Positions 1 to 48,024 of a DNA stretch of 48,024 bases are shown here, piece by piece. Below the pieces are notes generated by a model. The model was not told where the DNA came from. It saw nothing but the letters and a program-made list of their open reading frames with translations, and made no database searches. Numbering within the stretch: the first letter of the stretch is position 1; every line of letters starts with the position of its first letter. This DNA comes from Streptomyces tateyamensis (GTDB lineage: Bacteria > Actinomycetota > Actinomycetes > Streptomycetales > Streptomycetaceae), in contig NZ_PYBW01000029.1 of NCBI RefSeq assembly GCF_003205575.1, forward strand, positions 1-48,024. Reading direction: 5' to 3'. A program made the translations under genes and the position numbers.

Positions 1-1
1 G

Positions 2-445
2 GCGCACGAGGTGCTGGGCTTCCGGGTGCTGCTGTCACCGGTGCACGGGCAGTGGCTGGCGGAGCTGGGGCAGGTGTACGAGCTGTGCTGGGCCACCACC
101 TGGGAGCAGGACGCGAACACCCACCTGGCCCCGCTGCTGGGCCTGCCGCCGCTGCCGGTGGTGCGGTTCGCCGGGTACCGGCCGCAGCCGGAGGACCCGA
201 GGGTCCGGCTGATGGAGCTGCTCTCGGGCGCGAAGTGGGCCCCGCTGCTGCGGTACGCGGGCGGTCGGCCGTTCGCCTGGGTGGATGACGTGATGCCGTT
301 CCGGCTGGTGCGCAACTCGCTGCTGCGGCGGGACCGGCTGCTGTTGCCGATCGACCCGGAAGCCGGTCTGGAACGCCACCACGTGGACCGGCTGCTGGTC
401 CGCCCGCCGCGCGCCCGGTGGGGGCGGGTCGGGGCCGGCCGCTGA
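2..445 (+). CDS. HAD-like hypothetical protein, 5' end outside window
   Basis: The frame is open to the left edge, so the N-terminus is missing; an internal GTG at 11 is unlikely to be the true start. The visible 147 residues include a WATTWEQDAN stretch followed by GLPPLPVV. I recall this arrangement from small actinobacterial HAD-like hypothetical proteins, whose N-terminal YLDVDGPLNP-type nucleophile motif would lie upstream of the window. The substrate is unknown. The gene converges on the cold-shock gene and the two share a strong hairpin at 478-519. Family assignment rests on recalled resemblance only. Confidence 0.6.
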   Translation, partial: AHEVLGFRVLLSPVHGQWLAELGQVYELCWATTWEQDANTHLAPLLGLPPLPVVRFAGYRPQPEDPRVRLMELLSGAKWAPLLRYAGGRPFAWVDDVMPFRLVRNSLLRRDRLLLPIDPEAGLERHHVDRLLVRPPRARWGRVGAGR

Positions 446-477
446 AGCCGGCGGGCCTTGCCCCCCTTCGGGCACAC

Positions 478-519
478 AGAGAGGCCCGTACCGGCATGTA
501 ACGCGGTACGGGCCTCTCT
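478..519. terminator. Perfect 16-bp stem hairpin between convergent genes
   Basis: AGAGAGGCCCGTACCG at 478-493 pairs perfectly with its reverse complement at 504-519 around a 10-nt loop. It lies between the stop at 445 and the convergent cold-shock stop at 550. There is no clear T-tract on either strand, which is common for Streptomyces terminators, so it probably serves both genes. Confidence 0.8.
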
Positions 520-549
520 CAGTCCTCGGCGGGCGCCGGGGCAGAAGAA

Positions 550-753
550 CTACAGCGGGCGAATGTTCTCAGCCTGCGGGCCCTTCTGGCCCTGGGTGAC
601 ATCGAACTCGACCTTCTGGCCCTCGAGCAGCTCGCGGAAGCCGTTGGCGACGATGTTCGAGTAGTGGGCGAAGACGTCCGGGCCGCCACCCTCCTGCTCG
701 ATGAAGCCGAAGCCCTTCTCCGAGTTGAACCACTTCACAGTGCCATTAGCCAT
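550..753 (-). CDS. Cold-shock protein, CspA family
   Basis: This is a 67-residue single cold-shock domain, a nucleic-acid chaperone that binds single-stranded RNA and DNA in the cytoplasm. It starts [18 protein letters not shown] (RNP1-like KGFGFI) followed by the RNP2-like DVFAHYS, and ends QAENIRP, the usual length and ending for the family. The ATG at 753 was chosen because GAAGGAG sits just upstream and the domain begins there; the longer reading frame upstream has no domain content. The leader contains a terminator-like hairpin (849-875). The terminator at 478-519 lies downstream. Many Streptomyces carry several paralogues, so no symbol is given. Confidence 0.95.
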
Positions 754-848
754 AAAAAACTCCTTCAAAGGGCTGTCCGAAGCACGCACAGCGCGGGCAT
801 CAGTCGCCGCATGGAGTGCCCACCCGGAGAGGACCCGGGAAACAAAAA

Positions 849-875
849 TGCGCCTGCAGTTCATTCGCAGGCGCA
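849..875 (-). promoter_or_regulatory. Terminator-like hairpin in the csp 5' leader
   Basis: On the minus strand TGCGCCTGC, a 9-nt loop and GCAGGCGCA form a perfect 9-bp stem followed at once by TTTTTGTTT. This is the layout of an intrinsic terminator. It lies about 95 nt upstream of the csp start, and no minus-strand gene is seen between it and 1384 for it to terminate. A leader attenuator or thermosensitive structure is therefore likely; that role is inferred. Confidence 0.6.
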
Positions 876-907
876 CACAAAGTTCAATGGGAACTACACA
901 ACTGCAA

Positions 908-1017
908 CGAAGTTGACTGTAGCAGGCCGCGGCCCGCAGTGGGGGGATCCGGGCCGGTAGATTTCGCGCGGCCCGGCGCGGGAGTGTCCGCCCGATCCGG
1001 GTGGGTTGTCAACTTCG
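908..1017. promoter_or_regulatory. Inverted CGAAGTTGAC elements and candidate csp promoter
   Basis: CGAAGTTGAC at 908-917 recurs as its exact reverse complement at 1008-1017. The right copy includes TTGACA on the minus strand (1007-1012). A poor -10 candidate, GACACT, lies about 18 nt downstream, giving a csp leader of roughly 220 nt. A further GAAGTTG is at 1030-1036. The rest of the 754-1125 intergenic region shows no gene. Confidence 0.4.
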
Positions 1018-1125
1018 CAGCCCGGCAGGGAAGTTGGCTGAGCGGTCGGCGCCGGCCGAAGTCGACCGATTTCCGCCGCGCCCAGGAGGTGCCCAAGGCG
1101 GGGCTCGCGGCGCATACTGGCAGTA

Positions 1126-1353
1126 ATGTCGAAATCAGCAGCAGGTCCCCGTCCCCTGCCCACCAGCCCCTTCAAGCCTCGTCGGGAGGCCCCGCCCAAG
1201 CACTTCGCCGTGGGTGACCGGGTCACCCACGACGGTTACGGCCTCGGCCGGGTCATCAGTGTCGAAGGCGACGGCAACACCGCTGTCCTCGTCGACTTCG
1301 GATCACGACAGGAGCGCATCAGTCACCCGTACACCGCGATGTTCAAGCTCTGA
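1126..1353 (+). CDS. Small Tudor/KOW-like conserved protein
   Basis: A 75-residue protein with a basic, proline-rich N-terminus (about residues 1-25) and a compact beta domain: FAVGDRVTHDGYGLGRVISV, then VLVDFGS and HPYTAMFKL. The GDRVxHxxYGxGxV pattern resembles the Tudor-like C-terminal domain of UvrD/PcrA helicases and CarD-type RNA-polymerase-binding modules, so a nucleic-acid or polymerase contact is plausible but unproven. The ATG follows CATACT by 7 nt with no ribosome-binding site, which suggests a leaderless transcript. It converges on the PaaX-like gene with only 30 bp between. Confidence 0.75.
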   Translation: MSKSAAGPRPLPTSPFKPRREAPPKHFAVGDRVTHDGYGLGRVISVEGDGNTAVLVDFGSRQERISHPYTAMFKL

Positions 1354-1383
1354 CCCGCGGCGCCCGACGCCCGCCGACACCGT

Positions 1384-2265
1384 TCAGCTGGCATCGGGCG
1401 CCGAACGCTGCCCGGGGGCCCCACCGGGCCAGTGGCGGGCGGCGTGGCTCAGGGCGGGGTCGGCCAGGGCCGCGGCGAGGCGTTCGAACAGGTGGACGGC
1501 GGCCGGGCCGCTCCAGTCCTCGGTCAGCACCTCCATGGGGAGGCCGGGGTCGCGGAACGGCAGTTTGCGCCAGTGGTCGATCACTGAGAGGTACTGGACG
1601 AACGCGTGCTGTCCGTCGGGCGTGGGGCCGGCTGCGAAGCCGTCCAGTACGGCCTGGTGGTCCGCGATGAAGTCCCGGTAGCGCCGGTCGATCTCGGCGA
1701 GGTCCCAGCCGTTGCGGACCATCGCGGTGAGCTGCTGCCCGCCGCGGTAGTCGCCGACGAAGACGGCGCACTGCTCGGTGAGGTCGAGTTCGGCGATGGC
1801 GCGCCGAGCGGCCGGGAGCATCCGGGCCGGGGCGATCCACACGGCCGAGCCGGTGTTGCCGAAGCCCAGTGCGGCCAGGTGCGCGGTCAGCCGGTGGCGC
1901 ACCGCGCGGGCGGACTCCGGTATCGAGAAGTTGACCAGGCACCAGCCGTCGCCGAGGTCGGCGGGCTGCCGGGCGTGCCAGATCACCTCGTCACCGGCCG
2001 CGAGCGCCTCCAGGGCGGCCGGGGTCAGCGCGTAGCCGCGCTGGCCGGAGCGGGTCTGCGAGTCCAGCCAGCCGCGCTTCTTGAGCCGGAAGACCGCGGT
2101 GCGCACGCCGGCCGCGTCCAGGCCCGCCTGGGCCAGCAGCTCGACCGTGCCGGCGATCGGCATCCAGTCGCCCATCGGGCGCACGACGGCGCCCAGGAAG
2201 CTCACCAGCAGGGTGCGGGACCGGCGGGCCGCCGCCGGGGGCCGGGCGCTGTTCGTCTCGCTCAT
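1384..2265 (-). CDS. PaaX-family transcriptional regulator
   Basis: A 293-residue protein with the PaaX layout: an N-terminal winged helix (about residues 18-90, including GLDAAGVRTAVFRLKKRGWL), a central domain with WCLVNFSIPES, and a C-terminal domain with RYRDFIADH and HAFVQYLSVIDHWRKLPFRDP. PaaX proteins repress aromatic-acid genes and release DNA when they bind aryl-CoA thioesters such as phenylacetyl-CoA. It lies 47 bp downstream of the aryl-CoA hydroxylase gene and in the same direction, so it is probably the last gene of that operon and controls it by sensing a CoA ester. The likely operator is in 8583-8697. ATG start at 2265; ligand inferred. Confidence 0.88.
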   Translation of the reverse strand: MSETNSARPPAAARRSRTLLVSFLGAVVRPMGDWMPIAGTVELLAQAGLDAAGVRTAVFRLKKRGWLDSQTRSGQRGYALTPAALEALAAGDEVIWHARQPADLGDGWCLVNFSIPESARAVRHRLTAHLAALGFGNTGSAVWIAPARMLPAARRAIAELDLTEQCAVFVGDYRGGQQLTAMVRNGWDLAEIDRRYRDFIADHQAVLDGFAAGPTPDGQHAFVQYLSVIDHWRKLPFRDPGLPMEVLTEDWSGPAAVHLFERLAAALADPALSHAARHWPGGAPGQRSAPDAS

Positions 2266-2312
2266 CCCGTTCAGTATCGCCGACCCGGCCGTTCATGATC
2301 TCATCGGCCCGG

Positions 2313-4688
2313 TCACCCCGAGCCCTCGTCAGATCCGGGCTGCCAGCGCAGGTGCACCCGGTCGGCGGTGCCCGCGCGCAGCAGGTCCAGCCGCGGCGGG
2401 ATCCGGTCGGTGCGCGAGGTCGGCGGTCGGCGCCGGCCGGCCTCCCAGGGGAGCGGCCAGCGGGCCCCCGCGCCGCGGTACTCCTGTTCGGCGGCCGCCT
2501 GCAGGGTCCACTGCGGGTTGTAGAGGTGGGTGCGGCCCAGCGCGCAGAGGTCGGCCCGGCCGGCCAGCAGGATCGAGTTGACGTCGTCGTAGGAGGAGAT
2601 GGCGCCGACCGCGATCACCTTGACGCCGGCGGGCGCGGCCACCTCGTGGCGGATCCGGTCGGCGAACGGGGTCTGGTACGAGCGTCCGTAGGCCGGCTTC
2701 TCGTCCTTGGTGACCTGCCCCGAGGAGACGTCGATCGCGGCCGCGCCGTGCTCGACGAAGGCGCGGGCGATCGCCACGGCCTCGTCCTCGGTGGTGCCGT
2801 CCGGCACCCAGTCGCTGGCCGAGATGCGGACGGTGACCGGGATCGCGGCCGGCACGGTGGCGCGCACGGCGTCGAAGACCTCCAGCGGGAACCGCAGGCG
2901 GGCGGCCAGCGAGCCGCCGTACTCGTCGGTGCGGTGGTTGGCCACCGGGGAGAGGAAGGAGGAGAGCAGGTAGCCGTGGGCGGCGTGCACCTCGATCAGG
3001 TCGAAGCCGGCCCGGACCCCGCGCTCGGCGGCGGCGGTGAAGTCGGCGACCACCTGGTCCAGGTCCGCGCGGGTGGCCTCGCGCGGGAGGTGGCAGCCGG
3101 CGCCGTAGGGGATCGGGGACGGGCCGATCACCTCCCAGTTGCCCTCCGCCAGCGGCTGGTCGATGCCCTCCCACATCAGCCTGGTCGATCCCTTGCGGCC
3201 GGAGTGGCCCAGCTGCAGGCCGATCCGGGCGCCGCTGCGCTGGTGCACGAACTCGGTGACCCGGCGCCAGGCGGCGCCCTGCTCCTCGGTCCACAGCCCC
3301 GCGCAGCCCGGGGTGATCCGGCCCTCGGGCGAGACGCAGACCATCTCGGTCATCACCAGGCCCGCGCCGCCGAGCGCCTTGGCGCCGAGGTGCACCAGGT
3401 GGAAGTCCCCGGGGACCCCGTCCACCGCGGAGTACATGTCCATGGGGGAGACCACGACGCGGTTGGGCAGTTCGAGCGGACCGATCCGCACCGGCTGGAA
3501 CATCGCCGGGGCGACCTCGGCGGCCTGCTCCTGGCGGGCGAACTCACGTTCCATCAGGTCGGCGAACCCGGCGTCGCGCTCGCGCAGGTTCTCGAAGGTG
3601 ATCCGCCGGGACCGGGTCAGCAGGTTGAACGCGAACTGGGCCGGGGCCTGGCCCGCGTACCGGCCGATGTTCTCGAACCACTCCAGCGAGGCCTGCGCGG
3701 CCCGCTGGGTCGACTCGACCACCGGCCGGCGCTCGACCTGGTAGGCCGTCAGCGCCTGGTTCACCGTAGGGTGCTCGTGCAGGCAGGCGGCCAGCGCGAG
3801 GGCGTCCTCCATGGCCAGCTTGGTGCCCGAGCCGATCGAGAAGTGGGCGGTGTGGGCGGCGTCGCCGAGCAGCACCACGTTGCCGTCGTGCCACCGCTCG
3901 TTGCGCACGGTGGTGAAGGCCAGCCACTGCGAGTTGTTGGTCAGGACCCGGTGGCCGCGCAGCTCGTCGGCGAACAGCTCGCGGATCCGGTCGGCGGCGT
4001 ACTCGTCCGAGACGCCCGGGGGGAGGTCCTGGTCCTCGGTGCGGTCGAAGCCGGCCCGGCGCCAGACCTCCTCGTGCATCTCGACGATGAAGGTCGAACC
4101 GGCCGCGGAGTAGGGGTAGCCGTGGATCTGCATGGTGCCCCACGGCGTCTGCTTGACGAAGAACTGGAACGCCTCGAAGACCAGGTCGGTGCCGAGCCAG
4201 ATGTACCGGTTGCGCCGCCGGTCCAGCGAGGGGGCGAAGACGTCGGCGTACTTGGTGCGGATCGCGGAGCCCACGCCGTCGGCGGCCACCACCAGGTCGT
4301 GGCCGGCCCGCAGCTCGTCCGCGTCGGGCGCCGGGGTGCGGTAGTGGACGGTGACACCCAGCTCGGCGGCCCGCCGTTGCAGGATCCCGAGCAGCTCCTT
4401 GCGGCCCATCGCGGCGAAGCCCTGCCCGCCTACGGTGAACCGGTGGCCGTCGAAGTCGATGTCGATGTCGCTCCAGCGGGCGAAGCGGCGCTCCATCGCC
4501 GCGTGCACGACCTGGTCGGCGTTGTCGATGCCGCTCAGGGTCTCCTCGGAGAAGACGACGCCGAAGCCGAAGGTGTCGTTTGGCGCGTTGCGCTCCCAGA
4601 CGGTGACCTGGTGCGCCGGGTCCAGCTGCTTCAGCAGGGCGGCCAGGTACAGGCCCCCCGGGCCGCCGCCGGCGATGGCGATCCTCAT
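2313..4688 (-). CDS. Fused aryl-CoA flavin monooxygenase / old-yellow-enzyme reductase
   Basis: A 791-residue two-domain protein. The N-terminal half (about 1-380) is a group A flavoprotein monooxygenase with the dinucleotide motif GGGPGG near residue 7 and the FAD-ribityl motif VVLLGDAAHTAHFSIGSG. The C-terminal half (about 395-790) is an old-yellow-enzyme barrel: FQPVRIGPLELPNRVVVSPM, then HAAHGYLLSSFLSP. This fusion is known from salicylyl-CoA 5-hydroxylase (SdgC type) and 2-aminobenzoyl-CoA monooxygenase/reductase. It should therefore hydroxylate, and perhaps partly reduce, an ortho-hydroxy- or ortho-amino-benzoyl-CoA. The start at 4688 overlaps the ligase stop by ATGA. Which of the two substrates applies cannot be decided from sequence alone. 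Confidence 0.9.
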   Translation of the reverse strand: MRIAIAGGGPGGLYLAALLKQLDPAHQVTVWERNAPNDTFGFGVVFSEETLSGIDNADQVVHAAMERRFARWSDIDIDFDGHRFTVGGQGFAAMGRKELLGILQRRAAELGVTVHYRTPAPDADELRAGHDLVVAADGVGSAIRTKYADVFAPSLDRRRNRYIWLGTDLVFEAFQFFVKQTPWGTMQIHGYPYSAAGSTFIVEMHEEVWRRAGFDRTEDQDLPPGVSDEYAADRIRELFADELRGHRVLTNNSQWLAFTTVRNERWHDGNVVLLGDAAHTAHFSIGSGTKLAMEDALALAACLHEHPTVNQALTAYQVERRPVVESTQRAAQASLEWFENIGRYAGQAPAQFAFNLLTRSRRITFENLRERDAGFADLMEREFARQEQAAEVAPAMFQPVRIGPLELPNRVVVSPMDMYSAVDGVPGDFHLVHLGAKALGGAGLVMTEMVCVSPEGRITPGCAGLWTEEQGAAWRRVTEFVHQRSGARIGLQLGHSGRKGSTRLMWEGIDQPLAEGNWEVIGPSPIPYGAGCHLPREATRADLDQVVADFTAAAERGVRAGFDLIEVHAAHGYLLSSFLSPVANHRTDEYGGSLAARLRFPLEVFDAVRATVPAAIPVTVRISASDWVPDGTTEDEAVAIARAFVEHGAAAIDVSSGQVTKDEKPAYGRSYQTPFADRIRHEVAAPAGVKVIAVGAISSYDDVNSILLAGRADLCALGRTHLYNPQWTLQAAAEQEYRGAGARWPLPWEAGRRRPPTSRTDRIPPRLDLLRAGTADRVHLRWQPGSDEGSG

Positions 4689-6337
4689 GCCTGGTCCTCC
4701 TCGGCCGGCCGGCCGGCCACCAGCCGGCGCAGCCTGAAGTGCTGGAGCTTGCCGCTGGCGTTGCGCGGCAGCGCGTCGGTGAAGCGCACCTGGCGCGGGT
4801 ACTTGTAGGGGGCGATCGACTGCTTGACGTGGTCCTGGAGTTCGGCGGCCTTGGCCGCGTCGCCCACCAGGCCCTCGCGCAGCACCACGAAGGCGCAGAC
4901 CACCGAGCCGCGTTCGGGGTCGGGGGCGGCGACCACCGCCGTCTCCAGCACGTCCGGATGGGTGGCCAGCGCGGCCTCGACCTCGGGGCCGGCGATGTTG
5001 TAGCCGGAGGAGACGATCATGCCGTCCTCGCGTGCCTGGTACCAGAAGTAGCCGTCCTCGTCGCGCACGAAGGTGTCGCCGGTGACGTTCCAACCGTTCA
5101 CCACGTAGGCCGCCTGCCGCTCGTCGTCCAGGTAGCGGCAGCCGACCGGGCCGATCACGCCGAGGCGGCCGGCGACGCCGGGTGCGGCCTCGGTGCCGTC
5201 CGGGCCCAGCACGGTGGCGCGGTAGCCGGGGACCGGCCGCCCCGTCGCGCCCGGGCGGATGTCCGTGCCGGTGGCCGAGATGAAGATGTGCAGCAGCTCG
5301 GTGGCGCCGATCCCGTCGATGACCTCCAGGCCGAGCTCCGCGCGCAGCCGCTCCCACAGTGCGCGGGGCAGGTGCTCGCCCGCGCTGACCGCCCGGCGCA
5401 GGCCCGAGAGCTGCTGCACCGCCCCGGACTTGACGATCTGCTGGTAGGCGGTGGGTGCGGTGGCCAGCACCGTCACTCCGTGGTCGGCGACCAGCCGGGC
5501 CAGTTGCACCGGGGTGGCGGTCTCGGTGAGGAAGGCGCAGGCGCCGGCCCGCAGGGTGAAGACGACCAGCATGCCGAGGCCGAAGGTGAAGGCGAACGGC
5601 GCGGTGCAGGCGACCAGGTCGTCGGGGAGCAGCCGCAGCGTGCTCCGGCCGAAGGTGTTGTCGATCGACAGCAGGTCGCGGTGGAAGTGCACGGTGATCT
5701 TCGGGATGCCGGTGGTGCCCGAGGTCGGCCCGAACAGCGCGACGTCGGCCGCGGCGGTGTCCACGGCCGTGAACCGCCCGGACTTCGCCGCGGCCAGCCG
5801 GCTCAGGTCCCCGGCCGCGGCGCCGCCGTGCGCCAGCACGGACAACTCCGGTGCCACGGTGTCCCGCACGGCGAACACCTCGTCGAGGTAGCGGTGGTCG
5901 ACCAGGGCCGCGGCCGGCCTGGTCTTGGCCACGATCGGCGCCAGCTCGCGGGCCCGCAGCGCGGCCATGGTGCTGACCGCGATGCCGCCGGCCTTCAGCA
6001 CGCCCAGCCAGGCGGCCACGGCCCACGGGTTGTTGGGGGAGCGCAGCAGCACCCGGTTGCCGGGTTGCAGGCCGAGCTCCTCGGTGAGTACTTGGGCGAC
6101 CTGGTCGGCCCGCTGCCGCAGCTCCCCGTACGTCCAGACCTCGCCCTCCGGAGTGCGCAGCGCGGGCCGCTGCGCACCGAAGGCCGCCGCCGGACGGTCG
6201 ATCAGCTCGACGGCGGCGTTCAGGCGTTCGGGGTACTGGAGCAGCTCGGTGGTGAACTCCAGCACCGGCCACTGCCCGGGCGGGGGCAGGTGGTCGCGGG
6301 CAAAGGTGTCGGTGTGGCCCGAGGGCGGCAGGGTCAT
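4685..6337 (-). CDS. Aryl-CoA ligase (benzoate-CoA ligase family)
   Basis: A 550-residue ANL-superfamily adenylate-forming enzyme with the P-loop-like motif GPTSGTTGIPK (near residue 200), the YLDDERQAAYVVNGWNVTGD hinge region and the C-terminal catalytic-lysine region ending PRNASGKLQHF. Overall it resembles benzoate-/2-aminobenzoate-CoA ligases. It should convert an aromatic acid, ATP and CoA to the aryl-CoA substrate of the next gene. It is translationally coupled at both ends: its ATG overlaps the thioesterase stop (6334-6337) and its stop overlaps the hydroxylase start. A benzoate-type substrate with an ortho substituent is inferred from the downstream enzyme. Confidence 0.9.
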   Translation of the reverse strand: MTLPPSGHTDTFARDHLPPPGQWPVLEFTTELLQYPERLNAAVELIDRPAAAFGAQRPALRTPEGEVWTYGELRQRADQVAQVLTEELGLQPGNRVLLRSPNNPWAVAAWLGVLKAGGIAVSTMAALRARELAPIVAKTRPAAALVDHRYLDEVFAVRDTVAPELSVLAHGGAAAGDLSRLAAAKSGRFTAVDTAAADVALFGPTSGTTGIPKITVHFHRDLLSIDNTFGRSTLRLLPDDLVACTAPFAFTFGLGMLVVFTLRAGACAFLTETATPVQLARLVADHGVTVLATAPTAYQQIVKSGAVQQLSGLRRAVSAGEHLPRALWERLRAELGLEVIDGIGATELLHIFISATGTDIRPGATGRPVPGYRATVLGPDGTEAAPGVAGRLGVIGPVGCRYLDDERQAAYVVNGWNVTGDTFVRDEDGYFWYQAREDGMIVSSGYNIAGPEVEAALATHPDVLETAVVAAPDPERGSVVCAFVVLREGLVGDAAKAAELQDHVKQSIAPYKYPRQVRFTDALPRNASGKLQHFRLRRLVAGRPAEEDQA

Positions 6338-7251
6338 GGCCGGCCTGCCCCAGCCGACCGGATCATCCCTTCCTGCACGACCGTGGCCAGGTGGGTGCCG
6401 TCGGGGGCGAAGAAGCGGCCGGAGCCCAGGCCGCGCCCGGCCTCGGCGGCGCCGGCCTGCTGGGCGTAGAGCAGCCAGCCGTCCGCCACGCCCGGGCGCG
6501 GCGGGCGGTGGAACCACATCGCGTGGTCGAGGCTGGCGGTGACCAGGCCCTCCTGCGCCCAGTGCAGGCCGAGCACCCGCAGCACCGGCTCGAGGATCGT
6601 GTAGTCGCAGACGTAGGCCAGGGCCGCGGTGTCCCGCTGCGCGTCGGTGAGCCCCTCGACCGGGCGCAGCGCGTCGAACGGCTTGACCCAGAGCGCCTGG
6701 TGGGGAACCCGCGCGCCCTCGACACGGAGGTAGACCGGGCCCGGCACGTGCCGCAGGTCGAAGCTGCGCCCGGTGGACCAGTATGCCTTCGAGCCCGCGG
6801 TCATCGTCCCGCCGCTGCGGTCCGCGAGGTACTCGGCGGAGCTGGGCAGCTCCTCCGGCCCGGGCACCTCCGGTGGGTCGGCCCGGTAGCTGGCGCCGGG
6901 CTCGCCGGCCGCGAAGTTGGCCAGGCAGACGTAGAGCGCCCTGCCCTGCTGGTAGCCGCGCACCTGCCGGGTCGCGTAGCCGCGGCCGTCGCGCAGCAGT
7001 TCCACCTCGTAGTGCACCTCGGCGCCGATCTCGGCCGGGCGCATGAAGTAGGAGTGCATGGAGTGCAGCGCCTTGCCGTCCTCGACCGAGCGCATCGCGG
7101 CCGCGGCCGCCTGGGCGACCAGGTCGCCGCCGTAGGCCTTCGGCCACGGGCAGGGCTGGGTGACGGCGGTGAACGCGAGGTCGAACCGGTCGGCCGGCGC
7201 GGGGCGCAGGGTGACCGCGGCGGTGAAGGCCTCGGAGGTGGTGTCGGCCAT
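6334..7251 (-). CDS. TesB-like acyl-CoA thioesterase (double hotdog)
   Basis: A 305-residue acyl-CoA thioesterase II relative. The N-terminal hotdog carries WPKAYGGDLVAQAAAAA and HSMHSYFMRPAE. The C-terminal hotdog carries ASLDHAMWFHRPPRP (the expected catalytic Asp) and VVQEGMIR (the expected Gln). Such enzymes hydrolyse acyl-CoA to the free acid. Between an aryl-CoA ligase and a cupin it probably releases the hydroxylated aromatic acid from CoA before ring cleavage, or recycles CoA from dead-end esters. It is coupled to the cupin by a TGATG overlap at 7251. Confidence 0.88.
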   Translation of the reverse strand: MADTTSEAFTAAVTLRPAPADRFDLAFTAVTQPCPWPKAYGGDLVAQAAAAAMRSVEDGKALHSMHSYFMRPAEIGAEVHYEVELLRDGRGYATRQVRGYQQGRALYVCLANFAAGEPGASYRADPPEVPGPEELPSSAEYLADRSGGTMTAGSKAYWSTGRSFDLRHVPGPVYLRVEGARVPHQALWVKPFDALRPVEGLTDAQRDTAALAYVCDYTILEPVLRVLGLHWAQEGLVTASLDHAMWFHRPPRPGVADGWLLYAQQAGAAEAGRGLGSGRFFAPDGTHLATVVQEGMIRSAGAGRP

Positions 7252-7736
7252 CAGGGGCGCTCCAGCCAGTCGCGCAGCTCCGCGTCCGCGACCTCGGGCA
7301 GGTTGACCACGATGTTCTCCGGTGTACGGGTGGTCAGCCAGGTCAGCGGCCGGTCGCGGTCCAGGTTGCACTCGACGTGCGGCATGAAGGGCGGGACGAA
7401 GACCCAGTCGCCCTCCGCCAGGTCGACGTAGTCCGCGAACCCGTGGCCGAAGTAGATCCGGCCCCGCCCGGCCAGCACGTAGCCGCCGGTCTCGGCCTCG
7501 CCGTGGTGGTGCGGCACCGAGCGGTAGCCGCCCTCGTTGCGGACCTTGCCGAACCAGAGCCGGGTGGCCGGGGTGTGCTGGATGCTGACGCCCGAGATCC
7601 GGGTGGCGCCGGCGGACTGGCCGGTGTCCCCGGGCTCGGTGCCGGCCCGGGTCACCACCGGTACCACCAGGCCGCTCGCCGTGGTGCGGATCGGGTGGTC
7701 GCCGTCGAGGAGGTGGTCGCCGGGCGTTGGGTCCAT
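7251..7736 (-). CDS. Cupin-domain protein, candidate ring-cleavage dioxygenase
   Basis: A 161-residue single cupin. Motif 1 is PHHHGEAETGGYVLAGRGRI (metal ligands H-H-E, about residues 80-86) and motif 2 is GDWVFVPPFMPHVEC (final His). The intact metal-binding set is compatible with a non-haem Fe(II) dioxygenase, and 3-hydroxyanthranilate dioxygenases are small cupins of similar size. Many small cupins are not oxygenases, however. Its position between the FAH hydrolase and thioesterase genes is where a ring-cleaving enzyme would be expected. The ATG at 7736 has AAGGGAG upstream. Confidence 0.75.
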   Translation of the reverse strand: MDPTPGDHLLDGDHPIRTTASGLVVPVVTRAGTEPGDTGQSAGATRISGVSIQHTPATRLWFGKVRNEGGYRSVPHHHGEAETGGYVLAGRGRIYFGHGFADYVDLAEGDWVFVPPFMPHVECNLDRDRPLTWLTTRTPENIVVNLPEVADAELRDWLERP

Positions 7737-7766
7737 CGGAGCTCCCTTGGTGGAGGAGAGGGATCG

Positions 7767-8582
7767 TCAGTTGGTGAACCGCACGGTGTTGCACAGCCGG
7801 CCGATGCCGGGGATCTCGGTCTCGACGAGGTCGCCGTCGGCGAGGAAGCGCGGCGGCTGCCGGGCCGCTCCGATGCCGCCGGGCGTGCCGGTCAGCACCA
7901 GGTCGCCCGGGCGCAGCACGGTGAAGGTCGAGATGTAGGCGAGCAGGTCGGCCGGGTCGAAGACCAGCGTGCGGGTGTTGTCGCGCTGGACCTGCTCGCC
8001 GTTGACCCGGCAGATCACCTCGAGGCCGGCAGCGGGGTCGACCTCCTCCGGCGTCACGACCACCGGTCCGACCGGGGTGGCGGCGTCCCAGGCCTTGCCC
8101 TGGAACCACTCCAGGGTGCGGTACTGCCAGTCGCGCACCGAGATGTCGTTCGCCACGGTGTAGCCGGCGATGCCGGCCAGCGCGGTCGACCGGTCGGCCC
8201 GGCGCAGGGTGGCGCCCACCACGACGGCGAGCTCGGCCTCCCAGTCGACCTGCAGGCCCGGCGGCAGCACCAGGTCGGCCTCGGGGCCGGCGAGGCTGTC
8301 GGCGAACTTGGTGAACAGCGTGGGGTGGGTGGGCAGTTCGCGCCCGGTCTCGCGGATGTGCTCGGCGTAGTTCAGGCCGCAGCAGATCACCTTGCGGGGC
8401 GCGGGCAGCGGGAGCACCGGGACGGCGCCGGGGAGCGCGGGACCGGCCGCGGCGAGCGCCGAGGCCGGCGGGCCGGCCGCCAGGTACGCCGACAGGTCGG
8501 GGGCCGGCAGCGCCCGCCAGGTCTGCCCGTCGAGCACGGCGGCGCTGGTGCCGGCCGGATGGGCGACGGTCGCGAGCTGCAT
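7767..8582 (-). CDS. Fumarylacetoacetate hydrolase family protein
   Basis: A 271-residue FAH-superfamily enzyme with KVICCGLNYAEHIRETG, the metal-ligand region DWEAELAVVVG, the GYTVANDISVRDWQ motif and the C-terminal LTGTPGGIGAAR. Relatives hydrolyse C-C bonds in acylpyruvates (fumarylpyruvate, fumarylacetoacetate) or decarboxylate ring-cleavage products, using Mg2+ or Mn2+. It would act after ring cleavage in the aryl-CoA-derived pathway. The ATG at 8582 was chosen over upstream in-frame ATGs because GGGAGGAG precedes it and the domain begins immediately. It is the first gene of the operon running to 1384. Confidence 0.9.
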   Translation of the reverse strand: MQLATVAHPAGTSAAVLDGQTWRALPAPDLSAYLAAGPPASALAAAGPALPGAVPVLPLPAPRKVICCGLNYAEHIRETGRELPTHPTLFTKFADSLAGPEADLVLPPGLQVDWEAELAVVVGATLRRADRSTALAGIAGYTVANDISVRDWQYRTLEWFQGKAWDAATPVGPVVVTPEEVDPAAGLEVICRVNGEQVQRDNTRTLVFDPADLLAYISTFTVLRPGDLVLTGTPGGIGAARQPPRFLADGDLVETEIPGIGRLCNTVRFTN

Positions 8583-8697
8583 GACGGTGGCTCCTCCCTC
8601 GCACTGCTGATATTTCATTATTTCTACGACCGTCATAAAACTGTCAATAGATGCTACGGTGACGGCGCCCCAGCTGCCGTCCCGACAGGAGCTCGCC
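8583..8697. promoter_or_regulatory. Divergent promoter region of the aryl-CoA island
   Basis: This short region is markedly AT-richer than its surroundings and separates the leftward operon from the rightward Rid/amidohydrolase genes. On the minus strand TTGACA (complement of 8642-8647) precedes TAGAAA with a short spacer. CCGTCA at 8630-8635 and TGACGG at 8660-8665 form an inverted repeat, and ACTGTCA lies between them. It is a plausible PaaX-type operator, unproven. Confidence 0.5.
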
Positions 8698-9132
8698 ATG
8701 GCGGCCGATCTGACGCCGGTTCCGGTCAACCCCCCGTCGCTGCCGAAGCCCAGCGGCTACTCGCACGGGACGCTCAGCGGCAACACGCTGTACCTGGGCG
8801 GGCAGACCGCCCTCGACGAGCGGATGCGGATCGTGCCGGGCGGGATCGTCGAGCAGTTCCGGCAGGCCTTCGCCAACGTGCTCACCACCCTGGCCGCGGT
8901 GGGCGGCCGGCCGCAGGACCTGGTGAGCGTGACGCTGTACCTGACCGACATCGCCGACTACCAGGCGCACGGCAAGGAGATCGGGCAGGTCTGGCGGGAG
9001 CTGGCCGGCCCGGTCTACCCCGCGATGGCCGGCATCGGCACCACCGGGCTGTGGCAGCCCGAGGCCATGATCGAGATCCTCGGCGTCGCGGTCGTCCCGG
9101 ACGAGCGGCTGGTGCGGCCCGCCACCGGTTGA
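8698..9132 (+). CDS. Rid-family (YjgF/YER057c) protein
   Basis: A 144-residue Rid-fold protein: GTLSGNTLYLGGQTA, a central VLTTLAAVGGRPQDLVSVTL stretch and a C-terminal AMIEILGVAVV. RidA proteins hydrolyse reactive enamines and imines, and 2-aminomuconate deaminases of aminoaromatic pathways are in this superfamily. At the position of the substrate-carboxylate-binding Arg of archetypal RidA (PAR) this protein has PAM (Met110), while the nearby Glu126 is kept. Classical imine deaminase activity is therefore doubtful and it may belong to another Rid subfamily. The ATG at 8698 has ACAGGAG upstream; the upstream ATG at 8659 would lie inside the promoter region. Confidence 0.85.
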   Translation: MAADLTPVPVNPPSLPKPSGYSHGTLSGNTLYLGGQTALDERMRIVPGGIVEQFRQAFANVLTTLAAVGGRPQDLVSVTLYLTDIADYQAHGKEIGQVWRELAGPVYPAMAGIGTTGLWQPEAMIEILGVAVVPDERLVRPATG

Positions 9133-9194
9133 CGGCACCACCACAATCGGACTGTCCACCAAGCACGTTCGCCGTCGAGCCGTCGGAGGCCGCC

Positions 9195-10826
9195 GTGTCC
9201 TGGTCCACCCCGCCGTTCGCGGACCTGCTGCTGCGCGCGGGCCGCATCCACACCCTGGTTCCCGGGCTGCCGCCGCAGCGCTCGCTCGCGGTGCGCGGCG
9301 AGCGGGTGCTCGCCCTCGCGGAGTCGGCGCACGGGCTCGACGGCCTGGCCGGTCCGGCCACCACGCTGCTGGACCTGCCCGCAGCGAGCGTGCTGCCGGC
9401 CTTCGACGACACCCACACCCACCTGATCGCGGCCGCCGACAGCGCCCATGACGTGGCCGTGGACAGCGCCCGCTCCATCGCGGAGCTGGTGGCGCTGGTC
9501 CGGGCCCGGGCCGAGCGGACCCCGCCGGGGGAGTGGATTCGCACCGCCGGGCACTGGCAGGAACTCAACCTCGCCGAGCGCCGCTTCCCCACCGCGGCCG
9601 AGCTCGACCGGGCCACCGAGCGGCACCCGGTGCTGGTGCTGCGCGGGGTGCACAACCAGGCGCTCAACAGCCTTGCGCTGCGCCGCTGCGGGATCGACGC
9701 CGACACCCCCGACCCGGTGGGCGGCCGGATCGTACGCGACGCGGCCGGCCGCCCCGTCGGCCACCTGCAGGGCGGCCTGGCGCTGATCCGGCCGCAGCTG
9801 CCCGTGCCCGATCCGGCGACCAGGCTGGAGGGCCTGCGGCTGGCCTCGCACGCCTTCGCGGCCACCGGGATCGGCACCGTGCGCGACGCCAACTGCTCGC
9901 CCGCCGACCTGGCCGCCCTCCAGCAGCTCCGGGACCGCGGCGAACTCGGCTGCCGGGTGCGGGTGCTGCTCGGCACCCTCGGCTTCAGCACGCTCCGTCA
10001 GGTCGACCGGTTGCTGGACGAGATGGCGGCGTGGGAGGGCGCCGAGGACGACTGGCTGCGGGTGTGGGGAGTGAAGTTCTGGCTGGACGGCGGGATCGAG
10101 TCCGCCGCGCTGGACGCCCCCTACTGCCCCGCGCACTGCCCGACGCCCGGTTACACCGGGCAGTTCGCCTGGGACCCGGCGGAGTTGGAGGCCGCGGTGG
10201 AGCGGGTGGTGCGGCGCGGCCGGCGGGTCGGGGTGCACGCCTACGGGGACCGCGGCGTGCGGTCCCTGCTCGACCTGTTCGAGCGCGTGCAGCAGCGCGT
10301 CCCCGGTCTGCCGCCCGGCACCCTGGTGATGGAGCACGGCGGCCTCGCCGACCCGCAGCAGCGCCGGCGAGCCGTCCGGCTGGGCGTGCCGGTGACCGTC
10401 CAGCAGCCGCTGCTGCACGACGTGGCCGCCGTCCAGGCGCAGTACTGGGGCAGGGAACGGGTGGCCGCGCTCTTCCCCGTCCGGGGGTGGCTGGAGGCGG
10501 GCGCGGAGGTCTCGGCCGGCTCGGACTACCCCGTCGGCGCGTTCGGCGCCACGCACTCGCTGTACGGCCTGACCACCAGGGCCACGGTCGACGGCGTGCT
10601 CGGCCCGGAACAGGCCGTCGACCGGGCGGCGGCGATCGCCCTGCACACCACCGCCGCCGCCCGGTTGAACGGGGAGAGCCGGCTGCGCGGGCAGCTCGCC
10701 CCCGGCCGGCTCGCCGACCTCACGATCTGGCCCGAGGACCCGACGACCGTGCCCGAGCAGCGCCTCGACGGGCTGCTTCCCAGCCACACCCTGCTGGGCG
10801 GGCGCCTGGTCCACCGGCCCGCCTGA
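9195..10826 (+). CDS. YtcJ-type metal-dependent amidohydrolase
   Basis: A 543-residue member of the amidohydrolase_3 group. It shows DDTHTHL (HxH metal ligands), the conserved GHLQGG, HAYGDRGVRSL (metal His), MEHGGLAD and the late SAGSDYPVG (metal Asp), and ends with the composite beta domain LAPGRLADLTIW. Relatives hydrolyse N-substituted formamides and other amides. It follows the Rid gene by 62 bp in the same direction and could release an aromatic acid from an amide or act on an N-acyl intermediate. The GTG at 9195 has CGGAGG upstream. The substrate is unknown. Confidence 0.87.
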   Translation: MSWSTPPFADLLLRAGRIHTLVPGLPPQRSLAVRGERVLALAESAHGLDGLAGPATTLLDLPAASVLPAFDDTHTHLIAAADSAHDVAVDSARSIAELVALVRARAERTPPGEWIRTAGHWQELNLAERRFPTAAELDRATERHPVLVLRGVHNQALNSLALRRCGIDADTPDPVGGRIVRDAAGRPVGHLQGGLALIRPQLPVPDPATRLEGLRLASHAFAATGIGTVRDANCSPADLAALQQLRDRGELGCRVRVLLGTLGFSTLRQVDRLLDEMAAWEGAEDDWLRVWGVKFWLDGGIESAALDAPYCPAHCPTPGYTGQFAWDPAELEAAVERVVRRGRRVGVHAYGDRGVRSLLDLFERVQQRVPGLPPGTLVMEHGGLADPQQRRRAVRLGVPVTVQQPLLHDVAAVQAQYWGRERVAALFPVRGWLEAGAEVSAGSDYPVGAFGATHSLYGLTTRATVDGVLGPEQAVDRAAAIALHTTAAARLNGESRLRGQLAPGRLADLTIWPEDPTTVPEQRLDGLLPSHTLLGGRLVHRPA

Positions 10827-10884
10827 CGGACCCGGTCGCCGCCGCCGGGCCGGCGGACTTCCCGACGCAGTCCTTCAGGCCGGG

Positions 10885-11877
10885 TCAGGCTGACGGCACC
10901 AACAGCAGCTTGCCCGTGGTGCGGCGTCCCTCCAGGTCGGCGTGGGCGGCGGCAGCCCGGGCCAGCGGATAGCGTCCACCGGGCTCGGCCGACAGCGTGC
11001 CGTCCCGCAGCCAGGCGAACACCTCGCCGGCGCGCTCGGCGAGTTCGGCCGGCTCGGTGGCGTGGTCGACCAGCGTGGGGCGGGTCAGGAAGAGCGAGCC
11101 GGCCGCGGCGAGCAGCTGCGGGTCGAACGGGGGAACCGGGCCGGAGGCGGCGCCGACCAGCACGAAGGTGCCGCGCCGGCGCAGCGCGGCCAGCCCGGTG
11201 CGGAAGGTGTCGCGGCCGACGCCGTCGTAGACCACGTCGACGCCGCGCCCGCCGGTCAGCTCGCGGACCCGGGCGGCGACCTGCTCGCCGTCACCGAAGC
11301 CGCCGGGCGGGACCACCAGGACGTCGCGCACGCCTGCGGCGGTGGCGACGGCGGCCTTGGCCTCGGTGGAGACCGTGCCGATCACGTGCACCCCGCGGCG
11401 TGCGAGGACCCGGGCCAGCTGCTGCCCCAGGCCGCCGGCGGCCGCGGGGACCAGGGCGCACTCGCCGGCCGCGGCCCGGTAGGTGCTGGTGGTCAGGTAG
11501 TGCGCGGTCAGACCCTGCAGCAGGACCGCGGCTGCGGCCTCCTCGGTGATGTCCGCGGGCAGCGGGACGGCGGCCCGTGCGGGCACCACGACCTGCTCGG
11601 CGTAGCTGCCGGGGGCCGCCCACCAGGCGACCCGGTCGCCGGGCGCGATGGCGCTCACCCCCGGGCCGGTGGCCAGCACGGTGCCGGCGCCCTCGCAGCC
11701 GACCACCAGCGGGGCCGGCAGCGGCCCGCGGCCCTCGCGCTCGTAGACGTCCTTGTAGTTGACCCCGGCGGCCGCGAGCCGCACCACCAGCTCGCCGGGC
11801 CCGGGCCGCGGGTCCGCCCGCTCGGCCAGCGCCAGGACCTCGGGGCCGCCGAACCGCTCGGCGATGACTGCTCGCAT
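10885..11877 (-). CDS. Quinone-oxidoreductase-like NADPH oxidoreductase (zeta-crystallin type)
   Basis: A 330-residue zinc-free medium-chain dehydrogenase/reductase. The N-terminal GroES-like domain has GVNYKDVYEREG, followed by the Rossmann domain VPAAAGGLGQQLARVL and the YDGVGRDTF segment. Relatives reduce quinones or enone C=C bonds with NADPH. It is 68 bp downstream of the aminotransferase gene and in the same direction, so it is probably the distal gene of the 27597-to-10885 cluster, perhaps reducing an unsaturated intermediate. It converges on the amidohydrolase gene. Membership in the cluster is less certain than for the coupled genes upstream. ATG at 11877 after GAGAGG. Confidence 0.87.
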   Translation of the reverse strand: MRAVIAERFGGPEVLALAERADPRPGPGELVVRLAAAGVNYKDVYEREGRGPLPAPLVVGCEGAGTVLATGPGVSAIAPGDRVAWWAAPGSYAEQVVVPARAAVPLPADITEEAAAAVLLQGLTAHYLTTSTYRAAAGECALVPAAAGGLGQQLARVLARRGVHVIGTVSTEAKAAVATAAGVRDVLVVPPGGFGDGEQVAARVRELTGGRGVDVVYDGVGRDTFRTGLAALRRRGTFVLVGAASGPVPPFDPQLLAAAGSLFLTRPTLVDHATEPAELAERAGEVFAWLRDGTLSAEPGGRYPLARAAAAHADLEGRRTTGKLLLVPSA

Positions 11878-11945
11878 GTCGACCTCTCGTCGGATCGTCG
11901 GACTGTCGAATGAAGATGAACGCGGGCCTGCCGGCTGACGTGCCG

Positions 11946-13334
11946 TCAGTCGACGTACTTGTCCGCCGCGTCCAGCGCCGCGTCGAGGATCTCCAGGCCC
12001 TGGCGGGCCTCGTCGTCCGTGATGGTGCACGGCGGGACCAGGTGGATCCGGTTGAAGTTGTACACCGGCCACATGCCGCGCTCCTTGCACCCGGCGACCA
12101 CCTCGTCCACCGGCCCGGTCTGGCCGGCCCCGGCGGCGTAGGGCACCAGCATCTCGCGGGTCTCCCGGTTGCGGACCAGCTCGACGGCCCAGAAGACGCC
12201 GAGCCCGCGCACCTCGCCGATGCTCGGGTGCCGCTCGGCCAGCTCGCGCAGGCCGGGGCCGAGCACGTCCTCGCCGATCCGGGCGGCGTTCTCCACGATG
12301 CCCTCCTCCTTCATCGCCGTGATGGTGGCGACGGCGGCGGCGCAGGCCAGCGGGTGGCCCGAGTAGGTGAGGCCGCCGGGGTAGACGACCTCCCGGAAGG
12401 TCTCGTGGATCGCGTCCGAGACGATCACGCCGCCGAGCGGGACGTAGCCGGAGTTGACGCCCTTCGCGAAGGTGATCAGGTCGGGGGTGACGCCCCAGTG
12501 GTCGACGGCGAACCACTCGCCGGCCCGTCCGAAGCCGGACATCACCTCGTCGGCGATGAAGACGATGCCGTACGTGTCGCACAGCGCCCGCACGCCCGCC
12601 AGGTAGCCGGGTGGCGGGACCAGGATGCCGGCGGTGCCGACGACGGTCTCCAGCAGGATCGCGGCGATCGTCGCGGGGCCCTCGAACTCGATCACCTCGG
12701 CGAGGTGGGCGAGCGCCCGGGCGCTCTCCTCGGCCTCGGTCGTGGCGTGGAAGTGCGAGCGGTACAGGTAGGGGCCGAAGAAGTGCGCGATGTTGCCGGT
12801 CGCGCTGCCGGAGCGCTCGTTGGCCCAGCGGCGCGGGTCGCCGGTGAGGCTGATCGCGGTGGCGGTGCCGCCGTGGTAGGAGCGGTAGGTGGAGAGCACC
12901 TTGGGGCGGCCGGTGTGCATCCGGGCCATCCGCACGGCGTGCTCGTTGGCGTCGGCGCCGCCGTTGGTGAAGAAGACGTGGTTCAGGTCGCCGGGGGCCA
13001 GCTCGGTGATCAGCCTGGCCGCCTCGCCGCGCTTGTCGTTGGCGAAGGTGGAGGCGATCATGCAGATCCGGTCGGCCTGCTCCTTGATCGCCGCGACCAC
13101 CTTGGGGTGCGCGTGGCCGATGTTGAGGTTGATGAACTGCGAGGAGAAGTCGAGGTAGCGCTTGCCCTCGTAGTCCCAGAAGTGCCGGCCGGCGGCGCCC
13201 GCCACCGGGATCGGGTTGACCGCGCCCTGGGCGGCCCAGGAGTGGAAGAGGTGCGCGCGGTCCTCGGCGAAGACCCGCCGGCCCTCGGCCGGGTCGGGGG
13301 CGGGCAGCTGGGGGGCGGACGGCTGAGTAGTCAT
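11946..13334 (-). CDS. Class III PLP-dependent aminotransferase
   Basis: A 462-residue class III transaminase. It shows the small-domain motif YLDFSSQFINLNIGHAHPKV, the PLP-phosphate region FTNGGADANEHAVRMARMHT, FIADEVMSGFGR (Asp262 contacting PLP nitrogen) and the catalytic lysine in TFAKGVNSGY (Lys291). The closest remembered resemblance is to omega-amino-acid:pyruvate or taurine-type transaminases, so it probably moves an amino group on a beta- or omega-amino acid or its semialdehyde. It is coupled to the glutamate mutase large-subunit gene by a TGATG overlap, which suggests it acts on the 3-methylaspartate-derived unit. Direction and substrate are inferred. Confidence 0.92.
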   Translation of the reverse strand: MTTQPSAPQLPAPDPAEGRRVFAEDRAHLFHSWAAQGAVNPIPVAGAAGRHFWDYEGKRYLDFSSQFINLNIGHAHPKVVAAIKEQADRICMIASTFANDKRGEAARLITELAPGDLNHVFFTNGGADANEHAVRMARMHTGRPKVLSTYRSYHGGTATAISLTGDPRRWANERSGSATGNIAHFFGPYLYRSHFHATTEAEESARALAHLAEVIEFEGPATIAAILLETVVGTAGILVPPPGYLAGVRALCDTYGIVFIADEVMSGFGRAGEWFAVDHWGVTPDLITFAKGVNSGYVPLGGVIVSDAIHETFREVVYPGGLTYSGHPLACAAAVATITAMKEEGIVENAARIGEDVLGPGLRELAERHPSIGEVRGLGVFWAVELVRNRETREMLVPYAAGAGQTGPVDEVVAGCKERGMWPVYNFNRIHLVPPCTITDDEARQGLEILDAALDAADKYVD

Positions 13335-14743
13335 CAGAACCTCTGCGGGGGCTCGGACCGCGTGCGGTGCGGCGTGCTGGAGTGGAACCGGTCCTCGTTG
13401 TCGAGGAAGTAGCGGATGTCGGCGGTGGCCGCCTCGAAGGGGGAGCGCTCGCGGGCGCCGGGTGCCGGGGCGAGCAGGTCGGCGTGCCGGCGCAGTACGG
13501 CGGCGGAGAACGGCAGCGCACCGACGCCGGCGTAGCGGATGGCGCCGCAGGCGTCGCGCCGCGGGACGACGCGCGAGTGGGCGTGGACGCTGGCGCTGAA
13601 CGGGATGTCCAGGCGCCCGGCGGCGAAGGCGGCCTCGATCGCGGGCAGCAGCGCGGGCTCGTTCAGCACCGGGTCGACCAGTTCGGCGACCTCGCGCTCG
13701 ATCCAGTGCTGCTCCTCGGAGACCCGGTCCTCGTCGATCCGGACGAAGTCGAGCAGCTCGCAGGCGCCCAGCGCGGCAGTGCGGATGCCGTCGGCGTTCG
13801 CCTCGGCGTCGGGGATGCCGTACGCCTCCTGGTGGGTCTTGCTGATCACCTTGGTGGCGCCGCCGAGCCGGGCGAGCAGGCCGCCGTGCAGGATCAGCAG
13901 GTCGGCGTAGGAGCGGGTCCGCGGGAAGACGCCCATGAACTCGTGCAGCACCGGGTGGACTTCGATGCCCGGGTCGAGGTAGCGCGCGGCCAGGGTGCGC
14001 ACCGCGCGCAGCGCGGCCACGTCCTGGTGGATCTCGCCGCCCTGCGGGTAGGCGATGGACAGGCAGCGCACGCCCTCGCGGGCCGCGGCCACCGCCTCCA
14101 GCACGGTGACGGCGAGGCTGACCGAGGGCGGGACCAGCACCGCGGTGAGTGTGCCGAACAGCTCCCGGTCGATCAGCACGCCCTCGGCGGCGAGCACTCC
14201 GCACACCGCGTCGACCTGCTGCCAGGCGCGCAGCGAGTGGCCGAGCGGCACGTTCTTGGAGTACGGCAAGTTGTAGCCGATGCCGCCGCCCTCGTAGGAG
14301 GTCAGGCCGGCGGCCAGGGCGACGGCGAACAGCTCGCGTCCGTCGGGCGAGCCGTGCCGCACCTCCAGCGGGACGTCGACGGCGGCGGCCAGCTCCCGTC
14401 CGCGCTGCCAGCCGTGCGCGACCAGCGGGTAGCCGTTCAGGTCGGCGGGGTTGCGGGCGAGCAGTTCGGCGGCGGTGTCGAAGTGCCGCAGCCGGGTGTG
14501 CGAGTCGATGGTGACCGAGAGCACGCCCGGTCCGGCCGGCTCCAGGGCGCGCAGCAGCTCGACCATCTCCCGGTGGCCGCCGACGCCGCAGCGCGGCTGC
14601 ACCAGCGGACGGCCGCCGGCGGCGGCCTGGCGCAGCACCTCGGCCACCGGGCGGCGGGTGCGCAGGTGCGCCACGATCGCCTCCCAGTCGGGCAGTTCGG
14701 CGGCGATCCGGTCGTCGAGCTGCAGGCCGTGCAGTTCAGCCAT
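13334..14743 (-). CDS. glmE: Glutamate mutase (methylaspartate mutase) large subunit
   Basis: A 469-residue catalytic TIM-barrel subunit of adenosylcobalamin-dependent glutamate mutase, which interconverts L-glutamate and (2S,3S)-3-methylaspartate. Recognisable segments are LVQPRCGVGGHREMVELL, LSVTIDSHTRLRHFDTAAE, TSYEGGGIGYNLPYSKNVPL and SYADLLILHGGLLARLGGA, in the family order and at about the family length. The start overlaps the small-subunit gene by 8 nt, which fits a stoichiometric complex. In actinomycetes such pairs are known from pathways that make methylaspartate for lipopeptides or beta-amino acid starters for macrolactams. The symbol is the generic family name. Confidence 0.9.
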   Translation of the reverse strand: MAELHGLQLDDRIAAELPDWEAIVAHLRTRRPVAEVLRQAAAGGRPLVQPRCGVGGHREMVELLRALEPAGPGVLSVTIDSHTRLRHFDTAAELLARNPADLNGYPLVAHGWQRGRELAAAVDVPLEVRHGSPDGRELFAVALAAGLTSYEGGGIGYNLPYSKNVPLGHSLRAWQQVDAVCGVLAAEGVLIDRELFGTLTAVLVPPSVSLAVTVLEAVAAAREGVRCLSIAYPQGGEIHQDVAALRAVRTLAARYLDPGIEVHPVLHEFMGVFPRTRSYADLLILHGGLLARLGGATKVISKTHQEAYGIPDAEANADGIRTAALGACELLDFVRIDEDRVSEEQHWIEREVAELVDPVLNEPALLPAIEAAFAAGRLDIPFSASVHAHSRVVPRRDACGAIRYAGVGALPFSAAVLRRHADLLAPAPGARERSPFEAATADIRYFLDNEDRFHSSTPHRTRSEPPQRF

Positions 14744-15179
14744 GCTGCAGCTCGGCCGCCCGGGCGGCGTGCAGCATGTCGAGCAGCAGGACCAGGCCGC
14801 CCGCGTCCGCCAGCAGGTGGTCCACGCCCAGGTCGAGCAGCCGCTGCCGGTCGGTGCCGGCCTTGCGGCTGCCGACCGACAGATTGCCGCCGACGATCAC
14901 CGGGCAGCGCAGCCGGCCGGCGGCACGCAGCTCGGGCAGGGTGCGCAGGTCCTGGTGGGCGTGGCCGTTGAGGGATCCGATCAGCACCGCCTCGGCGTGC
15001 GGGTGGCGGTCGTGGGCGTCGGCGAAGTCGGACAGCGGGGTGCACACGCCGAGGTTGAGCACGGTGAAGCCGTGCGACTGCAGTTGCATGGTGATCAGCT
15101 GGTTGGCGACGGCGTGCGCGTCGCTCTCGGCCACGCCCAGGATGACCAGGCGGTCGGCCGGCCCGGCCGGCGTGTTCAT
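14736..15179 (-). CDS. glmS: Glutamate mutase small, B12-binding subunit
   Basis: A 147-residue Rossmann-like cobalamin-binding protein that presents adenosylcobalamin to the large subunit. The cobalt-ligating His is in SDAHAVAN (Asp20, His22). Further on are GSLNGHAHQDLR (the family S-L motif) and CPVIVGGNLSVGSRKAG (the GG dimethylbenzimidazole-tail region). The canonical DxHxxG is DxHxxA here (Ala25). I believe DAHAVAN also occurs in other actinobacterial homologues, so this is probably a subfamily variant rather than damage. It lies 52 bp from the desaturase gene upstream and overlaps the large-subunit gene. Confidence 0.88.
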   Translation of the reverse strand: MNTPAGPADRLVILGVAESDAHAVANQLITMQLQSHGFTVLNLGVCTPLSDFADAHDRHPHAEAVLIGSLNGHAHQDLRTLPELRAAGRLRCPVIVGGNLSVGSRKAGTDRQRLLDLGVDHLLADAGGLVLLLDMLHAARAAELQHG

Positions 15180-15231
15180 AGGGGGAGCCCTTTCGGCGGG
15201 GGACTGGGGGAGCGGGGGAGGGGCGGGGGTG

Positions 15232-16449
15232 TCAGTCCTCGAAGGCCGAGAACAGCTCGCGGTGGTTGACCGCGGCCAGCCGGTCCGGGTCGTACTCGGC
15301 GGGGTCGGCGGCCCGCAGCGAGTCGAAGACCAGGTCGATCGCGGCTACCAGGCCCCAGACGTGGCGGTAGGGCGGCCAGCCCGGGTGGCCGAGCCGGTGG
15401 TCGTCCTCGCGGGCGTAGAGGTAGTTGGCCCAGTCGCGGCTCATCGGGGCCCGGTGGTGGAAGTCGTGCACCACGGTGTCGCCGGTGAGCACCAGGTAGC
15501 GGGCCGGGAAGTGCACCAGCAGCATCCGGGTCCACCAGCGGGCCCAGGCGAGCAGCCGATGCCCGGCGGGCAGGCCCGGCGGCGGGGCGGCCTCGCCGAG
15601 GAAGATCGCGTTGGTCAGGCCCGCGAAGTAGTCCCGCCCGCGCCGCACCGGCGCGTCGGGCGCGGGGAAGGTGTGCTTGACGCACAGTCGGAAGGTGTTG
15701 CTCACCTGGTACAGCACGCTCATCGGGACCACCCAGGCGACCAGCACGAAGAGCCACAGGTGCAGCCAGGTCGCCAGCGCCGCGACGGCGGCCAGCGCCA
15801 CCAGGGTGCCGGCGCGCCAGGCCGGAGCGGCGGCGTGGAAGTAGGAGCGGATCCGGGCCGTCAGGAAGCGGGCGTGGAAGAGCGGTGAGACGGTCCGGCC
15901 GAGCATGCGGCGCCACATCTGACGACGGCTCATGCCGGGGCGCAGGCCGAGGCTGACCAGGAACGCCTGCACGGTGGGGTCGCGCAGCGTCATGTGGTGC
16001 AGCGCGTGGTGGTCCGCGACGTGCTCGGCGCTGTAGCGGCCGAAGTCCTGGATCATCAGCAGCGCCGCGATGGCCCGGCCGAGCAGCACGTCGTGCCGCT
16101 TGTGGCCCCACATGTTGAGGTGGGCGCACTGGTGGTAGACCATCATCCGCAGGTTCCGGGCGCTGTGCAGGGTCATCGCCCAGCCGGCCGGGACCAGCAG
16201 CAGCCACCAGCCGCCGGCCGCCAGGGCCAGCGCCCCGGCGGCCAGGCCGGCGGTCATGGACGCCAGGGCGTTGAGCAGGTGCCGGGTCGGGGTGTACGCC
16301 GTCCGGTGCCGGCCGTCGAGCGGGCGGCCGGTCAGCAGCGTCAGCGGCCGGTCGAACAGCCGCGGCAGGCGGCCCATCGACGCGCGGACGGGGTCGTCCG
16401 CCTGCCGGCCAGCGGCCGGCGCGGACGGGCGGTGCACCTCGGATCTCAC
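15232..16449 (-). CDS. Membrane fatty-acid-desaturase-family di-iron enzyme
   Basis: A 405-residue membrane protein with the three histidine boxes of the desaturase/hydroxylase superfamily: HQCAH (106-110), HVADHHALHH (143-152) and HDFHH (328-332). Hydrophobic segments lie around residues 58-95 and 215-250. Members use O2 and a di-iron site to desaturate or hydroxylate acyl chains or small amine/acid substrates. Placed between the decarboxylase and glutamate mutase genes, it is more likely to tailor the cluster product than membrane lipid; that is inference. The GTG at 16449 has a weak GAGAG upstream; an internal ATG at 16377 is a possible alternative start. Confidence 0.85.
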   Translation of the reverse strand: MRSEVHRPSAPAAGRQADDPVRASMGRLPRLFDRPLTLLTGRPLDGRHRTAYTPTRHLLNALASMTAGLAAGALALAAGGWWLLLVPAGWAMTLHSARNLRMMVYHQCAHLNMWGHKRHDVLLGRAIAALLMIQDFGRYSAEHVADHHALHHMTLRDPTVQAFLVSLGLRPGMSRRQMWRRMLGRTVSPLFHARFLTARIRSYFHAAAPAWRAGTLVALAAVAALATWLHLWLFVLVAWVVPMSVLYQVSNTFRLCVKHTFPAPDAPVRRGRDYFAGLTNAIFLGEAAPPPGLPAGHRLLAWARWWTRMLLVHFPARYLVLTGDTVVHDFHHRAPMSRDWANYLYAREDDHRLGHPGWPPYRHVWGLVAAIDLVFDSLRAADPAEYDPDRLAAVNHRELFSAFED

Positions 16450-16491
16450 CGAATCTCTCTTCCCGGGCGTGGTTGTGCGGTGGGGCGGCGG

Positions 16492-18012
16492 TCAGACCGC
16501 TACGGCCGCGGCCTCCTGCTCCGCGGCGAGCGCGAGCAGGTCGTCGACGAGCCGGTCCAGCTGCTCCGGGGCGGTCTGCGGGTTGAGCAGCATCAGCTTG
16601 AGGAAGACCCGGCTGCTGCCGTCGGGCTGCGTGATGTGGGTGCGGGCGAGCAGGGCCCGGCCGTCCTCCATCACCCGGCGGCGCAGCTTGCCGTTGAAGG
16701 CGTCGGCGTCCAGGCCGTGGCCGGGCAGGTAGCGGAAGAGCACGGCGGTGAGCGGGGGTTCGGTGCCCAGTTCGAGCCGGGGCTCGGCGGCGATCCGGGC
16801 GGCCGCGTGCCGGGCCAGGTCATGGCAGGTGTCGACCATCTGCGCCACCGCGTCGCGGCCCAGGGTGCGCATGGAAACGGCGATCTTCAGCGCGTCGGCC
16901 CGCCGGGTGGTCTGCAGCGAGGTGTTCTGCGAGCCGATGTAGCCGGCGCAGGTGTCGTCGTCGGCGCTCAGGCAGGTGGTGGGCTGCAGGCCGAAGGAGT
17001 TCATGGTCTCGGCGCGGCGCACCAGCAGGGCCGCGGAGGAGGCCGGGGTCCAGCCGAACTTGTGCAGGTCCATGGTGACCGAGTCGGCCTCGGCCAGGCC
17101 GTCCAGCATCGGGCGCAGCCGCGGGGAGAAGAGCGCGCCGGCCCCGTAGGCGGCATCGGCGTGCAGCCACAGGCCGTGCGCACGGGCGATCGCGGCCAGT
17201 TCCGGCAGCGGGTCGACGATGCCCAGGTCGGTGGAGCCGGCGACGGCGACCAGCGCGACGGGCACCTCGTGCGCGGGCAGTCCGGCCAGGATCCGCTCGG
17301 CCTCCTTCGGGATCATCCGGCCGTGCTCGTCGATCGGGACGGTGCGGATGTTCGCCTCACCGATGCCGAGCAGGCGCACCGCGCGCTCGATCGAGAAGTG
17401 CACGCCCTGCGGGGCCAGCACCACGGGCTGCACGCCCAGGTTCAGCAGGCCCTCCTGGAAGGCGAGCCGGCCGGTCTTCGCGGCGAGCACGGTGTCGCGG
17501 GCCATGGTCATGGCCATCAGGTTGGAGACGCTGCCGCCGGAGGTGAGGGTGCCGCCCGCCTCGGCGGGGTCGTAGCCGACCAGCTCGGCGAGCTGGGCGA
17601 TCACCCAGCGGTCCAGCTCCAGCGCGAACGGGCCGCTCTCCCAGGCGTGCAGCGACTGGTTGAGGACGGCGCCGACCAGCTCGGCGGCGGCGGCCACGTC
17701 GGTGGGCGGCGGCTGCATCCGGGCCACCGCGGCCGGGTGGGTGATGTCCACCGACCACTGGGCGTAGGGCCGCACCAGCTCGGCCAGCACCTGGGCGGGC
17801 TCGCTCGCCCGCTCGGGCAGCAGCGGGGCGGTGAGCGCCGCCTCGGCCGCGGCTCGAGCCGCCGCCGGGCCACCGGGGGCGACCGGGCCGGTGCGGGCGG
17901 CGGCGGCCTCCTGCAGGATGTCCAGGGCGGTGTTGACCAGGCTGCGCACGCTCTCCAGGCCCTCGGCGGTGCCGGCGGGCTGGTAGAGCTGACCGGGCGC
18001 GGTGCTGCTCAC
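16492..18012 (-). CDS. PLP-dependent decarboxylase (group II)
   Basis: A 506-residue group II PLP decarboxylase (aspartate/diaminobutyrate/glutamate type). Key segments are TSGGSVSNLMAM, LWLHADAAYGAG (His284 and Asp286 stacking and pairing with PLP) and the Schiff-base lysine in DLHKFGW (Lys318). Near the C-terminus is RVFLKLMLLNPQT. A GTG at 18012 with GAGGAGAA upstream is the start. With glutamate mutase in the same operon the natural proposal is decarboxylation of 3-methylaspartate, free or carrier-bound, to a 3-amino-2-methylpropionate unit, as in macrolactam starter pathways (VinO type). Aspartate, glutamate or diaminobutyrate remain alternatives. Confidence 0.9.
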   Translation of the reverse strand: MSSTAPGQLYQPAGTAEGLESVRSLVNTALDILQEAAAARTGPVAPGGPAAARAAAEAALTAPLLPERASEPAQVLAELVRPYAQWSVDITHPAAVARMQPPPTDVAAAAELVGAVLNQSLHAWESGPFALELDRWVIAQLAELVGYDPAEAGGTLTSGGSVSNLMAMTMARDTVLAAKTGRLAFQEGLLNLGVQPVVLAPQGVHFSIERAVRLLGIGEANIRTVPIDEHGRMIPKEAERILAGLPAHEVPVALVAVAGSTDLGIVDPLPELAAIARAHGLWLHADAAYGAGALFSPRLRPMLDGLAEADSVTMDLHKFGWTPASSAALLVRRAETMNSFGLQPTTCLSADDDTCAGYIGSQNTSLQTTRRADALKIAVSMRTLGRDAVAQMVDTCHDLARHAAARIAAEPRLELGTEPPLTAVLFRYLPGHGLDADAFNGKLRRRVMEDGRALLARTHITQPDGSSRVFLKLMLLNPQTAPEQLDRLVDDLLALAAEQEAAAVAV

Positions 18013-18106
18013 GTGCGGTTCTCCTCGTGGGTGGGGTACGGGTGCCGGCCGCGCGGGGCGGCCGGCAGCGGGGGCTGACGGTCCGGCAGGGCTGACCGGC
18101 GGGGCG

Positions 18107-19405
18107 TCAGGACGGCGTGGGCACGGCGGTGCCGGTCTCGGCGGCATCGCGCTGGTGGGGCAGGTCGGTCGGGAAGTCCCGCAGCCGCACCACCGGCGAC
18201 AGGGCCACCCAGAGCAGGGCGAACAGGAAGGTCCCCGCGGTGATCCAGAGCGTGGGGCGCAGCCCCAGCGTGTCGCCGAGCCGGCCGCCGATCAGCGCGC
18301 CCAGCGGCAGCGGTCCCCAGGCGATGAACCGGCAGCCGGCGTTGACCCGGCCCAGCAGCTGCGGCGGGGTGATCACCTGACGCAGGCTCACCGCGTGGAT
18401 GGTCGCCATGGTCGAGCCCAGCCCGCACAGGCCGAAGGCGGTGACGTACAGCGCGTAGGAGAGCGCGCCCCGACCCGGGGCGAGCGGGATCAGCAGCGGC
18501 GCGCAGCAGCAGAGCAGCAGCTCGGCGAGCACCGCCCGGCCCAGACCGAGGCGCTCCTTGAGCCGCGCGGCGCCGACCGCACCCAGCAGCGAGCCGACCG
18601 CGCCCACGCCCAGCACCAGGCCGATGGTGCCCGGCCTCATGCCGAGCCGGGACGCGTACAGCACGAAGACGGTCTGCAGCGACATCCAGCACAGGTTGTA
18701 GGTGCCGGCCTGCAGGGCGATCGCCCGGATCGAGGCGTTGCCGAGCACCACCTTCAGGCCCTCGGCGATGCTGCGGACGGTGGAGACGCGCTCGGCGGGC
18801 TGCTCCGGGGCCGGCTCGCGGCGCCGGATCGTGCTGAGCGTGCCCACCGAGACCAGGTAGGAGGCGCAGTTGACCAGCAGGGCGAGCGGCGCGGTGAGCC
18901 AGCCGATCAGCAGGCCGGCCAGGCCGGGGCCGCCGATCTGCGCGACCGAGTTGCTGACGGAGAGTTTGCTGTTGCCCTCCACCAGCTGCTCGGTGTTGAT
19001 CAGCGAGGGCAGGTAGGACTGGTAGGAGACGTCGAAGACCACGGTCAGCACGCCGATGGCGAGCGCGGCCAGGTACAGGTACCAGACGGTCAGCGCGCCC
19101 ATCGCCGCGCACAGCGGGACGGTGCCCACCAGCAGCGCGCGCCCCAGGTTGGCACCGATCATCAGCGGCCTGCGGCGCCGCCGGTCGGCCCAGACCCCGA
19201 TGAACAGGGTCAGGCCCAGGAACGGCGCGTAGCTGGCGGCGTTCAGCAGGCCGAGCTGGGTGGAGTTGGCGTGCAGCTGGTACACCGCGGCCAGCGGCAG
19301 CGCCAGCTGGGTGACCTGGGCGCCGAGCTGCGAGACGCTCTCTCCCGCCCAGAGCCGCAGGAAGTCGCGGTCCTGCCACAGCCCGCCGGGGGAGGGCCGC
19401 TTCAC
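18107..19405 (-). CDS. MFS transporter, probable product exporter
   Basis: A 432-residue major-facilitator protein with about 12 hydrophobic segments. The loop 2-3 motif is GVWADRRRRRPLMIGAN, and the first helix begins FLRLWAGESVSQLGAQV, as in the enterobactin-exporter-like/macrolide-efflux (DHA3) group. It starts with a GTG at 19405 that overlaps the stop of the double ATP-grasp gene by GTGA, so it belongs to the same operon. It most likely exports the cluster product and gives self-resistance. It is 94 bp upstream of the decarboxylase gene. Confidence 0.9.
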   Translation of the reverse strand: MKRPSPGGLWQDRDFLRLWAGESVSQLGAQVTQLALPLAAVYQLHANSTQLGLLNAASYAPFLGLTLFIGVWADRRRRRPLMIGANLGRALLVGTVPLCAAMGALTVWYLYLAALAIGVLTVVFDVSYQSYLPSLINTEQLVEGNSKLSVSNSVAQIGGPGLAGLLIGWLTAPLALLVNCASYLVSVGTLSTIRRREPAPEQPAERVSTVRSIAEGLKVVLGNASIRAIALQAGTYNLCWMSLQTVFVLYASRLGMRPGTIGLVLGVGAVGSLLGAVGAARLKERLGLGRAVLAELLLCCCAPLLIPLAPGRGALSYALYVTAFGLCGLGSTMATIHAVSLRQVITPPQLLGRVNAGCRFIAWGPLPLGALIGGRLGDTLGLRPTLWITAGTFLFALLWVALSPVVRLRDFPTDLPHQRDAAETGTAVPTPS

Positions 19406-22023
19406 GCCGGGCTCCCGGCGGGGTCCTCGACGTGGAAGCAGCAGCCGATCTGCGCACCGTTGGACATGCTGACGATGCCGACCTGCGCGTCCGGGGTGCC
19501 GCGTACCAGCATCCCGGCGTAGGCCGAGCCGACCATCAGCACGCCGTAGGCGACGACCATCTGCTCGAAGCCCTGCCCGTCCTCGCGCACGAACCGCTCG
19601 GCGACCGGCAGTACCCGCTCCTGCACCACGTAGGGCCCGTCCACCGCGCCGCGCAGGTGGGCCTCCCACTCGGCCTGACCGACCGACCAGCCGGGGACCA
19701 CACCCACCCCGCCGTACAGCAGGGTCGGCTTGAGGGCGAGGCGGTCCTTGTTGGCCAGGGCGAACGGCAGCAGGTCGATGCGCTCGCCGGCCCGCTCGAC
19801 CCGCTCCTCGCGCAGGAACCGGGTCCACGGCAGGATCCGGTCCACCAGTTCCTGCTCGCCGGTGCCGAAGGCCGCCCGGTTCCGCTCGTCGCTGAGCATC
19901 GCCAGGCTGCCCTTGTTGCCGTACAGCTCGCAGTCCAGGCCGGCGAACAGGAAGGTCTCGCCGCGCTCGACGGCGTCCAGCAGGGGGTCGACCAGGTCGC
20001 GGCTGCGCTGCTCGTCGGCCATCTCGCCGGGCAGGAAGATCCGGTAGACCACGTCGACCTTGCGGCCATGGACGTGCGGCACCCCGTCGCGGTACTCGAA
20101 CTCGCCGAGGTGGCAGACCACGGTGTCGAAGCCGTTCCGCAGCCAGTCCGGGACCACGAAGTCCAGCCAGGGCTTGGTCTTGACGTAGCCGTCCGGCCAC
20201 TCGGTCAGGGCCAGCACCGGGCGCTCGGGCAGCTCGTAACCGGCCGCGGCGGCCTCGCCGCGCAGCACCTCGGCGATCCGCCCGATCGGGTCGGGGTGCA
20301 CCAGGCGCTCGGCGGCCGCGAACTCGCGGAACACCTCGTTCTCGCGGACCGTGCGGGCGAACTCGCCCATCTGCCAGCCGCCCAGCGAACTGCCGGTGTT
20401 GAGCTCCATCAGCTTGAAGCCGGCCGGCTCGCGGTACATGTCGGCACGCGACATCGCGGGCATCCGCAGGCCGGCGCCGCGCATCACCAGGTCGATCTGG
20501 GTGGGCGTCATGCCGACCGCCTTGGCGAAGGCGCGCCGGTCGCCGGCGAAGAGCCGCTCCGGGATCGTGGTGAGCAGCTCGAACAGGCCGTTGAGGTCGG
20601 CCTCCAGCCGGCGGCGGTCGGCGGCGTCCAGCAGCACCGGCCGGTTGAGCGACTGACCGCCGCCGGCGCCGTAGCGGATCCAGTCGTTGCGCACCCCGGG
20701 GACGGTCATCCGCTCCAGGCCGCGCTCGGCGGCCAGGTAGCGGCGGGTGACCGGGTTCTCCAGCAGCGCGCCGAGCCCGTCCAGCGGGGAGCCGGCCAGC
20801 ACCGGGCGGATCTCGGCCTCGGCGGCGTCCAGCGCGGCGGTGCAGCCTGACGGATCGTCGGCGACCGCCAGCACGGCGGCGGTGCGCGGGGTGAGCGCCT
20901 TGGGGGGCAGCAGCAGCTCGGCGCCCGGCTCGGCCAGCGCGACCACCTCGGCGATGCCGGGCAGCTCGGCGGAGCCGCCCAGGTCGAGCGAGGCCAGCGT
21001 GCCGTCGTGCGGCGGGTAGAGGAAACGGATCTCCGCCCAGCGCTGGTCGGGGGCAGGGGCCGCGGGTCGCTCGCCGAAGGCCAGCGCGGCGCCGGCCAGC
21101 GGCAGGTCGATCCCGGTGGCGAGCGCGCCGACCCGCGGGATCAGGTCGCCGCCCAGGCGCCCGTTGAGCTCGATCAGCCGCGGCCCGTCCGCGGTGAGCC
21201 GCAGCTCCGTGTGGGTGGTGCCCTGCGCGATGCCCAGCGCCCGGTGGGCGGCCTTGACCAGCTCCTCGACCGGGCCTGCCCAGGGCTCCTGGCGCCAGGG
21301 GCCGACCAGGTGGCCGACCTCCTCGCAGGCCGGATCGAAGCCCAGGCGCTTGCGGGCGACGAAGACCGGCTCGGCCTCGCCCGCCACCACCAGGCTGTCG
21401 ATGCTGATCTCGGGGCCGGCCAGGAACTCCTCGACGAGCACGCCGTCGGCCGCGTCCAGCGGTCCCATCACGGTGCCGGCGGCCAACCGGTAGGCGTCGG
21501 CGAACCGCTGCGCCTCGCGGACCACGGTGACGCCCAGGCTGCCGGCCAGGCCGCGCGGCTTGAGCACCAGCGGGAAGCCGATCTCGGCAGCCGCCTGCTC
21601 GGCCTCGGCCGCGCTGTGCACCAGCCGGTGGCGCACGCCGGGCAGCCCGGCGGCGTCCAGCAGGGTGCGGGTGGTGAACTTGTCCCGGCAGGCCCGCGCG
21701 GCGGCGGCCGACATGTGGGGCAGGCCGAGCTGCTCGGCGACCTCGGCGGTGGCGATCAGCGACAGCTCGTCCCAGGTGTAGAGCCCGGTGCGCGGGTGGC
21801 CGGCGGCAGCCGACTCGGCGAGCAGTTCCTCGACGGTGGCGCGCAGCGCGACCGGGTCGGTGGTGTCGGCGGTGCGGTAGGACCCGACGTACTCCTGCTC
21901 CCAGGTCAGCGGGGCGGCGGAGACGAGCGCGAGGTCGTAGGCGCCGGCCAGCGAGGCCATCGCGTACTCGCGGTAGGTCCGCAGCCTGCTGCCCACCAGT
22001 ATCAGTCGGTTCCTGTCGCCCAT
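19402..22023 (-). CDS. Bimodular ATP-grasp ligase
   Basis: An 873-residue protein with two ATP-grasp units. Unit 1 (about 1-410) is canonical: FPLVLKPRGLAGSLGVTVV (nucleotide-binding Lys and glycine loop), DGVLVEEFLAGPEISID and the metal-binding PRLIELNGRLGGDLIPR. Unit 2 (about 430-870) appears circularly permuted: the metal-binding FKLMELNTGSSLGGW comes first (near 565), then ALKPTLLYGGVGVVPG (near 755) and YVVQERV. Such enzymes activate carboxylates as acyl phosphates and couple them to amines, thiols or carrier proteins. Two sites in one chain suggest two successive ligations. The ATG at 22023 follows GGAGAG. Substrates are unknown. Confidence 0.85.
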   Translation of the reverse strand: MGDRNRLILVGSRLRTYREYAMASLAGAYDLALVSAAPLTWEQEYVGSYRTADTTDPVALRATVEELLAESAAAGHPRTGLYTWDELSLIATAEVAEQLGLPHMSAAAARACRDKFTTRTLLDAAGLPGVRHRLVHSAAEAEQAAAEIGFPLVLKPRGLAGSLGVTVVREAQRFADAYRLAAGTVMGPLDAADGVLVEEFLAGPEISIDSLVVAGEAEPVFVARKRLGFDPACEEVGHLVGPWRQEPWAGPVEELVKAAHRALGIAQGTTHTELRLTADGPRLIELNGRLGGDLIPRVGALATGIDLPLAGAALAFGERPAAPAPDQRWAEIRFLYPPHDGTLASLDLGGSAELPGIAEVVALAEPGAELLLPPKALTPRTAAVLAVADDPSGCTAALDAAEAEIRPVLAGSPLDGLGALLENPVTRRYLAAERGLERMTVPGVRNDWIRYGAGGGQSLNRPVLLDAADRRRLEADLNGLFELLTTIPERLFAGDRRAFAKAVGMTPTQIDLVMRGAGLRMPAMSRADMYREPAGFKLMELNTGSSLGGWQMGEFARTVRENEVFREFAAAERLVHPDPIGRIAEVLRGEAAAAGYELPERPVLALTEWPDGYVKTKPWLDFVVPDWLRNGFDTVVCHLGEFEYRDGVPHVHGRKVDVVYRIFLPGEMADEQRSRDLVDPLLDAVERGETFLFAGLDCELYGNKGSLAMLSDERNRAAFGTGEQELVDRILPWTRFLREERVERAGERIDLLPFALANKDRLALKPTLLYGGVGVVPGWSVGQAEWEAHLRGAVDGPYVVQERVLPVAERFVREDGQGFEQMVVAYGVLMVGSAYAGMLVRGTPDAQVGIVSMSNGAQIGCCFHVEDPAGSPA

Positions 22024-22111
22024 CCGTGCTCTCCGCTTTCGTTTCGTCGTTCATCAGGCCGCGGCGCGTGCCGCCAGGCCGTGCCGGGGCCGGCGGATCC
22101 CGCCGGGAGGC

Positions 22112-23341
22112 CTAGGGGGTGGTCGCCGCGCAGCGCACCCGGACCGCGCCGGCGGTGCGCAGGATCGCGGCCTCCACCTCGTGGCTGGACTCGCCGCGGA
22201 ACCGGAACCGGCCGGCCACGTGTTCGTAGCCGCCCACCGCGGGGATCGCCGTGCCGGGCGGCGGCAGGTGGCCGGCGTAGGGGCCGAGCCCACCGGCCGG
22301 CGCGGCAGCCGCCTCCAGCACCGTGCAGGGCGGCGGGACGGGCAGCGGCAGCAGCAGCCAGCCCGCGGTGCGCCCCGCCGGGATGCGCGGGGCGGTCGGG
22401 GTGCGGCCGAGCTGGATGTCCACGGCGGCGGCCATCAGGTCGACGCCGTGCACCTCGCGCCAGACGAACGGGATCTCCGCGCCCCCGACCCGGGCGCCGG
22501 CTTCCAGGAAGGTGAGCCGCGGCGCGCCGTTGCCGTCGACGCCGGCGAACGCCTCCAGGTGGAACACCCAGGGCTGCCCGGCACCCAGCGCCGCACCTAC
22601 CTGGGCGGTGAACTCCTCTACCGCGGAGAGAAGTTCGGGATCGTCGAGCTCGACCGAGCCGAGGAAGACGCCGGCACCGAACTCGCGGCAGCTGTTGACG
22701 TAGCGCGAGGCCCGCCACGGACCCAGCCGCTCCCCGGTCCACAGCCCGTCGATGTGCAGCACCGGCTCGGGCACGAAGCTCTCCACCAGGAACGGCTCCT
22801 GGCCGAGGCCGGCCGCCGCCGACAGGTCCTCCGGGCCGTGCAGCACGGCGACGCCCCGGCTGGCGGTGCCGCGCCGCGGCTTGACCACCACCGGCCAGCC
22901 GTGCGCGGCGGCGAAGGCCCGCACGGCGCCGGCGTCCGGCGCGTCCGCGTAGGCGGGCACCCGCACCCCGCCCGCCTCGGCGGCGACCACCATCGCCAGC
23001 TTGTCGCGGAACCGCTCGAGGTCCGCGCCGCGCTGGCCCGGCAGGTCGAGCTCCTCACGCAGCCGGGCGGCGGTGTCCAGGTCGCCCTCGTTCAGCGCCA
23101 CCAGCCGGCGCACCGGCCCCAGGCGGTCGGCGAGTCCGGCGATCGCCGCGCGGACCTCGGCCAGCCGGTCGGTCGCGGACACCACGGCGACCGCGGCGGC
23201 CGCCTCGGGCGCCGAAGCCCGGCTCAGTTCCGTGGTCACGTAACTGACCTGCTGGGCCCGGTGGTCGAGGTAGTCGGCGTAGCGGGCGTACTCGTCGCGC
23301 CAGCGGTGCAGCACCACGACGTGCTCACGGACCGCGCTCAC
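22112..23341 (-). CDS. ATP-grasp ligase
   Basis: A 409-residue single ATP-grasp enzyme of the biotin-carboxylase-like/carboxylate-amine ligase group: WPVVVKPRRGTASRGVAVL (ATP-binding Lys and loop), EPFLVESFVPEPVLHIDGLW, and LTFLEAGARVGGAEIPF (metal ligands) near 290-310. It carries the third ATP-grasp active site of the operon. Its GTG start at 23341 overlaps the hypF-like stop by GTGA, tying carbamoyl chemistry and amide-ligation chemistry to one transcript. An 88-bp gap separates it from the bimodular ligase gene. Probable role: amide or peptide bond formation in the cluster product. Confidence 0.87.
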   Translation of the reverse strand: MSAVREHVVVLHRWRDEYARYADYLDHRAQQVSYVTTELSRASAPEAAAAVAVVSATDRLAEVRAAIAGLADRLGPVRRLVALNEGDLDTAARLREELDLPGQRGADLERFRDKLAMVVAAEAGGVRVPAYADAPDAGAVRAFAAAHGWPVVVKPRRGTASRGVAVLHGPEDLSAAAGLGQEPFLVESFVPEPVLHIDGLWTGERLGPWRASRYVNSCREFGAGVFLGSVELDDPELLSAVEEFTAQVGAALGAGQPWVFHLEAFAGVDGNGAPRLTFLEAGARVGGAEIPFVWREVHGVDLMAAAVDIQLGRTPTAPRIPAGRTAGWLLLPLPVPPPCTVLEAAAAPAGGLGPYAGHLPPPGTAIPAVGGYEHVAGRFRFRGESSHEVEAAILRTAGAVRVRCAATTP

Positions 23342-25710
23342 CGCTGTCCCTCGCGCAGCCGGGCGTCGGCCACCATGATCTGGCCGAGCGCGATGCCGCC
23401 GTCGTTGGTCGGCACCTGCTGCTGGCAGTACGCCGCGAAGCCCGCCCTGCGCAGCTCGACCAGGCAGTTGACCAGCAGGAACTCGTTGAGGAACACCCCG
23501 CCGGAGAGCACGACCTGACGGGTCGCCGACTCACTCTCCCGCAGGATCGCCAGGCACTGGGTCACCACCAGGTCGACCACCGCGCCGTGGAACCGCCGAC
23601 TGAGCTCGGCCGGCGGCAGGTCGGCCGCGAGGTCCGCAGCCAGCGCCCGGACCACCGGGCGCGGGTCGAGCTCGGTCCCGCCCGGCTGCCCGCTCGCCGC
23701 GAAACGGTACCGCTCCTCGGGCGCGGCCATCGTCAGGTCGCGGCCCAGCAGGCCCTCCAGCTCGATCGGGCCCTGCGCCTCGTACTCGGCGCGGGTGGTG
23801 ACCGCGAGCAGCGCGGCGACGCCGTCGAAGAGCCGGCCCATGCTGGAGGCGAGCGGGGAGTTGATGCCGCGCTGCGCCATGGTGGCGAACACGTGGCGCT
23901 GCTGCTCGTCCAGCTGGGCCAGCACCGGGAAGGCGGCCACCGCCGCCTGTGCACCGCCCAGGGCGTCCAGGGCCAGCGCGAAGCCGGTGCGGATGGGCTC
24001 CTTGACCGCGCGGTCGCCGCCGAGCAGCGGCACCGTGCGCAGGTGCGCCACCCGCCGCACCGCGCGGTAGTCGCCGAGCAAAAACTCCCCGCCCCACGTG
24101 GTGCCGTCCTCGCCGTAGCCGGCACCGTCGAAGACCACACCGATGGTGGTGCCCTCCAGCCGGTGCTCGGCCATGCAGGAGGCCATGTGCGCGTGGTGGT
24201 GCTGGACCTGGACCACCTCGCCGAACGCGCCGCCCTGCTCCTTGAGCGCGAACCGGGTGGCCCTGAACTGCGGGTGCAGGTCGACCGCGGCGTGCCGGGG
24301 CGTCAGGCTGTGCAGCGTGGCGAGGTGACGGACCGTCTCCTTGTGCGACTCGAAGGTCTCGTCGTTCTTGAGGTCGCCGATGTGCTGGCTGAGGTAGACC
24401 CGGCTGCCGCCGCTGAGTGCGACGGTGGTCTTCAGCTCCGCGCCGTAGGCGACCAGCGGCGCCAGCTCGCGGCCCACCTCGACCGGGTAGGGCGCGTAGC
24501 CGCGGGCCCGACGCAGGAACCCCACCACCGGCTCGGCGAGTTCGGGGTGTTCGGAGTAGCGCACCAGCGAGTCGTCGACCCGCACCTCGATGTCCCGGTC
24601 GTTGGACAGGATCAGGTCGGCGACCTCGAAGAGCTGCGCCAGCGCGTCCTCGTTGCGGTGCACGATCGGGTAGCCGGAGAGGTTGCCGCTGGTCATCACC
24701 AGCATGTCCAGTCCCTCGTGGTCCACCAGGAGGTGGTGCTGGGGCGCCGAGGGCAGCATCACGCCGAGGTTGGGGTTGCGCGGCGCGATCTCCTCGGGCA
24801 GCGCGCCGGCCAGCTTGCGCAGCAGCACGATCGGGCGGGCCGTGGACTCGAGCAACCCGGCCTCGGCCGAGCGGACTTCGGCGATCCGCCGGACCGTCGC
24901 CAGGTCCCGGGCCAGCACCGCGAACGGCTTGGAGTCGCGCCGCTTGCGCTTGCGCAGCAGCGCCACCGCCGCGGCGTCCCGGGCATTGACGGCCAGGTGG
25001 AAGCCCCCGACGCTCTTGACCGCCACGATCCGGCCGGCCGCGAGCGCCTCGGCAGCCAGCGCGAGCGCCTGCCCGCCCTCGGCCGACTCACCCGAGGGGC
25101 CGTTCAGCAGCAGCCGCGGCCCGCACTGCGGGCAGGCGTTGGGCTGCGCGTGGTAGCGCCGGTCCAGCGGGTCGCGGTACTCCGCCTCGCACAGCGCGCA
25201 CATGGTGAACGCGGCCATGGTGGTGGTCGCCCGGTCGTACGGCAGGGCCCGCACGATGGAGTACCGCGGGCCGCAGTTGGTGCAGTTGATGAAGGGGTAG
25301 CGGTACCGCCGGTCGGCCGGGTCGCGCAGTTCGGCCAGGCAGTCGGCGCACACGTGGGCGTCGGCGGGTACCACGGTGACCTTGCGGCCGGTGTGCGCGC
25401 TCTCGCGGATCTCGAAGCCGGTCGCCGCCCACTCGCCCGCCCCGCCCTGCCCCGCCTGCGCCTCCCGCTCCACCCGGACCTGGTCGACCCGGGCCTGCGG
25501 CGGTGCCTGGGTGCGCAGTTGCGCGGTGAAGCGGTGCACGGCGTCGGCCGGTCCGCACACCTCGGTGAGCACGCCCTCAGGGTCGTTGAGCACCCAGCCC
25601 GACAGCTCGTGGGCGAGCGCGAGCTTGTAGACGAAGGGGCGGTAGCCCACGCCCTGCACCACCCCGGTGACCCGGATCAGCCGCCCCAGCGGCGCCTCGC
25701 CCTGCTTCAT
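23338..25710 (-). CDS. hypF: HypF-type carbamoyltransferase, full length
   Basis: A 790-residue complete HypF architecture. The acylphosphatase domain has GVVQGVGYRPF (Arg24) and WVLNDPEG (Asn42). Two Cys4 zinc fingers follow (C121/C124/C143/C146 and C171/C174/C193/C196), then a YrdC-like domain (near 205-390) and a Kae1-like C-terminal domain with QHHHAHMASCMAEH and GVVFDGAGYGEDG. In NiFe-hydrogenase maturation HypF makes carbamoyl-AMP from carbamoyl phosphate and ATP and carbamoylates the HypE C-terminal Cys. No hypA, B, C, D or hydrogenase gene is visible here. Its neighbours are HypE and biosynthetic genes, which suggests recruitment to small-molecule synthesis. The start at 25710 was chosen because the acylphosphatase domain begins there. 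Confidence 0.93.
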   Translation of the reverse strand: MKQGEAPLGRLIRVTGVVQGVGYRPFVYKLALAHELSGWVLNDPEGVLTEVCGPADAVHRFTAQLRTQAPPQARVDQVRVEREAQAGQGGAGEWAATGFEIRESAHTGRKVTVVPADAHVCADCLAELRDPADRRYRYPFINCTNCGPRYSIVRALPYDRATTTMAAFTMCALCEAEYRDPLDRRYHAQPNACPQCGPRLLLNGPSGESAEGGQALALAAEALAAGRIVAVKSVGGFHLAVNARDAAAVALLRKRKRRDSKPFAVLARDLATVRRIAEVRSAEAGLLESTARPIVLLRKLAGALPEEIAPRNPNLGVMLPSAPQHHLLVDHEGLDMLVMTSGNLSGYPIVHRNEDALAQLFEVADLILSNDRDIEVRVDDSLVRYSEHPELAEPVVGFLRRARGYAPYPVEVGRELAPLVAYGAELKTTVALSGGSRVYLSQHIGDLKNDETFESHKETVRHLATLHSLTPRHAAVDLHPQFRATRFALKEQGGAFGEVVQVQHHHAHMASCMAEHRLEGTTIGVVFDGAGYGEDGTTWGGEFLLGDYRAVRRVAHLRTVPLLGGDRAVKEPIRTGFALALDALGGAQAAVAAFPVLAQLDEQQRHVFATMAQRGINSPLASSMGRLFDGVAALLAVTTRAEYEAQGPIELEGLLGRDLTMAAPEERYRFAASGQPGGTELDPRPVVRALAADLAADLPPAELSRRFHGAVVDLVVTQCLAILRESESATRQVVLSGGVFLNEFLLVNCLVELRRAGFAAYCQQQVPTNDGGIALGQIMVADARLREGQR

Positions 25711-25801
25711 CGTCCGTTGCCGTCCGTCCTCGTCCGTTGCCCGTCCGCGGGCTGTTGCCCCCGGCGGCCCCACCCGCGCCTGCGCGGTCCTGCTCCCTGG
25801 C

Positions 25802-26827
25802 TCAGCAGAGCCGGGGCAGCTCGGCGCCCTGCAACTCGTCCACCACGGCGTCCCGGCCGTCCGCGCCGCGCATCAGCACCAGCGGCTCGGCCGCCTCGGT
25901 GACCTCGCCGATCACCACGGCGCCGGTGCCGTAGCGGTGCGCCCGCAGCGCGGCGAGCACCTCCTGTTCGGCCTGCGGGGCGACGAACAGGCACACGCAG
26001 CCCTCGTTGGCGGCATGGATCGCGTTGACGCCCAGCATGTCGGTGGCCATCGCGGTCTCGAACTGGATCGGCAGCGCCTCCCGCTCGATCCGGATGGTGT
26101 GCCCGCTGGAGGCCGCGTACTCGTGCAGCACGGCCGCCAGGCCGCCGCGGGTGACGTCGCGCACCGAGTGCACCCGGCCCTCGCCGACGGTGGCGAGCAG
26201 CTCGTCCAGCATGCCGTTCAGCGGCGCGCAGTCGCTCAGCACGCGCTGCTCGAAGCCCAGGCCCTCGCGGATCGAGAGCAGGTGGACGGTGTGGTTGCCG
26301 ATGGGGCCGCTGAGGATCACCCGGTCGCCGGGGCGCACGTCGCGCATCCGCATCGGGGTGCGCTCGAAGACGCCCACCCCGGCGGTGTTGAGGTAGATCT
26401 GGTCGGCCTCGCCCTTGCGGACCACCTTGGTGTCACCGCAGACGATCTTGACCCCGGCCTCCCTCGCGGTCTCCCGGATCGAGGTCAGCACCTGGACCAG
26501 CCGGGCGATCGGCAGCCCGGTCTCCAGGATCATGCCGAGGGTGAGGTAGAGCGGCCGGGCACCGACCACCGCGAGGTCGTTGACGGTGCCGCAGACCGCG
26601 ATCTTGCCGATGTCGCCGTTGCCGAAGAAAGGCGGGTCCACCACGAACGAGTCGGTGGTCATCGCGATCTGCCCGGAGGAGATGGGCAGCATCGCGCTGT
26701 CCTCCATCTCACCGATGTACACGTCGCCGAGCGTTTCGACGATCAGGGAGATCAGCTCGTGGCTGAGCTGCGCCCCGCTGCCGTGGTCGAGCTCGACTAC
26801 GCCGAGGTCGGTCGCCTGGCTTGTCAT
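25802..26827 (-). CDS. hypE: HypE-type carbamoyl dehydratase with C-terminal Cys
   Basis: A 341-residue PurM/SelD-fold protein: TTDSFVVDPPFFGNGDIGKI, NDLAVVGARPLYLTLG, KIVCGDTKVV and RDVTRGGLAAVLHEYA are the ATP-binding signatures. It ends PRLC, matching the HypE PRIC-type tail whose terminal Cys carries the carbamoyl group, later dehydrated with ATP to a thiocyanate. The functional Cys is present (Cys341), so the carbamoyl-to-cyano reaction should be possible with the adjacent HypF. In hydrogenase assembly the cyano group then passes to HypCD-bound iron; no such acceptor is encoded here. ATG at 26827 after GAAGGA; 91 bp separate it from the hypF start. Confidence 0.93.
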   Translation of the reverse strand: MTSQATDLGVVELDHGSGAQLSHELISLIVETLGDVYIGEMEDSAMLPISSGQIAMTTDSFVVDPPFFGNGDIGKIAVCGTVNDLAVVGARPLYLTLGMILETGLPIARLVQVLTSIRETAREAGVKIVCGDTKVVRKGEADQIYLNTAGVGVFERTPMRMRDVRPGDRVILSGPIGNHTVHLLSIREGLGFEQRVLSDCAPLNGMLDELLATVGEGRVHSVRDVTRGGLAAVLHEYAASSGHTIRIEREALPIQFETAMATDMLGVNAIHAANEGCVCLFVAPQAEQEVLAALRAHRYGTGAVVIGEVTEAAEPLVLMRGADGRDAVVDELQGAELPRLC

Positions 26828-26897
26828 CTGATGGTCCTTCAGCTTGATCTGGATCTTGGGAGCGGCAACGGCCGGGCGGGCGCCCCGCGGGCGCAAT

Positions 26898-26938
26898 GGG
26901 GAGGCGGCCCGGGGAGGCGTCACGGGGAGGCGGCCCGG
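26898..26938. repeat. Short direct repeat between hypE and the isochorismatase-like gene
   Basis: GGGGAGGCGGCCCGG occurs at 26898-26912 and 26924-26938 (26-bp period), with a partial GGGGAGGCG between. It lies in the 179-bp gap between two co-directional genes. No function is evident; it may reflect local slippage or affect readthrough between the genes. Confidence 0.6.
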
Positions 26939-27006
26939 CGCCGTGCGGTGTCGAAGACGGTCCACGGCGCCGGAGTTGTCCGCCTCGTGCAGTGGCGCGG
27001 GGCGCC

Positions 27007-27597
27007 TCAGGGGAGGATCTTCACGACCTTGCGCGGCAGCTCGCCCTCGGCGTCGAGGACGTCGAAGATCTCCTTGGAGTCGGCCACGGTGGCGCAGTAG
27101 CCGGCGAGCCACTCCAGGGAGCGGTCGCGGTCCGCGGGGTTGCCGGAGACGACGCAGTCCGAGGGCACCCAGACGTTGTAGCCGCGGAAGAACGCGTCGG
27201 CGGCGGTGGTCTGCACGCAGATCTGCGTCTGCAGGCCGGTGACCAGCACGGTGTCGACACCGGCGGCCTGCAGGCGGTCGTGCAGCTCGGTCTCGTAGAA
27301 GCCGCTGTCCTTGTTCTTCTCGACGGTCTCGTCCCCGTCGGCGAGGAAGTCGGCCAGGATGGCCGCGCCCTGCGAGCCGCGCTGCAGCGGCAGCGTGCCG
27401 TCCAAGTCGCGCTCGACGTTGGGGTCGTCGGGCAGGTTCACCAGCTGCAGGTGGTAGATCCCATGGCCGCGGCGGCGCATCTCGTCGAGGAAGGCCGAGA
27501 AGCGCGGCTGCGCCTCGGCCATCGCCGCGGTCCGCTCGGGAGTCTTGTGGACGACGTCGGCCTGCAGGTCGTTGGTGAGAACGGCGATCTTGCCCAT
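27007..27597 (-). CDS. Isochorismatase/nicotinamidase-fold cysteine hydrolase
   Basis: A 196-residue cysteine hydrolase. The catalytic triad fits the family: Asp10 in TNDLQADVV, a Lys in VEKNKDSGF (Lys94 or Lys96) and Cys127 in VTGLQTQICVQTTAADAF with a preceding cis-peptide-type turn. Relatives hydrolyse isochorismate, nicotinamide, N-carbamoylsarcosine, biuret and related amides. It is the first gene of the 27597-to-10885 cluster; linkage to hypE is by direction, across 179 bp. An N-carbamoyl- or amide-hydrolysing role would fit next to a carbamoyl-transfer system, but this is speculative. ATG at 27597 after AAGGACC; in-frame codons upstream show no domain. Confidence 0.88.
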   Translation of the reverse strand: MGKIAVLTNDLQADVVHKTPERTAAMAEAQPRFSAFLDEMRRRGHGIYHLQLVNLPDDPNVERDLDGTLPLQRGSQGAAILADFLADGDETVEKNKDSGFYETELHDRLQAAGVDTVLVTGLQTQICVQTTAADAFFRGYNVWVPSDCVVSGNPADRDRSLEWLAGYCATVADSKEIFDVLDAEGELPRKVVKILP

Positions 27598-28754
27598 GGG
27601 GTCCTTGGGTTCCTTGCGATGTGGTTGGGAACGCGGTGGCGCACGGCACGCCTCGGTGGCTCCCGGCACGCACGACGGCGTTCGCCTGAGGGCAGGCGGA
27701 GGCGGCAGCGCGTGAGGCAGCGCACGGGTGGGGTGACGCGGTGACAAGCGTGGGAGTGCGGGCGAACCGGCGGTGAAGCGGAACGCCGATAACTGAAAGT
27801 GACGATTGCTCAGAGTGCGGAAGCGGTGCAGAAGAGAGCCGATGCGCGTCCGGCAGGCTGGCGGAAGCGCCCCCCGACGCGACGCCGCCGACTTTGGCAC
27901 AGCTGATCAAACGCCGTCAAGATCAACAACCGGTGGATCCTGGCGCGTTCGGCGTCCTGGCGCACCATCAACCATGGGTCGTCCACGGTGATTCAGAGCA
28001 TCGCATTCCGCTTTCCGCATGCCGGAAAAGGGCAGGTGGTGGCAGTCGGAATGGAATTCCCGGGTACCTGGAACGCTGCCGGGCGCGCTGTCCGGCGCCG
28101 CCGGCCGAACTGCTCCGCCGGCGGTACGGCAAATCCGAACGCGGGACGGTTCGGCTGCGGAGCACTGAGTCGGCCCGTGCGGTCGGAACGTACCGGAACG
28201 CGAGCATCCGAGTGCCGGGAGAGGCTAGGGTGATAGTCCCAATGATAGCTCTGCGTAACAAAGTTGACGTATGATCAGTGCCCTGTTGTCCGCGAGGGCG
28301 GTGGGGAGGCCTCGACCTCCGGGTCGGCGAGCTGCCCGCGCCGCAGTGCGCCGAGCCGCTGCCGCAGCACCCCGCCGACGGGAAGCGGATCCCCATTCCC
28401 GGCGGCATTGCCGATGGCCGTCCGGCCGTTCGTCCGAACCGTCAGCGGGTCGCCCTCACGCCCTCACCTGCCCGGTCGGCGGCAATCATTTGTATGCCGA
28501 TGCAGTTGCACCCCTTGGTCTGCGCGCAGCCGTCACCGGCCCCCCATTCGGCCGCCACAAACTCGTCGGCGCCCGGCCCACCGCACCCGCGGCCGGCGCG
28601 GACGGAGACCGTACCGCCGGGCGTACCTGATCAGGGTCGGTGGTGGCCGACAGGGGGCGGGGCAAGGCCTTCGGGGAGGTCGGTGGCTGCATGCCGCCTG
28701 AACACGTGATGCAGTATCACCGGCACCGAACGGCCCGACGAAGGACGAGCAAGC
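27598..28754. other. Long intergenic region upstream of the HypE/HypF cluster
   Basis: No supported gene is present; the open frames here lack family content and plausible starts. The part nearest the isochorismatase-like gene should hold its promoter. An AT-richer patch at 28225-28275 contains two direct TGATAG copies (28231-28236 and 28243-28248), TAGGGT just before them and TTGACG at 28264-28269. This could be a regulatory site for either flanking unit. No cluster-situated regulator gene is found in the window. Confidence 0.5.
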
Positions 28755-29210
28755 ATGAAGATCGCGACAGACGACCTCTCCGGACCCGAGATCGCCGGGT
28801 TTCTGGACGACCACGTCCAGCAGATGCGGTCCCTCTCGCCGCCGGAGAGCAAGCACGCGCTCGATCTCGATGCCCTCCGTAGGCCCGAGATCACGTTCTG
28901 GTCGGTGCGGGACGGTGACACCCTGGTGGGCTGCGGTGCGCTCAAGCAGTTGGACGCAGGCCACGCCGAGCTGAAGTCGATGCGCACGATGCCGACACGC
29001 GCGCGGACCGGGATCGCCTCCGTGCTGCTGGAGCACATCATCACCGAGGCCAGGCGGATGGGTTTCACGCGGCTGAGCCTGGAGACCGGCACCGCCGAGT
29101 TCTTCCTGCCCGCCAGGAAGCTGTACGAGAAGTTCGGATTCGTCCACTGCGATCCGTTCGCGGACTACCGGCCGGACCCGAACAGCACATTCATGACACG
29201 AAGGCTCTGA
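28755..29210 (+). CDS. GNAT-family N-acetyltransferase
   Basis: A 151-residue GNAT acyltransferase. The acetyl-CoA pyrophosphate-binding segment is THAR-like: KSMRTMPTRARTGIASVLLE (motif A, near 75-95), followed by motif B SLETGTAEFFLPARKLYEKFGF. It resembles the PhnO/YafP-like stand-alone acetyltransferases that act on small amines, possibly antibiotics. It stands alone between the HypE/HypF cluster and the phenolic-lipid operon, onto which it converges. ATG at 28755 with a weak GGACGAG upstream. Its substrate cannot be inferred. Confidence 0.88.
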   Translation: MKIATDDLSGPEIAGFLDDHVQQMRSLSPPESKHALDLDALRRPEITFWSVRDGDTLVGCGALKQLDAGHAELKSMRTMPTRARTGIASVLLEHIITEARRMGFTRLSLETGTAEFFLPARKLYEKFGFVHCDPFADYRPDPNSTFMTRRL

Positions 29211-29345
29211 CGGTTACTCGCTGACCACCGAGCGCGCAGGATCAGCCGCTGCCGCGAGGTTCGACGGCCGCGAGGAGTCCTGGAGCAGTGTCGATCAGTG
29301 GAACCCGATGCGGCAGGGCCGGGCGCAGGATCGGTTGTCGTCTCC

Positions 29346-30359
29346 TCAGGAGAGGCGGTTGACCAGGGCGGAGAAGAGCGACGGCAGGTGAGCCGCGGTC
29401 GGGACCACGAAGGGTGCGAGCGCGGGTTGCCCCCGGGTCCACAGCAGGGCGTGGGTGAGGGTGCGGTGGCGGCGGGTGACGCTGCGCCAGATCCGCTCGT
29501 AGCGCTCGGGCCGGTCCGCCCGGACGCAGTCCACCAGGGCTGCCGCGCCCGCCAGGCCGAGGGTGAGGCCTTCGCCGGTCAGCGCGTCGACGTAGCCGGC
29601 CGCGTCGCCCACCAGCAGCACCCGGCCGGCCACTCGGGTCCGCACCCGCTGGCGCATCGGGCCCGCTCCACGGACCGGCCCGCCCGCGACGCCAGGCAGC
29701 CGGGACAGCAGGGCGGGGAAGGCGGCGAGATGGTGCTCGAAGGAGCCCCGGTGCGAGGTCAGCACGGCGACGCCGACCAGGTCCGGCGCGAGCGGCGTGA
29801 CGTACGCCTCGGCCGTGGGCGACCAGTGGACCTCGACGCAGTCGGACCACGGGGTGACGGCGAAGTGCCTGCGCAGCCCGTGCCGTCGTGGCCCGGTCGC
29901 CGGCCGGTCGAGCCCGAGCCCGCGTCTGATCGGTGAGTGCAGTCCGTCGGCGGCGGCGAGGTACCGGGCCCGCAGCCCCGCCGCGGACACCGACCAGCTG
30001 TCCTGGCGCACGTCGTCGACCCGCACCGGCAGTACCCGGACCCCGAGTTGCCGGGCTCGCTCGGCGAGCGCGGCGTGCAGGTCGGTGCGGCGCACTCCCA
30101 GGCCCGGTGCGCCGCGGAACCTGGCTTCGGCCTGGTGGCGGTGGTCGAGGTAGCGGATGCCGTGCAGCGGCCGTCCCGCGACCGGCACGCCGAGCCCGGC
30201 CAGGGCCTGCGCGCCGTGCGGCATCAGTCCCTCTCCGCAGGCCTTGTCGATCGGCCCCGGGCGCGGTTCGGCGACCACGGCCTCCAGACCGGCGCGCGCG
30301 GCGTGGATCGCCGTGGCCAGACCGGCCGGACCGCCCCCGACCACGAGCAGGTCGATCAC
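29346..30359 (-). CDS. srsC: SrsC-like flavoprotein hydroxylase
   Basis: A 337-residue FAD-dependent oxidoreductase of the geranylgeranyl-reductase/monooxygenase group: DLLVVGGGPAGLATAIHAAR at the N-terminus, RADLH-like FAD region and LLVGDAAGYVDALTGEGLTLG (near 240-260). The order type III PKS, ICMT-like methyltransferase, flavoprotein matches Streptomyces griseus srsABC, where SrsC hydroxylates the methylated alkylresorcinol toward an alkylquinone. The GTG at 30359 overlaps the methyltransferase stop by GTGA. The symbol is assigned by synteny and family, not by alignment. Confidence 0.82.
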   Translation of the reverse strand: MIDLLVVGGGPAGLATAIHAARAGLEAVVAEPRPGPIDKACGEGLMPHGAQALAGLGVPVAGRPLHGIRYLDHRHQAEARFRGAPGLGVRRTDLHAALAERARQLGVRVLPVRVDDVRQDSWSVSAAGLRARYLAAADGLHSPIRRGLGLDRPATGPRRHGLRRHFAVTPWSDCVEVHWSPTAEAYVTPLAPDLVGVAVLTSHRGSFEHHLAAFPALLSRLPGVAGGPVRGAGPMRQRVRTRVAGRVLLVGDAAGYVDALTGEGLTLGLAGAAALVDCVRADRPERYERIWRSVTRRHRTLTHALLWTRGQPALAPFVVPTAAHLPSLFSALVNRLS

Positions 30360-30871
30360 CCCGGTGCCGCCATGGCCAGGGCGGCGTTCTCGCAGCGCAG
30401 CCGGGTGACCAGCAGGGGGGTGTTGAGCGCGGTGAACAGGCCTGCGGTGAGCCAGGCGCCGTGCACCAGCGGCAGGGCGAGCCCTTCGAGGACCACGGCG
30501 AGGTAGTTCGGGTGCCGCAGCCACCGGTACGGGCCCCGGTCCACCAGGGGCAGGCCGGGCACCACGATCACCCGGGTGTTCCACCGGGGCCCGAGCGTCC
30601 CGATGCACCACCAGCGAAGGGCCTGGGCCAGCAGCACGGCCGCGAGTGCGGGCCAGCCGAGCCAGGGCAGGAACGCCCGCCGCAGCAGCGAGGTCTCCAC
30701 CAGGCACCCGGCGAGCAGGGCGGTGTGCAGGGCGACCATGGCCCCGTAGTGGCCGGCGCCGTGCTCCACGGCGCCGCGGGCATGGCTCCAGCGGCCGTTG
30801 CGCCGGGCGACGGCCAGCTCCGCGAGGCGTTCCAGAGCGACCAGCAGGATCAGGAATGCGTACGGGGTCAT
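30356..30871 (-). CDS. srsB: SrsB-like ICMT-family membrane methyltransferase
   Basis: A 171-residue membrane protein with several hydrophobic segments and the isoprenylcysteine-methyltransferase-like C-terminal signature VDRGPYRWLRHPNYLAVVLE, where SAM binds near the RHPxY motif. In srsABC operons this type of protein O-methylates the alkylresorcinol made by the PKS. It starts 6 nt after the PKS stop and ends overlapping the flavoprotein start, so the three genes are one transcription unit. ATG at 30871. Confidence 0.85.
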   Translation of the reverse strand: MTPYAFLILLVALERLAELAVARRNGRWSHARGAVEHGAGHYGAMVALHTALLAGCLVETSLLRRAFLPWLGWPALAAVLLAQALRWWCIGTLGPRWNTRVIVVPGLPLVDRGPYRWLRHPNYLAVVLEGLALPLVHGAWLTAGLFTALNTPLLVTRLRCENAALAMAAPG

Positions 30872-30877
30872 CGGCGG

Positions 30878-31954
30878 TCACCAGCGCAGGAGGACGAGTT
30901 CGACGCAGAATCCGGGCCCCATCGCCAGCAACAGGCCCGGTGTGCCGGGCAGCGGGCGCTCCCCGGCGAGGGTGTCACGCAGAATGTGCAATACGGAGGC
31001 GGAGGACAGGTTGCCCACCTCGGCCAGCGAGCGCCAGGTCGCCTCCAGTGCGCGGGCGGGCAGGTCCAGGGCCTCGCGTACCGCGTCCAGGACCTTGGGG
31101 CCGCCCGGGTGGCAGATCCAGCTGGCCAGGTCGGTGGTCTTGAGGTCGTGGTCGGCGAGGAACTCCGTCACCACACCGCCGAGCTGACCACGGACCAGGT
31201 CGGGCAGGTCGGCGCCGAGCATGATGTGGAAGCCGGTGTCCCCGATGGTCCAGCCCAGCATCTCCTCCGTCCCGGGGAACAGGTGGCTGCGGGTCGCGAC
31301 GATGTGGGGCCCTTCGGAAGCCGGGTCCTCGTCGGGGGCGCGGCCGTACCGGGAGCCGACGGCGACAGCAGCGGCGGCGCCGTCGCCGAAGAGCGCGGAG
31401 GCGACCAGATTCTGCATCGACGTGTCCGAGCGCTGGAGCGTGAGGGAGCACAGCTCGACCGAGAGCAGCAGCGCCGCCTCGTCGGGGTGGCCGACCAGGT
31501 AGTCGTGCAGCCTGGCCAGACCCGCGGCCCCCGCGACGCAGCCCAGGCCGAAGACGGGCACCCGCTTCACGTCCGGCCGCAGGCCCAGCTCTCCTGCCAG
31601 GCGCGCCTCCAACGACGGGGCGGCGATGCCGGTGACCGAGGTGGAGACCACCAGGTCGATGTCGCGGGCGGCGAGGCCCGCCTGATCGAGAGCGCCCTGG
31701 ACGGCCTCCCGCCCGAGCTCCAGCGCTGCGGCCAGGAACGCGTCGTTGCGCACTCCGAACCCGCCGATCGCCGTGTACCGCTCCAGCGGCAGCACCAGGT
31801 GACGCCCCGTCACCGTGCTGGCCGAGTGCAGGCGTTCCAGCACCGCCAGATCCTCGCGCGGCAGCCGGCAGGACGCGGCGACCATCCCCGTGATCTGCTC
31901 CTGCGGGTACCGATACGACGGCAGGACACCGTGAACCGCGACAATCCGGGTCAT
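30878..31954 (-). CDS. srsA: Type III polyketide synthase, SrsA-like
   Basis: A 358-residue chalcone-synthase-fold enzyme with the full triad: Cys139 in FGLGCVAGAAG, His282 in WICHPGGPKVL and Asn315 in EVGNLSSASVL. Length is normal for the family. With the methyltransferase and flavoprotein downstream it most likely condenses an acyl-CoA or acyl-ACP starter with malonyl-CoA units to make alkylresorcinol-type phenolic lipids. The ATG at 31954 has no ribosome-binding site but TAGCAT ends 6 nt upstream, the spacing of a -10 box of a leaderless transcript. Other type III PKS products, such as tetrahydroxynaphthalene, are less likely given the neighbours. Confidence 0.9.
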   Translation of the reverse strand: MTRIVAVHGVLPSYRYPQEQITGMVAASCRLPREDLAVLERLHSASTVTGRHLVLPLERYTAIGGFGVRNDAFLAAALELGREAVQGALDQAGLAARDIDLVVSTSVTGIAAPSLEARLAGELGLRPDVKRVPVFGLGCVAGAAGLARLHDYLVGHPDEAALLLSVELCSLTLQRSDTSMQNLVASALFGDGAAAAVAVGSRYGRAPDEDPASEGPHIVATRSHLFPGTEEMLGWTIGDTGFHIMLGADLPDLVRGQLGGVVTEFLADHDLKTTDLASWICHPGGPKVLDAVREALDLPARALEATWRSLAEVGNLSSASVLHILRDTLAGERPLPGTPGLLLAMGPGFCVELVLLRW

Positions 31955-32051
31955 TCCGACATGCTAGGTGCCGGGGGCCGCGATCCCGGGCACACCCGCG
32001 GCCCCGGCGTGGCTGACGGACCGTCAGCGGCCCGGCTCCTACCATCGAGCG
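31955..32051. promoter_or_regulatory. Divergent leaderless promoters with a perfect palindrome
   Basis: GCTGACGG-A-CCGTCAGC at 32012-32028 is a perfect 8-bp inverted repeat with a 1-nt centre. To its left, TAGCAT (complement of 31961-31966) lies 6 nt before the PKS ATG. To its right, TACCAT (32040-32045) lies 6 nt before the UbiA GTG. The palindrome overlaps where the UbiA -35 region would be, a sensible repressor site. Confidence 0.65.
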
Positions 32052-32909
32052 GTGCCCATCGAAGCCGTGCCGCGCCGCGCCGGCTCGCCCGTCGCCCTGC
32101 TGCTGGCCGCGCACCCCGTCCCCGCGCTCGCCGTCACCGGCCTGGCCACGGCACTCGCCGCCGCCGTCGGACGCGGACCGGCCGGCTGCCTGCTGGTGGG
32201 CCTCGCCGTGCTCAGCGGGCAGCTCTGTGTCGGCTGGAGCAACGACCTCATCGACGTCGGCCGGGACGTCCGCGCCGGCCGGCCCGACAAGCCGCTGGCC
32301 ACCGGTTCCCTGGCGCCCGCGTCCGCCGCCGTCGCGGCCTGTTCGGCGGGCCTGTCCTGTGTACCGCTCTCCCTCGCCTGCGGACCCGCGGCCGGCGGCG
32401 CGCACCTGGTCGCGGTGGCAGCGGCGCTGGCCTACAACGCGGCCCTGAAGAGCACCCCCTGGTCCTGGGCGCCCTACGCCCTGGCGTTCGCGCTGCTGCC
32501 CGCCTTCGTCACCCTCGGCCTGCCGCCCGACCACCCGTGGCCACCCGCCTGGCTGCTCGCCGCCGGCGCCCTGCTCGGCGTCGGCGCCCACCTCACGAAC
32601 GTGCTGCCCGACCTGGAGGCCGACCTGGCCTGCGGGATCCGCGGACTGCCGCACCGGCTGGGACGCGCGCGCAGCCGCGGGCTCGCGGCCCTCACCCTGC
32701 TCGCGGCCTCCGCCATCCTCGCCCTCGGCCCGCCCGGACCACCGGGCGCGGTGGGCTGGACCGGACTGGCCGCGGCCACCGTACTCGCCGCAGCCACCGC
32801 ACTGCCCCGCCCCCGGCACCCGGACAGCCGCCTGCCGTTCCTGCTCACCATCGCCCTGAGCGCCCTCGACCTGGCCCTCCTGCTGCTCCGCGGCACGACC
32901 CTGCGCTGA
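32052..32909 (+). CDS. UbiA-family membrane prenyltransferase
   Basis: A 285-residue polytopic membrane protein with both Asp-rich motifs of UbiA enzymes: NDLIDVGRD (near residue 65) and DLEADLACGIRG (near 185), with hydrophobic helices between. These bind prenyl diphosphate through Mg2+. Family members prenylate aromatic or quinone acceptors. Sharing a control region with the srsA-like operon suggests that it prenylates the phenolic lipid or quinone made there; this pairing is inferred. GTG at 32052 chosen because TACCAT lies 6 nt upstream (leaderless) and the first helix follows. Confidence 0.85.
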   Translation: MPIEAVPRRAGSPVALLLAAHPVPALAVTGLATALAAAVGRGPAGCLLVGLAVLSGQLCVGWSNDLIDVGRDVRAGRPDKPLATGSLAPASAAVAACSAGLSCVPLSLACGPAAGGAHLVAVAAALAYNAALKSTPWSWAPYALAFALLPAFVTLGLPPDHPWPPAWLLAAGALLGVGAHLTNVLPDLEADLACGIRGLPHRLGRARSRGLAALTLLAASAILALGPPGPPGAVGWTGLAAATVLAAATALPRPRHPDSRLPFLLTIALSALDLALLLLRGTTLR

Positions 32910-32983
32910 ACGCGGCTCAGCTCCGGCGCGCGCACTCGGGCGAGGGCCTGGCCCTGGGGACCGGTCTGTGCTGATGCTCGGCT

Positions 32984-33877
32984 CTACTGGGACGACGGGT
33001 CGGTCAAGCGCACCCGCAGGTGTTGCAAGCTGCGGGTGAAGGCTGACTGGACATAGGTGACGGACTCGTCCACAAGGCTGGGCCTGCAGCGGAGCAAGGC
33101 GGCGAGCGCGAGTCGGGCTTCCAAGCGGGCGAGTGGTGCGCCCAGGCAGAAGTGCGACCCCAAGCCGAAGGAGAGGTGCGGAGTGTCGCGGGTGACGTCC
33201 AGGTCGTGCGGGCGATCGTAGACGTCGGGATCGCGGTTGGCCGCGCCGAACGCCAGGACGGTGACGGTGCCTTCGGGCACCGGTCGTCCACCCACGGTGG
33301 TGGGGGCGAGCGCAATGCGCACGGTCATCTGGACAGGAGGCTCGTAGCGCAGGATTTCCTCCACGGCCCGGTGCATGGCCTGATCCTCGGGGCCGGCGGC
33401 GGCGAGGCGGTTGAGCTGGGAGGGGTGCGTCAGGAGGGCGTACAGTCCGTTGCTGATCAGTCCGACAGTGGTCTCGTATCCGGCGGCCAGGAGCTGGGCC
33501 GCGGTGGCGATGGCCTCGGTGACAGGGATCGGGTCCGTGTCCGGTGAGACGGGTTCCGCCAGCCTGGCCAGCACCGTGGAGGCGACCGCGGAGCCGTTCC
33601 CGTCGGCTTGGCGCAGGTGCAGGCGCAGGAGTTGCACCAGCGTGATGCGAGCTTGGGCGGCGTGGCGCCGCTGCTGGTCATCGACCAGGCTGTTGGGATC
33701 CATGCCGTTGATGACCACGCCGGCGGACTGCCGGAACCGCTCCTGCTCCTCGGTGGGGATCCCCAGCAGGTGGCTGATGACCCCCATGGCCAGGGGCTGG
33801 GCGATGTCGGTGACGACGTCCACCTGCCCACCTCGGCAAGCCGTGTCGAGCAGTGCGTCCAGGTGCCGGCTGATCAG
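32984..33877 (-). pseudogene. Cytochrome P450, 5'-truncated
   Basis: The frame encodes the C-terminal two thirds of a bacterial class I P450: LDALLDTACRGGQVDVVTDI, the I-helix AAGYETTVGLISNG, the EEILR ExxR motif, and the haem loop HLSFGLGSHFCLGAPLARLE. About the first 90-100 residues (helices A to C) are missing. Upstream the same frame runs without P450 similarity to the stop codon of the ACP gene at 33965-33967. A GTG at 33823 could start a 279-residue product, but without the N-terminal part it should not fold normally. It was probably once a full P450 downstream of the ACP and lost its 5' end by deletion. Confidence 0.8.
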
Positions 33878-33964
33878 AGGGGCACGTCCACCGGCGTGGC
33901 ACTGGCCGGGGCTGGAGGCGTGCGGTTGGCGAGTGCAGGGGGAGGGAGCGTGCTCTCCACGGGA

Positions 33965-34240
33965 CTAGCCGGCCGAAGCCTGGGCTGCGGTGAGCGCGGA
34001 GTTCAGGGTGCGGTGCGCCTCGACGATGGTGGTGGCCGGAGTGAAGTCCAGCCCGAAGCCGATGTGGCCGCCGGTCTCGTTCTCGACGGCGACCAGCAGT
34101 TCCGCCAGGGCGAGAGAGTCCAGCTCCAAGGATTCGAAGGTGACTGTGTCGTCGATGTCCGCCGCGGAGACGGTGGTGATTTCCGCGAGGATCTCCACCA
34201 GGCGTTCCCGGCTGATCGGCTCTTGGGATGTTGAGATCAT
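33965..34240 (-). CDS. Acyl carrier protein
   Basis: A 91-residue carrier protein with the phosphopantetheine serine in LELDSLALAELLVAVEN (Ser42), an acidic overall composition and normal length. ATG at 34240 with GAAGGAAAG upstream. It diverges from a truncated ketosynthase gene and precedes a truncated P450, so it looks like the surviving carrier of a dismantled type II PKS/fatty-acid-like locus. It may still serve the condensation protein at 36009. No phosphopantetheinyl transferase is nearby. Confidence 0.9.
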   Translation of the reverse strand: MISTSQEPISRERLVEILAEITTVSAADIDDTVTFESLELDSLALAELLVAVENETGGHIGFGLDFTPATTIVEAHRTLNSALTAAQASAG

Positions 34241-34646
34241 CTTTCCTTCTCCGGTAGCGGTGGCTGCCTCACGGGTCAGTGTGCCGAGGCGCCCGCTATG
34301 TACCTTTGACGGTCGGGAAGGGCGCGAGTGGATGACACGCGCTCGCTTCACTCTTCCTGGTGGATGTCGGACGGGACGGTGGATCCCGGTTGACGGGTCC
34401 GGCGATCGAGGTATGGCCTTCACAGGGGACATCGTGATCGCCGCTTGGCGTGTCGTGGGCGTCATGTGCACGGAAGTGCTTCCATGGCGGTGCGTCAACT
34501 GGCCTGGCCGGCCTTCGCTTCGAGCGACGGCCGGGTTGTCGCTCATTGGGCACACGGCCTGCTCGGTGTACGAAGCCGCTCCATGACGGAACAGCGCGCC
34601 ACCGGGCGTTCCCGCTGCTACCCCCAGCCTTTGGAGGGCACCTGTC
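34241..34646. promoter_or_regulatory. Divergent ACP/ketosynthase intergenic region
   Basis: About 400 bp without a supported gene. On the plus strand TTGACG (34390-34395) and TATGGC (34412-34417), 16 nt apart, form a plausible promoter for the ketosynthase gene. A second TTGACGG lies near 34310. GGAGG at 34633-34637 is the ketosynthase ribosome-binding site. Confidence 0.4.
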
Positions 34647-35597
34647 GTGCCGCAACTCTCCCAAGCCGCGATCACCGGCATCGGACTGATCACCCCGGCG
34701 GGCCAGGACCTTGATGCGGTCTGGGCCACCATGTGCGCCGGTCGAAGCCTCGCGCAGAAGGATCCGGAGCTGGCCGGCCTTCCCGTCGACATCGCCTGCC
34801 GCGTCAAGGACTTCGACGCCGTTGCTGCTCACGGACCGCGGCTGGCACGCCGAATGGACCGGTTCTGCCACCTCGCGCTGAGCGCGGCCCGCCTGGCGGT
34901 CGTCGACGCCAAGCTCGACCCCACGAGCTGGCCGTCCAGTCGCGTCGGCGTCGTTCTCGGTGTCAGCAGCAACAGCCTGGACACCTACGCCCGGCAGTTC
35001 GCCCTCCTCGATCAGGGCCGTTCCACGCTCGTCTCTCCGCTGGCGCTGCCGCGCAGCCTTCCCAGCACGGCCGCTGCGGAGATCGCCATTGACCTGGGAG
35101 TCCGAGGTCCCAGCTTCAGCATCGTCAACGCCTGCGCCTCGGGCGCCACCGCTCTTGGCATCGGCCGCGACCTGATCGCTGCCGGAGCTTGCGACATCGT
35201 CCTCGCGGGCGGCAGTGAGTCCGGCTGCGCCCGGATGAACGCCACCTGCTTGACCCAGCTCCAGGCCCTGTCCCGCTGCACCGACGCCCCGCACCGCGCC
35301 TCCCGCCCGTTCGACGCGGACCGAGACGGGTTCGTTCTGTCCGAGGGCGCTGCCGTCCTGGTGCTCGAGCATCCCGACCACGCGCTCCGCCGGGGCGCCC
35401 ATGTTCGCGCCCGCCTGCGCGGCTACGCCAGTACCAGCGATGCCTACCACCCCGTCGCTCCCCATCCCGAGGGCACCGGCGCGGAGGAGGCCCTGCGAGC
35501 CGCACTCACCAATGCCGGCCTCACCCCGCGCGACATCGGCCACGTCAACGCGCACGGCATCCTGACGGTGGCAATCCCTCCGGTCGGCGGACCGTAG
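34647..35597 (+). pseudogene. Beta-ketoacyl-ACP synthase, 3'-truncated
   Basis: 316 residues of a FabF/type II PKS-like ketosynthase. The active-site Cys is present in IVNACASGATAL (Cys163), followed by AGGSESGC and RPFDADRDGFVLSEGAA. The first catalytic His region begins GHVNAHG (His303), but the expected GT-type continuation is replaced by ILTVAIPPVGGP and a stop. About 100 C-terminal residues, including the second catalytic His and its lysine neighbour region, are missing. GTG start at 34647 after GGAGG. The junction near 35565 looks like a deletion or recombination point. The product is probably inactive. Confidence 0.8.
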
Positions 35598-36008
35598 TCG
35601 TCGCACTGACCGGCCAGCACCCCAACGAGTCGTGGCCGCACGGCTTTCTGGCGGAGGCGGCTGCGTGGGGGTCAGCCGGCCGGTCCGCTGACCAAGGTGA
35701 CGGTGGTGCGCCGCGCCGTCGGTCCACTGGACGGTCACGTGGGAGCCGACGCTGCGGCTCGCCATGATCGTGGTGAGCGCGAGGCCGTGGCTTTCGCCTG
35801 CCGTTAGCCCACATTGGTCAACGGCGTTTCTCCGAGATCATCGGATCGTTGGTCTGGTTGTGTCGTTGAGCGATGCCCTGTGGGCATGGACCGACGACAC
35901 CCTGTGTGGCGGCGGTACCTCCCGGCGTAGCCGACGGCCGCCACCTGGCGCTCAAACTTGTCCGCCCCCGCCCTGTCTGAGTCCTGGGGGCATGCGAACG
36001 GAGACTTC
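35598..36008. other. Junction region after the truncated ketosynthase
   Basis: About 410 bp with no supported gene. The missing ketosynthase 3' part is not found here in any frame. A minus-strand stretch at 35670-35765 (MASRSVGSHVTVQWTDG) reads like the start of an actinobacterial protein but does not continue; it may be debris. GGAG at 36000-36003 serves the next gene. Confidence 0.4.
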
Positions 36009-37535
36009 GTGCGAGTGACCGACATCCAGCGTTGCGAGATCCGGCCCGGACGTCTCGTCGAGTGGACGCTGCATCCGACGGCCGTCGAGGCCGCGAGTGG
36101 TCTGCCGGACGATGCCCGCCCGCCCGCGTACGTGCAGGAGGCGCACGTGCGAACGGCGCGGGCGGTACGCCAAGGCGGCTTGTTCGTGCCGACCTGGCTC
36201 GGCACCGCGTTCGACGTGCCGGGACGGGTCGATCTCGGCGTCCTCGAAGGCGCGCTGCGGGACTGGACGCTTCGACACGAGACGTTGCGCAGCGGATTGC
36301 GCTGGGTCGGCGACGAGTTGCGACGCTTCACGCTGGATGCCGATCGGGTCGTGCTGCACCGCGAGGACATCGGCGATTTTCCCGACGCGGCGACATTGAC
36401 CCGGTACCTGCAGGACCGCTTCGATCTCGCGGCGGACGCGCTCGCCTGGCCGAACTTCATTTTCACCGCTGTCGTCAGGGATGACAGCACAAGTGTCTAC
36501 ATGGCGTTCGACCACACCAATGTCGACGCGTACTCGATCCAGCGCATCGCCGCGGAGATCCACGAACTCTATGCGGCGGGTCTTGACGGCCGCGCGCTGG
36601 ACAGGGCGCCAGCCGCCAGTTATGTCGATTTCTGCGCGACCGAGCGCGGGAGTGCTGATCAGATCGACGACACGCACGCGATCGTCGCTCGCTGGCGGGA
36701 GTTCATCAACCGGTGCGACGGGAAGCTGCCGAACTTCCCCGTCGACCTCGGTCTCGATCCCGAAGGGCCGCTGCCGACCCAGAAGTTCATGTGCGAGATG
36801 CTCGTGGACGCTTCGGACGCGGCGGCTTTCGAGGCGTACTGCCGCCCGTACGGCGGGAGCCTGACCGGCATCCTCGCGGCCACCGCTCTCATCGTCGGTG
36901 AGGGCAGCGGGCAGCACGTGTACCGCACCGTCGTGCCGTTCCACACCAGGGCGCATTCCCAGTGGGCGGACTCGGTGGGCTGGTACGTGGGCGGTGCGCC
37001 GATCGAGATTCCCGTGGCGCGTGCGCCGGATTTCGACAGCGCATTGGAGATGGTGCGCGCGGAACTGCGGGAGAGTCGGCCGCTGTCGAGGATGCCCATC
37101 GCTCGTGTGCTCCAGCTGCTGGGCTCCGACTTCCGGCCCACGTCTCCGGACCTGTACTCGATCGTGTCGTTCGTCGACACGCGCGGCATCCCGGGCGCGG
37201 AGCGCTGGCAGGACCTCAGAGCGTACGCGCTGCTGCGGGTCTCGTACGGCGACCAGGTGTGCGCGTGGATCACAAGGCTCCACGAGGGCCTGCAGTTCGC
37301 CAGCCGCTATCCGGACACCGGCGTCGCGGCAAAGAACATGCGGCTGTATGTCGAGCGGCTGCGGGAACTCATCGTCTCGGTGGCGCGGGAAGGCGTGGCC
37401 GCGCGCGCCACCGCGGTGGCGGACGACATGTCGCGGTCCCGACCCGGTCCAGTGCGCATCCCGCAGCCCGGTGAACCCCTCACCACCAGCGGCAACCACG
37501 CAAAGGGCGACACCCGGGCGACCTTGCCCGGGTGA
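36009..37535 (+). CDS. Stand-alone condensation-domain (acyltransferase-like) protein
   Basis: A 508-residue protein with the two-lobed chloramphenicol-acetyltransferase-like fold of NRPS condensation domains and PapA/WES acyltransferases. The N-lobe has RHETLRSGLRWV and the active-site motif appears as FDHTNVDAYS: His169 and Asp173 are kept, but the first His and final Gly of HHxxxDG are Asp and Ala. The C-lobe has VGWYVGGAPIEIP (a DFG-like position). It may ester- or amide-link an acyl group from the nearby ACP to an acceptor. The GTG at 36009 follows GGAG by 5 nt; GTG at 36015 and TTG at 35958 are alternatives. Its lower GC preference suggests separate ancestry. Confidence 0.75.
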   Translation: MRVTDIQRCEIRPGRLVEWTLHPTAVEAASGLPDDARPPAYVQEAHVRTARAVRQGGLFVPTWLGTAFDVPGRVDLGVLEGALRDWTLRHETLRSGLRWVGDELRRFTLDADRVVLHREDIGDFPDAATLTRYLQDRFDLAADALAWPNFIFTAVVRDDSTSVYMAFDHTNVDAYSIQRIAAEIHELYAAGLDGRALDRAPAASYVDFCATERGSADQIDDTHAIVARWREFINRCDGKLPNFPVDLGLDPEGPLPTQKFMCEMLVDASDAAAFEAYCRPYGGSLTGILAATALIVGEGSGQHVYRTVVPFHTRAHSQWADSVGWYVGGAPIEIPVARAPDFDSALEMVRAELRESRPLSRMPIARVLQLLGSDFRPTSPDLYSIVSFVDTRGIPGAERWQDLRAYALLRVSYGDQVCAWITRLHEGLQFASRYPDTGVAAKNMRLYVERLRELIVSVAREGVAARATAVADDMSRSRPGPVRIPQPGEPLTTSGNHAKGDTRATLPG

Positions 37536-37632
37536 GGGGCCCGGGCGCGCCCGGTGCGGCCCGACCACCCGCGCGAGAGCCGTCAAGGCCGGTCTCCGGG
37601 GATGTTCTCGCCGCCGGCACTACCTGCGACCG

Positions 37633-38010
37633 ATATCCCGGATCGGCCGCCGTCTACCCGCGCACGCCACCTCCCTGGGCAAGGCGCTCCTGGCCGAACG
37701 GACCGAAGCCGAGGTCCACAAGCTGCTCGGCGCCCCGCTCACCGCGCTGACCGAACACACCCTGACCGACTACGACGCGCTCACAGCCGACCTGGCCCGC
37801 ACACGAGAGCGCGGATATGCCGTCGACCACGAAGAGAACACGCTGGGCCTGCGCTGCTTCGGAGTGGCGATCCGCACCGAGTTCCCGGCCCGCGACGCAC
37901 TGAGCTGCTCCCTACCGATTGCCCGGCTGACCGAGGTTGGCGAGGCCACAATCGTCCACGCCCTGCTCGCCGCGCGCGAACGGCTCGAGGCGTCCACCAG
38001 CCGCCGCTGA
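37633..38010 (+). pseudogene. IclR-family regulator, C-terminal fragment
   Basis: The frame matches only the effector-binding half of IclR regulators: RIGRRLPAHATSLGKALLA, then TLTDYDALTADLARTRERGY, then HEENTLGLRCFGVAIR and the terminal helix. The N-terminal winged helix-turn-helix is absent; the sequence before about 37633 does not resemble it in any frame. It ends 19 nt before the dehydrogenase gene, so the intact gene probably controlled that enzyme. It cannot act as a DNA-binding regulator in this state. Confidence 0.8.
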
Positions 38011-38029
38011 CATTCACGAAAGGCACATC

Positions 38030-38812
38030 ATGGCAAGAGTTCTGATCACCGGAGCCGCCGGAGCTGTCGGGGGCTATCTGCGGGCGGGTCTGCCCGGCCT
38101 GGGCTGGCAGATCCGCGGCTTCGACCGGGTGCCTGGCGAGGGCCTCGCTACCGAGGACTGGCACGTCGGCGACATCCGCGACGCGGAAGCCCTGGACGCC
38201 GCGTGCGACGGTGTGGACGCGATCATCCACCTGGCCGGCATCCCGGTCGAGGCCCCCTTCGCCGACATCCTGTCCACCAATATCGACGGCACCTACCAGG
38301 TCTTCGAAGCAGCCCGGCGCTGCGGCGTCCGGCGAGTCGTCTACGCCAGCTCCAACCACGCGGTGGGGTTCACGCCGCGAACGGAACTGGCCGGCGTCGA
38401 CACCCGGCAACGTCCCGACACCTACTACGGGCTTTCCAAAGTCTTCGGAGAGGGGATCGGCAGCCTGTACGCCGACAAGTACGGCCTGGAAGTCGTCGCA
38501 GTACGGATCGGCTCGTGCTTCCCAGTCCCGCGCACGGTCCGGATGTTGGAGAGCTGGTTGAGCCCGGCCGACGCCGTGGATCTGTTCCGGGCGTGCCTGA
38601 CCACGCCGGGCCTGCGCTATGAGGTCGTCTACGGAATCTCGGCGAACTCTCGCGCCTGGTGGGACCTGGCACCGGCCCGCAAGCTCGGATACGACCCGCA
38701 GGACGACGCGGAGGCGTTTGCTGCGGATGTACTCATGGCCTGCGGCCCACTGGACGAGTCCGATCCTGAATACCGTTACCTGGGAGGGGCGTTCACCACG
38801 CACGAGCCTTGA
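38030..38812 (+). CDS. NAD-dependent epimerase/dehydratase, uronate dehydrogenase-like
   Basis: A 260-residue extended short-chain dehydrogenase with the NAD-binding GAAGAVGGYL near the N-terminus, the IIHLAG segment, YASSNHAVGF and the catalytic YYGLSK (Tyr-x3-Lys, near 135). The SSNHAVGF element and short length are typical of uronate dehydrogenases, which oxidise galacturonate or glucuronate to aldarolactones. The preceding IclR fragment fits a sugar-acid catabolic origin. ATG at 38030 with AAAGG upstream. It looks intact although its regulator is broken. Confidence 0.85.
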   Translation: MARVLITGAAGAVGGYLRAGLPGLGWQIRGFDRVPGEGLATEDWHVGDIRDAEALDAACDGVDAIIHLAGIPVEAPFADILSTNIDGTYQVFEAARRCGVRRVVYASSNHAVGFTPRTELAGVDTRQRPDTYYGLSKVFGEGIGSLYADKYGLEVVAVRIGSCFPVPRTVRMLESWLSPADAVDLFRACLTTPGLRYEVVYGISANSRAWWDLAPARKLGYDPQDDAEAFAADVLMACGPLDESDPEYRYLGGAFTTHEP

Positions 38813-38864
38813 TGCCTCGGCGAGCAGCACGTGGATGGCGGCACCGGTCGGGGAGTGCGCGCGA

Positions 38865-39081
38865 TCACAGCCCGGTGGCCGGCCAGACGGTCACGGCCGC
38901 GGTGGCGGTGAGCCCGACGGTGAGTGTGATCCGGCGGTCTTCGCCGGTCAGGTGGACGGCGATCGCACCAGTCTGCAGGAGCACGAAGCCGATGGCCGTG
39001 GCCGGCGCCAGGGAGGGGGGCGAGCCCGGTCAGTGGCGGCAGGATCAAGCCGGTCGCGCCGAGTTGGAACAGTACGGTTGG
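38865..39081 (-). pseudogene. DoxX-like membrane protein fragment, frameshifted
   Basis: Minus-strand translation gives TVLFQLGATGLILPPLTGLAP in one frame. After a C6 run (complement of 39015-39020) it continues in another frame as SLAPATAIGFVLLQTGAIAV, HLTGEDRRITLTVGL and a stop at 38865. Together these match the C-terminal half of DoxX-family membrane proteins (GAxGLILP...GLAP...GAIxxHL). The N-terminal half is missing and a one-base slip breaks the rest. It lies in the otherwise empty 38813-39231 interval. Confidence 0.6.
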
Positions 39082-39231
39082 CCTGGCCCCGCAGGGACAC
39101 GACCTGCCTGCGGCAGTTGGCCATGGTACCGCTGATCGACATGAAAGGGCTGGTTGAGATGAATCTCAACCAGCGTCCGGACGACTGCCCGCCGCCGCCT
39201 GGTGGCGGGGCGGGCAGTGCCAGGGGTCCGG

Positions 39232-39711
39232 TCAGCCGTTGGCGAGGCTGATCTGGTCGTTGAAGACCACCCAGTGCTGACCCGGGTCCTTGACATCGCA
39301 CGGCTTGGTCGAGATGTTCGGGGTGCCCCAGGCGTTGGCCAGGCAGTACGCAGGGCCGAAGGCGAGGGAGATCTGCTGGCCCGTGACCGTCCAGTACTGG
39401 CCCTGGTCCTTGGCGTCGCAGGGCTTGGTGGAGATGTCCTGGGCGTTCCACGTGTTGGCCAGGCAATAGGCCCGCGCGTTGGTGAGGGAGACCTGCTGGC
39501 CCGAGAGGGTCCAGTGCTGGCCCTGGTCCTTGGCGTCGCAGGGCTTCGTGGAGGTGCTCGGAGTGCTCCAGGCGTTGGCCAGGCAGTACAGGCCCGGCGT
39601 GCGCAGGGACCGGGCACCGGCGTCCGTGGCCCCCGCCCCTGCGCCCGGCAGGAAGGAAGCGGTCAGAGCCAGTGCGGCAACGGCCAGCGTCTTACGGAAC
39701 GCGACTGCCAT
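39232..39711 (-). CDS. Secreted three-repeat beta-trefoil lectin-like protein
   Basis: A 159-residue protein with a signal peptide (MAVAFRKTLAVAALALTASF, probable cleavage after an Ala-rich stretch near 28-31). Three tandem repeats of about 40 residues follow, each starting YCLAN and containing STKPCD, KD-GQ and a QHW or QYW. The QxW element and the threefold repeat are hallmarks of ricin-type beta-trefoils, and the size recalls single-trefoil lectins such as actinohivin. Each repeat keeps one Cys pair (YC and PC), probably a disulphide. It should be exported and bind carbohydrate; the ligand is unknown. ATG at 39711 after AAGGACG. Confidence 0.8.
   Translation of the reverse strand: MAVAFRKTLAVAALALTASFLPGAGAGATDAGARSLRTPGLYCLANAWSTPSTSTKPCDAKDQGQHWTLSGQQVSLTNARAYCLANTWNAQDISTKPCDAKDQGQYWTVTGQQISLAFGPAYCLANAWGTPNISTKPCDVKDPGQHWVVFNDQISLANG
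39240..39597 (-). repeat. 120-bp tandem repeat inside the lectin-like gene
   Basis: The three protein repeats are also visible in DNA with a 120-bp period: TCGCAGGGCTT recurs at about 39416 and 39536, with a near copy at 39296, and TTGGCCAGGCA-type segments repeat in step. The DNA similarity indicates recent duplication or ongoing homogenisation. Confidence 0.75.
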
Positions 39712-39862
39712 GGAACCCGTCCTTGCGGTAGACGTGCGGCTGCGCGCACGATCAGGAAGCGCCCTCCCGGTACGGAAGGGGCGCGCAGGGCCATTGGTAG
39801 CAGTAATAGTTTGTCAACGAACATCTCCGCTGGACTCGTTCACCCCAACGGGCCAGCCAAAG

Positions 39863-40093
39863 ATGATGATCCAACCGCCACCAGTGCCGCCGCTTCTGCC
39901 CGAGTCGGGGCCGAAGCTCAGGCCGGGGCGGCCTCGTGTGCCGGACCGTCAGGCGCTGTGCGGGATCCTGTTCGTGCTGCACACGGGCATCCAGTGGGAG
40001 TACCTGCCGCAGGAGCTCGGCTTCGGCTCGGGCATGACCTGCTCGCGGCGCCTTGCGGCCTGGAACGAGGCCGGCGTGTGGGACCGGCTCCAC
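39863..40093 (+). pseudogene. IS5-family transposase, N-terminal fragment
   Basis: The frame reads PLLPESGPKLRPGRPRVPD, then RQALCGILFVLHTGIQWEYL, then GSGMTCSRRLAAWNEAGVWD and RLH, the conserved N-terminal region of Streptomyces IS5-type transposases. After His at 40091-40093 similarity stops, and the DDE catalytic part is absent. No terminal inverted repeats were recognised. The remnant marks a past insertion between the lectin and phosphatase genes. The following 40094-40195 stretch holds nothing recognisable. Confidence 0.8.
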
Positions 40094-40195
40094 CTGCCTG
40101 ACCACCTACCGACACGTCCAACCCGTTTGTTAGGACCTCAAAGCCCCGAGCAATCGTCAAGACTTGTTGATGGGGGGTGTCTGGGCTGCGGTGCG

Positions 40196-40801
40196 TCAGT
40201 TCGCTTCCGGCCATGAGGGGCAGCGCCAGGTGGAGCCGTCCCATTCGATGAGGAAGGGCTGAGCGTGGGGCAGGGGTGTTCCCCAGACGGCGGCTCCGAG
40301 GGTGCAGAGCTGGCCGAGTGCGACGGTGAGGCTGGCGACGTGGCCGACGACGGCGACGGTCTCGCCCCGGTGCTGCTCGGCGATGACCTGGAACACTCTG
40401 CCCATGCGTGCTGTGACCGCGAAGCCCGTCTCGCCGTCCGCGACCTGCTGCGCCAGGTCGTTGTCGACCACCCAGGAGCGGAGCACGTCGGCGGTCTGCC
40501 GTCGGACGGCTGGGTCGTTGCTTCCCTCGTGCCTGCCGATGCCGACCTCCACGAGGTCGGGCAGGGCGTGGACCTCGACGCCGGCAGCGGTGGCCAGCAT
40601 TTGGGCCGTCTGCCGTGCGCGCAAGGCCGTGCTGGAGTAGACCGCGCCGATCCGCTCGCCGACCAGGGTCCGGGCCGCGAGAGCAGCCTGCTCGTGGCCT
40701 CGCTCGGTCAGCGCAGCGCTCGGCACGGACCCGGCGATGTTGTCGGTGACGTTCTGCGACTCGCCGTGTCGCAGGCACCACACCCGAACCCGTTCGCTCA
40801 T
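40196..40801 (-). CDS. Histidine phosphatase family protein
   Basis: A 201-residue phosphoglycerate-mutase-like phosphatase. The catalytic LRHGESQN is at residues 10-17, SSTALRARQTAQML (second Arg) near 55, a central LVEVGIGRHEGSND acid/base region, and VVGHVASLTVALGQL with the second catalytic His. It dephosphorylates an unknown small phosphate ester through a phosphohistidine. ATG at 40801 overlaps the stop of a short coding-like stretch upstream (ATGA), suggesting it was coupled to a gene now damaged. Confidence 0.9.
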   Translation of the reverse strand: MSERVRVWCLRHGESQNVTDNIAGSVPSAALTERGHEQAALAARTLVGERIGAVYSSTALRARQTAQMLATAAGVEVHALPDLVEVGIGRHEGSNDPAVRRQTADVLRSWVVDNDLAQQVADGETGFAVTARMGRVFQVIAEQHRGETVAVVGHVASLTVALGQLCTLGAAVWGTPLPHAQPFLIEWDGSTWRCPSWPEAN

Positions 40802-40926
40802 GCCACCAGTTCCCCTCGCTCGACCAGGACGCCGTTCTCGAACTTCGCGCCGGCCCGGACCAGGGGAACCAGGTGGGCCCCGGTGATCGCGCGCCAGCGG
40901 GCCTGATCGGACCCGACGAGCTCTGG
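40798..40926 (-). pseudogene. 42-codon remnant between GNAT and histidine phosphatase genes
   Basis: Directly after the GNAT stop codon, and in the same frame, 42 codons read on: PELVGSDQARWRAITGAHLV, then PLVRAGAKFENGVLVERGEL and VA, ending in a TGA that overlaps the phosphatase ATG. The composition looks like a real protein C-terminus, but I cannot name its family. It could be the tail of a deleted gene or a C-terminal extension of the GNAT protein cut off by an in-frame stop. Confidence 0.4.
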
Positions 40927-41370
40927 TCAGGCGAGGCGCAGGTCGACGTAGGCGATGGTGTCGCCCGGGAGGACGTAGCGGTCGATCTCGACGAAGCCGT
41001 GGGTCTCGGCGAACCGCAGGCCGTCCTCGTTGGAGGCCAGGACGACGGTCTCGATGGTGGTGGCGCCCAATGCGCGGGCACGCTCCAGTGCGCGCTGGTA
41101 GAGCTGCTCGCCGAAGCCCTGGTGACGGAGGGCGGGGAGGACCCGGGCAATCACGGTGGCGGTGGACGGGCTGTCGCTGGCCGGCGGGCGTACGGTCGTG
41201 CAGCCCACCGGCTCGCCTTCGAGGTACGCGACCTCCAAGCAGTTACGCCCGGCCCGCTCGCGCACCTCGTCAAGTGACAGGGTGTCGGTCGCGATGATCA
41301 CGTTATGGACGTGTTGCCAGTCGGCGAGCATGGCATCGCCTACCGGCTCTGCGAAGCTGAGCTTGGTCAT
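40927..41370 (-). CDS. GNAT-family N-acetyltransferase
   Basis: A 147-residue GNAT protein: VIARVLPALRHQGFGEQLYQ is the acetyl-CoA-binding motif A (RHQGFG, near 75-90), and ETVVLASNEDGLRFAETHGFVEI is motif B. A substrate cannot be inferred. The ATG at 41370 is preferred over an upstream TTG at 41406; no good ribosome-binding site is visible for either. The stop is followed by an in-frame coding-like tail (40798-40926). Confidence 0.85.
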   Translation of the reverse strand: MTKLSFAEPVGDAMLADWQHVHNVIIATDTLSLDEVRERAGRNCLEVAYLEGEPVGCTTVRPPASDSPSTATVIARVLPALRHQGFGEQLYQRALERARALGATTIETVVLASNEDGLRFAETHGFVEIDRYVLPGDTIAYVDLRLA

Positions 41371-41642
41371 CGCAGTAGGAGAACCGCTCACCCCGCGAGC
41401 CGTCAACCGGATAACCCAGTCACGCGCGCCGGGGATCCCTTGGCATCACTCATCTAGCGCCAGAGGCAGACCGCCGCCACTGCCAGAGCTGAGCGGTCGC
41501 CTCAGGTTCGGCTTCCAGCCGCGCGTGACCGACTCTGCCGGCCGCTGCCTGCGGAGCACTGGGCTCCGCACTTCCGTCGCGCCGCTCGGGCCCGGCCCGC
41601 ATGCCCGGCTCCCCACCCTCGCTGGTGACGGTCCGCGCACTG

Positions 41643-42626
41643 TCACCAGCGGGGGTGGACCTGCTCCCGCAGCCGGGTGTCGTACAGCTCCCTGACGGCC
41701 GCCAGTGTGCTCGCGGGCAGCGGGGCCAGATCGGCCGCCCGCGCGTTGTCGCGGGCCTGGGCGGGGTTGCGGGCGCCAGGGATCACCGTGCTGACGCCAG
41801 GCTGTTGGATGATCCAGCGCAGTGCGGTCTGAGCCGCGGTGGCGCCTTCCGGGGCCAGGCCGCCGAATTCGGCGGCTGCCTCGACTCCGGTGGCGTAGTC
41901 CACCCCGGAGAAGGTCTCGCCCTGGTCGAAGGCCTCGCCCTGCCGGTTGTAGGTGCGGTGGTCCTCGGGCGCGAACCGCGTCTGCGCGGTGTACCGGCCG
42001 CTGAGCAGGCCGGAGGCGAGCGGGACCCGGGCGATGATGCCCACCCCGGCCTGCAGTGCCGCGGGCAGCACCTGCTCCAACGGCTTCAGCCGGAACGCGT
42101 TCAGGATGATCTGCACGCTCGCCACACCTGGACGCGCGATGGCGGTCAGGGCTTCCGAGCAGGTCTCCACGCTGACTCCGTAGGCGCCGATCCGCTCCTC
42201 GGCGACCAGGGTGTCGAGCGCGTCGAAGACCTCGTCGGAGGAGTAGACCGGGGTGGGCGGGCAGTGCAGCTGCACCAGATCGAGTTGGTCCGTTCCGAGG
42301 TTCTCGCGGGAACGGTCGGCCCAGAGGCGGAAGTTGTCGAGGGTGTAGTTCGCCGGCCGCTGCTCGACCCGGCGGCCGAACTTGGTGGCGACGAACACGC
42401 CGCTGTCCGGACGTTCCTTCAGGAAACGCCCGATCAACCGCTCGCTCCGGCCGTCGCCGTACACGTCGGCTGTGTCGAAAAAGGTGACCCCGGCCTCCAC
42501 CGAGGCCTCAAGGACGGCGAGGGCGTCGCTCTCGCGGACATCTCCCCAGTCGGCACCGAGCTGCCAGGTGCCCAGGCCGACGACGGAGACCGGACGGCCA
42601 GTACGGCCGAGTACGCGCTGTTCCAT
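41643..42626 (-). CDS. Aldo/keto reductase
   Basis: A 327-residue (beta/alpha)8 NADPH-dependent aldo/keto reductase. The catalytic tetrad is visible as FFDTADVYGDGRSE (Asp and Tyr), FVATKFGRR (Lys) and LVQLHCPP (His), and the cofactor-binding end is STVIPGARNPAQ. It belongs to the general YajO/Tas-like group of stress or broad-specificity reductases. ATG at 42626; the longer upstream frame has no similarity. The flanking 41371-41642 interval is empty as far as I can see. Confidence 0.92.
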   Translation of the reverse strand: MEQRVLGRTGRPVSVVGLGTWQLGADWGDVRESDALAVLEASVEAGVTFFDTADVYGDGRSERLIGRFLKERPDSGVFVATKFGRRVEQRPANYTLDNFRLWADRSRENLGTDQLDLVQLHCPPTPVYSSDEVFDALDTLVAEERIGAYGVSVETCSEALTAIARPGVASVQIILNAFRLKPLEQVLPAALQAGVGIIARVPLASGLLSGRYTAQTRFAPEDHRTYNRQGEAFDQGETFSGVDYATGVEAAAEFGGLAPEGATAAQTALRWIIQQPGVSTVIPGARNPAQARDNARAADLAPLPASTLAAVRELYDTRLREQVHPRW

Positions 42627-42728
42627 ACCCCGATCGTCCCACCTCAGCCAGCCGGGCGCAGACCAGGCCCGCCACTCGCGTGTGTCCGATCCACGCCGCC
42701 GCCTCGGACGGTCAGTCAAGGCCCGTCC

Positions 42729-43134
42729 TCAGCCCGGCCGGGGACAGGAGGCGATCTTCGTGGGATCGGTGATGCTGCGGCGGGCCAGGACCCAGTGCTT
42801 GCGGTCTACGACAAGGACCAGGTCAGCCATCCTTGTGAAGCCGTGCTGGAGGACTACCGGGCCCGGCGCGGGTGCGGTGATGTGCGCGTAGGCCTGGCGG
42901 GCGGCTTCGGTGACCTGTTCGTCGACGCGCAGCTCGCGGTCCTCGTCGCCGATGTACATCGGCAACCGCACCTGACGGTCAATCACCTCACGCAGGGCGG
43001 GCAAAGCGGGGCGGCTGCCGGGCCAGGTCAGTCAGCAGCGCGCAGGCGTACGGGCCGAACACGTCGTCGCCCAGGTAGTGCGGAACGGTGGCGAGGATGA
43101 GGTCGGCTGCCGCGGGCCTGGCGTGCTTTCTGCC
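42729..43134 (-). pseudogene. Frameshifted hypothetical protein gene
   Basis: Two minus-strand frames read as one protein. The first gives ARPAAADLILATVPHYLGDD, then VFGPYACALLTDLARQPP and a stop at 42988-42990. The second gives PALREVIDRQVRLPMYIGDE, then DRELRVDEQVTEAARQAYAH, to 42729. Removing one C from the CCCC run near 43006-43010 joins them as DLARQPPALPALREV. I do not recognise the family. The true N-terminus is uncertain because the open frame runs into the promoter of the divergent gene at 43235. It may be a pseudogene or a sequencing error. Confidence 0.5.
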
Positions 43135-43234
43135 CGAGCCTGGTCGGTCGACGCGAGTCCATTTCGCGCTTCGTGGCTTCCTTCCCCCGTTCCTGTAGCC
43201 GCGTGCCGCCGAGCCTGCTGCTAGCGTCCCCGCC

Positions 43235-44803
43235 ATGACAGGCCGCGACCGTGCCCTCCAGCTCCTGCGCCGACGCCCCGATCTGGCGGACTGCGCGGCA
43301 TACCCGTTCGACGTCGACCTCGCGCGCGCCGAGCACGGCGAGGCCGTCCGCCTGGCCTCCGGTGCGGCGCTGGAGGCGGTGGCGGGGGACGACACCGGGG
43401 GGACGTTCTTCGTGTGCGCGGGTGGGCAGGTTTTGTACGCGAGCTCGGAAGGCGAGGCTGGGCTGATCGCCGACAGTGTGGACGAGGCCCTGGAAGTGCT
43501 TATCGGCCTTCCGGGCTGGCACGACTACACCGGCCTAGCCCCCGACGTCGACGACACCGCACTGGCGGCCGCGGTGGCTGAGACCGAGGGGAACCTCCGT
43601 GAGTACTACGGCCCGGATCTCGACGCCGACCGCAGTGCCCTGTTGACCGCACTGGGCCTGCGCGAGGTCCCGCAACCTCAGCTGATCCGGCGTCTGCACC
43701 GGGCGCTGCTGCGCACCGAGCCGGACTTCCTGCTCCTCAACGCCGAGGAGGGGTGCGCGTACACGCTGCTGGACCGGCTGCCGCGCCCGCCGCTGTGGCA
43801 GACCGTCCTCGAGCCCGGTCAGGCGGATCTGGCCCTGCTGCGCGCCGATCGAACCCGCTGGCCCGAGGTGGCGGCCGACGCGGCGCGACGGGCGACGGCC
43901 CTGCGCGCGGCCCAGTACGACCGGCGCGACACTGACCTGTCGTTCCTGCGCGTTCTGCTCCAGCACGAGGCCCAGCACGGCGCCACGGAGGAGCTGCGCC
44001 TGGCCGCCGTGCTCGTGGGCCTGCACGGGCAGCAGCAGGACCATCAGCTCCTGCACTCGCTCCGCGCGGCGAGCTACGACGTCCTCTGCCACCTCGGCGG
44101 TTTCCCCGACATCGCAGCGGAGTTGAGCACGTGGGCGGCCGAGTTCGACGAGTCCAACCACGGTGCGGACCCGGAGGACGAGCCTGAGTTCACCTGGGCC
44201 GAGCTGGCACGCCGTCAGGGGCGGACCGAGTTGGCCAGAGCCGCGCTGCTGCGCCTGCTCGACGACGCCGGACCGCGTGATGCCGCCCTGCTCGCAGGCC
44301 TTGCCGACGAACTCACGCAGCTCGGGGACTTCACCCAAGCCGCTCGCGCCCGACACTTGTACGCGTCCCTCCAGGACGACCCAACGCGGCGCGGTGCGGC
44401 CCTGACCGATCTTGCCTCGCTGCAGCGGCGCGCAGGCGACGTCGAGGCAGCCGGGCGCTCCGTACAGCGGGCCGTCGCAGTCCTCGACGGCCCGCAACCA
44501 GCGGCGGCCACAGACCAACTGGCACTCGACCTCAACCTCCCGGAACCACAGCCCACTACTCTCGCTTGGCGCACACTGGGTCTCGGCCTGAGCGTCACCG
44601 AGGAGCACTTCCGCATCGCCCAGGAAGCCACGACGGTCGGCCTGCATGCCGTCGCGCGGGCCTCGCTCGCGGCTGGGACCGCGTTGCTGCTCGAGCTGCC
44701 CCGTCCGACAGAGGCGCTGCACCAGCTGGCCCGGGAGACAACGCAGATGCTGGACGGCGCTCTATCGCCCATTGCCGATCAGCGCGACAGCGCGGGTGGC
44801 TGA
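43235..44803 (+). CDS. Hypothetical protein with helical-repeat C-terminal region
   Basis: A 522-residue cytoplasmic protein I cannot assign. The N-terminal 120 residues (AALEAVAGDDTGGTFFVCAG, EALEVLIGLPGWHDYTG) resemble SMI1/SUKH-like modules found in many Streptomyces hypothetical proteins. The C-terminal part (about 310-500) is a series of paired amphipathic helices, such as RTELARAALLRLLDDA and GDVEAAGRSVQRAVAVL, suggestive of TPR-like repeats. No transmembrane segment or signal peptide is seen. TAGCGT lies 7 nt before the ATG with no ribosome-binding site, pointing to a leaderless transcript. Confidence 0.75.
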   Translation: MTGRDRALQLLRRRPDLADCAAYPFDVDLARAEHGEAVRLASGAALEAVAGDDTGGTFFVCAGGQVLYASSEGEAGLIADSVDEALEVLIGLPGWHDYTGLAPDVDDTALAAAVAETEGNLREYYGPDLDADRSALLTALGLREVPQPQLIRRLHRALLRTEPDFLLLNAEEGCAYTLLDRLPRPPLWQTVLEPGQADLALLRADRTRWPEVAADAARRATALRAAQYDRRDTDLSFLRVLLQHEAQHGATEELRLAAVLVGLHGQQQDHQLLHSLRAASYDVLCHLGGFPDIAAELSTWAAEFDESNHGADPEDEPEFTWAELARRQGRTELARAALLRLLDDAGPRDAALLAGLADELTQLGDFTQAARARHLYASLQDDPTRRGAALTDLASLQRRAGDVEAAGRSVQRAVAVLDGPQPAAATDQLALDLNLPEPQPTTLAWRTLGLGLSVTEEHFRIAQEATTVGLHAVARASLAAGTALLLELPRPTEALHQLARETTQMLDGALSPIADQRDSAGG

Positions 44804-44887
44804 CGGCTCCTTCGGGCGAGCCAGGTGCGGGGCGCCCTGGGAAGTTGGACGGCTGAGAGCCAGCAAGGAGCCCGGTAGCCTGACGAT

Positions 44888-45817
44888 ATGATTGACGATC
44901 AGCGTGCGGCCGGAGCCGTGGTCGGCTCTGCCGTGGGGGACGCGTTGGGAGCCCCGTTCGAGTTCGGCCCTGCCGGGGCGTTCTCGAGCCGCTTCGCTGT
45001 GTCGGCGCCCGGCGGCGAGATGTGTGGGGGCGGTGGCTGGGATGCTGGCGAGGCTACGGACGACACGCAGATGGCCGTCATGGTCGCCGAGTCGCTGCTG
45101 GAGCGCGGCGGGTTGGACCTGCCGGACATCTTCGCGCGCTTCCAGCGCTGGGCGGCGTCCGAGCCCAAGGACATCGGGGTGCAGACGGAGGACGTCCTGA
45201 CCAACGGCATGCCGTGGGACCTCGCCTCGGCCGTCCACTTCCAGGTCAACCTGCGCGCCGCCGGCAACGGTTCGCTGATGAGGGCCGCGACCTCGGCGGT
45301 GTACTTCGCCCGCGACGGCAGGCAGGCGACGATGGATGCCGCCCGCCGGATCTCGGCCTTGACCCACGGCGATGGCGCGGCCTGGGAAGGCACCGTCATC
45401 TTCCACGAGCTGGTCCGCCTCGCCCTGGCCGGCGACGACCCGCTGGCCGCCCTCCCGGAGATCCTCACCCACGTCGACGCGCACCACCGCGAGCGCTACG
45501 AAGCCGTCCTCGCGCCCACCTGGCATCCCGACGACGCCACCGAGTTCAACGGCGCGGTCTGGCCCTGCCTGGGCTCCGCCGTCTGGGCGGTACGCACCAC
45601 GACCTCGTTCGAGGCGGCGGTGCGGGCGGCAGTCGACCTCGGCGGCGACACCGACACGGTCGCTGCCGTCACCGGCGGCCTGGCCGGCGCGATCCACGGA
45701 CTCGACGCCATCCCCACCCGCTGGACCGAGCCCCTCCACATTCCGCTACCCGGCCACGCCGGGCGCGTCCTGCGCCTGCCGGAGATGCTCGACCTCACGC
45801 GCCGTCTCACTGCCTGA
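44888..45817 (+). CDS. ADP-ribosylglycohydrolase (DraG-like)
   Basis: A 309-residue ADP-ribosylglycohydrolase fold protein: VVGSAVGDALGAPFEFG near the N-terminus, the metal-binding ATDDTQMAVM (near 56) and the C-terminal LGGDTDTVAAVTGGLAGAIHG with the second Asp cluster. These enzymes remove ADP-ribose from Arg or other acceptors using Mg2+ or Mn2+. TAGCCT ends 6 nt before the ATG and there is no ribosome-binding site, so it is probably leaderless. It may reverse a regulatory or toxin ADP-ribosylation; no transferase gene is adjacent. Confidence 0.92.
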   Translation: MIDDQRAAGAVVGSAVGDALGAPFEFGPAGAFSSRFAVSAPGGEMCGGGGWDAGEATDDTQMAVMVAESLLERGGLDLPDIFARFQRWAASEPKDIGVQTEDVLTNGMPWDLASAVHFQVNLRAAGNGSLMRAATSAVYFARDGRQATMDAARRISALTHGDGAAWEGTVIFHELVRLALAGDDPLAALPEILTHVDAHHRERYEAVLAPTWHPDDATEFNGAVWPCLGSAVWAVRTTTSFEAAVRAAVDLGGDTDTVAAVTGGLAGAIHGLDAIPTRWTEPLHIPLPGHAGRVLRLPEMLDLTRRLTA

Positions 45818-45885
45818 ACAGCCGTGCTCCAATCCGGAGGCTCGACCCCAGTGCCACAGTGTGGTGCTGATGGCGGACCCGAACT

Positions 45886-45982
45886 TCAGGTGACCGTTGG
45901 GGCTGGCCGGGACTCGTAGAAGGTCCCGTCGCGGAGCATGGCGAACGGGACGTCGACCCGGCATCCGGCCAGGCAGAGCAGA
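45886..45982 (-). pseudogene. IS110-family transposase, C-terminal tail
   Basis: The minus strand reads LLCLAGCRVDVPFAMLRDG, then TFYESRPAPTVT and a stop at 45886. The RVDVxFAMLRDGTFYE pattern is the usual end of IS110-family transposases. No further transposase sequence is found upstream. It is a residual fragment in the interval 45818-46070. Confidence 0.65.
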
Positions 45983-46070
45983 CCCGGCGTGGGTCGTTCA
46001 CTCGCGAGGCTCTGTCAGGGTCGGCGAGTACGGTGCGGCGCAATGTGAGCTTCCGCTGTAGGGAGGATCC

Positions 46071-46829
46071 TTGGGAGCCAAGACCGGTCTGCTCGTGTAC
46101 GCCGACGGGGAGGTGCCGGGCCTGTTGAAGCAGGTCGGCGTCGCGGACGTGGAACGGACGGCCGCGATGATGCGACGCCTGTATCCGGGCTGGGCGGTCG
46201 AAGCGGCTGTTGGCTCGAACCTGTGGGAGGCGGTCTACCCTCCGGTCGGTCGGGCTTATGCGGGAAGTTGGCCGGGTGTGGAGCTGCTCTGCGATCGACG
46301 TGTGATGGTCGATCGTCCCTCGCAACTTCCTGAGGAGCTGGTGGCGGCGAGCGCGGGGCGGCGGCTGGTTCTGCATGCCATGCACAGCGTGGTCGACTGG
46401 CTGTCCTTCGCCGTCTGGGAGGACGGACGTCTCCTCCGGTCGCTGAGCCTGTCCCCGGACAGCGGGATCGTCGAGAACATCGGCGAGCCGCTTCCCTTCG
46501 AGCTGCCCTACTGGAAGGGGGAGCGCCCGGCCCAGATCATTCCGTGGCCGGATGTGGAGGAGAAGCCGTACCCGCTGCCCTTCCATCCGCTGGTGATGGG
46601 CGAAGATGCGCTGCGCGCTCTCTGCGGGTTCGTTGCGGAGGGCCGCCCGGATCCCAGTGACGTCGACGCCGAAGCCATCGACCTTCATGGCTTCCTCGTC
46701 CGGGATCCGAACGCTCCGGATCCCGCCGTGAGGGAGGCCGCGCTCCGGGCAGCCGTGGCGGCCATGGGTCCGCCGCGTACCTATGTGCTCGGCCCCGACG
46801 GCACGTTGACCAGGCGGGAGGTCTTGTAG
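46071..46829 (+). CDS. DUF6928-like hypothetical protein
   Basis: A 252-residue soluble protein with the features I associate with the actinobacterial DUF6928 group: N-terminal MGAKTGLLVYADG, a central LVLHAMHSVVDWLSFAVWED followed by SLSLSPDSGIVENIGEPLPF, and PYPLPFHPLVMGEDALRAL. Function is unknown. A TTG at 46071 is taken as the start because GGGAGGA ends 4 nt upstream and the family N-terminus begins there. Confidence 0.82.
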   Translation: MGAKTGLLVYADGEVPGLLKQVGVADVERTAAMMRRLYPGWAVEAAVGSNLWEAVYPPVGRAYAGSWPGVELLCDRRVMVDRPSQLPEELVAASAGRRLVLHAMHSVVDWLSFAVWEDGRLLRSLSLSPDSGIVENIGEPLPFELPYWKGERPAQIIPWPDVEEKPYPLPFHPLVMGEDALRALCGFVAEGRPDPSDVDAEAIDLHGFLVRDPNAPDPAVREAALRAAVAAMGPPRTYVLGPDGTLTRREVL

Positions 46830-46878
46830 CTCGTGAGCTTCACGGTGACCGAGGTGCACGGGCACGCAGCCGCTCAGC

Positions 46879-47124
46879 GTGCTCCTCGATCCCGATGTTC
46901 GCGGGACAGCGGCATGCGTGGAGGCACAGGGGATCGTTGTTGGGCCGTGGACCGGTCTGGGGGTCGGTAGTCAGGAAGCGTCGACAGTCAGGGCGGTCTG
47001 CGGTGATCCGCTCGTGATCGATCCGCCTCGGAACTACATCAACCCCGTCATCGCCCCCGTAGCCTCATCGTGGCGCCGCATCGACGCCTGTCTCGCTCCG
47101 CTGCTGTCCGGCCCGGATGCCTGA
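46879..47124 (+). CDS. Small hypothetical protein, doubtful
   Basis: An 81-codon frame (VEAQGIVVGPWTGLGVGSQE, then IDPPRNYINPVIAPVASSWR) with protein-like composition but no ribosome-binding site at its GTG. A different frame directly after the preceding stop reads VSFTVTEVHGHAAAQ, which could be the true N-terminus joined by a frameshift near 46875. It may be a small real gene, a fragment or chance. No family was recognised. Confidence 0.3.
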   Translation: MLLDPDVRGTAACVEAQGIVVGPWTGLGVGSQEASTVRAVCGDPLVIDPPRNYINPVIAPVASSWRRIDACLAPLLSGPDA

Positions 47125-47402
47125 CACCTGACGCGACGTGATCGGCTCTGGCCAGGCCCTGTGCATCGCGACGAACCGGGCCGGACTCACCCGCCCCGTC
47201 AGCCCGCCAGTCACAGCCGTCTCCCACCCTCGTCCGCTTGAGATGCCCCTGACGCCGTCACTGGCCAAGGGCCGCACGGCCTCTGCCCTGGCGGGACATG
47301 CGAGCCCCTTCGGCTTTGGTGACCTCGTCCTCAGGGGCTGCGTCACGGCATCGGGCTGCCGTCCGCCCTCAGGCCTGCCGCCACGATCATTCCGCAGGGC
47401 GG
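47125..47402. other. Intergenic region before the TetR gene
   Basis: About 280 bp with no supported gene, promoter or hairpin. It lies between the doubtful small frame and the end of the convergent TetR-family gene. Confidence 0.4.
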
Positions 47403-47984
47403 TCAGACCATGAGTGCCGCGACGACCTGGCGGATGCGCTCGCGCGGCTCGGGGCCACCGGGCCACGCGGTCATGAGCAGGTGGTGAGTGGTGCCGGCCA
47501 CGGCGAGCGCCAGGGCACCGCAGTCGCGCGCGGCGGGCACCCGCCCGAGCTGCTGTTCGGCCCGCAGGTACGCGGCGAGGGAGTCCTCGAAGGTGTCGAA
47601 GCTCGGCGCTCCCCGCTCCCAGGCTTCGCGGATCCGCGCCGAGGCCGCGGGGCGGGTCAGGGCGAGGGCGGCCAGTGCGGGCCCGGGGGAGTCGAGCAGC
47701 AGCAGGGCGGCGGCAGTCAGGTGCTCACCGACGACGCCCTCCCCGGCCAGGGCCGGCAGAGCGGCGACCGCTTCCCCGAGCTGCTGGAAGCGGCGCAGCA
47801 CCAACTGGGCCACGAAGTCGTCCAGGTCGGTGAAGTGGCTGTGCAGGATGCCCTTCGCGCAGCCGGCCTCACTGGTGACGGCCCGGCTGGTGAGAGCCCC
47901 GGGGCCGTCGCGGCCCAGGATGCGTTCGGCCGCGTCGAAAAGCCGCTCCCGCACTCCGGCGATCGCCACACCTCGCGGAGACAT
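47403..47984 (-). CDS. TetR-family transcriptional regulator
   Basis: A 193-residue one-component regulator. The N-terminal DNA-binding domain reads RERLFDAAERILGRDGPGAL, TSRAVTSEAGCAKGILHSHF and TDLDDFVAQLV, the usual TetR helix-turn-helix with the GxLxxHF signature. The C-terminal ligand domain (about 60-190) is Ala/Leu-rich. ATG at 47984 was chosen because GGAGGAGG lies just upstream; the earlier start would overlap the operator. A perfect palindrome at 48007-48024 lies about 23 nt upstream and is the likely autoregulatory site. The target genes may lie beyond the right edge. Confidence 0.92.
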   Translation of the reverse strand: MSPRGVAIAGVRERLFDAAERILGRDGPGALTSRAVTSEAGCAKGILHSHFTDLDDFVAQLVLRRFQQLGEAVAALPALAGEGVVGEHLTAAALLLLDSPGPALAALALTRPAASARIREAWERGAPSFDTFEDSLAAYLRAEQQLGRVPAARDCGALALAVAGTTHHLLMTAWPGGPEPRERIRQVVAALMV

Positions 47985-48006
47985 TCGGCTCCTCCTCCAT
48001 TGCCAG

Positions 48007-48024
48007 TATGGGCGCTTGCCCATA
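48007..48024. promoter_or_regulatory. Palindromic operator candidate for the TetR regulator
   Basis: TATGGGC-GCTT-GCCCATA is a perfect 7-bp inverted repeat with a 4-nt centre, directly upstream of the TetR-family start and touching the window edge, so it may extend further. Position, length and symmetry fit a TetR operator. Confidence 0.7.

What the first reader, a model, noticed from the sequence alone, without database searches (positions are those of the whole stretch)
23338..26827. HypF-HypE pair embedded in a biosynthetic operon without hydrogenase genes
Full-length HypF (acylphosphatase, two Cys4 fingers, YrdC, Kae1 domains) and HypE with an intact PRLC terminal cysteine are encoded together. 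Yet no hypA/B/C/D or NiFe-hydrogenase gene is in the window. The hypF-like stop overlaps the start of an ATP-grasp ligase gene (GTGA), and the same strand goes on to glutamate mutase, a decarboxylase and an exporter. Established chemistry: HypF carbamoylates the HypE terminal Cys and HypE dehydrates it to a thiocyanate. Inference: here the cyano (or carbamoyl) group is transferred to a small molecule, giving a nitrile, cyanamide, thiocyanate or carbamoyl natural product, a recruitment I do not know to be described.
Basis: partly seen in the sequence, partly recalled or inferred. Interest (0 to 1): 0.93.

Follow-up and report, generated by a model that had tools for sequence, protein, structure and literature searches.

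The report
Hydrogenase-free cyano-group transfer cassette
A bacterium in whose genome no hydrogenase gene was detected carries the two proteins that normally make cyanide for hydrogenases, set in a small-molecule operon next to a third, hydrolase-like protein that accompanies this branch of the pair in very different bacteria; together they likely attach a cyano group to an amino-acid-derived molecule, which would be an undescribed use of this chemistry.

Summary
In detail: intact HypF (23338-25710, -) and HypE (25802-26827, -, ending PRLC) sit in a probable operon with two ATP-grasp ligases, an exporter, a decarboxylase, glutamate mutase and an aminotransferase. The finding missed the key partner: an isochorismatase-fold "cysteine hydrolase" (CysH, 27007-27597) just upstream. 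CysH is at 64 of 67 held loci of this HypE branch (Actinomycetota, Paraburkholderia, Photobacterium, Sorangium, Enterobacteriaceae and others) and at 0 of 36 hydrogenase-type HypE loci. HypA, HypC, HypD and the NiFe large subunit were not found in the window's genome; 30 of 53 cassette genomes lack HypD. HypE and HypF branch apart from hydrogenase maturases, with a few HypF exceptions; several genomes carry one of each. Recruitment away from hydrogenases is therefore well supported. Predicted mechanism: HypF and HypE make a protein-bound cyano group; CysH stands in for HypC/HypD and passes it to an amine, probably of a diaminobutyrate-type acid, giving a cyanamide or cyclic guanidine. No product was shown. 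A 2020 paper noted hypE/hypF with an ATP-grasp gene in a short passage; the passages read give no mechanism and no CysH link.

The parts
27007..27597 (-). CysH: isochorismatase-fold cysteine hydrolase, 196 aa, residues D10, K94, C127; the third cassette gene
   Evidence: PF00857; found at 64 of 67 PRLC-HypE loci and 0 of 36 PRIC-HypE loci; C127 in 57 of 57 aligned copies of 150 aa or more; AlphaFold pLDDT 94.3; nearest solved folds include triuret and biuret hydrolases and N-carbamoylsarcosine amidase
25802..26827 (-). HypE, 341 aa, C-terminal PRLC (C341 = predicted carbamoyl/cyano carrier)
   Evidence: TIGR02124 over cut-off; PDB 3vti/2i6r relatives; branch apart from hydrogenase HypE
23338..25710 (-). 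HypF, 790 aa, all domains (alternative upstream GTG start at 25773)
   Evidence: TIGR00143 over cut-off; Pfam domains; only HypF in the genome
22112..23341 (-). ATP-grasp ligase 1, 409 aa; GTG start overlaps hypF stop by 4 bases
   Evidence: weak PF02222 (24.8 bits, cut-off 27) and PRK02186-type matches; overlap
19402..22023 (-). ATP-grasp ligase 2, 873 aa; N-terminal half L-amino-acid-ligase type, C-terminal half unassigned
   Evidence: PF13535, PF18603; in 14 of 67 cassette loci
18107..19405 (-). MFS exporter, 432 aa, GTG start overlapping the previous stop
   Evidence: ORF and overlap; relatives in 14 of 67 cassette loci; named MFS by reading, the window copy was not scanned against Pfam
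16492..18147 (-). PLP decarboxylase (true start may be further in, near 18012)
   Evidence: PF00282; best NCBIfam L-2,4-diaminobutyrate decarboxylase 274 bits, below its cut-off of 900
15232..16449 (-). fatty-acid-desaturase-fold protein, GntB-like
   Evidence: PF00487; NF041365 GntB 40.7 bits, far below cut-off 380
14736..15179 (-). GlmS, B12-binding subunit of glutamate mutase
   Evidence: PF02310; TIGR01501 78.9 bits, below cut-off 135.8
13334..14743 (-). GlmE, glutamate mutase catalytic subunit
   Evidence: PF06368 380.9 bits; TIGR01503 339.5 bits, below cut-off 390.1
11946..13334 (-). class-III aminotransferase, last gene of the conserved family-A operon
   Evidence: PF00202; directly after GlmE in 6 of 6 fetched relatives L121-L126, 64-87% identical

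Best explanation
The window carries a CysH-HypE-HypF cassette that likely makes a cyano group from carbamoyl phosphate on the last cysteine of HypE and is predicted to pass it, by way of CysH, to an amino-acid-derived small molecule instead of to hydrogenase iron. Steps: (1) HypF carbamoylates HypE C341 (chemistry established for hydrogenase HypF/HypE; here inferred from conserved sequence). (2) HypE dehydrates it to a thiocyanate (same basis). (3) CysH replaces HypC/HypD as partner: its C127 takes or activates the cyano carbon and delivers it to an amine (inferred). In hydrogenases the transfer is proposed to be reductive and HypD supplies the redox thiols; a transfer of the CN unit to an amine needs no electrons, which fits the loss of HypD. 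(4) On a diamino acid of the 2,4-diaminobutyrate kind the resulting cyanamide can close to a six-membered cyclic guanidine (inferred from the neighbouring diaminobutyrate transaminases at 14 of 67 loci). (5) In the window, ATP-grasp ligases would join the unit into a short peptide and the MFS protein would export it (inferred).
For: CysH at 64 of 67 PRLC-HypE loci and 0 of 36 PRIC-HypE loci. HypE tree: 36 hydrogenase-type HypE on one side of a branch, 62 cassette HypE plus one degenerate copy on the other, SH-aLRT 100. The labels have an outside check: 19 stretches were chosen by their HypD gene and the HypE in each of the 19 ends PRIC. HypF tree: 62 cassette HypF within a 66-row clade, support 99. 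Residues kept in both HypE groups include N83, D84, K134, D224, E275 and C341; cassette-specific positions include H182 and M264 62/62, C277 59/62, L340 62/62. HypD absent in 30 of 53 cassette genomes. Diaminobutyrate transaminase near the cassette in separate lineages (14 of 67 loci), over an NCBIfam cut-off in the five copies scanned, with an aspartate-kinase-like gene beside it in L055. A carbamoyl phosphate synthetase large-subunit gene lies in the clusters of Saccharothrix L036 and of G045/L127. CysH fold near triuret/biuret hydrolases and N-carbamoylsarcosine amidase, enzymes of small urea-like ligands. In five Nocardia CysH the D10 and K94 of the hydrolase triad are gone and C127 stays, which fits a transfer role better than hydrolysis.
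Against: No product, activity or protein contact was shown. Diaminobutyrate genes are at only 14 of 67 loci; the NRPS, sugar, enteric and most Nocardia settings showed none in the held stretch, so the acceptor may differ or be something else. The window's own aminotransferase is not of the diaminobutyrate type and its decarboxylase is far below the diaminobutyrate model's cut-off. CysH keeps a full hydrolase triad in 52 of 57 copies, so it could hydrolyse something instead. In L057 the only CysH lies about 9.5 kb beyond HypF and is cut by the locus end. The HypF clade also holds three Rhizobiales HypF with no HypE in the held locus and one from a locus with a hydrogenase-type HypE (L067), and hydrogenase HypF is not one clade. 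The group names rest on the HypE tail (PRLC/PRIC), which is part of the alignment behind the HypE tree. Naming K134 and E275 as catalytic is recalled.
Confidence: 0.45

Rival explanations
1. Carbamoyl, not cyano: HypE serves as carrier of the carbamoyl group and CysH, from an N-carbamoyl hydrolase family, transfers or trims it, giving a urea or carbamate.
For: CysH's nearest kin include enzymes of N-carbamoyl compounds; the first HypF step gives a carbamoyl group in any case.
Against: HypE keeps the residues shared with the hydrogenase dehydratases, including K134 and E275. As recalled, known antibiotic carbamoyltransferases of the HypF kind (TobZ, GdmN) work without a HypE.
Confidence: 0.2
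2. Cyanide release: a second cysteine next to the conserved HypE glutamate (C277, cassette HypE only) attacks the thiocyanate sulfur and frees cyanide, which is then added to an electrophile as a nitrile or used as a poison; CysH protects or trims.
For: C277 in 59 of 62 cassette HypE, K 28, R 6 and T 2 of 36 in hydrogenase HypE. A nitrilase-fold gene in one NRPS-type cluster, L054.
Against: Three cassette HypE (L006, L094, L116) have N at 277. C277's place relative to C341 was not measured. It gives CysH no clear core role.
Confidence: 0.12
3. A second hydrogenase-maturation set: the pair still serves a hydrogenase, as a redundant copy.
For: Paraburkholderia carries cassette and hydrogenase operon side by side, both down in a nifA mutant; L067 has a HypF of this clade beside a hydrogenase-type HypE.
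Against: HypA, HypC, HypD and large subunit not found in the window's genome; no HypD in 30 of 53 cassette genomes.
Confidence: 0.04
4. Catabolic or detoxifying role: the cassette handles an imported urea- or cyanide-like compound.
For: Rhizobium pRLG203 has ABC transporter genes with a substrate-binding protein next to CysH-HypE-HypF; CysH resembles catabolic amidohydrolases.
Against: HypF and HypE consume ATP to build, not degrade; elsewhere exporter-type genes, ATP-grasp ligases or NRPS genes are the neighbours.
Confidence: 0.08

Closest known systems
[NiFe]-hydrogenase HypE/HypF cyanide-ligand pathway
   Same: Same two protein families over NCBIfam cut-offs, same conserved residues, C-terminal cysteine carrier, carbamoyl phosphate as the presumed source.
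   Different: No HypC or HypD and no hydrogenase found in this genome, PRLC instead of PRIC tail, extra Cys at 277 in 59 of 62 copies, near-constant CysH partner, biosynthetic surroundings.
Isochorismatase-like N-carbamoyl amidohydrolases (TrtA, BiuH, N-carbamoylsarcosine amidase)
   Same: Fold, and Asp-Lys-Cys triad in 52 of 57 copies.
   Different: Genetically tied to HypE/HypF; own invariant residues (for example D97 and D147 in 57 of 57, C168 in 56 of 57); triad partly lost in five Nocardia copies with the Cys kept.
HypF-like antibiotic carbamoyltransferases (TobZ, GdmN, NovN)
   Same: HypF-type YrdC and Kae1-like domains used in natural-product clusters (recalled; the GdmN paper PMC9633730 seen in a search listing only).
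   Different: As recalled, those lack HypE and CysH partners and give O-carbamates; here the full HypF with acylphosphatase and zinc fingers is kept.
hypE/hypF in a candidate RiPP cluster with an ATP-grasp ligase (decRiPPter, PMC7794033)
   Same: hypE, hypF and an ATP-grasp gene without other hyp genes; a novel function was suggested.
   Different: A short passage; no CysH, wider distribution or mechanism in the passages read.

Membership tests
HypE (carbamoyl dehydratase) | full-length profile match over curated cut-off | tested here: met
   TIGR02124 427.3 against 251.6 bits
HypE (carbamoyl dehydratase) | C-terminal cysteine in PR-x-C | tested here: met
   PRLC in the window and at 67 loci; hydrogenase-type copies PRIC
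HypE (carbamoyl dehydratase) | ATP-dependent dehydration to thiocyanate | not testable with these tools
   residues conserved; needs biochemistry
HypF (carbamoyl-HypE ligase) | profile over cut-off and all domains | tested here: met
   TIGR00143 714.8 against 466.1 bits; five Pfam families
[NiFe]-hydrogenase maturation system | HypC and HypD scaffold in the genome | tested here: not met
   PF01924 and PF01455: 0 matches, controls ring
[NiFe]-hydrogenase maturation system | a hydrogenase large subunit to mature | tested here: not met
   PF00374: 0 matches, controls ring
Isochorismatase-like cysteine hydrolase | fold | tested here: met
   PF00857; Foldseek to PDB, probability 1.00
Isochorismatase-like cysteine hydrolase | Asp-Lys-Cys triad | tested here: met
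   D10, K94, C127 in the window; D10 and K94 in 52 of 57 copies, C127 in 57 of 57; naming them as the triad is recalled
Isochorismatase-like cysteine hydrolase | amide hydrolysis activity | not testable with these tools
   no assay
HypF-like antibiotic carbamoyltransferase (TobZ type) | acts without HypE on a hydroxyl acceptor | not tested
   HypE is present here; acceptor unknown

The most novel reading that the evidence does not exclude
A free-standing biological cyanation module: HypF and HypE turn carbamoyl phosphate into an enzyme-bound electrophilic cyano group and CysH places it on amines, giving cyanamides and, on diamino acids, cyclic guanidines. It would be an arginine-independent route to guanidines, moved as a three-gene cassette between Actinomycetota, Proteobacteria and Myxococcota and plugged into peptide, NRPS and amino-sugar clusters.
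Probability: 0.3. Interest if true: 0.93.

Novelty: new variant of a known kind. Interest (0 to 1): 0.8.

Why it matters
HypE and HypF are the textbook source of hydrogenase cyanide and are named in genome annotation as hydrogenase maturation proteins. A branch without HypC and HypD, tied to a new partner and carried even in 14 of 5426 complete E. coli genomes, means that this label is probably wrong for them and that bacteria probably own a dedicated way to put carbon-nitrogen groups from carbamoyl phosphate on small molecules. It makes a concrete three-protein reconstitution possible and points to a set of clusters without a known product.

Tried and rejected
Redundant hydrogenase maturation: lowered by the HypA, HypC, HypD and large-subunit searches and by the trees. 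In one search, 26 of 53 genomes pass the PF00374 cut-off; three of these (G087, G095, G110) show only a 63-67-residue N-terminal match and have no HypD; the other 23 are the ones with HypD.

NRPS specificity: adenylation-domain residues read by pattern looked threonine-like in five family-C loci (code recalled), which did not point to a cyano acceptor; not used. Literature: searches for hypE/hypF with natural-product, nitrile, thiocyanate, isochorismatase, ATP-grasp and NRPS terms and for cyanamide or cyclic-guanidine terms gave PMC7794033 as the only prior notice that I saw. Of the listed papers I opened only PMC7794033, PMC8305402, PMC12134894 and PMC4506123, passages only; the library lacks most subscription journals and all bioRxiv preprints. 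One search opened an unrelated paper (PMC3668322) through a DOI that I misremembered. HypE was partly in the wrong frame and was redone. The search scored at most 8 candidates per genome, so its 2 of 394 is a lower bound. Rows dropped before trees: HypE copies under 300 aa, L120 and the duplicate L001; for HypF, copies under 650 aa, L001, and 18 of the 24 genus copies L007-L030. The CysH residue counts leave out copies under 150 aa. My gene caller picked some false frames in GC-rich loci; gene names were used only where domain or homology searches agree, or are marked as read.
Full report
What is there. On the minus strand of the window runs a probable operon: CysH 27007-27597, HypE 25802-26827, HypF 23338-25710, ATP-grasp 22112-23341, ATP-grasp (873 aa) 19402-22023, MFS 18107-19405, PLP decarboxylase 16492-18147, desaturase-fold protein 15232-16449, GlmS 14736-15179, GlmE 13334-14743, class-III aminotransferase 11946-13334. 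HypF and HypE pass the NCBIfam equivalog cut-offs for hypF and hypE. The HypF stop and the next GTG start overlap by four bases. CysH, PF00857, lies 179 bases upstream of HypE and was not in the finding.

Hydrogenase genes. The genome holding the window (7.46 Mb, 439 contigs, 99.98% complete) has one HypF and no match for HypD, the NiFe large subunit, HypC or HypA, while control genomes ring. HypB was not tested. Across genomes that carry the cassette, HypD was found over its cut-off in 24 of 54 rows; two rows are the same genome (G020 and G082, identical places), so 23 of 53 have it and 30 of 53 do not; L037 was not held. PF00374 passes its cut-off in 26 of 53: the 23 with HypD and three with only a short N-terminal match.

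The cassette. Scans of genome contigs and of the genus and of plasmids and E. coli, with further fetches, gave loci with HypE ending PRLC or PRIC. Of 67 PRLC loci (some are repeat fetches of one place; 62 distinct HypE sequences), 64 hold CysH. The three without are L006 (a short stretch whose longer fetch L128 has CysH), L063 (the contig begins about 495 bases before HypE) and L077. CysH is usually directly before HypE; it is divergent in the S. clavuligerus type, after HypF in L073, and about 9.5 kb beyond HypF in L057. Of 36 PRIC loci, none holds CysH. The hosts include Streptomyces, Kitasatospora, Streptacidiphilus, Saccharothrix, Nocardia, Nonomuraea, Nocardiopsis, Actinosynnema, Paraburkholderia, Photobacterium, Sorangium, Citrobacter, Buttiauxella, Escherichia and Rhizobium. 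In E. coli the three genes match in 14 of 5426 complete genomes at about 67% DNA identity to the Escherichia sp. query; in the one inspected they lie near tRNA-Asn with broken integrase genes, in the order LysR regulator / cysteine hydrolase, hypE, hypF, HAD phosphatase, MFS. The same run is on a Citrobacter and a Salmonella plasmid.

Trees. HypE: 99 rows; the 36 PRIC copies are one side of a branch (SH-aLRT 100); the other side holds the 62 PRLC copies and one copy ending PRLA (L117). An AU test of the 62 held together without L117 is not rejected (p 0.27). As an outside check of the labels, 19 stretches were taken because they hold HypD, and the HypE in each of the 19 ends PRIC. HypF: 113 rows; a clade of 66 (support 99) holds the 62 cassette HypF plus L075, L076, L080 (Rhizobiales, no HypE in the locus) and L067 (hydrogenase-type HypE nearby); the hydrogenase HypF are not one clade. 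Genomes G060, G051, G045 and G020 carry one HypE of each kind.

Residues. Residues kept in both HypE groups (97% or more) include N83, D84, K134, D224, E275 and C341. Cassette-specific positions include D14 62/62, H182 62/62 (A in 32 of 36 hydrogenase copies), M260 and M264 62/62, L340 62/62 (I in 36 of 36) and C277 59/62 (K 28, R 6, T 2 of 36), directly after E275-G276; the three exceptions have N. In CysH, C127, D97, D134 and D147 are in 57 of 57 copies, C168 in 56, and D10 and K94 in 52 of 57. Five Nocardia copies read TSGLQ and QERSKDSGF, that is without the Asp and Lys of the triad but with the Cys. The CysH model has mean pLDDT 94.3; its nearest solved folds are triuret hydrolase, an unnamed isochorismatase-family protein, N-carbamoylsarcosine amidase and, a little further down, biuret hydrolase.

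Surroundings. Family A (the window, L031-L035, L037, L066) has the two ATP-grasps, MFS, decarboxylase, desaturase-fold protein, GlmS and GlmE; the aminotransferase follows in 6 of 6 fetched relatives. Family B (L040-L043, L050, L065, L078) has a haem-oxygenase-fold oxidase and an aminotransferase and, where the stretch reaches, an M20 hydrolase, the ATP-grasps and an MFS. Family C has NRPS genes and an SHMT/transaldolase-like enzyme (12 of 67 loci). Others: Nocardia with a transporter-like gene (read), enterics, Saccharothrix L036 and G045/L127 with a sugar aminotransferase, an epimerase and a carbamoyl phosphate synthetase large subunit, the aminotransferase also in L045, S. clavuligerus type with an agmatinase-like ureohydrolase (below cut-off), ATP-grasp and DUF3865. 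Diaminobutyrate transaminases are near the cassette in 14 of 67 loci; the same search with the L071 query finds 0 of 36 hydrogenase loci, while the L040 query finds five at 33-38% identity and the L055 query one. NCBIfam places those of L040, L071, L047 and L055 over the TIGR00709 cut-off and that of P. phymatum over the EctB cut-off. L055 adds an aspartate-kinase-like gene. The window itself has a decarboxylase closest to diaminobutyrate decarboxylase, well below that model's cut-off.

Expression seen elsewhere. In P. phymatum nodules, the cassette genes fall in a nifA mutant: cysteine hydrolase Bphy_7270 -6.29, hypE Bphy_7271 -5.17, hypF Bphy_7272 -7.47, ectB -7.58 log2 (PMC8305402, passages and part of Table 1 read). 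That paper treats hyp genes as hydrogenase-related in the passages seen.

Mechanism. Established for hydrogenases (PMC12134894, passages read): HypF carbamoylates the last cysteine of HypE, HypE dehydrates it to thiocyanate, and a reductive transfer to iron on HypC/HypD is proposed, with HypD thiols. An infrared study assigns the HypE signal at 2105-2118 cm-1 to isothiocyanate instead (PMC4506123, passages read). Here the first two enzymes are kept with their conserved residues and the scaffold is gone. CysH is the only near-constant replacement seen. I infer that CysH's cysteine receives or activates the cyano carbon and delivers it to an amine; a diamino acid would close to a cyclic guanidine. 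The acceptor is the least certain step.

Prior notice. The decRiPPter paper (PMC7794033, passages read) reports hypE and hypF homologues in a cluster with an ATP-grasp ligase and no other hyp genes and suggests a novel function. The other searches named under Tried and rejected showed nothing more in the held library.

Noticed in passing
L117:11962-12981 (Streptomyces sp. NBC_01276 plasmid): A HypE-like protein in a polyketide-type cluster beside crotonyl-CoA carboxylase that ends PRLA: the carrier cysteine is lost and no HypF was found in the stretch.
   Followed up: partly
L067, L075, L076, L080: HypF of the cassette clade outside the cassette: one Burkholderiales copy beside a hydrogenase-type HypE, three Rhizobiales copies with no HypE in the held stretch.
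   Followed up: partly
window 19402-20793 (C-terminal half of the 873-aa ATP-grasp): Residues from about 411 to 873 match no Pfam family at E up to 0.001; possibly a second, rearranged ligase domain.
   Followed up: no
window 1384-8729: Genes reading as a PaaX-type regulator, flavin monooxygenase fusion, acyl-CoA ligase, thioesterase and fumarylacetoacetase-like protein: an aromatic acyl-CoA degradation cluster next door, by reading only.
   Followed up: no
window 29242-32909: Genes reading as a type III polyketide synthase, methyltransferase, geranylgeranyl-reductase-like flavoprotein and UbiA-type prenyltransferase: a separate small cluster, by reading only.
   Followed up: no
L114 (Rhizobium leguminosarum pRLG203): CysH and HypE separated from HypF by a DMT transporter gene and preceded by ABC transporter genes with a substrate-binding protein: the one setting that looks like uptake.
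   Followed up: no
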